A DNA stretch of 64,000 nucleotides from Mycteria americana (lineage: Eukaryota; Chordata; Aves; Ciconiiformes; Ciconiidae), in assembly GCF_035582795.1 (NCBI RefSeq), contig NC_134370.1, positions 46,859,501 through 46,923,500 of the forward strand, in the 5' to 3' direction. Below are positions 1-64,000 of the stretch, one piece after another. The position numbers and the translations under genes are program-made. Within the stretch, counting starts at the first letter, position 1; each line of letters starts with the position of its first letter. Below the pieces are notes generated by a model that was not told the DNA's origin, searched no databases, and saw only the letters and a list, made by a program, of their open reading frames with translations.

Positions 1-427
1 GGGGTCCTCCACGGGCTGCAGTGTGGATATCTGCTCCACCATGGACCTCCTCCATGGGCTGCAGGGGGACAGCCTGCATCACAATGGTCTTTACCATGGG
101 CTGCAGGTGAACCTCTGCTCTGGCGCCTGGAGCACCTCCTCCCACTCCTTCTTCATTGAACTTGGTGTCTGTAGGGCTGTTTCTCACATATTCTCACTCC
201 TCTCTCCCAGCTGCTGCACAGCATTTTTTACCCCTTCTTAAATATGTTATCACAGAGGTGCTACGAGCATCGCTGATGGTCTCAGCTTTGGCCAGCAACA
301 GGTCCATTCTGGAGCTGACTGGAGCTGGTTCTGTCTGACATGGGGGGCAGCTTCTGGTGTCTTCTCATAGAGGCCACCCCTGCAGCCCCCCACTACCAAA
401 ACCTTGTCACATAAACCTGATACAGTG
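1..427. repeat. Avian LTR-type interspersed repeat, truncated by window start
   Basis: The stretch is built of degenerate motifs such as gggtcctccacgggctgcag, ctgctccaccatggac and cctggagcacctcctcccac, and ends near the wording accaaaaccttgtcacataa. I recognise this wording from a high-copy avian repeat that I believe is of endogenous-retrovirus LTR type; the family name is not certain. A related but more diverged copy lies at about 51955-52570. It sits in an intron of ZNF592. The small open frames here have no meaningful protein content. Confidence 0.55.
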
Positions 428-3419
428 GGTCAGAAGAAGAGATGTGGAAACTGAAATTCTTGAAATTACAGCTGAGCTCATAAAGAGAAAAGAGCTACAG
501 ACTAAGAAAATTCAGAATTAAGCTTATTTGATGCAACATTGTCTAAGATCTGTGATGCTAGATCTAAGATCTGTGATGCTAAGATCTTTTTCCATTGCAA
601 TTCCACTTTGTTTCCTAAAACTGTCAAGTTTCTAGGTCTACACCAGGTCTAACCAGGGATTTTTCCACATATACAAAAATGTATTTTGTGGTTATTGAAC
701 AGCCTTAACTTCCAGGGAGTAAGGTTTTAGTTGAATGCCTTATTTTATTGAGGCTTAAGCACCCTGGTGTCTTGGGATGATTTAGATGTGTGTGTGTGTG
801 TGTATAGGAGTTGGTCTTGGTGAAGGTCTGAGGAGGACGCTAGGTTTGAGAGTGTTGGGCAGTGAGCAAGGTGCGGGAATACAAATGAGAGTGAACAAAG
901 TCAACAGGAGGAGGAGGTGGGATGCAACGATGAGGCTGAGGATGAATAGACGTGAGGTGGAGGGGGGGAGTAAGCTGGAGGTAGCAGAAGAGAGGATGGA
1001 TGGGAGAAGTTTTGAATTGAAGGGCATCTTGTGGTTATGTCCTTTAGACTGAAGGCCAAGCAGACTCCCTCAGTGGCATTGGCTCCTTAGGCTGATGTCT
1101 TAGAATAGGCAGCTATAACCAGGGAAATAAAAATATCTTTGCTGTGCTTGGGTATGACAGTGTAAGAGTGTATACGAGTTAATTAGGATAAAACATCTAC
1201 GTTAGGACTGGACTTGACACGTGTTCTGTCACTGAAACTTGAACACACTGGTTTTAAGGTATCAGATGGGTTCTAGGTTTTTCTTCTTCAAATTGATAAT
1301 CTTGACTTTCTGTTGTAGGGTTTTTTCCTCTGTAAATTGAACATGCTAACGCAATGATGCCTATTCATTTAAGGAGAGCCTGGGGACGAGTATAGTTTAG
1401 TTATCATAGTGACAGCAAAAGAAATTCTGTGCTCGCCACTTCTCCTCACATTGGTAAAATTTTGTGTAGCAGTGTTGTAACCTGGATGGTTGAAATAAAC
1501 CAAGTCAAAAATAATCCTCCAAGCATCTGGATCTTGACTGTAGCGTGGCCCAGCAAACAGTTGCACTGGTGGGAGGTGGGGAAGGGGACTGTGGAGTTGC
1601 AGAGATGAAGATGTTGAGACCAGCTGTGCTGCCAGAGCCAGCCCATCATGCTGCTACACACTGGTGCATCTACACTGAGGGATGCAGGTTGCTGGCATTT
1701 ATCCCAGTGGGGCACTAAGTGAAAGCTAATGTGAAGTTAAAGGTTAACTTTAAGTAGTAAATCACCACTAATTTTTTTTATAGCAGAAGCATCCTGATTA
1801 ACCTCTAACTGCCTGCGATCCCTTGGCTGCAGAAGTATCAGCTGCCCATGCAGCTCTGCCTAAAGTAGAAAAATTAAAGCTTGCAAAAGGCTGGATTTGG
1901 GAAGAACTGGGGCTTCGGGACACTGCTTGTGGGGTATTTTTCATTTGAATATGTAAAGGATATGTAAAGTGCTCTTTAAAGCATTTGCATTCCGAAAATG
2001 TAATTTCTGTTCCCCTCTGTTTCACTCTGAGTCCATAGTAATTTTTTTTGTTTAATTTAGAGATTGTTAGCATTATGAATCTTTTCCTCTTTCATAGCCC
2101 TGATCCCATGCCATAGGGTTGGTGTAGCCCTGTGTTTTCAGCTGAAGCTACATGACAGTCATGTCAAGGAGGATCCTTGTAGTTTGGGTGCATCTCTTAA
2201 ATAGGCATGAGCTTCATCAATGCCACTTAACTCTGTAACAGCAAAAGAGACTCTAAAACTAATGTAAAGTTTCTTTGCTTGTAATGAAGCTGGTTCCGTT
2301 TCCGCTTGCGCATCGGCAGTAAGTGAAAGCGAAGAGTTTTGTGCCCCCAGTTCATGTTTCAGGGGTGTGTTAATGGGGGTTTTGCCCTCGCTGCACACAG
2401 GCTTTATCTGAGCAAGAAAATTGGCCACAGGAATTTTGTGGTGATGCCTGTGTGTGGGAAGATGGGAGCTTGCTCTGACTCTCTGATCCAGGGTGCTTTG
2501 CACTGTGGTGGTTAGAAGAAAACACACTCACGAATGGATCATATTCGACACAGAGTTCTGTAGTCAATCTTTTCAATGAAACAGAAAGGTCAATGGTGCC
2601 GCCTCTATGCAGGCACTTTCCAGAGCAAAATGCTGCGTTAACTATAAGTTTCCTGATTTGCAAACACCCCTGTGGCCAAAGGATTGGATTTAATAGATGA
2701 ACTTTTTTGGAGCGGTATGTTTTTTCAACCTTCACTTTATTTCAGTGAGTATTTCTTTCTTTTTTTTCCCCCCTTCTGAAGAAGCTAATAAGTAAAAATG
2801 GGAATAAAATCAAGTATTCTGAAACGTCTGAGCTTCTGAGCATTTTTGTGCATGTGTGAATGTGACTTCTGGAAGAAAACCCCTAATGAAATGTGGCAGG
2901 CAAACCAGAATTAAAGAAAACTTGTAATAAATAACTCTTGATTAAAGTGTAGGTTATGGGAGTATATGAAAAACAGACATTACACAACTCAAAATCATAT
3001 CCTGGTAACATGCTTTAGAAATAACTGACTAATGAATGTCTCAAATTGCTGCCAGACTTCTTTGAAGAGTCATGGAAAAGTAGGAGAGAGATAAAAATGT
3101 GACATCTGGAACCAAGTTACAATTTCTCACACAAAGCAGAAGAGTTGCAAAAGAAAAAGCCACTCCATCTCCAAGATGAAGCCTTCAGTGGGGGACCCCA
3201 AATGCAGCTGCCTGTTTACTCCTGACAAATGCAGCAGCTCCTGGTGTAAAATGGATGAGTGGACCTTCCTGCAGTGCCCCGGGCAGGATTTCTGGCCTCA
3301 CATCTTCTGCAGGTGTTAAGAAAAGGATGAGCATGAAGATGCTGATTATAACTTTTTCCCTCCACTGAACCTTTTTCAGCTCTACTGTATTCCTTGGTTG
3401 ATTCAATGGAAAAATATAA

Positions 3420-3960
3420 CCTGCCATTTTATTACCCAGTTACTCAGTCCTGTGTGGTCTTTTTGCAGTTCTTCACAGTCAGCCCTTACCTGTGACATGC
3501 TGAGGTTATGATCATCAATCTTTGCCATTCCACTGCTTGTTTCCCTTTCCCAGATACTTTGAGAGTATTTTGAAGAGCCCAAATCCCAGCAGAACTTCCT
3601 GGGGACCTTCCTCCATCAAAGAACTGACTCTTTATTCCTTTCTTGTACTTATTTATCCATGCAAAAACCTTCCTCTCTGATGCCACAGCAGCTTAGTTTC
3701 CTTAAAATCCTTTAGTGAAGGGTGTTGCAAAACCCTTTTGGAAGTCCAGGTAGCCTGATCCATCTGCAGGTCAGATCTTCCTTACCCACATGGTTGTTGA
3801 CTGCTCTGGAGAGCTCAGATGGGGTTTGTGAAGCAGGAAGGGAGAAGCTGCGTTGACTTTTCCCAAGTTCAGAAGTAATGCTGGTTAAAGATGACAGTTT
3901 TCTTTATTCTTACTGATTTATCCTTGTGACTCATCATGCTTCATTTTGCCTGTTTACTCC
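3420..3960 (-). repeat. Ancient CR1 LINE fragment, antisense
   Basis: Read on the + strand, the order of phrases follows the reverse complement of the reverse-transcriptase part of old amniote CR1 elements: tttttgcagttcttcacagt, then the equivalents of 'tatttatccatgcaaaaacctt', 'gggtgttgcaaaaccctttt ggaagtccaggta', 'cacatggttgttgactgctc' and 'gttgacttttcccaag'. It is heavily diverged and has no open frame. Recognition is from the known family consensus, recalled rather than aligned. Confidence 0.7.
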
Positions 3961-4020
3961 CTAACTTCTTGTCTTTTCCATGAGACGATCTGAACTCAGA
4001 GGTTTGGGCTGTTTTTTTTG

Positions 4021-4053
4021 CCCCACCCCCCCCCCCCCACCCCCCACCCCCCG
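4021..4053. repeat. C-rich low-complexity tract
   Basis: Runs of C broken by single A bases. The complementary strand is G-rich with four or more G-runs and fits a G-quadruplex pattern. It is intronic in ZNF592. Confidence 0.9.
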
Positions 4054-6617
4054 CAGAGTGTGGTGTCAGCATGGGAATCCTTCCAGCTTCTTCCCCGGCA
4101 GATGCAGATGCAATAAATTCATTTAGCCATATCCTCGCCGAGTCTTGCTGTTTATTCCCATATTGTGTGTATACACTCTCTGGCAGGCTTCCTGCTCCTG
4201 CAGAGCATGAAGAAGATAACCACTAGTTTTGATGCCTCTTGCTAGCTGTCCCCCAAACTTTTCTGCCGTATGTTAGCATATTTTTGGTCCCTGCTGAGCC
4301 TTTCACGGAACAAGGGAGGTGATAGGAGCTGGCTGCTCTTCTGCTGTAGCCTGCAGGTCCCCAGGCAACAGTGCCCAGGCATGGAGCCCATTAAATATCG
4401 GGCGATTTTAGCATATTTTGGATCCAGCACAAGCATACACAGCAGTGAAAATTCAGGTTTTTAACATGTGCTGATTGCCAGGGTGCCTTTGGGGGCAATG
4501 GCATGCTGGAGAGGAAGAGGTGAGCCCCAAACTGTATCTTTGCAGACTTAAAATCAAAACTAAATTGGCTTTAACAAGGCAGGATCTGGAGAGAAAATGT
4601 TTCTTGCTAAGCTACAAGGGCAAAGGTCCTTTCAACTTGTGGTTGTGCTGAGTCTGCCTTAAATACTAGGCGGGATCAAAGCAAGAAGAGTCCTTTTTTA
4701 ACAACACCATGAAGTTAAATTTCCCATTGCAAATCTAAACCTGGTTAGAAAAAAATGCCATAAAACACAATAAAACTGCCCTGAACATTAATTTCTTCTT
4801 GTAGCTCTTATTTGGAGATTTGAGAGAGCTTTGGAGAATTTGAGGTCCCGCTCAGCTCCTCGCAGGGAGGTCCTGGGGCCTTTTCTATTTCCCATTTTCC
4901 CATTCCCATTTATATTTCACGGCTCAGACCATGGCTCAGTAGCGCTGTTTTTCTTTGCTGAAATTAGGGGGCTCCTCCAGCATTTGGGGAAGGGCTGAAA
5001 TACTCTTGAGTTTATTTGAATTGCATTTGGGTGCATGCATGGGGGTCCTACAATATGGTTTCTTCCACCCATTTCTCTCTTTCCTTGGGGAAACCTTTTC
5101 TTCTCTAAACTTCAAGTTGCAACATGTCTCAGATCACGTGTCCGAGGCTTTTGATGTGTTTGGCAATTTCTGCAGTTTCCTCCTTCGAGAGCCTAATTTT
5201 TTATTCCCCTCCACCCCATGAACCTTTTCAGGTTTGTCATAGCTTTGCATTGTATTATAAATGATGCTTTCTATTACCTGCAGTGTTTTTGACAGTTCCC
5301 TGATGGATGTTATATAGTGGAGCATCACAGAGATGCTGTATGAAATAGCAATGGTATAGAAAATGGAGTTGGCCCTTAATTTTATTTTATTTTTTTGTCA
5401 GATTTAAGGGCTTCTGTCCCTGGTTTCTGCCGCGGTTGCCAGCAGTGAAGTCTGCCGGACTTAGTTTGGTCCGTCTGTGTGGGCACATGCTATGTCAAAA
5501 GCTTTGTTTGACCATGTAGACATACCTTCTGGTACAACTTCTCACCATCTCTGACCTAATGAGCCCCGTAACCTTCTTTAACCATAGTGGAAGAAATGAT
5601 GTAGTTAAATTATGTGATTTGATAATCCATAATTAGCTGCTTGCTGTAGTTCATTCTTAAGCTAGACTTAGGGTCAGAGGAGTAATTTTGCATGCGTTTA
5701 TTAATGACAGAAGAGAGTTTGGACTCCTAGAGGGCTCAAGGCTGGAGGGCTGGTATTTATTCCAGCTCTACTCCTGCTTAGGCATCAAGTAATGTGCATC
5801 CTACAGAGGATGAGTAGCTGCTCCTGGGCTTTGAAGGAATACAGAAGAGTTGAGACACCTGTGAAAGGGAGCAGAGGTTTGACAGCTGTTGAAAATGGGA
5901 AGATACATCCACATAAAAAACTTTACATGTCAAGTAAATGATGATGCTTCTGCAAAGCTGTATTGCTAGTAAGTATGGCCCTTCTAAGGGTAGAGAAAAA
6001 AATGGATTTCATAAAGGGTGCAGAAACAGGGAGAGAAAGAGTCTTTGCATAATTTCTAGTTATCAAGAAGTTTCTATAAGAGTATCATAGCACATGTGGT
6101 TTGTGATCTTTGAAAGTTCGGATTTCATCTGGTCCAAAAAAATTTTTCAAGAGACACAACTGTGGGTTTGGTGAGGAAGGCTGCTGCATGTCAGGACTGC
6201 ACTGCGTTCAGCAGTAAGGGTTTCGAGTTGGGGTATAACGGAGTTTTCCTGCTTTTTTGGGGTGATTTTGGTGCAAGGTGGGGGCTTGTTGAGAGAAGTG
6301 CTTTCCTTCTCAAGTGCCTTAATGCTGAAATGAAAGCAGTGACGAAGCAGAGCTAAGAGGGGAAATAAACCACAGAGGACTTGGTTTAAGAATGGAGAGT
6401 GTCATTAGGAATGGCTAACTGTGGAAGTTGTTAGGATTGTTGTGGAAAAAGATGATAAGGAGGCTAGCTGAAGAGCTTCGTAGAGTTAATGCTAATATTA
6501 GAGGAATGTGCTGTAGCTTCCTCTAAACCTGAAAGTTTTCTAGGGTGAATTGGGGTGGGGGGTGGGGGGGGTAGGCAAATAGAGAATAACTAACTAATGT
6601 AACCTTTCTTTCATCAG

Positions 6618-6796
6618 ACGTGTCAAGTGTGCCAGATGATGCTCCCCAACCAGTGCAGTTACTGCGCTCACCAGAGGATCCACGCTCACAAGTCTCCATA
6701 TTGCTGCCCGGAGTGTGGAGCTGTCTGCCGCTCCGCCTATTTCCAAACTCATGTCAAGGAGAACTGCCTGCATTACTCCCGCAAAGTTGGATTCAG
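6618..6796 (+). CDS. ZNF592: ZNF592 coding exon A
   Basis: Acceptor tttctttcatcag; donor after ..GGATTCAG, phase 2. Encodes TCQVCQMML through KVGF and the first two bases of an Arg codon. It carries one finger ending H-x3-H and one C-x2-C-x12-H-x4-C finger (CCPECG..HVKENC). Confidence 0.95.
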
Positions 6797-9700
6797 GTTT
6801 GTGCAGCTCCAGAGGGTCCGTGCCGAGACAGTGAGAGGGAATGGGAAACTTGGATTTAGATCTTTGGAAATGTGTCTTCCTTTACAGCAGAAATGAAAGA
6901 GGACGTAGCCCGGGCGTGGCATGGTTTTCTATGACCAAACACATTTGAAATGGGGAATTACTAAATGGATTTAAGAGGAGGTTTCTGGGAGCAGAAATGA
7001 TTTTGAGGCAGCTTTAAGCTGAAAGATGCTTGTGTTGGCTTCAAGTTGCAGACGGGCGTCTCAGGATTGAAATTTACAGCAAAAAGATTGCAAATCTTAA
7101 TCCTCTAAATCTCTTTAAGGTTTGAACTTATATTCATGTCAGTTATAATGGGCTGAGGGATGTGTGCCTTCACAAGAAGGGCATAGATTATTTTCTTGTA
7201 TGCCCCTAGAACTCTCCAAACACTTCTCATGAACTGAGACAGATGGAGGAAGGCTCCCAAGGTTCTGGATGTGGTGGTGTGTATATGTGTGTGTTGGCTT
7301 TTCTCCAACCAAATTGATTGCTTTAATAAAAGACATTATTTTTCCCTACAAGCCTTTCCTCCTTGGCATGTTTAGATCACCTCAGCTGCAGCACAGCTCT
7401 TAAGACACAGACGATTTGCTTGGGAGATGAGACTAAGTGACCTTTTAAGATTTCTTAAAGTTCTGTTTTTTCTCCGATTGCCATTAAATACTCTGAAATT
7501 TAAAATGAATAGGGCAATTTCTGCTCTTGGAGCTATTCTTCTAAGATGTGTGCAAATTCAGGAAGCCTCCACTGTGTGGTTTGTTCTGAAATAACACTTA
7601 GTTTTTCAAGGGCTTTTTCTTTCAACCGTGAAGACAAGAGACACATAACAAACCGATTCTGAGTTTAATTATATACAGATAAGGTTTTTTTATGTGGGAT
7701 CTGATCTGAGGGAGCACGGCCCACAACAAAGAATTAATTCCATTGCAAATTAAATGGCTGTGATAATCGGGATGTTTGAAAATGAGTTAATCTGAGAGAA
7801 GGAGGAAAGCTGGAAAAAAAATGTTTTCCCTGAGATGGAAAAATGGGAATGGAGTAGAGGTCAGAAAACTAACCATGGGTTTGGTGCAGTTCTTTGGACT
7901 TCACTGGCACCTGAGAATCCCAAATGCAGGCACAGCTTCATCATGCTGAGCTGCTTGTGCAGCATCCCCATCCCCATTGATGCCTCAATCAATAATGTGT
8001 CACAGGGTTAGGCTGGCCTGAGCTGCATTGTATAGGAAACTCAGTCTTTTAGCAGTGATCCAGTGCAAGTCCTTTATCCTCTATTTCCAACTGATGGGCT
8101 TGCCGTGTACAGCAGAGCTTGGTCCTGAGTCTTATGTGTATGACCTGGCATTTTTTTTAAAACATTATTCATTCCAGTTGTATTACAGTAATATCTTTAT
8201 GATGCCTTAATCCTTGTCAGCAATGAGAGCTTCCATCCATCTACCAATGTCATTAGCAAATATCTGCTTTCTGTGCCAGGGACATTAATGAAGATCTAAA
8301 CAAAGACAGAGCTTAGGAATGATACTTACGAATTTTTTAGTTTTACCCAGCTCTCTAGAAGCTAAATTTATTTAACTTCTCCTCTAATTCGCATCTGCTC
8401 AAGCTCATCTGTGAAAACTGAGTCCACCAGACAGGTGAACTTCTGGCTGTGCCATCCTTGTTATCCTGCCTGTCTGTGCTGTGGAGTTGATGTCATTGGC
8501 ATTGCCAAAACCAGAAGAAATACATTTTAGTTGCAGAACTGCACCTAGATAATCCGTGGCATCTGCACTGTGGTCCCGTAGCGATTTTACTTCTTTTGTT
8601 ACTCCCAGAGCTGAAAAGCCGAGGAGTTCTTTTAAATCCTTCCCAGGATCAGCTCGACTTTTGCTGCTTCTCACTATATCCCTGTTTTTCTTGAATTTCT
8701 GATGCATAAGTTTGCTTTTGTTTTTGTGATCAGTCCTTATTCTGTCTCCTTTTCTGCTAATACCCCAATGTATTCAATTAAGTTTGGAATAAGATTGTTT
8801 TATTTGGGTTTTAGTCATGGCTAGTGATTACACTGAAAATGAGAAAAGTCTCCTGCAGTTAAAAATTAAAATCAACAAGCCTGTCCTAAATGCTCCTTTC
8901 CACTTGGTTCCAAGTGTCACCTCCCCACCTTTTCCAAGCACCTTCCAGCTGTCCCCACTGATCTGGGACTCGTTTTCTTGCTCAGTGCCATCTGGAGAGT
9001 TGAGGGGCTGGAAGGTGATGGCATAGGAAATGTTTAGAGGGTTAAGACAACATCTTGTATCTTTATCTTCTCTCAAAGGATGCTTTCCAAGACTTTTACA
9101 CAAGCCCTCCTTGCCCTGAGGCTATCTGAGAGTCTTCTCTTGCAAATTATTCTGCCCCCACCCCCCCGTGCTGGGGAAATGATAGCAGAATTTGCAATTT
9201 GCAGAAATTACATGGCAAGCCTCTGACATCCTCCATCCACTTTGTTCTGCTAATTAGTTTACTTTATCAAACTTCATCCTTCTGGCACTGGGATTCATGA
9301 TTACAAAGTGGCTGTGGTTTAAACTTCCATTTACTGTAAATTAAATTAACTTGTGATCATTTGACCCTGAGTTAGTATTTATTTCATCCCTAATTCTAAA
9401 TGAAGTACTTACTGAAACCAGGTGTTAATGCAGAACCATCTCTTGTTAGTTCAAGGAGTGTTTGTGGAAGAAGCCTGTCAGATATTCCTGGATGTACCAG
9501 CCAGACCTTACTGTCAGTATTAGCATTTGTTCTTCCATTTACACTTGGGGAACTTATTCTTCTGTAATAACACAGTTCCTGGTGTTACTATACTATAAAG
9601 TCTCTCTCCCTGTCTCACGTGAATGAGGATCAGGCTTGAAGGCAGAGCTACCCGAGCAGAATGTTTTCATGCTTCCCCAAAGATGACACCAGCTGTTGTC

Positions 9701-12700
9701 ACCACTTCCCTCTCTAAATTTAAGAAAACAGCATTTCTGTATATATTTTGGGGGGAGAGTGTTTGGCTCCTTCAGGCTGGCTTCTGCCTAATGATCTTTT
9801 GAAGTGTAACTTCAAAGCATGGGCTTGTTTCCTAAACACTGTCAGGAGGCTTGTTCAGAGGGAAGGATAATCTAGCGGCTTGTTTGTTTTTGATACAGGC
9901 TTGGAGCTCTTCCAGTTGCTCGATAGCTGGGGTCCATCTGTGACAGCAGCGTCCGTGCTGCAGTGCTGCTGAACACACAAACCCTAATAGTGCCACAGAC
10001 AAACAGCAGACCTCAGAACGAAGGAGGAAAATACTTATAAGGCGGCTTAGCTCCAGGCTCACTGGAGGAAGTTATCCCTTACGTGTCTCTCGCATTCTAG
10101 TAGCACAAACATTGGCCCCCGGATTGCCTGGCCAAGCTCCTCCACTGAAACAGTCTGTACGTGCAGCACTGGCTTAAGTGGAGATCTGCTGTTAGCTATT
10201 TTGATTGAATCTTCTTAGGAGATGCTATTCTGATCCCAGATCAGCATAGGTGCTCCTATGGGCATGGTAAACCCCACAGCTGGTGTGGACAAGGCAGGCA
10301 AGGGCAGGTGTCTGCATCCTTATGTGCCCCTGTAGTGTTGGAGTGTGGCTTCTCTCAGAGCACAGCGGGTGGGTGCTTGGGAGGAGTATTAAAGCTAAAT
10401 ATAGTACGGCTGCCAGTTGTCGCCATCCTGGGGAAGCATCAGGCAAAGCCTGTCACAGGAGTGTGCTGGGAGGAGAGGCAGGCTGGGACCAGTGGGGTGA
10501 CCCTGGCTCTCCTCCTGGCCCTGGGTCTATGTTTTCAGCTACCGAGAAGCATCCTTTGGCGCAATCTCTGCTTCTTCCTCTCTCTCCTCTTGGAGCATCC
10601 CCTCAGCTCCCAGACAAGCACTTTCCAGGCAACACCTGTGTCTTAATGATTTTAATGAGCTTAATCAGTTCCTTGTGTGTTTCTGTTGCTGTTTTCAGTA
10701 TCTTTGCTATTGCTGTCATTATTTTCTAGTGCTTAGTGGAACATGAGAAGCAATTGTGCAGGGTTACTGAAGATTTCCTAGCTGAATATTCTTTTTCTGT
10801 TTATTTTTTACTGGGGACTGACTGGTATTTATGCTGCTTATTGCTACCCAGAGATCTCATCAGGTACTTTTACTTTAGTTCTTCATCTTTAGCTGTGGCG
10901 GAATTAGCTTTCACAGATACAGGGCTGGCATTTTGCTGAACTCCATCTTCCTTTATTCTTTCTGAGTTGTTTTAGTCTTAGTCTCTGAAGGCTTCTTTTA
11001 TAGGTCTTGTTTGCTTGTCACTACATCTAGTTGTGAGATCTGCCCAGCTTGTGAATTCCTGTATCGTATTCCTCCTTGACTTTTCCACGTTGCTATTGAA
11101 GAGACTAAACGAGGACCCGCCGTAGCCTGGTGCTTACCTCCATCTGCACCACTTTGCGTGTGTGTTGGAAGCCACACTGTGGTTGTAACTCAGCTCTTTC
11201 TTTGTACATCCCCCAGGTGCATCCATTGTGGAGTTGTCTTCATGACCCTCGCCATGTTGAAAGTGCACATCCATGAGAAACACTGCGAAGTCTTCCACAA
11301 GTGTTCTTTTTGCCCAATGGCCTTCAAGTCAGCTGACAGCACTACAGCTCACATGACCAGCCAGCACCCAGCAGAGCTTCACAAGACTACTCAGTAAGCA
11401 TTTTGGGTTTCTCTCTTCTTCTCTTTTGCTGGGTAGCTCCAGGACTCCCCATTTCCCTCTGAATTTTTTTCTATTTTCGGTTTCTGTCCTCATATGAGAA
11501 GACCTGCCACTTTGTCTGCTGGCAGGGGTCCGTTCCTAGCCATAGTGTGCTCTCCTTGGTATGAATGCGGTCTCCTTGGGTAGGAAGAGAGTAGTTTGGG
11601 CAGGGAAGAGCTGAACATCTGTAGAAGTATCTTAATTGTCACCTCTTTGTCCAGCAGGACCCAGAGTGGCACCTCTTGGTAGATGGCTCCAGGGTAACTG
11701 CTGCATCTGGCACTCAAAAGGAAGAGGAGAGTTATGCCATGCAGCGTTGCCCCCAAAAATCACAAGAGAGAAGCCTCCTGTTTTTTCTACTCTGTAGCTT
11801 TCCCCTCCAAGCCTTGAGCTACTGCCGAAAATGTGTGCTTTAAGGGAGGAACTGTGGAAAGGTGGGATTGAAAGTAACGTGTAGCTAGCTAGTATACTTC
11901 GAGTTTGCTCCCATCTGTCTGCGCTTACTGACACACACACGTAGGTAGTTATGCATATGCATAGAAGTAAACTTATTTTTAGAAATCTGTGGTATGTGCC
12001 TGAGGCATTTTGTTGTTCTTCCCAGTTGAGTTAATGGTTCAGTTGTCCACGTGGGTGTGTGTTGACAATACATTGAGAGCACAGCCCTCCTCAGAAGCCC
12101 ATCCCTTTCTGAAGTTGCTGAAATAACTTTTTCCACTGTCTTCTTAAGACCGCTACCGAAGAGAGACGAGTTTATTTTTTTTAATTGTTCCAGGGTGATC
12201 TACAAATGCTCTTGTGAGACGGTCTTTAACAAGAAGAAGCTGCTCCAGGAGCACTTCCAGCAGAACACCAACAAATTGTTAGTGGGAGTGTTCAAGTGCC
12301 CACATTGCCAGCTGGTGTATATGCAGAAACAGCAGTTGATGCAGCACGTTAAGGTAGGTAACTCCCACCACTTACTGATACAAGGTCCTATTTTTTGAGT
12401 TCACAGAGAGTTTACATCAACTATGTGAGGAAACTGGTTGAAGAAATGGAAGGTTCTTGAGGAATGTATTAGTGGAAAAATAGACTACAATGATTTACAG
12501 TATTATCTGGAAACATCAGTGGAGCATTTTGTGTTAGTTGGTAATAATGCAGGCTTATTAGTATATACTAATATAGTTACTCTCATCTATACATAATTTA
12601 ACCTTATAACAAAGGCTTGTTTTATACTGGTAAATCTTTTTTATTTTTAACTGTTCTATATTAAATCCAAGGAAGTGATTAAACCAGGGCAGGAGCTTTA

Positions 12701-15700
12701 TCTTTGGTTGGGAGACAGGGAGAAGTATTCTCTGCCCACGGTGTTACTCAATTTATATAATGAAAGCTGAATCTCCCTCTTTTGGATACTCACCTAGAGA
12801 GCTTTGGCCCCCTTGCAGCTGCCTTGGAGAGAGGCTGCATGGCATTTAAGGCCCCACTTCCCTGGCTGCTCCACTTGCCTGCAGAACCACACAAGATTGC
12901 AAGAGGGCAGTCACAGAGGCAGAAGTGATGGCCCTGGAGGTACCAGCCTTCGGGAGGTGGGACCCCCGCCTTGTGTGCATCCACACTGGCACCACTCAGG
13001 CTGCTCCAGAAGATGGTCTGAAATGGATAGTTGTGTACAACCCCAAAACTTGGTGGAAATGGTGGTCTGGAGAGTGCTTTGAACTTGCCCTCCCTCAGTA
13101 ACCACTTATATTGCAATAAGCACTGCAATAATCTCACTATCATTCATCACTCTTTTATACATATGAAAAGCCGGTTATTGTCCGTTTGGTGGTTGTTTCT
13201 AGCGGGATGTGTGTGAGGACTTGCAGATCTGATTATCCCAAGAATGCGTGGGCACCGCATTTTTCTGTTGTCTTAGTATGTTTCTATGTACAGTGTCTAA
13301 CAACATTGCTGTGGAAATCCTCTGAGAAGTTTTCTTGATGACATTCTGAAGAAAGAGCTTGCAAAGTCTTATTTCCCTTTGATTAGAAAAAAAGTGACAT
13401 AATTTTTTTAAATCAGTGACTTTATTTTGTTTATACTTACACTTAAAAAGCAAGAAGATTCATCAGCTCACTCCTAAAAGCAAAAAACATTCAAAACTAC
13501 TTCTTTGCTCTCTCCCCCCATACCTTTAACTTGCAAATCTGGAAATACTTTGCATGCAGTAATGAAGTAAAATTTGAAGCCCTCCTGTGAAGCTGATGAT
13601 TGCTAATCTTCCTGTGTTATAGCCAGGAAAATGGAGTCCAGATTAAGGCTTGGACCTTCAAAGAGGCATTCAACCCCAATGCTAAAAGACAGGCTTGAGT
13701 TGAGGTACACAACTTGTTGCAGCTCATTTGCAAATCCCACCCTAAGGGACCTGCCTGCAGCAGTTTGTGCACCAGCACCCTGACATCTCCACTACAAAAC
13801 TTTTGTCGTTTAACCATGAGGCAGTATTTGTCCATCAACAGGTCTTTGAGGTGGTAATTGAAGAAGGCTTTTTGGCTGTGGCAGGGTAGTAATTGCACTA
13901 GCCTATCTCCTCTCCTATCAGATCCTGCTCCTTTATGCAATATAGAGTTTATAGTAGGTGCTGTCTAATTTGCTCCTCCATGCAAAATAAGGAAACTGTG
14001 TGCCTTCTCATCTTTCCTGGCTTTCCATTGTTAAAGCGTAAGAGTAGGAGTTAGAATGTCTGGTTCCTGTTATTGATTCTGCAGAGAAGTCAGTTCATTT
14101 TTCTGTGCTCCTTTTTTTTCCCCCGCCAGTGGTGTAATAAGAAGACAAATAGAGTAATGGGTACTAATGTACTTTTTTCTTATAAAACACTCTTGAGATT
14201 TCCAGATGGGGAGAAAGGTGAAGTGTTCCTGTTACCCTAAATAGCTGGTAATGCTGTGGAGCACTCTGCTGCCATTGCATGAAAGAGCTTCTGCAAACAT
14301 CAGCTGGATCAGGTGCAAAGCACATAGGTGTCTCAGATGAGACGTTGTGTTTTGAAGTTTGTTTGGTGTCTAACCCAAAGACACCAAAGACTTCCAAAGG
14401 CCTGGGGCCTTCGTGTGTTGAAACTTTACCCGTTATTAATTACTGTGCAAAATTAAACCTCTAAATTACCCTTTTGTGTGGATGAACTGTTGTTGTTCCT
14501 AGGGGACTTTCTTGAGGTTTCTTTGGTATGTTGCTATTTTATTTGCTTTTGCTTTCCCACAGCTCTTAATTTCTGGATTATTTCCCTTATGTTCAGTTTT
14601 CTTTGTTAAAATAACTTTTTGGGGGACTTTGGATTTTGGTCTGTTGAACAACCAAAGAGCCTGGAGATGTATTCCTTAAAAGGCTGTTTTCTGGCTTTAT
14701 GCTTGCTTTTATTTGTCAAGAGCAAAGTTTTGAACCATGAAAATGTACATAGCAATAGGTATTGTGAAATTGAGGAAAGTAGGGTTGGAGAAAATGAGAG
14801 GTTGTCTCTTCGTGTCCCTTGAGCAAAAATGAAGCAGCTTTGGAGCCCCCAAGACAACAGCAAACATTTCATTCAGAGCTTACCAAAGCAATGTGTTTTT
14901 AGAACTTAGGCTCTTGAAATAATGACAATTAACATTTCTCTTCCATTACATCTTCCCTGTTTAACTAGAGTTCTCAGAGCTCATCCAAAACGTTAAACAG
15001 GCAGCACCAAGGAGCTGCTGTTGTCATGCAGGAAACATAAATAGAAGCTTCATGTTTCTTGGGAAAATCTCTTGCTGGGGAAAGCACTAGAGCTGGCTTC
15101 AAGGGGAAATACGAAGATATGCAGGAGCAAGACATCAACATACTGTTTTGGGGGGCAGGAGCTTAAATTAATTATTTAAATAATAAATGTTATTTATTTA
15201 TAAATGAGGCTGTATAATATGAATTACATATAAATGTTATGTGTGATTCCATTATTATTGTTATCCAGGGTGTTCATGGAGTCCCCCAAAATCCTGAGGA
15301 GCTCTCAAACTTTCGACAGAAGTCTGAGAAGGCATCAAGGAACCAGGTTCATACCCCATCAAAGGAGCTGTCGGTAGCCAACGGGACTTCACACTCCCCT
15401 CTGCTGAGGAAGGACATGAGGATGGAAGGACACAATCCCGAATCCAAGTCCAGACTGAGAAGAACTGGTTGGACTTGCAAGGAATGTTCACAGTGGATCC
15501 CTGATCGGGAAACCTATGTGTCCCACATGAAGAGAAGTCATGGAAGGGTAAGGACTCAGATGAAACACTTCAACTAGGTAACAAGATATTTTTAGCAAAA
15601 GAGTCTGATAATCGTTAATATTTGGGGCAAAAAGAAACCAAGAATCTGTCTGCCAGCTCACTGAGGAGTAAGCTCAGGGCCAGAACAAAAAAAAATGTAG

Positions 15701-18700
15701 CCTGTTGTAAGCACACTTTCTGTCCTTGATCATACACTCTACAACCTGCGTACCTCATCCTCTTTGCTGTTCCTTCTTCCACTGCACCTAATATCACGCG
15801 TTCTCTTCAGCTCATTTGGGTAAGTGGATGGAAAGCTGTGTCTTCTCCAGTCGCTGGTTCAACAGTCTGATTTAAACTATGTACACTCAAAGTTACAGAA
15901 GGATATACAGTTCCTCTAAATGATGTTGGATTGTCTGATAGATATCACTACATCTAACTGGGGAACAGACTCATACAGTGCACAGAGCTATCATTATAAG
16001 AACTGTAAATCTCAATTTTGTTGGTTTCATCCAGCTCAAGCTTTGTGTTGCCTTGACCTACTTCTGTCAAGCTGATCCTTGTTCGCTGGCAGAACATAGG
16101 CCAAGATGCTGTGTGCAGCCAGATTTCTTAGTACTTTGGCATCAGGACTTCTTGTTTGATATACTGAGTGACCCTTCTCAAGGCCTATGAGCAGAGGCTG
16201 TGGAAATCTGGATCATCATCTTTGACTCCTTCTAGCTTGACTTGGGGAGTGCTGGATTGTCCATTTGATAAGTGTCAAGAGAAGAAGATGGGGGCAGGGT
16301 GAGAATGCTGGATTTTCCCATTTGAATTCTGTAGAAGTAGGAATTTTGCCAAATATTGAAGTTCAATGCATACATGTATTCATTAAACAAGTCTAAGAAG
16401 ATTTTAAATGGAATGCATGCAGGTTATACAAAGGACTGTAGGAAAAGGAGGAGGCTAGTTACAGGGCAGAGTTGTGTAGGGGGACGTGGATATCATAAAT
16501 GGATAACAAGCAGGACTATGTGATGCTCTTTAACATCTTGCCCTTTTATTGTGCTGAATTACGAGGAGACAGAAGGGTAAGTGGACTTGTACTTCACACT
16601 GGGGTCCTGCCTTCTTCTGAGGCAGAAGGGACCTTCCACTGAATTAATTCTGCAGAGCATCCTGTAGTGAAATGAGACCACAGAAGAAGCAGCTAATGCA
16701 ATTCCTATTAAAATAAATAATCAAGCATGTGCTTTAACTAGTCCTGATTTTTATAAGACCATTGCTGGTATTAGACAACTGTTGGGCTGAGTATAAGTGG
16801 GACCCCAAAATCTCAGTGATCTTTATCAGTGGAAGAGGGATTTTTTGCACCTGAGAGGTAAGGTCCAGATGTAGAGCATGGGAATGTTAGAATCCAGTCA
16901 GTGCCTTCCACCTCCCTGTTATTAAAAGATATTTCTGTTCTTCTGCTAGTCTATGAAGAGATATCCCTGTCGACAGTGTGAACGCTCATTTAATGCCTCC
17001 AACAGTCTGCGTAGACACATCCGCAATAATCACGACACAGCAAAGAAAGTTTATACTTGCTGGTACGTACTGAATACCACTTTTCAAATTTGTTTTCAAC
17101 GACAGGCTAAACCTTCAAGTTTGGAAGCCCTTTGGTAATAGATCGTGTCTGCTCATATCTACTCCAGGCTATAAGTTACTGGGGGAGAGTGAGAAGAAGA
17201 ATATGTTAAACATGAGAGACTTGGCTAAAATAAGTCCTTGCTTTTGACTGCACAATGCCCTTTGGAAACTTAGGGTAAGGTTTGATTTGAGATCTGCAGG
17301 TGCAAAATGAGAATTATATTGCACATCCTTGTGGAACAGCCAATAAAATATTGGGCCAATCTTTCTCTGCTTTGTGGTTGGTGTAGTCATGCATCACTCT
17401 TGTGCCTTCCCCATGAAAAAATGGTACAAAAGGTGTGTAAAATCCTAATGAACTAGGGCACTAGACCTTGCCACCACTTTACACAGGCAGAACTGACTGC
17501 ACAAGCTGCGGGGCAATGGAGAATTAAGCCTGCTGGATTTGCTTGGGAAGACGCACCTCGAAGTTGGAAATGTATTTGGAGACTTCAGACGAGCTATGTA
17601 TCAGCAGCGAATGGAAATCATTGCTGGTGAACATATTTTAACTGAGAATACAGCCTTAGTTCAGGATAAAGCCCAGTGCTTACAAAACTGCCTGTACAAC
17701 TGCTGTGTTCTCATCTACTGTTGCAGAATAAGTCATATGCCGAGCGACCATGCAGACTTGCTTCCTGTCTCATTCTGAGACATCCTTCTGAAACAGAATT
17801 AAAGCATATTTGTATTGGAAGGGAAGTCTGCAGTGATGTAGGTTGGGGGATTTTTTTTATTTAACTAAAATTTTGGTTTAATGCAAGTGTTTCTGAAGAG
17901 CACGCTGTCACTTTACTGCTCTTAAGTTACTAAAAGCCTGTCTTGAGTACATCCCTCATGTACTTTATTTCTTTGAACTACCTAGTGAGCCACAATAGAT
18001 TTTAGTAAATGGATAAAGTATTGGCATCGCCACTGGGGCCTGATAGGAATACATTCCTGATGTGTTTTTCAGCCAGGACTTCTAAACTTTCCATTTCTTG
18101 TAACTGTGGTCTGACTTGGAACCTCTGGCAAAGATGAAATGTTGGCTCCCAGTATGTTTCATTCTGGCTTAAGTCTGTGGGTGATGGTCTTCGGAGTTAC
18201 GTGTACCTGATTTGTATAAATCTATTCTCTCTGGATCAGTTGTTTTCAAAGTGGAGTGTATCAGAATCAAAATGAACATAAGGCCTAGCTGGGAAGAAGG
18301 ATTTGTATAGAAATACCTAACAACCTGGGATGTGCCAGCCTACTGTATGCATTAGCTTGTACAGGCCCTGGAGTCCAGTTTTTCTATTACTTTTCAGAAC
18401 GACACACAGTTGTGGATCCACAGCTTCACCCAAGGGTCCACGGGCATGCCATGTTTACAGCAGAGAAGACACAGCTAAAATTGAAGTGAATTGTGGTTGT
18501 GTTTAAATCTCAAGCTTGTAGTTGCTCTTTCTCAAAATCTGTTGATGAAGTCTTAATTGGACAGTGGTTGTGCTCTCTTTAATCATTATAGTGGGAGACT
18601 TACTGAAATTGTAGCACTTATCACATGAAATCTCTTCCTTGAAATACTTGTCCCAGCATCTCCCAACAGCTGCTCATTGTTTGGATCTAAGGTCTTCTGT

Positions 18701-21700
18701 TCAATTTCCCTTTTGATCCCTCTTAGTTTGTCCAGAGTGCTGTTCTAAAAATCTTCTCTGTGACTGTTGCTCGCAAATCCTCACATCTCTTTGAGTTCCT
18801 TCTCAGCTCCTTTCTGTGCTCTGTAAGGCATCACGTCTCTGCTGCTCCTTTTCTTTTCCCTTGGTTGCTGGTGTCTGTTTCCTTGTTCCCACCAGCCAGT
18901 TTGTATCAGTCTCACCTGTTATTCCTGTCAGGGGTTTTGATGCCTTAACTTCGTGTCACCCTCTTCTCCTGGATTTCCATGTGAAGCATGAGTAAAATCT
19001 GTCATTGATCTGACAATTGAGTATTTTTGTGACTCCAGCATGCTGTCTTGTAGGTGACCTCCCTCTGGCTTCTAACATTTCAAGCTGTGATTTCCCCTTC
19101 TCCCCCTGCCCTGCTTAGGTCTCTGCCTTCTGTTAAATTTGTAGGGAGAAACCAGTAATGGAGGACTTGCTTGAACACCCTCCTGCCAAGCTTGTCACTG
19201 GAGTAATTCAGGTTAGGAAAGCATCTTTCCTTGCTCACATGAAAAGAATTCTCAGTTAGGACAAATTGCAAAATACTCTGATGTTTTGTGTATTTTGTTT
19301 CATAATTCACTTGGTTATTGTTGTGAGAACTTGCTCTTACTTTCCAAGTCTTAAGTACAAACTGTCTGGAATGCTTGATTTTCAACATCTTTATTTTTTA
19401 TAAATAACACTTAATAACCTCTCATCTTTCCTCCATGAGGGAGAAAAATTCCATCATTATTAAATATTTATTTATAATCTAAGCAATTCCTGTTAAAAAA
19501 CCAGAAGTATTCAATGAGCATGTCTGCATTTTCACATCATTACTGACCGTTGTTTAATTTCCGTCTAGTTACCGGAAGATCAGTAGGAATGCTCTTCTCT
19601 CCTTTTAAAAGATATCTTTGTTGCCCAGAGGCACTTCATCTCCTCTCTGTTGCTTTTAATCCCTTGCTGCCTACATTTCAACTGCAATTTGTGCATTTCA
19701 GAGAAGTCCGGTGTTACTTGCCTCATTGCTCAGGTCAATGCGTAGCTGATGGACCTTCCCTGTGTCATGCTGGCAGGCAGCAGAAGAGTACAAAGTCAAT
19801 CTTGGGTTTCCCAATTGCTACCAGAGACCTTTATGTACTTCACCATGCTGCAGGGGGATGGTTTATGTGTCTGCAAGACCTGGCACTTCTTTCCAGTAGA
19901 CCTTGGTCATCTGGGAGTGAAGGTTAACAGATGGCACATCCCCTTCACATCTCCATTTGAAATGTCAACCATGGTCTCTGGCAGCTCTTGAATCCTACCA
20001 AGTTTTAACATGAATAGTTACATATGAATGATGTGTTCATGAGTGCTTCTGCCTAGGTTATTGTTATCAAAGTTGGAAGTTCAGCAGTTTTGTAAAAATT
20101 TTAAGTGTGTTATGATACACAGGGTCTTATGGATGGGATGCAGCACTGGTACTTGGTGCAGAACCTGGTTCTGCTGCAGGCCACCTCGGTGTTACACAAG
20201 TCATGAGGTCCCTCTGTGCATAGGTCTCTCATCTGAGAGTTGTTTTTCTCCTATGCATTTTCCATCTTACTTATCTTGTACTAGTGTAGCATGTATCACA
20301 GTGGGCCTGATCTCCACTAGTTCCTGTATTTATTTAGTACTGTACTGTAAATAAGACATGCCCTACTTCCATTCTCATTCATGCTTACTGTGGTAAATTC
20401 TAAACTGTTCTAGATTTCTCTCAGGGGTAATGTTTTATTATTAAAATGATGATTTGCTGCATATTTTGGTAATCTAATAGTACATTACTCACCAGCATCT
20501 GTCTCCAATAACACCTATTGGTTTGGTACATGACGAAGAGCTGTTTGGATGGAAACAAACAGCTGGGCATTTCCTCTAATAAATGTTCTTCCTTTTTGTA
20601 TTTCCAAGGTACTGCACAGATGAAAATCAGACATTTCCTCAGCCGTTCATGCTGGAGAATCACATCAGCCTCATGCACGGCATCAAAAACCCAGACTTAT
20701 CCCAGATGGCCAAAGCAAAAGCTCCAGAGAGAGACACAGCAGAAGTAACTGATATATTTTCATTGAAAAATAAATGTACCTGGCGAGTAGCTGTTCACTT
20801 GGGGTGTTATGTTGAGCCACAGCCTTGCGGCAATCAAGCCCTCTTGTCCGTATGGCAGATTTCCTTCCCCTCCTCAACTCCATCCAGTTTGCTTCTCTCT
20901 GGCAGTGCCAGGATCAGAACTGAAAGCGCAGCTGAGCTGCAGCAGCACCAGGGCAACGTATCTTGCATTTTTCAAGATACTCTTGAAGTGTAGCCCTGTG
21001 TTTTACTGGGCTTTTTTCAGTCTACTTTGTAACCACGTCTAATTTAGGTTTGTTATTACCCTTGTTTTCCGTTGCCACTCTGTTCATGAGCCTGGTACAT
21101 TTTTCCTCTTTCTCCCTTGTTTTTCCTGCTAGTTACAAAAGATAACTTTTCTGTTTTAAAATAGGTACTAGTTCCGTTACCTGCGAGAACTGTGTTCCTC
21201 CTAAATAGGACTGTGTAATTTTTTTCAGCAAATGTAACTGTTCAACTCATTTTATTTTGGGTTGTTTTGGAGTGGAGGGTTGGCTGATTGGGCTTCTTTG
21301 CTCCATTTACTTTAAAAATAGCTGTAGGTTTTCTATATCACTGCAATTTATCGTTCATCTGTACTGTAGCACAGAGGGATTGGAGCCAAGACTGACTTCC
21401 CTCTGTATTTATGCCGTAAGGAAACCTGGAGTAACTCAAGAATTCACTTCCATGAGCTGATGGTTGCTTCCCCCAAGCAGAGCCGACGTACCAGGGCACC
21501 CAGCTAAACAGGGGCAGATGGTGGCTTTACGTGGCTCCAGCTGGCTCTACAAATACAAGCCTATAAGCTGTATCCTAAACAAAGACTGCTCAGTGCTGCT
21601 GGATAAGGAGATAACAAAATCACATGAAGGGACATATGCAAGCGAGCCATCCTCATGGGAGGAGAAGCACGCTGCGGGATTATAAGACAGAGGGGATGAG

Positions 21701-22628
21701 TTAATGAGAGATGCCATGAAGAAAAAGCCTGAGTGGAGAGGAAGATTTTCAGAGCTAAATCTGAGAAGCATTGTCTGGGCTAATGACCATCCGTGTGTCC
21801 CTCAGCTGTCCCTGCTCTGTGGGCTCCTCCTTCCCACACCATGTTCACATTCTCTTTCCCCATCACGTTTCTGCCCAGCCAACCCCTCCCAGGTCTCCCA
21901 TCTCATGTCGCAGGACAGCAGTCGGAATTCTGCATGCTGGGGTGAGGTGTTTGGGTACTGGTAGGAAAGGCAGTGCAACTGGAGTCCCTAAGCATGGCTT
22001 CATTTAGTTTGTGTCAAAATACCAATGTATATTCACCCCCAGGTGTCCAGATACACGTGTGGAATTTAGCACTTCTTATGTGGGCTTCAACAATAAAGTA
22101 ACTTTTTAATCTTATTTTTTTAAGGGAAAATCTCCAAAGAGGATGGCAACGGATGAGCTGGGTCAGGCAGAGACCGCTGCGGGTTCAGAAGCGCCGCCAG
22201 CCAAAAAACTGAAAGTGCATTGGAAATGCGCTAAATGCGGATTTGCAACAGACATCAGTACTGAGTTTCAGGAACACATACCTCGGCACAAGACAGACAG
22301 CTCCACCTACCAGTGCTTGTTCTGTGGCTTGTGCTACACCTCTCACATCTCTCTGAACAGACACCTCTTCATTGTTCATAAAGTAAAAGATGAGGAGGAA
22401 GAGGAGGAGGAGGAGGAGGAGGAAGATGAAAGGCAGAAGTTACAAAGGGAGATGAGTGAGAACGGACATGAAGGGTATAATGGTGAGATGAACACTACGG
22501 CGGAAGAAAATAACCTGAAATGCAAAGAGTGCAAAAATGACTCAGCTCTTTGTGAACACAGTCAGATGTGTGGCGTGGAGGGTCCTAATAGCACCTCGAA
22601 CAATCATTCAAAGTCTCTTAAGACTTAA
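6618..22628 (+). CDS. ZNF592: Zinc finger protein 592, C-terminal half (7 coding exons)
   Basis: Nuclear C2H2 zinc finger protein; in mammals it works with ZNF687 and ZMYND8 in a chromatin-associated transcription complex. Coding exons seen: 6618-6796, 11217-11393, 12194-12353, 15269-15547, 16950-17062, 20609-20744 and 22125-22628, each bounded by AG and GT with matching phases. Together they encode about 515 residues ending at TAA 22626-22628. Landmarks are [66 protein letters not shown] and [20 protein letters not shown], which closely match human ZNF592. I count about eleven fingers: most are C-x2-C-x12-H-x4-H, one ends in Cys, and the one at the start of the third exon is degenerate (C-x-C). 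The N-terminal half lies upstream of the window. The tail has an 11-residue Glu run and is less conserved than the fingers. Confidence 0.96.
6797..11216 (+). other. ZNF592 intron, unique sequence
   Basis: No further exon, RNA gene or clear full repeat was seen. The open frames in it lack splice support and family resemblance. Confidence 0.7.
11217..11393 (+). CDS. ZNF592: ZNF592 coding exon B
   Basis: Acceptor acatcccccag; donor ca|gtaagc. Completes the Arg codon, then encodes two fingers, [15 protein letters not shown].. and [14 protein letters not shown].., both C-x2-C-x12-H-x4-H. Ends in phase 2. Confidence 0.95.
12194..12353 (+). CDS. ZNF592: ZNF592 coding exon C
   Basis: Acceptor ttaattgttccag; donor AAG|gtaggt, phase 0. 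Encodes [15 protein letters not shown], a degenerate finger with a C-x-C pair as in the mammalian protein, then [21 protein letters not shown], whose second histidine comes from the next exon. Confidence 0.95.
12354..15268 (+). other. ZNF592 intron
   Basis: Non-coding by inspection. AT-rich near its 3' end (about 15150-15260). I see no repeat I can name. Confidence 0.65.
15269..15547 (+). CDS. ZNF592: ZNF592 coding exon D
   Basis: Acceptor attgttatccag; donor AGG|gtaagg; 279 nt, phase 0 to 0. Begins [15 protein letters not shown], a clear counterpart of the mammalian STHGVPRNVDELSSL segment. A poorly conserved Ser/Lys-rich linker follows, then finger [20 protein letters not shown] ending HMKRSHGR. 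Confidence 0.95.
16950..17062 (+). CDS. ZNF592: ZNF592 coding exon E
   Basis: Acceptor gttcttctgctag; donor TG|gtacgt, phase 2. Encodes finger [24 protein letters not shown] and the first cysteine of the next finger (VYTC). The Trp codon is split across the intron. Confidence 0.95.
17063..20608 (+). other. ZNF592 intron
   Basis: About 3.5 kb of intron with no recognised exon, RNA gene or full repeat. Confidence 0.65.
20609..20744 (+). CDS. ZNF592: ZNF592 coding exon F
   Basis: Acceptor ttgtatttccaag; donor GAA|gtaact, phase 0. Completes a longer-spaced finger ([21 protein letters not shown]), then the conserved [19 protein letters not shown] linker. Confidence 0.95.
22125..22628 (+). CDS. 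ZNF592: ZNF592 last coding exon G
   Basis: Acceptor ttatttttttaag, in frame with [13 protein letters not shown]. Two terminal fingers follow ([21 protein letters not shown] and [20 protein letters not shown]). Then comes an acidic run coded by GAG/GAA repeats (22390-22430) and a divergent tail ending KSLKT. Confidence 0.95.
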
Positions 22629-24150
22629 AAAACCCTTTTGGTTGGTTGGGGGGGGGTGGTTGTTGGGTTTTTACTCAGAATACAGGGTGGGGATGGGGCG
22701 AATCTTTGAAATATTCTGTTGATTTCTTGGTATGGACGTTGCTTTCCGTTAACTTCTATTTGTAAGGGAAATTTAAAAAAGAAAAAAAAACCCCTGCCAT
22801 TGCATCCTAAGCACTAACTCTCCGCCAGACTGGAGAGGTGAAAAGGGAAAGCAGGGCAAGAATCCTCGCTGGAGCTTGTCCAGCTCCTGAGGATCAAGGA
22901 GCACTTTCTGCAGCTGCAGTTTCCTTAAGATGAGCTCTCTTCCTTTTGAGTGTGCACTGCCTCAGTCTCTGCCCGCAGCCCCAGCCTTGCCTTCCCTATC
23001 TCACTTTCTTTCTCCTCCTATTTATGGCTTCTTTTTTCTCTTCCCATCCTGCCTTTGTTTTACTCATTTTAACTCATAACGCGGTCTCAGAAAAACATGC
23101 TTGTCAGGACCATGCCGGCTGATCTGGGATCTTCTGTGTTACATGGGATGGGTTCAAGCTGTAGGTTGTGCTGATTTTTCTTTAATTGCCTGAATAACAA
23201 CCTAATTTTCCAAAAGGCAATTTAATGAAATGTCTTGGACCTGAACCATCCCAAAAAAGAATTTTGTAGGCCCTGCCCTCTTGGGTGAGCACAGCTCAAA
23301 GCCACGTGTCGTGTTAAGGAGGGCCTAGTGCCCCTCGGGGACTTGCTGGCTGCGTGCCAGTGGAGTTGCACTGCTGGAAGCCATCCCAGGGGTGGGTGCA
23401 GCCAGTCCCAGTGCTTGGTGGCTCATCTCAGCAGGGAGCTCGGGAAGAGCCGAGTGGCAGGTTGGCACCATCCCCAGAAGGGGAGAACATCCCCCGCCCC
23501 AGTCTGTGGCATCAGCTGGAGTGAAACCGTCCTGGCATTCCTGACGGCATCTGCTCAGTGCCAGGGCTCCCTGACTGGCTCATTTTGAGCTGCTACAGCA
23601 GAGGAGGGGAGTGCAGCCCAGAGAGGTGTTGGCAGAAGTGGGAACTGCCTTCCTGTGGTGCTGCGAGGGCTGGCGTCTGTCAGTAGCTGTTCTCCTGCTG
23701 TGGCTCAGTGTTACCTGACACTTGGGAGACGTTTCTTTCTGTGTAGTCATATTGACTCTCTCTTTCCTCACTCGTTGCCCCATCACACACATGCTTTGTG
23801 TAATATAATTATCTTCTATACCATTATTTTTTTTTTAATATGTTGAGCCAGAACCCTGCTGGTTATTGTTTATTATGATGTTTAAATAATTTAAGAACTA
23901 TTTATCTTATTGCATTTGGATCACTCACCTTCTCGTCTCGACGTGTTTTGATACAAACAGTTTGGACTCTTTGTATTTTTTGATACGGTGTACGTTAGCC
24001 TAGGGGATGTTTTACCAGGTAGCCTACGTAGAGTTAAGGATAGCAGGGGGCACTCCTGAGCCATCACGTATCTATTTAACCCGCAGCGGCGTTTGTGCCT
24101 TGCTTTGATGTTTACTTCAAAGTATTGCAAATAAAAGCATCCAAGGGTGC
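22629..24150 (+). other. ZNF592: ZNF592 3' untranslated region
   Basis: Sequence from the stop codon to just past the AATAAA at 24130-24135. G-rich runs sit directly after the stop (about 22640-22668). The exact cleavage site is inferred. Confidence 0.75.
24130..24135 (+). terminator. ZNF592: ZNF592 poly(A) signal
   Basis: AATAAA in the context tattgcaaataaaagc, the last canonical signal before the SEC11A promoter. Confidence 0.75.
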
Positions 24151-24159
24151 CTGCCTGGG

Positions 24160-24308
24160 CGTCGTTCTTGGCTCAGGCCGCCATGGCCGTCCCTTAGCCA
24201 CCTCCCTGAGGGGGCGGGGCCGGAAGCGGCGGTGACGCGGACGGAAACGGAGCCGGAAGCGGAAGCCGGGCCGGTCGGGCGGTGGTGCTGCCGCCGTCGG
24301 TGCCGGCA
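24160..24308 (+). promoter_or_regulatory. SEC11A: SEC11A CpG-rich promoter and 5' leader
   Basis: GC- and CpG-dense block directly upstream of the start codon. It has three repeated ETS-type motifs of the CCGGAAGC / GGAAGCGG kind between about 24219 and 24268, a GC box (gggggcggggc) near 24210, and no TATA box. This is the usual layout of a housekeeping promoter. It begins within about 30 bases of the ZNF592 poly(A) signal. Confidence 0.7.
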
Positions 24309-24359
24309 ATGCTGTCGCTGGACTTTCTGGACGATGTGCGGCGCATGAACAAGCGGCAG
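24309..24359 (+). CDS. SEC11A: SEC11A exon 1 (coding part)
   Basis: Encodes the 17-residue N-terminus [17 protein letters not shown]; donor CAG|gtgctg, phase 0. Confidence 0.96.
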
Positions 24360-27300
24360 GTGCTGAACCGGGGTGGGGGGTGGTCGGGTCGCGTCGCGTC
24401 CTGGGGGGTCGGATCGGCCGGGTCTGTTCTGCCCGGCCCCGGGCCGCGGAGCCTGACCGATGCCCCTTTCTCCCCCCGCCCCCAGCTGTACTACCAGGTG
24501 CTGAACTTCGGCATGATCGTCTCGTCCGCCCTCATGATCTGGAAGGGGCTGATGGTGGTGACGGGCAGCGAGAGCCCTATCGTGGTGGTGCTGAGGTAAA
24601 TCCCACGGGGGGGGTTAAATGGGGCTCCTTCAGTGGTAGCACTCGGGGGTGAAGGGTAAAACCCCACGGGGTGTGGGTAAGGGCTGGAGAACCGGCGGGC
24701 CCCGCCGTGGCGGGGCGGTGCTGGGGCCGCTGGGCTCACCCGGAGGAGGTTTTCCAGAGGGATGGGGCAGCAGGAGGCTTCTGCCCCGTCCCCCGTGGGT
24801 GAGAGGCTGTCTAAGAATTCGTGCTCATGTGTAACACAGAGGAACAGCGAGGGAAGAGGAATAAGTAAGCAAAGCCGACAGGCTTATGTAAAAATAGCAT
24901 CTAACTCTTCTGCTTCTGTCAGCTGGCTGGCTTGTATGTTAGAGAAGTGGTCCTGAGGAAGGACTTCAAAGAAATATGGCAAGAGTGCAACCTGGGCGTT
25001 TCTGGATTGTACCAAACCTCCTGGAGAAATGCTCGGCAGTGCGGGTGAAAGAGACTTTGAAAAGGAAGGCCTTGAAGCAGGGAGCCTGGCACAAGTGGAG
25101 AACCCATCGCTCGGGCAGATCATCCCTGTGTAAAAGCAATGTTTATGACAGAGTTCATCTTCTTATCAAGGCTAATGGCACTTCCCGTAGTAGAAGTTGT
25201 GGTAGCAGAGCATCACAGTGCACTGGCACCTCCTGCTATGCCTGTCTGCATGTCTTGTTGCTGCTACATGAACAGTTGAAGTATGTCATGAGTCTTGGTT
25301 CTTTTGAGATGCCAGCACATAAACTCGTATAGTGAAAAGGAGTTGTTGGGTTTTTTTAAATGGGAACTGGCTTGCTGAAATGCCCAGTGAGCATTATTCT
25401 GTGTTATGCTGCATCCTTAAAAGTATCTACTGCCTCTGCTTTTGCAGCTGCTAGTTTTTTTCCCCTGGCCTTCTAGTAAGTTGTAACATGGGCAAGAAAA
25501 GGGGAGCTGTAGCTGTAGCTGTACCCTTTTATACGCATGGCTGAAAAGAACGGATATCACCCTGTAACTGGATATGTTTTAGGTGTGGCATGTTGCCTTT
25601 GCAGAACTGCTGTGCAGTAGATACCACCGGTGTTACTCCCACCCTCCCAATGCCTGGGACAAATTCCTGTGGCCGAAGTTATTGGGCAGGCATCAGATGC
25701 TGATGCTGTCAGATGCTGCGTAGATATATATTGTAGAGGGCCTGTGCTGTGGCTGCGTTGGCCTTTCTGTGTGTTTCTATGTCAGTGTTAATTACCACAT
25801 GCCATTTAACAAAACTCCCACAAAATAAAACCGAGTGGCGTTCCTGTTCCCTCCTGACAGGTGTGTGAAGTCCAAGGGAGATGTTTCATGCTGTTCCTCC
25901 CAGTGAGTAAGATGGGGGCCTTTAGGTCACATCCCTTCTCCAGCGATGTGATCTTCTATTCTGAATAGCAGCTTCTGCACTGTCTCAAGATAAAACATGA
26001 ATATATGCGGTACTTAAAGTTCATCATTTTGTTTTGTACTGCATTATTTGTTTGGAATTAAGAAGGTTAAGTATTTTGTAACAATTGCCATTTACAAGAC
26101 AGGAGAAAAATAACTTGAATAGCAGTGCCTGAAATGAGATCGTCAAGCAAAGCGATGAATCACAATAACAAATTTTTAGCACACCCGTCTGTCTGTTCCA
26201 GATGGGAGTACAAGAGCCTGTATGCTTTCGGTGCTTTGTTTGTGAGGATTATCTATCTACCTGTGAAAAATAAAAATAAATTAAACAAAGCTTCCCACCA
26301 CTGCAGTGCTGCCAGTGTAGCCCTACCAATGGAGAGCTCAGAAGTAGAGAAGATACTGCTTGTCATGAGCCTTGTTATTATTAGGAAAGCAGAAGGCTTT
26401 TCCCATTTGGTGTGCTTTTAACACCGGCTGCTGGCAGTGCTCTTTTCCCAACAAATCTGAACTGCTGGTAGTGTGGTCATTGAAAATCTGAATGCAGTAG
26501 AGGTTAGACACATGTGTGGTCTCCAAGTCCATGTGGTTTTCTTAGGAGCTTTTCATTGAGGTTATTGTGAGATTTTTCTTAAAGGACTATAAACTCTGAA
26601 ACCTGCTTCTGAGTGTTTAAATATTGTTCAGTTTCTCCTCTTTTTCAGTGGAAGCATGGAGCCTGCATTTCACAGAGGAGATCTCCTGTTCCTCACGAAC
26701 CGAATTGAAGATCCAATCAGAGTGGGAGAAATCGTGGTCTTTAGGATAGAAGGAAGGGAAATTCCTATAGTCCATCGTGTCCTGAAAATTCATGAGAAGT
26801 ATGTTGAGAATTTGGAGGATTGTACTGCAGATGTTTAACTAAATCGTATTTTTCCTCATCTCCTTGGCTAAAAGAATGGGTGGGACATCAGTAACAGATA
26901 TCCAGGTGCTGTAGGAAGAAGTAACATAGAAGTTTGGGAGACATGAAATCTCTCCGAACCAGAAGCTTCTTTGGTTTACTTGTAAAGATAATCCAGCAGA
27001 ATTCACAAGCTGGGGAGTCTGTGCTGGTATCCTGGATTCCCCATGTCACTTAATGTCTCCTGTGCCATCATTTCCATCCCAAGCTGCTACATAATGTTGC
27101 TGCGTTGTCTCCTCTAGGTATGGCTGCATTTGTGTGTGTGAAGTCACTCTTGTTTGTAGAGGTAGAACTTACGGAAGAAAGGTATTTTGTATGTAGTGTG
27201 CATTATTTTAGAGCTTGTCTTCATGCTCCTGGTTCCTGCTGTCATACAAAGGCAGGGTGTTTCTTTTGTTCTCTGTAGGAAATGTTGCGCTGTTATACTC

Positions 27301-28285
27301 GGAGTCTCTATATGCGCTGCGCTCTCCGTGTACTGTTCATTCTGTAAATGTTTAGCAGGTTGCATGTCTGAAGGAATGAAGCGCAGTCAGTCTGGTTTGA
27401 TTGCTGAACAGGGTTTAGTTTTCCAAGCAAGGCTTCCTCTGCAGCCACGAGCCTTCCTATTGCTGGTTGGGGAAGATGCAACTGTGACTGCTCCAGGCCA
27501 GTCTGTGGGGATATGAGCCAGCCCCATGAGGCATTTGAGTGAAAACTAAATCTTGAACTGAATCCCTGGTTCTTCCAGCCAGCTCTGAGAGGGCAACGGT
27601 TGGCTGGGGTCCCAGCATCTGTTTCTGCTGAGTAAATGCCTGCTGCAATATGAATGAACTGGAGCTATACCAGGGCTCAGAGGTCTGTTCCTAGGTTAAG
27701 TGAATCACTTCAATCGTAAAGGTGGCATTTGAGAATTTCTCTGGTCAAGTGAGGTTGGTGGGATAGAGACGGTCCCTTACCCAGGCATTTGTAGCAGCCA
27801 CAACTGTTGGGATATCTAGACCATTTGTCTGGCCCAATGTCAAGGCCGACCAACTTTGTGCACATAAACAGTCCAGCTGAAATCCTGGCTATGAGAGTAT
27901 GGCACCTCTCCCAGTAGACAGAGCAGATTCTTTGCTGTTCAGATTTATTCTATGTCAAATACATTTAACAATGTCAGTTTTCAAGTCATGTTCTTTGATA
28001 CTGCTAATTTAAAAATAAGGTCAGTATACTTGGTAAATTTTATATCTAACATTGCACGTGCACTTTTTGTGATGTCTTGGGAACTCTTTTAAGTGAAAAG
28101 CTACTTTCCTTCTCCTGTATTGCATGCTAAAGGCTCAGCTGGGCTCCAGTGCTGCTGCTTGGGCTGACTATTGAAGAGGGAAGAAAGATCAGGGTCTTCT
28201 CTCTCCGCTCTCAGCTAGTGTATGGGAAGGAGAAGCAGAAATGTGCATTCTGTGTGGCAGTTCATCTCCAGATATTCCTCACGCT

Positions 28286-28323
<38 letters not shown>

Positions 28324-31300
28324 CTGGCTCTATCTCAGCACTAGGTCTTAAGGTACCCAGTGCTTTTTATTTTTTTAAATGTAACAGAACCATAGTGCCA
28401 GTCCTAGATTCCATGAAGTAAAGCCATTCTCCAGTATTTTAGGTTTCATTTAAATAAAACAACCAAACACAAACCTGATCTTTATATTAGGAAAGATAGA
28501 ACTGAAAAATATGTCCTGTGACCTGAAGTTGGGTGCTGAAGGCAGGACTCTGACTTATCAATTGATTCTTTCACTAGCTAAAGAATATTTTTCTGATGCC
28601 AGTTTGGAATTCAAGAGTGTCCTCAGAGTGGCCGGAGTTTCCTATTTTGTCCTGTAGTTGTGGACTGAATGAAAACTGTGAAAAGTTTCTGTGAAAGCTG
28701 ACAGGAGTGTCAAAATGAAGGAAAACAGAAACCCTGTTCTCTGTGATTTTGTGGCAACTTGGGCTCCAGTTCACATCAGTATTGTTTCAGTGAGAAAATG
28801 TTCTTTTACTTGCTAGCCCTTTCTTCTTTGTTCAGAGCGAAATTGAGTTCATTCTTTATGACAAAACACAGAGTCTGGAGTCAAAATTTACTTAGTGGTT
28901 TTGGTGCAGGACAGCCAGACCAGATTTCATTCACCTTTCAGACAGCAGAGCAACTGTGCTGTGGGCTTCTTACGCTGGTTCATGATAGAGCATTGAATCT
29001 GCTCAATAAGATGGTGTGATCCTACACCATCAGTCTTCAGACCTGAAACTACATTATCTGCACCTTTGGGTATCTTCATCTTTTTGCAGACTGTCTATAA
29101 GCTCCTAGAGTGTTCACTGTTCCCATACTGTGAGCCAAATGTGCTTTGAAGAAAGACCTGTTCTTTTTTTCCCCTTTTATTCTTCCAAGCTTCTCCTGTC
29201 AAGTAACACACATTGGTATTCAAGCATGATGAAAACAGCATGAGCTCTGAAGATCTTCTGCATGCTTTCCAGAGTTGTATTTCATCTGTCGTTTCTGTGA
29301 GCAAGCCGACAGAATCAAGCAACGAGAACGCTCTCGCTCAGCATCTGCCTTCAGATGCCACAGGGAGCTGGCCGATCCCTGAGTAGTGGCACAAACTGCT
29401 GCTTAGAAGCAAGCGTTGCTGGCTGTCCAGCAAGCTGAATGGAAATGACTGGGGAAGGGTGCATAACATGGTGTGTAAAGCTAGAGCACAGCAGCAGCTG
29501 TTTCCAGGTCAAAGCAGAGGTGCATCTGCTCCAGGATCGTGTTTCTGACCAGCTAACTAATTTGCCTCAGGACGAATTAAAGACTAGAGAGAGTGTGTAG
29601 CAATAATTTCCCTGCTTTCTGCAAATTACCATTTCGGGCACAAGGTGACAGTTCTGTATTTATAGTCCTCTTTTCTCTTTTACGTGGAGTACCTGGTCAC
29701 TTTTTGAACTGATGTAATATTTTGGCATCCAAAATATCCTTCCAGAGAGACATGATTTGGTTTGCACTGTGTTAGTTAAGCACAGCACCTTCTCTGGCTT
29801 GTTTTAACCGGTTACCTCTGAGTTTCATTTGATGCCCTCTAGGTCTTCTATCAGAAGAGGCAGTGAAAAACTGATTGTTGCTGTCTGTGTCATTTGTATT
29901 GGACTACCATCATATCTCCCATCAGTTCTGTCTTTTCCAGGCTGAAGAGTCCTGGTCTGTTGTTTCTTGTATGGAAGTGGTTCCAGACCTTGTTACCCAT
30001 TTCTGAACCTTTGCCAGTTCTTCTCTCCATTTCAAAAAAGGATGTAGGGGATTCAGAACTGCACAGAGCATTCAAGATGTAGGCACATCGTGAGTTTATG
30101 CAGTATTGTAATGGTATTGTTTGTTTTGTTCTGTCCCCCTTTCCTAATAATTTCTAAGTTTCAGCTTGCTTCTGACCACTACTGAGTAGAACCATGTGCT
30201 TTAACCCCAAAGTCTCATTTTGGGTGGTAGTATAGAGACCAGAACCCAACATTAGTATATGAAGCAAGAGAAGCATCAACACGAGAGAGGTCAAAAGCAA
30301 AGAGGCGATAGCTGCACCTTCGCTAGAAATGGCTCATCCTGCTGGTTCTGTTCTGAAACTTTGCTGGAAAGCTTGGCTGGGGCCAGAATCCATTCTTTTG
30401 TTGGCAGTTTTTTCCCAAACAGTCTGCTTTCCACTGCATTTGACAGTTTCCCTTTTTCACCCTGCTCGACCATGTAGCACATGATTGCTTCTAATATCTT
30501 TGTGTTAGTCTCTACACGCTTGTTCTAGAACAGCTTTTAATAAGCTCTTTTTCTGTGACTTACCTGGCTGTCTTGTCTTTGCTAGGCAAAACGGTGACAT
30601 CAAATTTCTGACAAAGGGAGACAATAATGCCGTTGATGACAGAGGGCTGTACAAACGAGGGCAGCACTGGTTGGAGAAAAAGGATGTAGTAGGACGAGCG
30701 AGAGGGTAAGTGAAGTTGAAAAAGATGCAGCTTTTTACACTGCCCTCCCCCAATGCCGTCTGTTAATTCCCCTCTCCTCTTGAACTCTCCCTGCTGGGTT
30801 TTTGTGACCTGCCTGAAGGCATTTCAAAAGGTACTGTGGAGAGTTAAAAAACAAAGGTAGTTCAGTTCTTAGCTTGCCTTAAGCGAAGGTATCAAGCTAT
30901 GAGCTGCATCCTGAGATTTTGGTGCTGGATGGACACCAATGCAAAGGCAGCACACGCTTAGGTGTGATCAGAATTTTCATCAAAATTATTCTGCAAGGCA
31001 CAGTCTTTGCAGGCAAGCGAGATCTGAACAAGGCACAGGCTAAAACACACCCTGAGGCTGGTTGTCACTCAGCCCCCACTGCCATGGCTTCCCTGCTTGG
31101 GAGGAAGAAGTCCCAAGCCTGTTGACTGTAGACCTCAGCATGCTTGAGTGGCTCTTCTGTTGTACAAGTACCAGGGCAGTGCTTCTCCCGTATGCACCTT
31201 TGAATACTGTTTGTTTTAATAAAACCTTTATTCTTGTAGATTTGTGCCCTATATTGGAATAGTGACTATCTTAATGAATGATTATCCAAAATTTAAGGTA

Positions 31301-31518
31301 AGAGCTTTTTCATTTTCTGCCTACTTCTCCCACCCCAGCTAAAATTGCTTCATGAGAACTTTGTACGCACAGGCAGAACTGTTTGGCCTGTTATGTTTGC
31401 TGCTGTTACTGCATCTTTAGATGTGAATGAATGTGCACTCTTGCATCTTCTCTTCTTTCTCTTACAGTATGCAGTCCTCTTTTTACTGGGTTTATTTGTG
31501 CTGGTCCATCGAGAATAG
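24309..31518 (+). CDS. SEC11A: Signal peptidase complex catalytic subunit SEC11A (complete)
   Basis: Catalytic serine protease of the ER signal peptidase complex, which cuts signal peptides from proteins entering the secretory pathway. Six coding exons: 24309-24359, 24486-24595, 26649-26798, 30586-30705, 31240-31297 and 31468-31518. They total 540 nt, 179 residues plus TAG, the same length as the human protein. Order: short cytosolic N-terminus ([17 protein letters not shown]), one membrane segment (about residues 18-40), the SGSMEP box with the nucleophile Ser56, the HRVLKIHEK box with His96, and the [11 protein letters not shown] box with Asp122. The C-terminal hydrophobic segment is [16 protein letters not shown]. 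Only a few conservative differences from human are apparent. The start is fixed by the conserved N-terminus. Confidence 0.98.
24486..24595 (+). CDS. SEC11A: SEC11A exon 2
   Basis: Acceptor ccccgcccccag; donor CTGAG|gtaaat. Encodes [18 protein letters not shown] through VVVL, the signal-anchor membrane segment. The intron before it is only 126 bases and G-rich. Confidence 0.97.
24596..26648 (+). other. SEC11A intron 2
   Basis: Starts inside the CpG island (to about 24800), then becomes ordinary AT-richer intron. No other gene recognised. Confidence 0.7.
26649..26798 (+). CDS. SEC11A: SEC11A exon 3, catalytic Ser and His
   Basis: Acceptor tctttttcag; donor GAGAA|gtatgt, phase 2. Encodes [16 protein letters not shown] and [12 protein letters not shown], so the nucleophile and the conserved histidine lie in one exon. 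Confidence 0.97.
28288..28321. repeat. Poly(T) homopolymer of 34 bases
   Basis: Uninterrupted T run in a SEC11A intron. I see no retrogene or SINE body next to it. Its length is likely to be polymorphic or poorly sequenced. Confidence 0.95.
29790..30230 (-). repeat. Ancient CR1 LINE relic, antisense
   Basis: The + strand follows the reverse complement of old CR1 elements: 'ctgtcttttccaggctgaag', 'tggaagtggttccagacctt', 'ttctgaacctttgccagttc', 'ttcagaactgcacagagcat tcaagatgtaggcacatcgt' and 'cctaataatttctaagtt'. Highly diverged, with no open frame. Confidence 0.65.
30586..30705 (+). CDS. SEC11A: SEC11A exon 4, catalytic Asp
   Basis: Acceptor gtctttgctag; donor AGG|gtaagt. Encodes [20 protein letters not shown] and [19 protein letters not shown]. 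Confidence 0.97.
31240..31297 (+). CDS. SEC11A: SEC11A exon 5
   Basis: Acceptor attcttgtag; donor AAG|gtaaga. Encodes [19 protein letters not shown]. Confidence 0.97.
31468..31518 (+). CDS. SEC11A: SEC11A exon 6 with stop
   Basis: Acceptor ctcttacag. Encodes the C-terminal segment [16 protein letters not shown] and TAG at 31516-31518. Confidence 0.97.
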   Translation, partial: YAVLFLLGLFVLVHRE

Positions 31519-31945
31519 CCTCTTGCACTGACTTATGAGGTGAAGATGCCATGGATTTTTTTAGATGAATGTTTAAAGTAGATGATGGTCCGACGTGCCA
31601 GGAGGAAGAAGAAAACACACATTTCAAAGCTTCTTGCCAGTTTGGGTTTGTTTTGGTTTTTATTGCGTAAGGGCGAATGTTTGTCACGGTATTTCCAATG
31701 GTTTGTCACATTTTAGCATTTTTAGTGAGTTTTTATATTAAAAATTTAAGCCAAACTGTTCAGTGTTTGTACTTTGAAGCTGAGCTTCCTCTTGAAGTGC
31801 CTACAGGACTGTGTCCTCTAAGTCTGTGCCTCCGCTGGGCAAGCGTGACCTCTCCCTGTGCTGACTGAACTGTGAAATGGTGAGCTGTGGAGGTGATGTT
31901 TTTTCCGATTCAGAACTGGAATAAAGATTTTGCATCTCGCCCGGT
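31519..31945 (+). other. SEC11A: SEC11A 3' untranslated region with poly(A) signal
   Basis: Runs from the stop codon to just past AATAAA at 31920-31925 (context actggaataaagatt). The cleavage point is inferred. Confidence 0.8.
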
Positions 31946-34900
31946 ATGAGCCCTGCCACGTTCTTCGTTATTGCCCTGAGTGCAGCTTTGTTGCCCAGTT
32001 TCTGGGGGGGGGGGGAGTACCTGGGCTTTGCCATTGCAGACTGACTCCTAGACCCTAGCGAGCTAACTTGCCCTTTCTTTACAGAACAGCAGCAGCTGTT
32101 CCTCTCATTTCTTTTTGGAGAGTAAGCAGTCCTGAGCTGTAGATCCATTCAATATTTCTATGTTTCTTTACATCACACTGAAATAATCTGCATAAAGACT
32201 GCAAGGTGTTTTGGGCAGAAGATGGCAAAGGATTACTTTGTGCATAAGCTGTCATTGCAGCACTAGGTAACAGAAGAATTGAGATGGGAAATACCATAGC
32301 TGTTTGGTAGGGACTATTTAGTAGGATGCAATAGTAAAATTTTCTTAGTTTTGGAAATGGGTTTTAGGTCTCATAATCCCTGCAGCTGGCCACGCCTTAC
32401 AGCTCACCTGAAAGCTACAGAAAGGCTGAGCCCCCACTGCCCTGAGTTCTGAAAGAAGAAACCACTTCTCACAACATGCAACAGCTCTTTTTTCTTTTTT
32501 TTTTTTTTTTCCCCTAGGCTTCTCATTCAGGATAGTGATCCTGGTTGTGGTGTCAGAGGAGAGCCCAAGGAAGAGGTACAAGTCAGAGATTCTGTAGTTA
32601 TCAGCTTCGATATAAATTTGTGCCACCTGCTCTGAGTGATTGACCATTATAACCCGCCTCCATGGTGTCTATACTGACTCATGAATACATTTTACTTCCC
32701 CTTCCCTAGGGCAGATCTTCACAAGAGCAGCCAGTGGGAGCACGGTGCCTTTGCTACCTCTGTGCAAGGCTGCCTGACCTCTCTTCTGCAGTTTATTTAC
32801 CAGTTGTAGCCTGGAGTGGGAGCCTGTCTCCTCCCCATCTTGTGCTTTCCCTGGGTTAACAGCTCTCCTTTCAGTCTTGCAAAATCTACAGACAGTTCAA
32901 GGCTACTGTGTGTTACTTCAGGTGCATTTCACCGCATCCTCTATTCCCTCTTCTTTATGACTGCTCCAAGATTCCACACCAACAGGGATCATTAAAGATG
33001 ATTACTGCTGCCACGCACACAGCTTGTGTAGGGTAAAAGCAGCCAGGAAAGGCAAGGACAAAATCCAACAGGGGATTTATGGTCTATTTTCAGTTTCTTG
33101 CATATGTACCTCATTAGGCTTGTCAGGCCTGTCCCATCTATGGAGGTGAATTGTGCTGTTAGTTATGTCCATGGGACCATTTTGCTTAATGCTCAGTAGC
33201 TGGGCTGACCTGTGGTATCCCAACATGAGTTGGTTTAACCAGGTGGTTTGTTCCCTGGGTAGGATGAAGCAAAAAATCATCTTATGTTTGGGACACTGCA
33301 AAGAGTCTATGAACAGGTCCAGCACAGAGCCTTGAGCCTGTGGCCCTTTGAGTAATCACAACTTAGTAATAAAAAAGGGTACTAAAATCCCTATCTCCCA
33401 CTTCCAGTGCTGGAGCCCTTGAGAAGAGAATTTGGATACAGTTTCTCCAAAACGCTTGAGTCACGGATGGGATGTTTTGTCAAAAGCCAAACATGGGCAG
33501 CAGTGAGGGAACACAAAATCTCTCTTTGAGAGCTGCTATCACCATGGAGCACCTTCCTGAGGATTTGGAGCAGCATTTCTGCCTTTGCGGGTCGCACTGA
33601 GGCTAAACTAGCTTAAGCTAGTTTTGTGCATTAATTGGTTTTTAACTTTAACTTTAGCTCACATAAAGGACTGAGTTGAGCTCTTCTGAAATCTGCTAAT
33701 CAACACCTCCCAGTGAAACCTCACTGAAAGTGCTGCTGTTGCTGTTCTCTGAGTTCTCTCGCTTTCACACCTTTTGCAAAAATCTGAGCATGCAGAAGCA
33801 GTTGCGTTACTGTCACTGAGTTAATTTAACAAAAAAAGGCTAAAATACACAGGATTTATGATTATAGAGCAAGGATTAGCTCTTAAAGAGCATCTGCTGA
33901 AACCCCAGTTCTCAGAGAAAATACATGGTCATTCTGAGATGTTAGGAAATAATAACGTACCCCTCCTGCTTGTGGCAAGATTACCCTGCTGGCGTTGCGG
34001 GTTACTGGCAGCAGGTGTCAGCAGTCAGTGCAGCTGAGGACACACATTCGTTGCTAGTGTGCGTGCAAACCCACACTTGGGCACTTGCAGGAAGGTGTGC
34101 CTTTCCCAGCCTTGCTCTCGCAGTATGCCATGTGAAGTAATTGAGCAGGAAGCACTTAAAAAATGCAGGGTGGTTAGGGTAAAGGGTGGGATGAAGCCTG
34201 CTGCAGCTCAGCTTCAGTCGGTTGCTCTCATCTGGGTTTGCAGACGCTACAAGAACAGAAACAATTGCCCTAAATCAGGGGCTGTGGTGTGAGATTAGGG
34301 AATTCATTTCTATGGCCTGCATTCTGCCTATTTTCAGCTCAGTGTAGCTGAGAACATGGTTCTGTGTTATCTGCAGTCGTGAAATGAGGTGTTGGCTCTA
34401 ATTAGAGTGAGGATAAATAAGCAGTTAATCCACTCGCAGCTTGAACGCCCACCAGCTCCCACACTACCTCCTGCATCCTTGTAATGCCTTTCCTGTCACA
34501 GTGGGAAGAGAGGGTGCTGGGGACGAGCCTGCACAAGCTGGAAACTGAGAACGTGGAGGCAGGATGACAAAGAGTTGTTGCTGGCTCTGTCCCCACCAGA
34601 CTTACTCTGCTGAGCAGAAAAGCTACAGAGCGTGCAGGATTTCTGGTTCAGCTGGGTGCTAATGCTCAAATGTTTGGTGAGCACTGCTGTGCTCCCGCAG
34701 AGCCAGGGGTTTTGCTGTTAGAACTTGATGTGTCTTTGTTTTTTATTTCAGTTTTATTCTTTTTTTTATTCTTTTTTTTAAAGATAAAGCTGTCTGGCCA
34801 GCTGCAGCAAAGCCTTTGAGACTTAAGGCCTAGGAAAGATGGAGATCTTTGTGTCACAACAGGATTGGGATTTGTTTGTAAAGTATGTGGGTGTTGAAAG

Positions 34901-37900
34901 GTCTGGTTTATAAAGGTAAAAAAAAGAAGAAAATCTGCCAGGGCTAAGATTGCTTCTGTCTCTGTTGTGGTTACAGCCAAACAGAGCAGGTTTTCTGGTA
35001 GGCAATTTCATTGCTCAGTTACTGTTCAATCACATCTGCAGTTCAAGGCACAGATTCCTTCATGGGCTGTTCCACAGAGCAAAGCAAAGCTGGGCTATTT
35101 CTGATAGTTGCTAGAATTTTGTTGGGTGGCTTTTTTTTTCATATCGAAGCTAAATGCATAAGTGAATGCATGATGGATGGGAGGTGAGCTGTGAGGAGTA
35201 ATGTGCTGAAAGTTGAAGCTCCTTGAGACAAAGGCTGTCTTTGTGTGTTTATGATGCTTGAACACGCAGTTGTTGGCTAAACAGTAATAAGCATTACACT
35301 GTTTCATCCAGATCTGTCACTGCTTATGGCTCAGCAGGGCTTTCTAGGGCTTGGACTTGTAAGATGATGGGTTGCATGCTTTCTTTAATGAGACCGGGTA
35401 ATCTCATGGTGGTTTTCCTGCCCTTAAAATCAGAACAGGTCAACCTTATTTTTTCTGAGGAGAATCTGCAAGATGAAGTCTTCTCCATGCATGGTTATAA
35501 GACCACTTCCTGCTGGAGAAATGCATGAATGCAAACCCAGGGCACAGCTCCCAGAACGGGCTAAGCTCGTGGCCAAAAGAAGGAGAGGAGAGGTGGCTTA
35601 GGCAGAGCATGTCACTTGGGGATGGCTCCTGTGCTGGAGCAGGGGAAATGCAAAGCAGATGTTTACGTATGCAGGCTGAAGACCCACACGTTGTCAGTGA
35701 CTGGGTGGCTGAATCAGGTGAGGAGTATCCTGGTTCCAGTCCTCAGACTGCAAGGTGTGCCTGGGTGATGCCAGAAAGGCACAGCCTTCACAGTTCCTGT
35801 CAGTGTCAGCTGCTCCTGGTGGTAGTTGATGTATAGCAGATGACTGGTCTGACTGTCTCATCGCTGGCTGCTAGGAAAAGAGAAATAGCACCTACATTGC
35901 ATTTTGAGCCAATTTAATAGCTTCCTGCCCCTTTTACCTTCTCTCTTCCCTTGCAATACTTCCATCCCTTTGTTGTCTGCACCCAGCTGCTTCAGCTTGC
36001 TCACCCATCAGGAAGCAGCAGATCTCTGCAGAGGTAGCTCCACCAACCTGACACGTGCTGGAGTCAGCACGTGGGAAGGGACAAGGTGGCTTTCCTGGTG
36101 GATCTGCCTTGTTGGATCTACTTAGCCATAATCAGGTGGATTCCCTGCTGGTTGGTAGTCTGCCCAGCCATGAGGAGCCCCTCTTCATGGTAGCAGCTTT
36201 TCTGCTGCTGTGTGCTCGTCCCTGCTTACCCCTCAATTTCTTTAAAAAAACACCAGCTCCTTCACACATAGTCCTGCTTCCCCGTGCAGCAGGGCCTGCC
36301 TATGTGCCAGGTCCTGCTGGCCAAGCACATCATGTGTTGAACTTTTCCTGCTTATGGGGTAATTCATACACATGTTCAATTCTAGCAGGTCCTTTGAATG
36401 CTTGATCTAGCAGCGCTCCCTAAACCTTGGGGGAAATCAGGTATCTCCACAGAGTAGAACAGTCTAATTAGGGATGGACTAGAAATGCACCCTCTGTGAT
36501 CCAGGACGGAGCAGACACACTCACTGTCTCTTGCTCTGTCTGCGCAGCTCCTCATCTCTTGACTTTTTTGCTCCCTCTGTTTAATAATTTAAAAACAGTT
36601 CCCGGAGTGCTCTCTGCCAAGCATCTTGCTATCACCTTTCCTTTCCAATCTCTCCTTCCCCTAGGAGAGATTGGACTCCAAACTAACCTTGCAGGGTTTC
36701 AGTTTCCAGAGACAGAAGTAAAAATAACATGGAGCAAATGAACTTCAATGTAATTTCTCTGAACCTCAATTCACTCAAACTGGGATGTCATATTTCTGCC
36801 ATGTAATTCTGGTTGGGACGCTTCTGAGCTAGGCCTGGATTTGCCTGCAAGAAAACAAGATTTTGTTCTCTAAGTCTTCTTGCAGAGCAGTTATTTGTAC
36901 TGTGTCTGGTGGGTGTGGAGTGAGTAGGAAACCTTAGGGAAAACCACAACTCATTTATGGCTTAAATGAAAATTGAAAAAGAGTTGAAAACAAGATGTGC
37001 GAGATTTCAAATTTTATCTTTTATAAACAACAGTTGTTGCCTGTGGATGAATGAATGTAACAGAGGGATTTAATCTTTGTAAACAAGAGACAAATGCATC
37101 AAAACAGACCCTCAAGCATATGGCAGGACTTTAAATTTGACATGGCTTTGGAGAAGTGGTGAAGAAGAGGCTGAAACAACTTAACCGCTACTAAGAGTTT
37201 TATTGGCACTGGGAGCTCTGTGAAAGAGACAAATAGGGGCATTTGAGGCCTTTGCTGTTTGTTTTTTATTAGAGCCATTGGTTTTGAGCATGTGTTTGCT
37301 CACCCAGGTGGATATTTGCAGGGCCTGGGAGCGCCTGCACTGTGTTTCTGGAGCTCTCCAGCTTGGAGTCTCTCCCAGGCCAGACTGGCCACCTCTCTGG
37401 GAGATACATTAGTCAATGCCAAGGTATCAAAGCATAATTCAACTGAGAAGAAACAAAATGGACCTTGCTTTAAACCCTATGAACCATGGTATTTCCAGGC
37501 TGATCTGTTATGTTTGTTCATTAGTAGCTCAGTGTTAGCAAGACCCTCTTAGCTGTGCAGTTTTTAGATACATTTATTTTGCGTAGTTATGGAAAGGTCT
37601 CCTTTCTTTCCCTGGTGAAATCTTGCTTCTTCGTTAGGTACATTTGGAGGATTTGCTAATAGTGCAAAATTTCACAGGTCTGTTACTACTCATATTAGCC
37701 CAACACAGACAAGAGTTGCTTTTTGATAAGGAACAGGGCACCCCAGGTGTCCTGTGCTGCCATCAGCTCCTGGACACCAGCAGTGGAAGAACCTGCAGAA
37801 GAGATCAGTGACCAAGAGGATAACAACGAACCCCCAGGCCTGGGTAGAGCTGCCCATGGGCTCTGAAGGGATGCAAACCTGAAAGCACTGAGCTATTTGC

Positions 37901-38020
37901 CGTGGTGAGCACACATTCTGTCAAGCCCACCATGGCACCAAGGGATGGAATGGTGGCTGAGGTGGAGATGCAGGGATCTGTAGGGTGTAAACCAGATCTG
38001 TGGACTCAAAAGGGGTAGGG
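31946..38020. other. Intergenic sequence, no gene recognised
   Basis: Six kilobases without conserved-looking open frames, splice-paired exons or a repeat I can name. It has homopolymer runs (G at about 32007, T at about 32494, T at about 34761). Distal regulatory elements are possible but cannot be judged by eye. Confidence 0.6.
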
Positions 38021-38029
38021 CTGCTTAAA

Positions 38030-38690
38030 AGAGTAGACTTGGAGCTTGTTGAAAGAGTTAGGAAGTGTATGGGCAAGGTGAGCCCACTGGGATCATCCAC
38101 CTGGATTTCCCAAAGGTATTTGGCAAGGTCCCTTAGCAAAGGTTCCTAAAGAAAGGAAGCAGCCCTGGAACAGGAGGTGAGGTCCTTGCAGGGAGAAATC
38201 ATTTGCTAAAAGGTAAGGAACAAAAGGTAGGAGGCAACAATCTCTGTAGCAGAAAACACCAGGGAGCTGTGCAGGGACTGCGTTCAGCATATTAAAAAAT
38301 GATCAGCAAAAGCAGGCAAATACTGAAGTTTGCTGCTGATACAAAGGGTTGTGTGGATGAAGGCCAACTGTGGAAAGAGACTGGGCAATAAAAAAGATGA
38401 AATTCAAATGTATATAATATAAAATGGTGCATGGGGGAAAAAACAATTTTAACTCCATTTATAAAACAACGGGTTCCGAGTTAAGTGTTACCATCTGGAA
38501 CGTTGAAGTCATAACAGATTGTGCTATGAAAATGTCAGTTCAGTGGCCAGTAGCCATTGAGAAAATAAATTGCGTGCAAGAATTACTAGGGGAAAACAGA
38601 GAGCAAAACAGACAATCACTATTTCCTCCGACTAGAGGCATCGGGGAAAACCAATGGTGCAAGCTAAGGATCCCTGGAGCTTTGAGGCTG
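38030..38690 (+). repeat. Ancient CR1 LINE fragment, sense, reverse transcriptase region
   Basis: Sequence follows the CR1 reverse transcriptase region in order: 'cacctggatttcccaaaggt atttggcaaggtccctta', 'ggaacaggaggtgaggtcct', 'gcagtttgctgctgatacaa agggttg' and 'aatggtgcatgggg'. The FADD-like polymerase box survives only as FAAD-type wording. Frames are broken. Confidence 0.75.
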
Positions 38691-40227
38691 CTTTGGGTGA
38701 AAAGGGACCATTCCTGGCAGGTGTGGATCTGTGCAGGGCTGCAGAGAGGTGGCTGCAGGCTGCTCTCACCCAGCCCCAGAGTGTTAAACCCATCGGGAGA
38801 GGGGACAGTTAGCTCTGTGCAGACGCATGCTCTGCTTTGAGGACATAACCATGTATCAGAAGCCCGAGATGTTTGCTGAGTCACCTCTGTCCATCCCTGG
38901 TTCCATTGTGAGGCCCTTGCAGGAAGCTGGTGGCCAACAGGCCGATCTCCTGCACCACCTGTGGAAGCCAGTGCAGTGACCTTTGCCAGCAAAATAAATT
39001 TCTAAAATAGAATTTGTAGTGCCTTTTTTGATGTATAAGCTGGGAAGATTCCTTTGGTGGCTGGTAACAGTTGGGAAAGTGAACCTCTGCTGAGCTGGAG
39101 AGAGCAAGCAGTGGAGGGGCGCTGCAGTGACAATTCCTGCCCTGAATGCTGGAGGTCTCAGCAGGCTCCAGCCTCATCCGCTACCGAGTGCGGGCTCCCT
39201 GGCTGCTTGGCAGATGGGTGTGCAGGTGCTGGAGGGCCCAGCTGTGCGTGCCAAAGTTGGAGGAAGGCAGAGGCAGAAAATCTGTCGCAAACCCTGCCAC
39301 ACTGGTGACTGGGGATTGGAGTTCAGGTTATGGTGCCTCTCCCAGGCAGGTCCAGGGTGCCAGTTATTTTTCCCAAATTAGGAACAATGTCACCTCTTTG
39401 CAAAGAAGATACAGACTAAAAAATCCAGAGAAAACCTGGTCTCCCTTTGTAAGCAATGCCACTTTTGTTGCAGGCACCTCTCAGGCTGCCTTTGTTCAGG
39501 CTCAGGGTGACGAGGGGGCAGCCCTCTTGCCTTCCCAGGAATGGAGTAATTTGGCCACAGTGTGATCAGCGCACTCTGGCCCCATATGACCAAGCTGCAG
39601 TCCTTATTTTCAGGTGCAGTAAAACACCCTCTGGATGGACCCCTCTTGTCAAGCATCCATGCCTGCCTAAGGGCTGCTCAGCACCCATGCCATGTTCATC
39701 GGAAAACTCACTTAGCTGTAATCATGCTGTTGAAGAGGGTGAGCTGTGCTGAGCCTCCTGCTCAGGATCTGTCTGTTGGTGTCTGGGGCTAGTTTTTAAT
39801 GAGACTGCTGCAGAGGATGAAATCAGTGTTCTCAAAGCCCTGCCTGGATTACAGCTGTGCAGTTTCCTTTAGCACCGATGCTGCTGCTCAGCAAGGAGTG
39901 AGCTTGGGTCCCTTTCATGAGTTGTTTTCCATAAAAACCCCACTGGCTGCCCTGAATCGTGCTCCCACTTCCAGCCTCCACCAAGTCCCTGAGCAACAAT
40001 TCCATTGCTCTTCCCAGGCTTGAAATCAGGGTTATGGCCTCATATCTCCCACACATGCCCCATCTGGCCAAGCCTCGGTACTCAGCAATTAATCCAGTGT
40101 CTCCTCAGTTTCCAAGCATTTATAATGACACTGCAACAGGGCAGGAACTCCCTGATTTCCTTTTCCAAGCCTTTCCCAAGCTGGCCTTGCAGTCCCTCAT
40201 CAGTACCACTGGGATTAGAAATACCTG

Positions 40228-40342
40228 TGCCTCCTCTCCCACCCTGACCAAGGTAACGTGTGCAGCCTGCAGCCACCAGCAGAAAAAGAGGGAAGATGTG
40301 TATCAGTTCGGTTGTGTATCTAGTTAAAATCAGATCAGCACA
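40228..40342 (+). repeat. Copy 1 of a diverged direct repeat
   Basis: Shares the order accctgac, gcagcctg, ccagc-gaaaaag, aagat-tgt, ggttgtgt-tctagtt-aaaatcagatcag with the stretch at about 41275-41390. The two are 1.05 kb apart and roughly four-fifths alike by eye. Confidence 0.6.
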
Positions 40343-41274
40343 AAAGCCTTCACGCTGTTTGAAATGCTGTGTTGGTTCCCACTGGCCATCCCCTGTCCCT
40401 GGGGGTGCCTGCCCCTCTCAGTTAATCTCCTAGGAGCACTGTGCTGCCCTGAAGAAGCAGGACTTAACCTCTGTCACGCTTCAGTAGGTGCTGTAATTGC
40501 CCGGGGGTCTTTTCTCTGCCTTCTCTGTAATTGGTATCACTTCATCCCTGGCTTCATCCTCCGTAATCCTACAGGTAACCCCTCGTCTCACTCTTCCCCG
40601 CCTCTGGCTGCTGGTGTGCAGGGACACAGTGGCTATAGCAAGTGCCAGGCCAGACCCAGTCCTGCTGGGCCACCAGGCAGAGTTTGGACCCTGACCCAGG
40701 GAGAGGTTTCCCACCCTGCCAGCACACTGCAGCTGCCTGAGTGAAGCCCTGGCATTTCTGGGGGGAAAGCAGCAGACAAACCGCTTGCACATGCAGTGGA
40801 GCTAGCAGCTCCAAAGCACCCATGGAGGAATGCAGCTCAGCTTCCCAGATAACACCCCTTTCCCAGTGCGAGGAGAAACCAGACTCATCTGTGCCAGTGC
40901 TGAGAGTACCAAGCTCTTCCTTCACATCCAGCACCCTCTCTGGACCTCACATCCTCCTCCTCCTCCTGCCCTGACTACATCCCAAGCCTTCTCCAGACAC
41001 CCTGAATTTCCACCACTTTTGCAACCACAAGTGAATTTAAGACTGTTTTGAAAAAAAAGCTTGAGATTATGTCAGTCCGTTTCAAGCTGTGTGTTATCAG
41101 TACGTAGTGATAGTGCAGGGCATTGGAGGAGGGACACAGGACAGAGGAAATAGATAAGCATGTGTGTGTGTGCGTGTGCACAGCTGGAGCACCAGCTGCA
41201 GCAGCAGCAGCCCTGCAAATACTCCTGCCTTCTCTGGAAGGTAGTGGCACAGATGGGGCAGTGCAGATCAGCCT

Positions 41275-41390
41275 TGGTGTTCCCCCTCTCTCACCCTGAC
41301 CGAGATGACGCAGCCTGTGGTCTCCAGCTGAAAAAGTTAAAAGATCTGTGTTGGTTCTGGTTGTGTGTCTAGTTGAAAATCAGATCAGAG
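41275..41390 (+). repeat. Copy 2 of a diverged direct repeat
   Basis: Partner of the copy at about 40228-40342. Similarity fades on both sides, so this is either a short local duplication or two fragments of an unnamed interspersed element. Confidence 0.6.
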
Positions 41391-41681
41391 TGGAATCATG
41401 GGCATCATCCCAGGCAGCCCAATCAAACACTGGTGAAACCTTCCCACAAGGCTTGTGAGGACTGACAGGGGACATCAGAGCCAAATTGGTGGTCACAGCC
41501 ACTTGGCACCACCAAGACAGAGAGCCTCAGGGCTCCTCTCTGAGCTGACTTGATGGAGGAGATGAAGCTGCCACGATGTGAGCATGAGGGTCAGGGCTGC
41601 GGTGCTGCAAATGCCATATCCATGGTGGGCGTTGTATTCACGCACTCCACACAGTGCATGGGTAGCGCCCAAAAGGGCCAT

Positions 41682-42007
41682 TGTAGGAGACCAGTACACC
41701 AATGACCTTGACTTAATAAACACATCTCTGAACTAAGATCATGAGTGAGGGGCCCAGAGGAAAAAAAGAAAACAAGGAACGCAGAAGAAGAAACAAAAGA
41801 ATGCAGAAGAAGGAACAACAAGATAACCATAAGCCAATGAAATGCTGCATGATAAAAGTTACAGAGCCAATTAGATGGATAGAATAAGGGCATGCATTGC
41901 GCGTGCTTCGCGTGAACCGGTTGGGATAAGTATAAAAAGAGTGCTGTCAGGTAAATAAAGGTCTCCCCCCTACCATCAGCACCGGAGTCCATGTCTCATT
42001 CCCTTCA
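41682..42007 (+). mobile_element. Solo LTR of an avian endogenous retrovirus
   Basis: A 326-base element starting TGTAGGAGAC and ending CCCTTCA, flanked by the perfect 6-base direct repeat GGCCAT (41676-41681 and 42008-42013). Inside are a TATA box (tataaaaag, 41931-41939) and a poly(A) signal (AATAAA, 41954-41959), spaced as in the U3-R part of a retroviral LTR. TG...CA ends with a 6-base target duplication fit alpha/beta-retrovirus-like (ERV2) elements. No internal retroviral genes lie beside it, so it is a solo LTR left by recombination. The family name is unknown to me. Confidence 0.87.
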
Positions 42008-42013
42008 GGCCAT

Positions 42014-43480
42014 CACCTCAAAAGGCGAGCAGAGACGTGGGCTTAGCACTGCCCTACTCAGCAATACACCTGTTGAACACAGTCAGGGAAGGAGTGTGGT
42101 GAGAAAGCGGAGCAAGATTCCCTGTTGCAGCCCAGGACCTCCAGCACACGTAGACACAAGGCTAGTGGAGGCAGCCACCTCCCTGATGGGTGGTGGACCA
42201 ATTGGAAGGCAACATCTCCTAGCCGGCCATGCCCATCAGCATGGCACACCTCCCAGACAGTAAGGGAGCACATGCTGACTGGCCAGTTGGCCACCCATGG
42301 GCATGCATGCACAGTTTGGAAGGATGCACGTCTAACGCAGGAGTACTTTTTAATTTTTTTCCTCCCCATAACATTAGAGCTGCATTTGCAGTTCGGACTC
42401 TAACCCCCTGCTGTTAAAGAGAGAACGCATCACCTCTAGTTCTTTTCTTTTGAACAGTGGTAAATGCTGAGAAGGGCATTGCCAATAAATCTTCCCTGTG
42501 CCAGTTCTCAGGAGAATTGGATCATCTCAGGCACTTCCTCCCCCACCAGCCAGTACCTCCTTGCAAAGTCATGGAGCCGTAAATTTGGCAGAAGCTGTCA
42601 GGGCCCTGAGGACACTAATAGGCCTTAATGGGTCTCACATGGGGCCTCCACCATCCACCCCCATGGGCCCAGGAACCCATTTAAGCCCAGCCCCGGGCCT
42701 TTAGTCTCTGCTTGATCTATGTTGTAGGAGCATTGGTCTCCAGCTTGGCAGTGCCTGGCTATGGACTGACTTCTCGACTTGTCCTCAGACCTGCTTCACC
42801 ACTATGGACCTGTTTGGACTGTGTCTGACCCTGGTTACCCTCGCCAGATCTCATGCTGACCTGCAGCTTGCCCTGGGACCTACCTCATCACCATGAATGT
42901 GCCTGATGATCTGGATTCTCTCTCAACCTGGTGACCATCCCTGAGTTTGCTCTGCTTGCTTCTCAGGTTCTGTGGCTGGTGAGAGAGCTGCATTGCTGCC
43001 CCCCTGATCCTGGTCAGCCCCCAACCCTTCAGACCTTCTGCTTCCTGACAGTGGTCTGTGTATACAATACAAACTGGAGCTAATTAAAAGCCCAGAGTGC
43101 TGAGTGAGATTTCTAGGCATTCTTACTCATCTTTTCTTTACATTTCAGACACAGGTTTGTCCTGCAGCTGTACAACCCCTGAGAACACTCCTGCATAAAT
43201 GTGGGACCTGGGGAAGCCTGAAAGTGCCTGTGGGCTGCAGGCAGGTGAGAAGAAGAAATAGAGCACAACCTACATCTAGGGGTCTTTTGATCAAATGTTT
43301 CCAGTTTTACACAGGCTCCACTTTACTTGAGCCCTGGGCATAAACTGTCCATGTCCCAGGCCCTCACTATTTCTGTCCATGGCATGGCTGGGCACAGCTC
43401 CATCTGTGCTGTTGCTGGGCATGCATAGCTCCATCCCATTAATGGGAGAGGAGGAACTGATGGGGAACATGATGATCAGT
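42014..43480. other. Intergenic sequence, no gene recognised
   Basis: Non-coding by inspection. No repeat with clear boundaries seen. Confidence 0.55.
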
Positions 43481-44480
43481 GGCAGGTTTGGGTGTAGTGA
43501 TCAGGAAATAGGGATCTGCAAGATCCTGAAGGGTGTGGAAAAAGTGAGTGGTGATATACAGACTCTGGACTTCACCCTGTTCAGGGAGCTGGTAGGTGGG
43601 ATCCTGTGGGAGGCAGTTCTGAAGGGTGAAGGACAGGATCTTTAAGGACAGGATCTTCCAAGTCCATCCCAATAATTAGGCACACAAGCAGATGTACTGG
43701 GAGATGGGTTTGGCTAAACTGGGAATGAAACTCATGACTGAGCTCCAGTGCAAAAAGGCAGTATGAACGAGGTGGAAGCATGGACAGGCCATTAGGAGAA
43801 ATATGGAAATGTTACCTGGGCTTGTAGGAACAATGCTAGGAAAGCCAAAGCTCAGTTTGTTCAGATGTGCAAGGAACATCAGATTTTCTACAACTATAGT
43901 AGTACTAGTTGTAGAAGATCTGATGTTCCTTGCACATCTCAACAAACTCCTTTAGTTGTAGAAAGCTGAAGAAGGAAAGTGTTCACAAAGGCACCACTGG
44001 GGCAAATGGTAGTGGACACAGACAAAGCTAAGGTACTCCATGCCTTCTTTGCCTCAGTCTTCACCAACAAGGTCTCCCAGGCTGTGTACCTGGAGGCAGG
44101 GTTCAGAGAGAAGAATAACCAACAGTGGATGAGGGTTAGGGTGGTTATTACTTGGAGAGCTTGGCCCATAAAAATCTGTGAGCCCAGAGAGGCGGTGTTC
44201 AAGGGTGCTGAGAGGTCGCCATGGGTGCTGACTGATGTCCTTGCAAGGCCACTTGTAACATCATGGAGAAAATTGTGGAGCAAGTCCTGCTGGAGTGTGT
44301 TCCTGGGTAGATGGAGAAGCAGGAGGTAATGGGGAACAGGCAGCCTGGGCTGAGCAGGGATAAACCCACCGTGATTGCCTCCTGTGACGGGACCACAGGA
44401 TTTGTGGGTGAGGGCAGAGCAGCGATGCCATTCACCTCGCCATTCACCTCAGCGGTAGATCTGGCACTGTCTCCCACCAC
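43480..44480 (+). repeat. CR1 LINE fragment, sense, ORF2 5' part
   Basis: The run of phrases matches CR1 ORF2 between endonuclease and reverse transcriptase: 'gggagctggtaggtgggatc ctgtgggaggcagttctgaa gggtgaagga', 'ggacaggccattaggagaaa tatgg', 'aggaaagccaaagctcag', 'gaca-aaagctaaggtactcc atgccttctttgcctcagtc ttcacc' and 'tttgtgggtgagggcagagc ag'. It has small deletions and frameshifts and carries an internal inverted duplication (43854-43948). Its end lies about 250 bases from the NMB TATA box. Confidence 0.8.
43854..43948. repeat. Near-perfect 43-base inverted repeat (hairpin) inside CR1
   Basis: Left arm 43854-43896 and right arm 43906-43948 are reverse complements at 41 of 43 positions, with a 9-base loop (tagtagtac). 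The mismatches fall at 43862 and 43885. The word tagttgtagaa occurs again just after the right arm (about 43954-43964). Confidence 0.95.
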
Positions 44481-44639
44481 ATCCAGGTCGGGGGATGACA
44501 CGGTTCGGAATGGGGGGACAAGCAGAGGGGTGAGGAGCCTGTGGGGCTCCGAGGGTTGTGGTTAACGGGTCGCGCCCCACCTGGATGTGGGCAGCAAACG
44601 GGGTCTGTCCTGACCCTGACAGAGGGAACAGGGGAGCGG

Positions 44640-44788
44640 GACGCGGGAGGGCGGGAAGCCCAACGGCTGCCGGCGGGGGCGGGGCGGGGCGTGCCCCGAC
44701 CCCGCCCTCCCGCGCGCGGCTCCGCCCCCCCGCGGCCTATAAGGCGGGGCGGCCGCGGCAGGCGGGAGCGGGTCCCGCCGGGGCGGCC
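44640..44788 (+). promoter_or_regulatory. NMB: NMB promoter: GC boxes and TATA box
   Basis: CpG island with GC boxes (ggggcggggcggggc at about 44679-44693, ctccgccccccc at about 44720) and a TATA box CTATAAGG at 44737-44744. A start site near 44770 would give a leader of about 20 bases before ATG 44789. Confidence 0.8.
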
Positions 44789-44924
44789 ATGGCGGTGCTA
44801 CGGTGCCTCCTGCTGCTGCTGTGCGGCGCCGCGTTGGGGCCTGCCGTCCACCTCGACTTCGCCGAGCACCGCAGCCAGGCGGCCAAGATCAAAGTCAATC
44901 CCCGCGGCAACCTCTGGGCCACAG
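44789..44924 (+). CDS. NMB: NMB exon 1: signal peptide and start of the peptide
   Basis: ATG in context gcggccATGg. Encodes the signal peptide through NPRGNLWAT and one base of the Gly codon; donor ACAG|gtaccg. Confidence 0.96.
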
Positions 44925-47900
44925 GTACCGGGGTGGGGGGACGGGGACACGGGCACGCGTGTCGTGGAGCAGCTGTGGGACGCGGGCTGCCCGGCTCAGC
45001 CCTGACCTTCTGCCTCCCCCTGCCTCGTGGCTGCCTGTGGGGAGCCCCCCGCTTCCCTCGGCGCCCCGTGAAGCAGAGTGGGATGCTGGGAGGCTTGCCG
45101 AGCCCTGCCCCGGCAAGACCCGTGATGGACAGGAGAACCAAGGCAGGGGTGAGGCAGCGTCCTCCCTGGAGGGGTTTGCATCTCTTGGTGACAGGTCCAG
45201 CATCTCTCTAACCCCAAAAATCCCATCAGCAGGAGGGAAGTTTCCTGAAGTCCTGTGTGGAAGGAGGACCTGGGATTTCTGGTTTTCTCCTCTCCAAAGT
45301 ACTCTACAACAAGTACTTTGTTGTACTTGCTAATTTAGGCATTAGGTTTGCTCAGTGCTTCTTGTTGACTTGTTATGTGCTACCTCATGCCAACACAGCT
45401 TAGCATTGTTCAGTCAGAGCCCCTGCCTTTCTCCCTCCAGGCATTTTTGCAGACACAGAAGTGTGTTGTATTGCAGGTCACTTCATGGGGAAGAAAAGTG
45501 TCACGGGCTCTCCGCACCTGGAGTCGCCAGAGGAGCCTGCAGTGCCGATAGTCTTCAGTCCTTCTCTCAGAGCCTTGCTGGAGGACATGATGGAACTGCT
45601 TACCCGTGAGCTCCTGAAAATCCTCTTGCAAGAAAGACTTTTGGATGAGAACCAAGGCAAATATGACCTCACTGACCAGGTGAATATTGACTAAGATGGA
45701 GGGAGATGCTCAGAGCAGGGAGTTGGTGGAGATGTTAATCTGCAACAGCGAGCCTTGCTGGAGATGGGAGCATCTGCATGGCTACTAGAGGTGTATTCCC
45801 CCCTTCTGCTCCTGTTAACCCTCCATAAACCACTTCCTAAGACCAGCCAGGAAGGGGCAGAGGAGAAATCTCCCTAGGCTTGTGTCTAGCTGGGCAGTAG
45901 CTAATAGTCCCAAATGCTTGGGAAGGGTGTGAGGATGAGCAAGGGATGCTGTGATGGAGCTGTCATAGTGGTAATCTCCAGCTCAGGGGTTGTTCATAAG
46001 CATCTGGGTCTTCCTTGGCCAGATGCAGAAGAGACTGGCTGGCCACTGTGGCTGTCGTGAAGAAAAGTCCCCTTTTCCAGCTATTGCAGAGACAGGGAAA
46101 TCCTTTCTCCCCTCTATTTCTGTAGAGGGAGGCCAAGAGGGAAACAGCTCCATATGTGAAGGGAAAGGAGGCTGTCCTGCAAAGAGATCTTGGGCTTCCG
46201 ATGCCCCTGTCTTGGGTCTGTGTCACTGTGGTTGGGATCCCTCATTACTGAGGGGCACGTAGCTTTGTTAGCTTGCCTTGCAGAGGGCATGTGTTCATTA
46301 GTTATACTGCTGCAGAGCAGGCCTCAGGGAGCTGATGGGAGCTCTAGTAGTCCCACTATGCATCAGCAGATCCTCAGCCTCCTCGGTGTGGCTTTTGCCT
46401 CGGACCTCACCCAACTCCTAGTGGAAAACCTGCCCCTGGGAGCAATGGACACACACAGATCCTCACACAGGACGTGGAGATGGAATTGCTTGGTCTGTGT
46501 GGCTCTGCTTGTCTGTTGCCTCATGCATGCTTCCCTGGTGTCTTGCCCTTTCTAGTCACTGCAGGAAGTAACTTAGAGCCTAAAAGGAATGAAATCCTCT
46601 TAGGTGGGTCCTACATGTGCTGTCCCACTGAGCTGCTGTACTTGAGCTATCCAGTAACACTGCGCACAGGTAAAACTACTTCTGTTATCCAGGTTTAGGC
46701 AGTGCTTGCTCCTATTCTTTGCTTTTTTTGGGAAGGCACAGGTGGAGTAGAGTTGCAGGGATGTGAGCCTGAGTGGCACTGATTGTTCAAGCACCTTCTT
46801 GACTTGGTTTCAGCAGACTAAGGTAAATTGAGGCTTTCCTAGAGGGCTGGTCTCATCGGGATAGAGGGCTTTCCACCATGAAGATACAGCTGGGCATGGC
46901 TGAAGACACCAGCCCACCCTGCTCCCCTTAAGATGCTGTGTGCTGTGACTGCTGTGCTGCTGCAGCTTTTGCTTCTTGGATGCAGCTGAAAGGGAGGAGA
47001 GGGCTGTGAAGAAGGTTCTGGACCCTTCTTCATCCTCCCTGGGGAGCCTTTCAGGAGGAGGGTATTTGCTGCATTAATTGCCTGAGGTAATGGGAGAGCT
47101 GGTGGATGTGCTGCCCTGCGTCATCGGCTAAGATGTTTGTGAGCATGCAGTGTAAGTTTGATAAGAGATCCTTGTGGCTCTTCTCTGTGTAGGTAAGTCA
47201 CATGTTCAACTGCTTGCACTGCAGATGTGCTTGGGCAGAGGCTACCCTGAGCGCTGGTGCTGTGTCTTAAAACTGCCAGCTGGGCGCTGGTGCCCTGCCA
47301 GCCCTGTCGGTGCTCATTCCCAGTGCTCAAAGGCAGGTCCTGGCCAGTGGTAGCACCCAGCACTGGACATCAGCCTTTGGCACATGTGTGCTGGGTGTCA
47401 AAGCTCTGCTGCTGGAGGGTGATTTGGCTCATGGTCAAGCAGATGCTGGCCAGCTGCCTGCCTCACTGCCCCAATGCCTCTATGGTGGGAGGGTGCCTCT
47501 ATGGGTGCCCTGCACATGTGTGGCATCACAGCTTAGGTTACTGATGTGCAGCTGACTCCTACCCCTCACCTTCTCCTCCTGAAGCCTCTCGCCTTTCCTT
47601 GGCCAGTGCCCTGCTGTGTCAGCTGTCCTCTTGGTGGCAGTGGAGACCTTGCTGTGTGATAGGTCCGGTTCTGCCCTTCAGGCACCTCTGAGCACCTCAC
47701 TAGACTCAACTCCTGCCTTCCTGCTCCTTTCTTCAACACCCGTCCCCCAGGGCATCCTTGCCTCCGAGCTGCCAGTTGATATTACAGGACTACTACTACC
47801 TGGTGCCTTTGAGTGCTGTCTGTGTTATACTTTTCTGTGGGACTTTATTTTTCTTGCTCTTGTGGGTGATGTGGTGCCAATGCAAATTCCTGCCACCCTG

Positions 47901-49208
47901 ACAGCTTTTTCCCTCAGTGTGACTGTTGTTGGACACCTGGAGTCAGCACCCAGCCTGTGCTTGAACTGATCTGTGTGCTATGTTTGCCACCTGCCTAACA
48001 AGCTGTTTAATAGCTCTGCTCTGTGAAATTGTCTGTCCATCCCCTGCTCAGGATCTGTCACTTCCATCTCAACTCGGTTTAGAAAAACAAAGATGCTTCT
48101 TTCTCCCTTCCTTGGGACTCCCTGGTCAGCAAAGCAGGAATTAACACGCTTTCTAAGTGTTGCTCTGCTGCTCTGGCACACATGCTGTGCTTTGTGGCAG
48201 GATAAGTATCAAGGGAACTTTTATTGAAAAACCCAATGGGCTTTTCCTTTTCTGAGGGTGTCACTGATCATTCACAAATGGGTTCTTCCTTTCTGTGGGG
48301 CCCCTCTAAGCATTAAATAAATCCCAGGGCTTAGTCCTTTTTGCTTGCTCACCCTTCATGTGGGTTAGTCCTGCCTGCTGCTGTTGGGTTTTGTCTCAAG
48401 ATGTTTCCCATCCCTTTGCAAAGTGGGAGCCCCTGTGCTGCTCTGTGCTTGTGATGGCAGAAGTTGCACAGAGCAGAAGGGGTTTGCAAACAGGGATTTA
48501 TGGTTTGTGTTTTTAACCACATGTGGCAGGCAAGGCTTGGCTCTCAGCACGCTGGGGCTTCACAGTGCCACCCTGTTGCTGTGTGTGACAAGAATTTGGC
48601 TGGCAGAGGAGGATTGTCCCCATCTCTTGTCATCTTCTTGGGTGTGTGGCAATATTCCTCCAGGAGACAGACAGGGTGAGACCATGTGCATGGAGTGGTT
48701 CCAGGGGTGTGGGGAGGACCCTTCTGCATGAAGGCAGATGCTTCCCTGTGTAGCTCTGGGACCTCTGGGCAGTACGCAATCCCACAAAATCCCTCTGTAA
48801 TTCTTCCCTGCTGTGTTTTGTGTTTCTTTTTGCTGTCTTGCATAGCTCCCTGCTGAATCAGGCCCTGAGGCTGCTCTTGTTCCTGAAGCCCAACCCAGTG
48901 GCTGCAGTCTCAGTGGGCTGGTGAAGTTTGCTTCTGATGTCTGTCAGCTGTGGTCCAGCTGTTGGAGCACAGGATGGGAGGCAGGAGCCAGGCTCCTGGC
49001 TCTTTCCTTCTTGTGTGTTGTCCCAAGTCACCCCTGAAAGTGCCATCATGGTCCAGCATGGGGCACTTGGCTGATCTTCTGCCCCATGGTACCCAGCAGG
49101 TGATGTTGGTGGAGGCTGTATATGGGACCCAGTGTCTCAGTGTTGTGCCTTTTCTTGCAGGAGGCAGGGCTTCTAGAAAAGGTGCTGGAGAAGTATTTTT
49201 CAAACTGA
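44789..49208 (+). CDS. NMB: Neuromedin B precursor (complete, 3 coding exons)
   Basis: Secreted bombesin-family neuropeptide precursor; mature neuromedin B acts on the Gq-coupled NMB receptor. Coding exons: 44789-44924, 45477-45679 and 49161-49208, 128 residues in all. A signal peptide (MAVLRCLLLLLCGAALGPA) is followed by the N-terminal part of the long form (about HLDFAEHRSQAAKIKVNPR). Then comes the invariant decapeptide GNLWATGHFM, followed by GKK, the amidation glycine plus dibasic cleavage site. The C-terminal propeptide ends in an amphipathic helix shared between exons 2 and 3 (LLEDMMELLTRELLKILLQ.. and EAGLLEKVLEKYFSN). Exon 3 is placed by a pyrimidine-rich acceptor in phase, resemblance to the mammalian C-terminal helix, and the poly(A) signal that follows. 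The mature peptide is identical to the mammalian decapeptide. Confidence 0.95.
44925..45476 (+). other. NMB intron 1
   Basis: 552 bases, first half GC-rich. Nothing else recognised. The long GC-rich open frames crossing exon 1 are shadows. Confidence 0.8.
45477..45679 (+). CDS. NMB: NMB exon 2: HFM-GKK and propeptide
   Basis: Acceptor gtgttgtattgcag; donor GACCAG|gtgaat, phase 0. Completes GHFMGKKSV and encodes most of the C-terminal propeptide to KYDLTDQ. Confidence 0.96.
45680..49160 (+). other. NMB intron 2
   Basis: About 3.5 kb with no other exon, RNA gene or named repeat recognised. Confidence 0.7.
49161..49208 (+). CDS. NMB: NMB exon 3, short C-terminal coding part
   Basis: Acceptor gccttttcttgcag. 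Encodes EAGLLEKVLEKYFSN and TGA at 49206-49208, in phase with exon 2. It continues the leucine-rich amphipathic pattern of the preceding exon. Confidence 0.85.
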   Translation, partial: EAGLLEKVLEKYFSN

Positions 49209-49442
49209 AGAAGCACAGCCATGGAGGATGAGGTCTGCAGGCTTGGCTGTGCATGGCAAATGGAGGAGAGCATCATCCTTGTGGGTTACTGTAGCAACAT
49301 CACTTTTATTTATTCTTTCTGTAATATTGTTAATAGTGATTGCTTGTATGAAAAGCAGAGCCTCCCTGTATATTTCCTGTATGTTTTCTGCTTTCTTGAT
49401 GTCTGATGTGCCCCTGTGAATAAAACTGGCTCTTTGCACAGA
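49209..49442 (+). other. NMB: NMB 3' untranslated region with poly(A) signal
   Basis: AATAAA at 49419-49424 in ctgtgaataaaactgg, followed by a T/G-rich stretch. The 3' end faces the decayed DUOX 3' end, tail to tail, about 400 bases away. Confidence 0.82.
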
Positions 49443-49849
49443 CTAGCTCAGACTTTTCTGTGGAGGTGGGAATGCAGACCCCCAGGGCTTGTGCAGGAAG
49501 AATGGGGGATGGAAGGAAGCTCCTGGCTCTCAGCAGCCAGGAGGGGATTGGATTCAGTCCCTGCAGCCTCTGTTCACTGAAGGAAGCCCAAACTGCTGCA
49601 TGACAAAATTACAAGCTTGGATGAGCTGATTACACCACTCACTACTGGAGCATCTTTATAACCCTCTTTGCTGGAGAGATTACCAGCAAACCCTCCTGAA
49701 AGCAAAAAGCATTTTGCTCATGGCATTGCTGGGATTTCTGGTTCAAGCAGGGTCCCTGCCTTGTGGGACCCCAGGGTTTACTACAGGCTCATTGGCCTTG
49801 GCTAGACCTTCTTCTGCTGTCCCCCATGTGCAGGTGCTGACCATTAAAT

Positions 49850-50060
49850 GCTCAGCCTCTTTATGTGCCTGCTTTGAGATGACTGCTTGGTGCACCTGCA
49901 CTTTGTGCACGTAGTTAAGCACTCACATGGGCAGAGGTACAGCACTGGGATCCTCCATTGTGCAGGACAGCTGAAGAAGGGCACAAATGGGGACTGCCCA
50001 AAATAGGTGGTGGAGCACAGGCTCTGCACCTTCTGAAAGTGCTGCTCATAGATATACCCT
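49850..50060 (-). pseudogene. DUOX relic: C-terminal NADPH-domain exon
   Basis: Reads YIYEQHFQKV then STTYFGQSPFVPFF, against YICERHFQKV..SITHFGRPPFEPFF in DUOX, with 9-10 residues missing between. After that the frame breaks (TGA at about 49935), and only a faint trace of the TKNVEKACQLINRQ region remains. The C-terminal ENF end is lost. Confidence 0.85.
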
Positions 50061-51954
50061 ATGTCCCCTAGCCACCCCTGGGGATGTTCCCAGGACCTAA
50101 ACCTGGTAGCAGATCCCAGAGTGATGCCATAAATGAAACCATAAGCTTTTTCCCCCCCCATGCTTCTGATGCTAAATTCAACCTGAACCTTTGAGCTCCC
50201 ACAGGGAGGAGAGCTCTTCTCCCACAAGCGACAGGAGCCCAGAGCCATGTCATGCCAAGCCAAGGGATGATCCAGCATCTGAACATGCTGATGACCAGTA
50301 GAGGGGAGAAAGCCATGGTAGGAGACCTTCCTACCTTGTTCCCTATCACTTCAAGGATGGCTTGAAGCCCAGATGGTGTTTATGAATGTATTGCTCCTGC
50401 AGGCTTACTCATGAGTGAGGGAAAGGCAGTGGCAGCCCTAAACCCTTTTCTGGGGAGCTGCAGGGGAGGATGGCTGGTCTCCATCCTAGGGCAGATGTGG
50501 GGCATGCAGGCACAGATGCCCTGGCCCACTCACATTATGGCACAGCACTGCCTCCTGTCCAGCCCCACTCCTGGAGATGCTTCTCAGGAGATGGTATGGT
50601 ACTGCAAGCCCACTGCCAATGTCACAGGATGTCCCAAGCCAGGTGAGAGTTGGAGCCACCAGTGTAGGGGACAGCTGGGAACATCATGGGATCCTCAGGT
50701 CCTGCTTGGGGCAGGCTGGCAACTCTGGGAGGTGAAAAAGGGATAGGTACTGCAGAAATGTGTGATGGGGTCACCACTCCTTCTCTGAGCTTAACCTTGG
50801 GGTGCAGGCCCTGTTGTGGGCACAACCAGCATTCACACTGCTCATGTTTGCAAACAAATGAGCCTGCAGGTTATTTGCAGAATTGCCTGTCTGCCCAACT
50901 GCTCACCTGTCTCCCCTCTTGTCCCCTGCATGCCATTCCTGTGTTTGCTGGCAGCAATTGCCCAGGTATTGCCAGCTGGGAATGATGTGCTTCAGTAATA
51001 GAGACCCAGCATTCCCCATGCAGCAAACACAAAACCCATGCATTGGCCTCCAAAGCCTACAGATCTGAGATGAATAAATGAGCATTTGTTTTCCACTTAC
51101 AGCCTGGCTTTTGAGCCTTTGGAGTTGGCACTTTCTCAGCTATTTGAAGGTTGGTTTTGGTGGGTAAAAACCAAATGTCCTACAACTAGTTTGACCCAAA
51201 CATTGCCTTCAAAACCTGGTGCTCCCATCAAATGCCCCAATGCCAGGGCCCTTCATCCTTCAGAAGAGCAGGACCAAGCTAGGAGGAATTTTTCCAGGAG
51301 GCACGTGATGATTGTTCAGATCATGCCAAGCCTCCTGTGCCTCACTGGAGCAGTTGCATGGCTGCAGCCCATCGGGAGAGCACCACCTTGCTACCACTTG
51401 GAGCCCTCCCATATTCTCCAACCTGCCAGTGAACAACCCACCTGTAGCACCACAGCAGCCTCTATTCCCTTCTTGTGTCCTTCATGGTCTCCTACCCACC
51501 AGCTTCGATCAAGAGGTGTCCCACTGTCTTTCTGCAGTCACTCATGCCCAAGACTGCAGGAAGCCTTCCCCAACCTGTATTTTTTTTGCCCAGGCTTGCT
51601 GCTGTGCACTGGGATGCGGGTGACCCCCAGCTCACCTTTCATTGTTGTAGCAAAGCCTTGGCTTAAAACTAATTATAAGCAAGAAAAATAATGACATAGC
51701 ATATCGTGTTTGACCTTGGAGCAAACCAGATGCCTCTCAGCTGGCAGTGTGATGGACTGACAGCTTAATGGGATTCCTGACCTGATGTCATGTCATGGGA
51801 TCACCAGCTCATGTCCCACCCAGGCAAGCTCATGGGACATCCTGAACATCCTGAACATCACAGCAGAAACCTGCCATGAGATACCTAGGTGAGATCCTCA
51901 TTCTCCCACCCACCCAGCAAGAACCTGTCCAACTGCCTGTCTGTCTGTGCCCCA

Positions 51955-52570
51955 TCTGCCCCCATCGCTATCTTGTGGGTCGACATAAAGATGGGGAGAT
52001 CACTTGGTAATTACTGTCATGGGCAAAACAGGCTCGACTTGGGGAATTTCACTTAATTTATTGTCAATTAATATAATATAAATATTTGAGTACTGATTCA
52101 GGTTTTGGAAACAAACAAAAACTCTCAAGCATTTTCACAGTTGGGGAAAGCACCTGTCCTCCCCTTTGCCCCTCAATCCCAGCATCGTTCCATCCTTGTT
52201 GTCACTGCAGGTTACAGTGAAGCAACAGGCGATGGCGGGGGGATGCGGTCAGGTCGCAGTGGTTTCCTCTCTGCTGCTCCTTCCTTCTTGCTCTTTTCCT
52301 ATGCTCTGCTGTGACTGCTCAGCACTCATGTCTTCCTTTGGGGATGTACCTGCTCTCTCATAGGCTCATCCACAGGCTGCAGTCACTTTGGGGATGTATA
52401 TGCTCCAGCATGGGTCCTCCATGGGCAGCAGGCCATTCAAGAGGTGCCTGCTCCACTATGGAGCACCACTTCATCCTCCTCTTCTGAACTGCTACATAGA
52501 CTGCTGGAGCAATGTTGCCCCCCCTGAGCCACGTGTTGCTGAGAAGCAAGGTGTCCAGCACCTGCCTTGG
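51955..52570. repeat. Avian LTR-type interspersed repeat inside the DUOX relic
   Basis: Contains the wording 'aaaacaggctcgacttgggg aatttcacttaatttattg' and further on 'gcggtcaggtcgcagtggtt tcctctctgctgctcc' and 'ggatgtatatgctccagcat gggtcctcc'. I associate these with the same high-copy avian LTR-type family as the element at 1-427. It is diverged, with no clear target duplication. Confidence 0.55.
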
Positions 52571-52850
52571 ACACCATCCTAGAAGCATAGGATAACTCAG
52601 GCTGGAGAGGACCTCAGTAGATCTCTAGTCCAGCCATCTGCTCAAAGCAAGGTCAGCTCTGGAGTCAGACCAGGTTACTCAGGGCTTTGTCCCGTTAGGT
52701 CTTGAAAACCTCCAGGTATGAAGGCTGGGTGACCTGCTCCGCTGCTTGACTGTTCCAATGTTTGTCCTTCTTGCACACAGGCAAGCAACCTGTCAAGCCC
52801 AAAACCCCCAATCCCTCTTCAATTTAAATTACAAACCGAGAGGGTCAGAA
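52571..52850 (-). repeat. CR1 LINE 3' fragment, antisense
   Basis: On the + strand it begins 'agaagcataggataactcag gctggagaggacctcagtag atctctagtccagcc', the reverse complement of the CR1 3' end. The CR1 body follows ('gtcttgaaaacctccaggta tgaaggctgggtgacctg'). It abuts the LTR-type repeat on its left. Confidence 0.85.
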
Positions 52851-52988
52851 AAACTTTTGAGGAATACCATTTTTTGGCAATTTGCCTGCTCTGCCCTGGC
52901 ATCTGCTTTCTGACATTTATCTGCTGGTCCACAGCATGCACAGTCTCTCAGCACAATGCCCTCAGGCAGGTCATATGACCTGACTCAC

Positions 52989-53036
52989 CAGGTCATATTC
53001 TTTGGGGGTTTCCAGGACAAAAGCTTTGTGTCCAGG
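52989..53036 (-). pseudogene. DUOX relic exon: PKEYDL region, splice sites retained
   Basis: A 48-base open exon flanked by a 5' AG (ccctag) and a 3' gtgagt. It reads PGHKAFVLETPKEYDL, against RGCRTLLLKIPKEYDL in human DUOX2: 8 of 16 residues identical with no gap. The PKEYDL string is the strongest single anchor in this half of the relic. Confidence 0.82.
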
Positions 53037-53074
53037 CTAGGGAAATGAGCAAATTCTTCAGAATTTTTTTTTGC

Positions 53075-53205
53075 CAGCTCTGCATTTGTTCCCCTTGCTG
53101 CTCTGGTTCAAGGCTGTCCCTCCCTGCTGCTGCTTGGACTCAAGAACTTGCTCACAGCAGAGCTTGCTGCTTCTGCACAAGAGATGCAACAAGGCTGCTG
53201 ACTCA
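53075..53205 (-). pseudogene. Probable DUOX relic between membrane segment 1 and PKEYDL
   Basis: Open stretch reading ..LCCEQVLESKQQQGG..ALNQSSKGNKCR. Position suggests the DUOX segment CLQVLNRHLTVLRVV..LSNNRGCR just before PKEYDL. Taken alone it also resembles [20 protein letters not shown], which would be out of order. Homology is moderate. Confidence 0.5.
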
Positions 53206-53589
53206 ACTGAGATCACTGGGATGACCTCCCTGGGGCATACAGACCACCATAGAGCAGAACTGTGGCACAGATCCTCAGAAACCATGACAGTTCAGAGCAT
53301 GGACATCTGTGATCATAGCTGATCTCCTGGACTTCCCCCGCAACCTGTGGCCATGGTATGACCCCAGGGATGGGAAAAGGATGTGAAGTGAGATAAGAGA
53401 AATGGAGACAAGCTACCTTAACCACTGACATTTGTTTCTGTTTAGTTGTGGGACTGCCCCATGAGGAGGAGCTGGCTCAGAGGGATGTTTGTGAAAGTTC
53501 ATTGCCACCACTTGGTGTCATTGGTGTCCCAGGCTTAGTGAAGTGCTCCCTATCATGCTTACTCACACAGGACTGGCTTTCCTGCTATG

Positions 53590-53690
53590 CCCTCAGCAAA
53601 GACATCAGGCCCCAGGTTGGTATGCTTCTTCCTCCGAGGTGTCTTGAGACCTCTCTTCCATAGGAGACCAACAAACCAGGCAATGAGGAA
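53590..53690 (-). pseudogene. DUOX relic: end of membrane segment 1 and basic cytosolic stretch
   Basis: Reads FLIAWFVGLLWKRGLK then TPRRKKH, resembling the DUOX sequence LLSAWIVARLRMRNFKRLQ at the membrane exit. The AW-x-V core and the spacing of the basic residues are kept. Open for about 30 codons before a stop. Confidence 0.65.
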
Positions 53691-54114
53691 GGGAGAGAAA
53701 GAGGCAGAAAGGAAAACAGGTTGCCATCAGGAAGCAAAACAATCTTAGTCTCCTAAACACCTTTGCCATCCCCCATGCTCCTCCAGGGAAAGCTCTTCTT
53801 ATCCTGATATGGACACCAAAAACCTGACCAAGGTAAACCCAACCAGTACAGGGGCTGAGACAGCCTGAGGAAGCGGGTGTCCAGAGCTTGGCACCCCTAT
53901 TTTCTTGAAAATGATTTCCAGCTCGCAGGGAGCAGGGTATCCTAGTGCAGAGGAGCCAAGGTTAAACGCAGTGTAGGGCTGCAAACCATCTGGGTGCTCC
54001 ATCCAGAGGCCTTTTCCCCACAACAGGACCGAACAGCTCACTGCAAAGCACTGGCAGCATGGAAAGAGAGGAGTGATACCAATGACACAGGGGATCTCAC
54101 ATAATGACAAACAG

Positions 54115-54180
54115 TGGCCAGAAAGAATGTGTATCCTGAATCTAGCACTGGTGCTTTCAAAATAGTTGAGCTCCATCATA
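54115..54180 (-). pseudogene. DUOX relic: juxtamembrane YFE motif and first membrane segment
   Basis: Reads NYFESTSARFRIHILSGHCL, comparable with DYFEGSGFGFGVTIGTLCCF in DUOX1. The YFE triplet, the later Phe and the Cys are aligned without gaps. It lies between the 54.8 kb and 53.6 kb relics, as expected. Confidence 0.7.
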
Positions 54181-54289
54181 TGTGGTCAGGTGGCCAGCTT
54201 TCTGTGTTCAGCTGTAGGGACTGAGGATGGGGTCTGCTGGGAGGTGAAGAGAAGGGAAATCTAAGCCTTGTACCAACTTCCTCTCCTCG

Positions 54290-54315
54290 CCCCCCCCCCC
54301 CCCCCCCCCCCCCCC
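54290..54315. repeat. Poly(C) homopolymer of 26 bases
   Basis: Uninterrupted C run within the relic region. A likely site of length error or variation. Confidence 0.95.
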
Positions 54316-54742
54316 AGCATGGCAGAAGCACTTTGGAAAACACAGATATGGGACCCTGTGGTGAAGCAGTTCATTGCATCAGGTCCTTGGCTTCCAGCTG
54401 AGGCCCCCAAGAAGGGAGTCAGCTAAAGATGAGCAGGAGACGTGCTCTGGTAGACAGTAAGAATCCTGACAGAGATCTGGTACCTCCATGGGAACCCCAG
54501 CAGTTCAGAAAATGGCTCTGTCTCACACTGGAGCTGGCAACAGCTCCCCAGTTTGACCTGGAAATGAGAAGGAGCCAAACTCCCCTGGTCACACCACATC
54601 CAGCCTGTTCTCACTGTTCTAGTCTTTATGGGAAACTCTTCTCCTGACCCTCTTTCTCAGCCCAGGAGATGCCTTCTGGAGTATGAAATTATTCCAGTGT
54701 TGCTTGTCCCAAGCCAGATCTTCCCACAAGGGACATGCTTAC

Positions 54743-54861
54743 CCTGGCCCCAAGCAAATGCCTTGTTCTGGACTTGGGTGAACTGTGCATAAGCAACTAC
54801 AATAAGGACATCATGGAACATGGTGTCTTGAAATCCTGCAATTTCTCCTGCTGTGAATAAC
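54743..54861 (-). pseudogene. DUOX relic exon: peroxidase-domain end, splice sites and phase retained
   Basis: A 119-base exon with acceptor ctctttccccag and donor AGG|gtaagc. It reads LFTAGEIAGFQDTMFHDVL then IVVAYAQFTQVQNKAFAWGQ. This aligns with [28 protein letters not shown] of human DUOX2 over 40 residues without a gap, with 13 identities. Its phase matches the preceding relic exon (..QNG). It has stayed open but has diverged far more than expected for a working gene. Confidence 0.85.
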
Positions 54862-55885
54862 CTGGGGAAAGAGGCACAAGTGCTTGGCTGTGTTGGCAGA
54901 ATCACAGTTCTCTGCCTGCCTAGTCCGGGAGGTCTCAGGGCTGTGCCTGACCCAAGGTCCCCTATGTGACCCCGCTCAGAAGGAGATATTCTTACAGTGT
55001 ATGTGCACCAAATGCTGCTGCTTGAGGCTAGAGAGTTGGACCATCCCAGCTACAGGCCCACAAAGCCTTTTTTATGGGCTTTCTTTGCAGCACCTGTTCC
55101 TGGCAGACATGAGATGTTGGTCTTCAATGGCTGAAAACAGTTCTAGAGCAGCAGGGACAAAACCAGCCACGGGGCTGGATGAGAGCACTCCTGCAACAGG
55201 ACCCTCTACATGGGACTCCATCAGGGTGAGAGAATGCAGGGAGAGGAGGTCTAACACAATCTCACTTCCATTTTCTATTAGTTATGATGCATTTTTAACC
55301 TCCATATGGTGCTGAGAACCAGCCAAAGACTGTAACAGGAATAAGGTATTAATAATTAAGGTATTGGTTCTTCAGGCTCGTAGTGTATAAAATATAGTGA
55401 GCAATAGTGAGCAGGCTAAACGTGACGTAGCACTGGGAAATTGCTTTGCACTGGTAACAGCTCCTGGAGCAAGTGCTCCCACTGCACTGCAGAGAAGAAG
55501 GTGCCATAAACCAGCTGCTATTGAGTCCACCTGCCAACCTTTGGACTCCTTCTACAACGCTGAGACTGTGCCAGGAGTTGTAGAGCTGGCAGAAATGCTG
55601 CGTAATTGACGGCTTTTATAAAATGCATGTAGATCAGTACTGCAACACTGAGGTGTTTTCCCAGAGTGAGAAGCCAATCAAAGTGGTAATTCAGGCAAGC
55701 CCCCTTCCTGAAGCAGTAGGCAGAGGTGTATAAAGACCCCTTCCTACTCCAGGTAGGATCTAGAAAGAGTAAACTTAGGACACTCCTTTCTTTCCATTTC
55801 CAGCCTTCATTGTGCCCATGGTCTTGGCATCCCCCATCCTCTGATGCACCAGGGAAGACCTTTGCCTCCAGGAGGAAATCTGTAC

Positions 55886-56250
55886 CCATTTTGGGTGTTT
55901 TCAAGCCAAAACCTGTTGCACAAACTGGTCCAGGGTGGTGGGACTGACGAGGGAGTCACCAGCCTCCAGCATGCCCTCAGGGAGCAGCTCCAGCCTGGCC
56001 ATGCTGCTGGTGTGGAGGGCAGCAACCTGCTCCAAGACATGGATGCAAACGCCATGGGAAGGGAAGGGCTAAGAGAGCTCCCAGCAGGGCAGGAGGACTC
56101 GTGGGAATACATATCTGGGACTTGGGCCAAGGTGGACTCTGTTCCTCTTGCCTGGGAACATCCAGATGGCAGCACTAGACCTCAAAGTCCATGTCCTTTT
56201 ATGAAGGGCCAGCTTCCCAGCTTCCTCACCTGCCATGTGCCCTTTCTCTG
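55886..56250 (-). pseudogene. DUOX relic: peroxidase-domain block with frameshifts
   Basis: Three successive frames are needed. Going down in coordinate they show LPSGCSQARG (DUOX LPSYTKARA), then VLEQVAALH..MARLELLPEGMLEAG (DUOX VLEATAALYNQDLSWLELLP), then after LDQFV a shift to NRFWLENTQNG (DUOX DRYWFENTRNG). The 3' end at 55886 has a GT donor in the phase needed to join the exon at 54861. About 12 bases that encoded RLRDGD are gone, causing the shift. Confidence 0.87.
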
Positions 56251-56349
56251 GAAGGGTGGGAGACACATGCCCTGAAAGGTTTTAGGGAACCAAAGGTTTT
56301 AGGGAACCTGCTGGGAGGTCTGTGAGACTATGGTAGGAGGAACAGGGCC

Positions 56350-56450
56350 ACCAGATTCGTATAAATGCTAGTGAGAGGACCTCTGTAGGTCTCTAGTTCA
56401 ACCTCTCACTCACAGCAGGACTGTCACCAACTGCAAGACACTATCCCAAG
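56350..56450 (-). repeat. Short CR1 3' end fragment, antisense
   Basis: Wording 'gtgagaggacctctgtaggt ctctagttcaacctctcact cacagcaggactgtcacc' is the reverse complement of a CR1 3' end. It lies between peroxidase-domain relics of the DUOX gene. Confidence 0.7.
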
Positions 56451-57499
56451 GTGATGCTTGGTGGGACAGAACCACTGGGTGGGAAGAGCTCTGCACCCCA
56501 GCCCACAAGCCCTTGTGACACCCAAAGCTGGTAGAGAACATGCACAGGAGACCCGGCCAATCTCAGATCTGCCTTGGATATCTTCCACCACAATGTTCGT
56601 CCTCCTGCTCCAAGATCTGCAAGCTTATCCTCAGCAGGAGGTGGTCCAAGTCCAAGTGGAGGGACTCTGAATTTATAAGAGGTCCGTGGAGGGCTCTGGG
56701 ACAGCAAGGGGGTCTTGCAAGATCAAAACCAGTTGGAAGGTGGTTCTACAAGCCCTACAAAAATCTGTACTAGTTCCAACTAGACTGAACTATTCATTGC
56801 ACATAAGCTAAGGCAACCCATCTCTGCTTGCAGACTACCTTGACTCTATGGGTTTGGGTTTTTTTAATATTAAGCAAGCAGTTGGTTATAATTTATCTTA
56901 CGATATTTCTGCCCACACACTGTGGAGCAGCCCTTGGGTCTTTCCACTGCTTTTCAGATAGATGCATGATTTCTTATTACACCATGTACTATTGGCACTT
57001 TTGCCTGGATGGAAGAAACAGATATTCAAATGATCTTCTACCCACAGCCAGGATATGGGGTGCAGAGTGCTTGTGTGTGCTCAGACACAGACCTGCATTG
57101 CAGTCCAAGGTGGGGTAGCATTGCTCTGTGTATTAATTTCAAGGCTGGCAGGGAGACACTAGACACAGGAGCTCCATGGAAAAATGTGTATCACTTTAAT
57201 TAGGTCTCTAGCAACTGGGATTACAAGAGAAAGCTTCTCTCTAGGTTGCAGCCTGGGACAAAAGTGCTAATTACCACACCATGCATCATTAACAAGCCCC
57301 AGCAAAGCCTGGAAAAGCTCAACTCACTGATAGTTATGTCAAACTGGCAGGAATGGCTGTTATCTGTGGGGACAGGGTTCCCCAAGCTGGGACAGTAAAA
57401 TCCCTGATGAGATGTGTCCCAAAGGCTAATGCACTTCCTGACATTCACGCTGGGGCAGCAGAGCTCTGTTGGCTGAGCGGGGCCCTCATGGATTAGGCT

Positions 57500-57715
57500 G
57501 GAGAGGCAATCTGGGAGCTGGTAACCCCACTTGCTCTTTAGTGGAGAGGCAACATCTCTAAAATAGATGCAAGATTGGAAGTGATGTTCTCCCAGGGCAT
57601 CAGGGTACCCACTCAGACCCTCCCACACTCCCTCCCCGTATCCCTCTGCTCCAGCAGCTGTTGCAGAGCTGCAACACTGGGATCAGGACAGCCTGGAAGG
57701 GGCACTTGGGGTCTG
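57500..57715 (-). pseudogene. DUOX relic: peroxidase-domain DPS..EQ / ASCHF block
   Basis: Shows HRP..PDPSVAALQQLLEQ against YRPF.DPSISSEFVVASEQ. Then, with small indels, it shows the equivalent of RNASCHFRKV (bases aat-gcatc-tattttagagatgtt) and DC.LSSLIHE against VCNNYWIRE. Stops interrupt every frame. Confidence 0.65.
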
Positions 57716-58429
57716 TGAAACAGGAGAAAAGGGCTGGACATGCAGCCCCTCATCCAGGCTGGGCAATCCCAGCAAGGGGCATGATGCTTGAGAAAGAACA
57801 GGGAATGGCCCCAGTCCCAGCCCCACATCGGGGTGTCCCCTTCCCCGTCACAGGTACTGGTGTAAGTGCCCACATGGTCAAACATGAGGTCTCTGGGTGG
57901 GGTGGAGATATTCAGGAGGGCAACAGGGCAGCTGGGTTTCTGTCCTCTGGGTCTCTGAGAGCACATGGAAACCTGCAACAGCACTGGCAGGAGCTGAAAG
58001 CCTCTTTGGGGCTGGGAGCAAAGGTGATCAAGCAGCCCCAAGTTAGATGCTCTTCCTGGCACGTGCCCCTGAAAGCCCAGGCCATAGGAGGCTTGTTCCT
58101 CTCCTGCATGATGGCTCTTGGAAGGAGCAGAGGGCTGAACACTCTACACAATTTCTGGATGAGGATTTCCTCAAAGTGTGGCTGAAACCCCTCCTGTTTC
58201 AGTTCCCACTAGGATGATGAGTGGCTCCTGCTGAGCTCTGCCTCCATCTCCTGGCAGCCCTCTTGGTTGATGCTGAGTGTCTCCATCATGATATACGAAA
58301 CCAAGCTTGCTGGGCAGTGTAGTGGGCAGCAACACCTTCCCCTTCTCTCAAAATCTTTAAGTAATTTCCAAGTAGAGCTGGAAAAATAGATCCTTCTTGC
58401 AAATATGTCTAGAGCCAAACCACGGCCAC

Positions 58430-58690
58430 AGCACTGTGAATGTCTCCGCTCAGCTAGGTAGAAACTGGCCAGAGGGGGTCTCTCCATCCTTCCTCTTGTC
58501 CCTCCCTTCAAGCTGCTCCATCATGGGTCATCCAGCTGTTGCCAAGAATCCCGGGCAAGGAGCTGCAACCAAGTGTCAGGATGGGACACTGGATGAGCTC
58601 CATCGCAACAGAGCCCCAGCCTGACCTCAGCTGCAGCATCCTCCATGCCTGGGACCAGGACAGAGGGGCGATGGTGACAGTCAATGGGGC
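58430..58690 (-). pseudogene. DUOX relic: peroxidase-domain WDPETG / WLDGS / LAS block
   Basis: Shows HPDTWLQLLARDSWQQLDD, against DPETGRSPSNPRD..VTGWLDG, and then WSSLKGG..PPLASF, against YGSSHSW..GQLASG. Residue spacing is kept to within one or two positions, but a stop and frame changes intervene. Confidence 0.6.
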
Positions 58691-58847
58691 AGGGTGACAC
58701 CTGAACACAAACACCACATCTGTCCCACTGACACCAGTGGGTCAGGCAGAAATCCTCTGAGTAAAGGGTGGCCTCTCGGGGCTCCGACTCCATCTCCAAA
58801 ACTGCCTCCCTGCCCAGGCGTGTCCCTGTGCCTTCCCCACCTTCATT

Positions 58848-58925
58848 CCTGGCACCACAAGAGACGGCAGCTGATCCAACACTTCATGGCTTCTTGCACA
58901 AGAGGTGATGGTTACTGCTCGCCTC
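58848..58925 (-). pseudogene. DUOX relic: most N-terminal recognisable peroxidase piece
   Basis: Reads RRAVTITSCARSHEVLDQL then PSLVVPG, against [25 protein letters not shown] in DUOX. Weak alone; supported by its place at the head of the ordered series. The true first exons, toward 60800, were not recognised. Confidence 0.55.
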
Positions 58926-58935
58926 ACCCCCACCT

Positions 58936-60860
58936 ACCTCAGGTGACCTTGATCAGGTGACTCATCCCTAATCACCCCATCCATCGCTTGCAGGTGAGTG
59001 AAGCAGAAGCTGCCCAATAAAAGGGTGCTGACAGTATGAGCATGAGGCTGTGATCTCCTGGTGAGAAAAAACAAGTTCCCCAGAACTGTTCCCTGAAAAT
59101 TGTCTGATGAACTACACACCTTTACTACCTGCAGAAATACCCAGAAAATTTAAAAGAGAGGAAAAAACACCAAACCCCAGTTATCATCATGGCCTCGGGC
59201 TTTCTGTAGGATCTCTTTGTGGATGCAGAGTGCTGGGTGAGGGGTAAATCCAGCAGTTTTCCCACGGTTGCCAGTCCATGATCCCATCAGCACCTCAGGG
59301 AAGTGGAGCATACCCCCTTCACCGTCATGCCCCATTTCCATCACTGCTGGGGACAGATGAGGGAACCAGGGCAGCCCTGTGAGCCCTCCCAATGTCCTTG
59401 CATGCAAACGCTGTGTTGCTGGGCACCTCCTTTAGAGAAGGAGGGAAACTTCCTTCCTCCTGCTTTCATTTTTGGCAATAGGGCATCTCCCCAAAAGACA
59501 TGTTTGTGATGCTCATCTGAACAGCACAAAAATCACAGTGCCTCAATCTCTTCCCCAGGCAAATCCCACACATTGGTTTCGCCAAGCCAGTGCAGAGCCC
59601 ATCTCTCCGCTGCCTCTCTCAGCTCCAGGGAGAGCAACGAGTGATGGTCTAACCCCTGGCCAGACCACTTCTCATCCCACATACCACCTCACATGGTTGC
59701 ATCTTCCCCACCTTAATTAATCTCAGCCTGCCAATTACCAGGCACCTCCTCAGTTATCCCTCTCCCACACCAAAGGGAATGGTATTTCCACCTTTCCAAG
59801 AGGTCCAAAGGCCCACATGTGTCCACGCGATTGCCCCTGAGGATCTGCACCATTTGCTGTGAAGTCCATGTCTCCCTCCACTTTGCAGATGCTGCCAGAG
59901 CTGGAGCTGACACCACATCCCCAGCATTGCCTGCACCGGAAGACACCTCTGCAGCACAGCTCTGCACACATTTCCCAGCCATGTCACCCTTGCCACCCTT
60001 TATTTAATTTTTTTAAACAACCCCCAGGGAAGGATTCAGTATTCAGACTGAGTAGCACTAGTCTGGGACTTGAGGGGAAATGGCGAAGTCTTTGCCCAGA
60101 AATGCCTTTATTTCCTGCTGGGCATGAATTAAAACTTGTTTTTACCTCCCTCTGCCAAGGGAGTGGGAAGCACAGCTTTCCAGGGCACCCAGCGAGGCCA
60201 TCCACTGGGACGCAGAAAGAAATACCCAGGGGGTGGCAGTAATTCTGCCAGCTTCGGAGGGAAGCCCCCAAACATGGGTCAGGAGAGTGTTTCTGCCACT
60301 CTCAGCATCAATGCAACCTGCTTCAGCCAACCAAAATGCCAAAGAATGAGAGCAAACCGCAAAAGCTTGAATTTCCATGATCTCCACACTATGGCCAGGT
60401 TAGTAACCTGAGCATCTTCTGCATACCGGGGCTGGGAGCCCCGCCTAGATCTGTGCTTCTCTGGTGGTTCCCCTCACCAGCCACTGTGTCACCTTGCCCA
60501 GTGACTGACAGGTTGGCTGGGACCTTCCCAGGGAACCTCCCCCAGAGGATGGAGTCAGGAGCAGGGTCAACAAGGAGACTGCAGCCACAACCCATGCTAA
60601 ATGACCTCAGCTGGGATGCTTCATCAGGCAGTGCAGGTGAGGGCTTTGAAGCCCTCTGCTGCTCTCTCCAGCAGGCTTCTGAGGAGTCTGGCAGCCTCAG
60701 GGTCTTCATGCCATAAGGAACAGCTGGACTTTCCACCACTCTGCAGGAAAAGTAGAGGAAAAGAAGGCAAAGCTCCCCTAGGATCACTCACCTCTGCAAT
60801 GCTGCACAGCACTGTGCCAACCTGTAGCTTCCTTGCCTGCCCTGGGGCTCAGCAGGAGTG
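58936..60860. other. Region expected to hold DUOX 5' exons; none recognised
   Basis: I see no convincing match to the DUOX N-terminus (FDGWYNNLMEHRWG region). On the minus strand a GC-AG-like pair, acceptor tttcctgcag near 60742 and donor gtgagt near 60793, may be remains of non-coding or first exons. Open frames here have no family resemblance. Confidence 0.5.
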
Positions 60861-60870
60861 CCAAAGGGGG

Positions 60871-60930
60871 CCAATCAGCTGTGGGTAAGGCTGCACAATC
60901 CAGCCACCTCTGGAGGCGGGCACCATAAAA
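60871..60930 (+). promoter_or_regulatory. DUOXA promoter elements: CCAAT box and TATA-like box
   Basis: CCAAT in gccaatcag (60871-60875) and CATAAAA at 60924-60930. The spacing puts a start near 60955. Mammalian DUOX/DUOXA pairs share a bidirectional promoter, and this is the corresponding spot. Confidence 0.6.
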
Positions 60931-60954
60931 ACTGCTGGGAGAAATGCAATCATG

Positions 60955-61072
60955 ACACACCTGGCTGGCTTCTTGCCTGCAGCCTGGGGAGGCAGCACGG
61001 GCAGGGAGGCAGCATCCCGGGTACGCTGCAGCTCTGCACAGCAGCCAGCCCTCAGTATCGGCCGTGGCGGAG
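60955..61072 (+). other. Putative DUOXA non-coding first exon
   Basis: Sequence from the inferred start to the donor GGAG|gtaggc at 61072/61073. It has no frame that would join the coding exon. The exon is inferred from promoter spacing and the donor only. Confidence 0.5.
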
Positions 61073-61879
61073 GTAGGCTTGACATAGGGAAGGGGGCACA
61101 GGTGTTTCTGCAGCTGTTACTGGGATGGTCCCCACTCCTGGGGGATGCTGAGCAGCCCTTTCCTAGCAGGGAAGTGCCTTGGCCAAGTGCTGTGGCAAAA
61201 ACCACTGCCAGCTTCTCGAGCAGCATCCCTCTGCCTGGTGTGGCAAGGTGTTGCCTCCAGCCGGCTCCTGGGACAGAGAGTTGGCAGGTGGTGACTGGCA
61301 CTCTGGTGCCAGGGACAGGCAGTTTCTCTGTCCCCTCTGGGTTACTCCTGTTTCCTTGGATGGCAAGGAGTTACCTCTGTCCGGGGCTCAGCGAGGAGCA
61401 GCCCAACCCGGGGCGCAGCCCACTTTTGTGCGGTGATTCACCAAGCGCCCCACGCACAGCACCCGCAAGCAGGAGCCAGGCTGTTTGTCAAAGAGCTGAT
61501 CCAGGGAGGGCGGGAGCACAGGCAAGAGACCAGGGGAGCAAGAGGCCCAGTGATGTGCACACGTCTTGCTATCGCATCTTGGGGACAATCTGAGCATTGC
61601 AGTGGATGCCCCGGTGACTCCAAACCTGCTTTGCTCTGGGATGTACCCTGGGGAGGTGGAGGGCTCCCATGGGAGATCCCTGAGCGTACGCCCAGATGCA
61701 GGACTGCAATGTGCACAGGCACTGGAAATGCACGCACAGTCATGCCCGGGACAAGCAGCATGCTGGCAAGTGGGCAGGGGATGGCTCTGTGGAGAAAGAT
61801 GGGTAGGGTGGAATTGTGGAGGTGATTTTCTCCCCAGTGTCTCTCTGGGTGCTGATTTCCAGCTGTCCCGGGCAGCAGG

Positions 61880-62026
61880 ATGACACTGTGGAACGGCTCC
61901 TTCCCCTTCTACCCCAGCACCAGTCTGTGCTTCCCTTTCGACACCACCCAGGCCGTCATCGTCTCCGTCTTCCTCTCCTTGTTGGCCACTTTCATCATTA
62001 TCCTGCCAGGGATCTGGGGCAGCGGG
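61880..62026 (+). CDS. DUOXA: DUOXA first coding exon
   Basis: Probable acceptor gctgatttccag at 61862, ATG 61880; donor AGCGGG|gtaagt, phase 0. 49 residues including the first membrane segment. Confidence 0.95.
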
Positions 62027-64000
62027 GTAAGTGAAGGGGCTGGGGGAACTCAGCCCTCTGGTCCCTGCCCTGTACATCCCACATGCCTCCTCCTTCCCAG
62101 CCTCAAAAAAAGACATGGGGAGCAAACATGCCCACAGGTTCACCGCCAGGGCTCTGGGATCTCTAGCAAGCCATGGGGGTGAGCTACAACCCAACCCAGC
62201 ATGTACCCCCATGCTGGAGACACCAAACTCCACCATCCCAAATTTACAAGGCGCCCAGATCTGGGCTTGGCTGGATTTTGCTGTGAGCAAGCCTGAGTGA
62301 TTTCGCAGGAGTGGAAAAACAGGGCAAGGCTCAAAGACCTCACTCCACCTTCCCTGAGACCCCAATAAAAGAAGGAGGTGTGCACCATGCATGCCTCAGC
62401 ACCGCTCACAGGGCAGTGGCCAACAGACCCCCCTGCAAGCCCACCACTCGCACGCTGCGCACTCGTCACGTGCTTGGCTTTGCAGCAGGGCTGGCCAAGA
62501 GGCATCTTCCCCCAAGGGGACACACTGCGAACCCCTGGCTGCTGCTTCTGTCTCCAGCTATGGCCAGCTGCCAACACATCCAAACACGTGAGGTTTGGAT
62601 AAGTGTGGAAATCCCAGCTCACGACTATTAAAGGGAGTGTCCTCCATCCTCCTTCCCAGAAAGGGGACGGCACGGCTTTCCCAAATGGGCTGTTTTGATC
62701 TTCTTGCTCTGCCCGGATCTCCCTGCTGCCTCCCCCACCCCATGGCAGGGATGCCCCAGCCACATGTCCCCCCATGCCACCTGCCTGCAGAGCCCGGGGG
62801 GTGACTCCCCAGGGGAGGGACAGGCCCATTTCTCACTGGCTGGCATATCTAAATCACATGCTTGGTGCTGAGGTACCGATGGCAAAATCTGACTGAGACC
62901 TGTCACCCCCTCTCTGCTCACCCCTCACAGCGACTCTTCTGGTTCCTGCGGGTGGTGATGGGCCTCTTCGTGGGAGCGGTGGTCCTCAATGAGTACCAGG
63001 GTCCTGGGGGTGAAGCTCAAGGATGCCCAAGACATGGGGGATGGAGGAGCAAGGCAAGGGAGGCTGAACAGGGCAGCCAGGTGCCAAGTCCAGCCTGCAG
63101 GATGAGTTTATGGGGAAGACTGACACCCATCTGTATCTGGGATCTGGCTCCAGCAACTGGTGGGAGGTGCAAGCACCTATCTGTCTCCCCTCCCAATGCT
63201 GGCAGTTGTATGTGCAGATCACCTCCAGGGCAGTCACCGAAAGCCCACTGCCAACTGCCAGGGGACTCAGACAAACTGGCAGGTGCTTAGATGAGGACCA
63301 GTTCCTAGACAGTGTCCACACATCAGCCCCATTGCCTCTAGGGGTAGGGACTGTGCTGGGTCTGGGGAGAGATAAACCCAAGTGGGGGCCTCAGGTTCAC
63401 AGGTCAGGGTTCATGTTGGGGAAGGACATACAAGGCTTCTGATCCTTGGACTCACAACCCAGGCCTTGCCCTTGGGGTGGGGTAGGTGATGCTCAGGCCA
63501 TGGTGACCATCATGGCAGGTGCTTCCAGCACTAGATGTCTCATCGCCAGGCCATGACTAACCTTTGAAGTCTTCACAGCTGTACAGTTCACCAGGGACTG
63601 GGAGACCGGCTGGGTGACAGCAAACACCTCCTACAAGTCCTTCAGCCGTGCCCTGGTGAACGCGGACATTGGGCTGCACATTGGCCTGGCGGGGGTGAAT
63701 GTCACACTGGTGGGTGAGTGCATAACGTAACAGCAGGGGATTGAATGCAAGTTTGGCTGCCGTGCACCTGGGTACTGGGGCTGTGGGCCCTTGAGCCCCC
63801 ACACCAGGAAGTCTTGGAGCTGCCTCCAAGGCTGAGAAGGGTCCTTAGTCTTCATCATCTAGCAGGAAACCCGGTGAATCAGGTCAATGAGACCATCGAC
63901 TACAACAAGCACTTTGCCTGGAGCTTCGATGCAGATTACAACCATAGCTACAGTGAAGGGCTGGAGAAGGGGCTGCACAGCCCCATCCTCTATGTGTCGG
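61880..64000 (+). CDS. DUOXA: Dual oxidase maturation factor (DUOXA), 5' half, cut by window end
   Basis: ER/plasma membrane partner that brings dual oxidase to the cell surface and is needed for its peroxide output. Coding exons seen: 61880-62026, 62931-63009, 63579-63713 and 63866-64000 (continues). Landmarks: MTLWNGSFPFYPSTS; first membrane segment AVIVSVFLSLLATFIIILPG; RLFWFLRVVMGLFVGAVVL; NTSYKSFS; ADIGLHIGLAGVNVTLVG; QVNETIDYNKHFAW; SEGLEKGLHSPILYVS. Three N-glycosylation sites (NTS, NVT, NET) fall in the large loop, as in mammals. The N-terminus resembles DUOXA2 (TLWNG, FPFYP), while DTT, LATFI and ADIGL resemble DUOXA1, so I leave the paralogue number open. All frames seen are open. 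The fossil DUOX lies divergently upstream. Confidence 0.95.
62027..62930 (+). other. DUOXA intron
   Basis: About 0.9 kb. The 334-codon antisense open frame overlapping it (61388-62392) has no recognisable content. Confidence 0.75.
62931..63009 (+). CDS. DUOXA: DUOXA second coding exon, unusual 3' end
   Basis: Acceptor acccctcacag. Encodes RLFWFLRVVMGLFVGAVVL, then NEYQGPG before the best phase-1 donor (GGGG|gtgaag). Mammalian DUOXA lacks the extra NEYQGPG, so the donor choice is less certain; 63000|gtcctg is a weaker phase-1 alternative. Confidence 0.75.
63579..63713 (+). CDS. DUOXA: DUOXA third coding exon
   Basis: Acceptor gaagtcttcacag; donor GTGG|gtgagt, phase 1. Encodes AVQFTRDWETGWVTANTSYK through NVTLV. 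Confidence 0.94.
63866..64000 (+). CDS. DUOXA: DUOXA fourth coding exon, truncated by window end
   Basis: Acceptor catctagcag. Encodes GNPVNQVNETIDYNKHFAW and on to LYVS; still open at base 64000. Confidence 0.94.

Follow-up and report, generated by a model that had tools for sequence, protein, structure and literature searches.

Dual oxidases are enzymes that make hydrogen peroxide, and mammalian airway DUOX1 is credited with epithelial host defence. In mammals, DUOX2 is described as the main thyroid enzyme (PMC13078365), and DUOX2/DUOXA2 and DUOXA1/DUOX1 are described as conserved bidirectional gene pairs (PMC2871058). The section of Kawahara et al. (2007) that counts Duox genes gives one in chicken and two in mammals and frog (PMC1940245). 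For chicken, that section reports an absence and names no pseudogene, a word absent from the paper's main text, whereas here the remains and their neighbours can be described. The same paper reports the loss of NOX5 in rodents (PMC1940245), likewise one NOX-family gene gone in one lineage, although it is a different gene and the section describes no remains.

We analyzed, at the DNA level, a stretch of 64 kb (the window) from the genome assembly of one individual. The region 49850..58935 is very probably an old, unprocessed pseudogene of DUOX1, with limits that we refined to 57973 (possibly 58842) to 49970 on the minus strand. Nine exon remnants, eight of them supported and one weak, follow the order of the protein between 57973 and 49970, as in DUOX1 of human (PDB 7d3e) and mouse (PDB 6wxr). 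They cover about 285 of 1551 DUOX residues, and roughly 80% of the protein is undetectable. Splice- and frameshift-aware alignment of DUOX to the minus strand at 49000-61000 gave a chain score of 329-344, above all nulls: at most 90 for shuffled proteins (n = 80), at most 172 for block-shuffled proteins, which test the order (n = 40 in one run, reaching 169.5), 72 for the reversed control, 66.5 for the plus strand and 46-80.5 for eight other 12-kb stretches. Score and order together rule out chance as the source of the DUOX-like pieces, and the original prediction of minus-strand DUOX stretches collinear beyond chance is borne out. A looser chain (score 1011.5) and a second setting (J 22, score 509) were discarded; the penalties of the first admitted chance pieces, and the second likewise contained many.

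Using tblastn with DUOX1 against the window, mouse residues 445-503 match 56038-55885 (E 1.6e-6), human residues 1469-1503 match 50056-49970 (E 0.001), residues 114-135 match 57942-57877 (E 0.024) and residues 523-566 match 54860-54729 (E 0.09). The 21 control proteins go down to E 0.063, which leaves the last match without significance of its own. For seven of the eight DUOX segments tested, the collinear place is also the highest-scoring one when both strands of the 64 kb are compared. The exception is the NYFES segment (residues 586-600), whose best place lies elsewhere when it is searched alone. The PDB returned no match for the 40-residue LFTAGEI..AWGQG exon, and for the C-terminal open frame a xylanase (E 0.12) ranked ahead of DUOX1 (E 0.57 and 0.61). 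Pfam found no domain in three open frames of the fossil; among eight open frames of the window it gave a DuoxA match that fell short of the cut-off (E 0.03), and zinc fingers for one.

The remnants, all on the minus strand, are described here from the N-terminus. Residues 103-135, in the peroxidase homology domain, lie at 57877..57973 with one frameshift (0/100 nulls reach the score); the piece agrees with the intact DUOX exon at 76% of nucleotides, and its acceptor, GCAG/GTTTCC, is positioned as in the intact gene. At 57645..57713 are residues 342-370 (0/100 nulls for residues 345-379), where the donor is lost, the acceptor is altered with an AG two bases later, and the upstream intron resembles that of the intact gene. 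Residues 380-405 (56574..56652; 0/300 nulls for 371-432) carry one frameshift and have lost the donor, with 82% nucleotide identity to the DUOX found downstream on the contig. Residues 464-522, which include LELLPEG and FWLENTQNG, occupy 55885..56038, the site of the best tblastn match; a small deletion at ~55916 shifts the frame, and the donor AATGG/GTA is placed as in the intact gene. The LFTAGEI..AWGQG exon, residues 523-562, is at 54741..54860 (0/100 nulls for 523-566), with both acceptor and donor at the positions of the intact gene. These five pieces belong to the peroxidase part by the domain limits assumed here; DUOX residues up to 518 align with lactoperoxidase.

Further downstream, residues 564-610 (PHPQSLQLNTES, NYFES) are found at 54093..54232 with a frameshift and a stop. 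In a narrow test none of 300 nulls reaches the score of residues 563-612, NYFES included, whereas in a wide test of residues 567-697 as a whole 4/100 do. The weak remnant, residues 611-644 at 53586..53687, passes 0/300 nulls for residues 600-660 and includes 59 bp that match the intact exon in nucleotide sequence (E 0.004). Residues 698-713 (PKEYDL; 52986..53033; 0/100 nulls) show 83% nucleotide identity and end at a donor, CTG/GTGAGT, identical in the intact gene. An AG at ~53036 was considered as a relic acceptor and rejected: it has no counterpart in the contig's DUOX, whose exon continues there. The last piece, residues 1469-1503 (YIYEQHFQKV..FGQSPFVPFF), is at 49970..50056, with six residues deleted in frame and the acceptor lost; a 168-codon open frame spans it. 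A weak candidate for residues 43-88 at 58615..58842 passes a narrow test of residues 36-102 (0/300 nulls); it occurs in one chain and is absent from later ones, and the wide test of residues 1-102 yields a score that 1/100 nulls attains.

Elsewhere, no remnant is claimed for residues 136-344 (4/100 and 1/100 reach the score), residues 371-379 (100/100) or residues 433-463 (15/100). The interval 50057..52985, where residues 714-1468 would lie, is indistinguishable from its nulls (36/100), and pieces of residues 1260-1394 that the chains placed at 52803-51887 are for that reason taken as chance. Within this interval, at ~52580-52750, is a repeat also present in the downstream loci, which we take to be CR1-like. 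The C-terminal residues 1504-1551 are undetectable as well (77/100 nulls), in agreement with the predicted C-terminal loss. By the domain limits assumed here, these two undetectable parts hold the EF-hands, the NOX haem helices and the FAD domain, together with the greater part of the NADPH domain. The expectation that EF-hand, haem and FAD exons are missing therefore stands for the EF-hands, the NOX haem and FAD, but not for the haem peroxidase, which partly survives. Three other chain pieces were also set aside as chance: residues 6-29, residues 590-609, and residues 215-236 at 57875-57807 (215-229 in one chain), the last because most of it overlaps sequence similar to an intron of the contig's DUOX.

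The gene is thus interrupted as foreseen, by frameshifts and a stop, and in addition by two large exon losses and lost splice sites. Since residues 714-1468 are undetectable and the frames are broken, there is no peroxidase, EF-hand and NOX domain in one open frame, as a working dual oxidase would have. Human and mouse DUOX1 have an EF-hand region, NOX domain and C-terminus that are undetectable here, and the contig's DUOX is open over its 1493 aligned residues where the fossil is broken. The fossil retains five splice sites that coincide in position with those of the contig's DUOX, indicating that it is not a processed copy. The spread of the remnants over 8 kb and the similar intron tract agree with this, and relic splice sites and intron similarity together rule out a processed origin. 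Nucleotide comparison of the fossil with the contig's DUOX yields nine matches of 62-83% identity (E 5e-28 to 0.004), all inverted and in a single order, one of them extending into an intron; a further match at 52586-52751 is out of order and corresponds to the repeat.

Could the remnants still yield a truncated working gene or a regulatory RNA? The five kept splice sites and the 168-codon frame over residues 1469-1503 would fit such a product, but frameshifts lie inside exons, other splice sites are gone, the large interval 714-1468 is undetectable, and changes have accumulated at 61 of 175 positions that are otherwise invariant, which makes this very improbable. At those 175 aligned positions human DUOX1, mouse DUOX1 and the contig's DUOX share the same residue; 114 of them are unchanged in the fossil, the number that ~0.18 neutral substitutions per site would leave. 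No function is indicated for the fossil itself. That a living gene looks broken through errors of sequencing or assembly is scarcely credible: there is a 26-base homopolymer run at 54290-54315, but the missing exons and a residue identity over the chain of 42% to human and 49% to the contig's DUOX are beyond base errors, and in the same assembly neither the DUOXA of the window nor the DUOX downstream has a frameshift where aligned.

The next 60 kb of the assembly contain a second DUOXA, a DUOX and then SORD, so that the order after the fossil is DUOXA (+), second DUOXA (-), DUOX (+) and SORD (-). The flanking gene NMB, located with a query we take to be human NMB, is at 44777..45643 (+). The downstream DUOX, ~25,000 bases from the fossil, aligns over 1493 residues without stop or frameshift, 1030 of which (69%) agree with human DUOX1. 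No start codon turned up in the frames inspected, so the N-terminus of this gene is not proved intact. A search of the genome for PF03098 listed 36 matches; all five on this contig (C6) are inside the downstream DUOX, and of the 31 elsewhere eight were compared with DUOX1, four matching at 26-34% and four giving no match at E 1e-3. From its place beside a DUOXA2-like gene and SORD, the latter neighbourhood being assumed, we infer that this gene, apparently intact over the aligned part, is DUOX2. The loss therefore concerns one of two copies rather than the entire function, and the idea that the only DUOX has died is ruled out. The proposed loss of a thyroid-type peroxide source does not hold, as DUOX2, the main thyroid enzyme of mammals, seems to be kept. 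One living DUOX agrees with the single chicken Duox in the section cited above (PMC1940245).

The window's DUOXA consists of exons A (61880..62026, with start codon and GTAAGT donor), B (62931..62988), C (63579..63713) and D (63866..64000, running past the window end), all on the plus strand. A decayed, intron-bearing DUOX thus stands head-to-head beside DUOXA1-like exons, as predicted for DUOX and DUOXA and as in mammalian DUOX1. Exon A of the window copy matches human DUOXA1 at 24/41 and DUOXA2 at 17/41; exon A of the downstream copy matches at 15/41 and 25/41, the DUOXA2 sequence in both cases being one we take to be human. Exon A thus points to DUOXA1 next to the fossil and DUOXA2 next to the survivor, and by this position the dead gene is probably DUOX1. 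DUOX2 was at first supposed to be the dead gene because the window's DUOXA starts MTLWNG, like the sequence we take to be human DUOXA2; the whole of exon A and the neighbouring genes point the other way, and this was rejected.

Exons C-F separate the DUOXA copies less cleanly than exon A. Exons C-E are nearly alike (43/46, 60/70, 50/72), and the intron by residues 342-370 agrees with that of the survivor at 73/103 positions (71%), so sequence alone cannot name the paralogue in that tract. Both similarities would be expected if the fossil were a dead, lineage-specific duplicate of DUOX2 and not the orthologue of mammalian DUOX1. We consider this unlikely: the two copies diverge strongly in exons A (14/41), B (10/19) and F (8/26), exon A of each copy favours a different human DUOXA, and gene conversion would account for the similar tracts. 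The divergent exons and the exon A affinities suggest that both head-to-head modules predate the bird-mammal split. Homogenisation of the 342-370 tract with DUOX2 may have preceded the loss, or the duplication may be younger than supposed.

With DUOX1 as the dead gene, the original cluster would have been DUOX1-DUOXA1-DUOXA2-DUOX2. DUOX1 function may have been lost first and its middle and end deleted afterwards, the repeat now occupying the gap; peroxide would now be made by DUOX2 with DUOXA2. Given the airway role of mammalian DUOX1, this animal would need DUOX2 for epithelial defence, or do without. Among the titles and abstract openings listed by a literature search, with most subscription journals outside its reach, none concerned this fossil or avian DUOX1 loss. 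What is new is the fossil itself, the indication of which paralogue probably died, and signs of lasting selection on DUOXA1; the negative statement of one chicken Duox becomes positive evidence of loss, with the dead paralogue probably named.

The partner gene seems not to have died along with DUOX1. Between the two DUOXA copies, exons C and D have dN 0.056 and dS 0.364. In neutral simulations (60 per setting, varying the neutral substitutions per site on the DUOXA1 branch), dN was at or below the observed value in 42% of runs at 0.03, in 2% at 0.06 and in none at 0.09 or more. The corresponding figure for the fossil is ~0.18 substitutions per site. DUOXA1 could, with a little under an even chance, have outlived DUOX1 mostly under purifying selection, serving DUOX2 or a DUOX-free task; the orphan offers a way to ask whether the two maturation factors interchange. 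The donor that follows exon B (62989) is ATGAGT, against GTAAGT in the DUOXA2-like copy; because this donor now begins with AT, DUOXA1 may be dying or spliced another way in this animal.

The window (46859501–46923500) lies on a 71.7-Mb contig, C6, of a 1.35-Gb assembly of 279 contigs. It contains a C2H2 zinc-finger frame at 22110, presumably ZNF592, SEC11A (24309–31515, plus strand) and NMB (44777–45643, plus strand). An imperfect palindrome of 95 bases, whose two strands are 92% identical, is present at 43854–43948, and 40226–40338 and 41278–41388 form a direct repeat, each copy about 113 bases long and the two sharing 77% identity. The 60 kb past the window (L009–L014) were numbered onward, with 64001 as the first base outside it. 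A DUOXA gene that begins inside the window continues to about 66480 (plus strand), followed by a second DUOXA (75542 to about 70926, minus strand), a DUOX gene (about 84249–104266, plus strand) and SORD (123937–107206, minus strand), whose start is beyond the 60 kb covered.

When human and mouse DUOX1 were compared with the window, the top matches fell within 58–50 kb of the minus strand and followed the order of the protein; just the first three exceeded 21 control proteins. A splice- and frameshift-aware alignment chain scored 329. Controls stayed lower: 80 shuffled proteins gave 90 or less, the reversed protein 72, the plus strand 66.5 and eight other stretches no more than 80.5. Block shuffling, which destroys order alone, reached 169.5 at best (n = 40). 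The original prediction, that minus-strand DUOX stretches follow the order of the protein, is upheld, and the frameshift-aware alignment it proposed as a check scores beyond all shuffled and block-shuffled controls. With a profile plus the contig's own DUOX, the chain scored 343.75, compared with maxima of 57.75 (60 shuffles) and 172 (30 block shuffles). The collinear place was the best in the 64 kb for seven of eight segments.

Support was then resolved by interval, using 100 nulls per interval. Residues 103–135, 345–379, 380–432, 464–522, 523–566, 698–713 and 1469–1503 exceed all nulls. Weak support was obtained for residues 1–102 (1/100 nulls at the score), 136–344 (4/100; 1/100 for a wider stretch) and 567–697 (4/100). 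Residues 371–379, 433–463, 714–1468 and 1504–1551 are unsupported in this test, their scores being matched by 100, 15, 36 and 77 of 100 nulls, respectively. In narrower tests, with intervals picked after the chain was known, 36–102, 371–432, 563–612, 600–660 and 690–720 are supported (0/300 nulls each).

By-eye reading of pairwise alignments places five splice sites of the fossil as in the contig's DUOX: two acceptors, preceding residues 104 and 523, and three donors, following 522, 562 and 712. The copy therefore arose with introns. Two donors (after 371 and after 405) and one acceptor (before 1469) are lost, and the acceptor before 342 is altered. Of the predicted interruptions, frameshifts were located within 103–135, 380–405 and 464–522, and a frameshift with a stop within 564–610. 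Six residues are deleted in frame within 1469–1503. The 103–135 piece ends less than 20 bases from sequence whose counterpart in the contig's DUOX, 2.8 kb further on, is the intron before residue 342, a sign that the intervening sequence was deleted. Residues 714–1468 span 8.6 kb in the contig's DUOX versus a 2.9-kb repeat-bearing replacement in the fossil; the repeat, which we take to be CR1-like, also occurs in the downstream loci. One CR1-like repeat tail is present in two minus-strand copies (52580–52751 and 56373–56417), the former resembling 94282–94458, 65149–65264 and 99962–100092. A run of 26 C (G on the minus strand) occupies 54290–54315 within the pseudogene.

An intact second DUOX had been proposed as a search target, and the downstream gene is open: 1493 of 1551 human columns align, 1030 identical to human DUOX1, with no stop or frameshift within the aligned chain. 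In and ahead of its first, signal-peptide-like exon (region 84150–84420, L011) no in-frame ATG was seen after the preceding stop, so the start may be in an upstream exon outside those detected. Pfam An_peroxidase has 36 matches in the genome, of which the five on this contig are all inside the downstream DUOX. Of the 31 matches on other contigs, eight were compared with DUOX1; four match at 26–34% and four show no match at E 1e-3.

Which paralogue died? SORD, beside the surviving DUOX here, adjoins DUOX2 in human. The window DUOXA is closer to human DUOXA1 than to the human DUOXA2 sequence used in exons A (24/41 versus 17/41), B (13/19 versus 9/19) and F (13/26 versus 9/26); exon A of the survivor-side copy favors DUOXA2 (25/41 versus 15/41), its exons B and F being undecided (11 versus 10, 10 versus 9). 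SORD and the DUOXA matches together make DUOX1 the probable identity of the fossil and DUOX2 that of the survivor. In human, DUOX2/DUOXA2 and DUOXA1/DUOX1 form conserved bidirectional pairs, according to excerpts of PMC2871058. The two DUOXA copies are alike in exons C–E (43/46, 60/70 and 50/72; 63579–64000 versus 73317–72777 and 71683–71477), but not in A, B and F; exons C–E of this inverted pair were probably homogenized by gene conversion. One fossil intron tract is 71% identical to the survivor's, which suggests that conversion also reached the oxidases. Kawahara et al., 2007 (PMC1940245) state that there are two Duox paralogues in mammals and in frog but a single one in chicken; what is found here is thus what is left after an already implied loss. 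Nothing further on avian DUOX paralogues comes from excerpts of PMC5372347, PMC13078365 and PMC2121648. As far as the literature searched shows, what is new is which paralogue probably died and in what condition its partner survives.

Of 175 residues that the survivor shares with both the human and the mouse DUOX1, 114 are unchanged in the fossil, corresponding in simulation to about 0.18 neutral substitutions per site if these sites were constrained until the loss. No stop interrupts the 282 in-frame codons of the window DUOXA; under neutrality over 0.15–0.20 per site, 3.2% to 0.65% of the simulated sequences (n = 2000) stay free of stops. Between the two copies, exons C and D have a dN of 0.056 and a dS of 0.364, the simulated dS being higher (0.46–0.49); in simulation the observed dN becomes unlikely once neutral change on the window branch exceeds about 0.06 per site. 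DUOXA1 therefore seems to have persisted long after DUOX1 died, unless later conversion by DUOXA2 refreshed exons C and D. In chicken, a gene named DUOXA1L, which may be its counterpart, ranks in the top ten for induction in infected tracheal cultures, according to an excerpt of PMC11792554. Against full health of the window DUOXA counts the donor after exon B (62989, plus strand), which is AT (ATGAGT) versus GT in the other copy. The intron that follows ends in AG, and is thus unlike an AT-AC intron.
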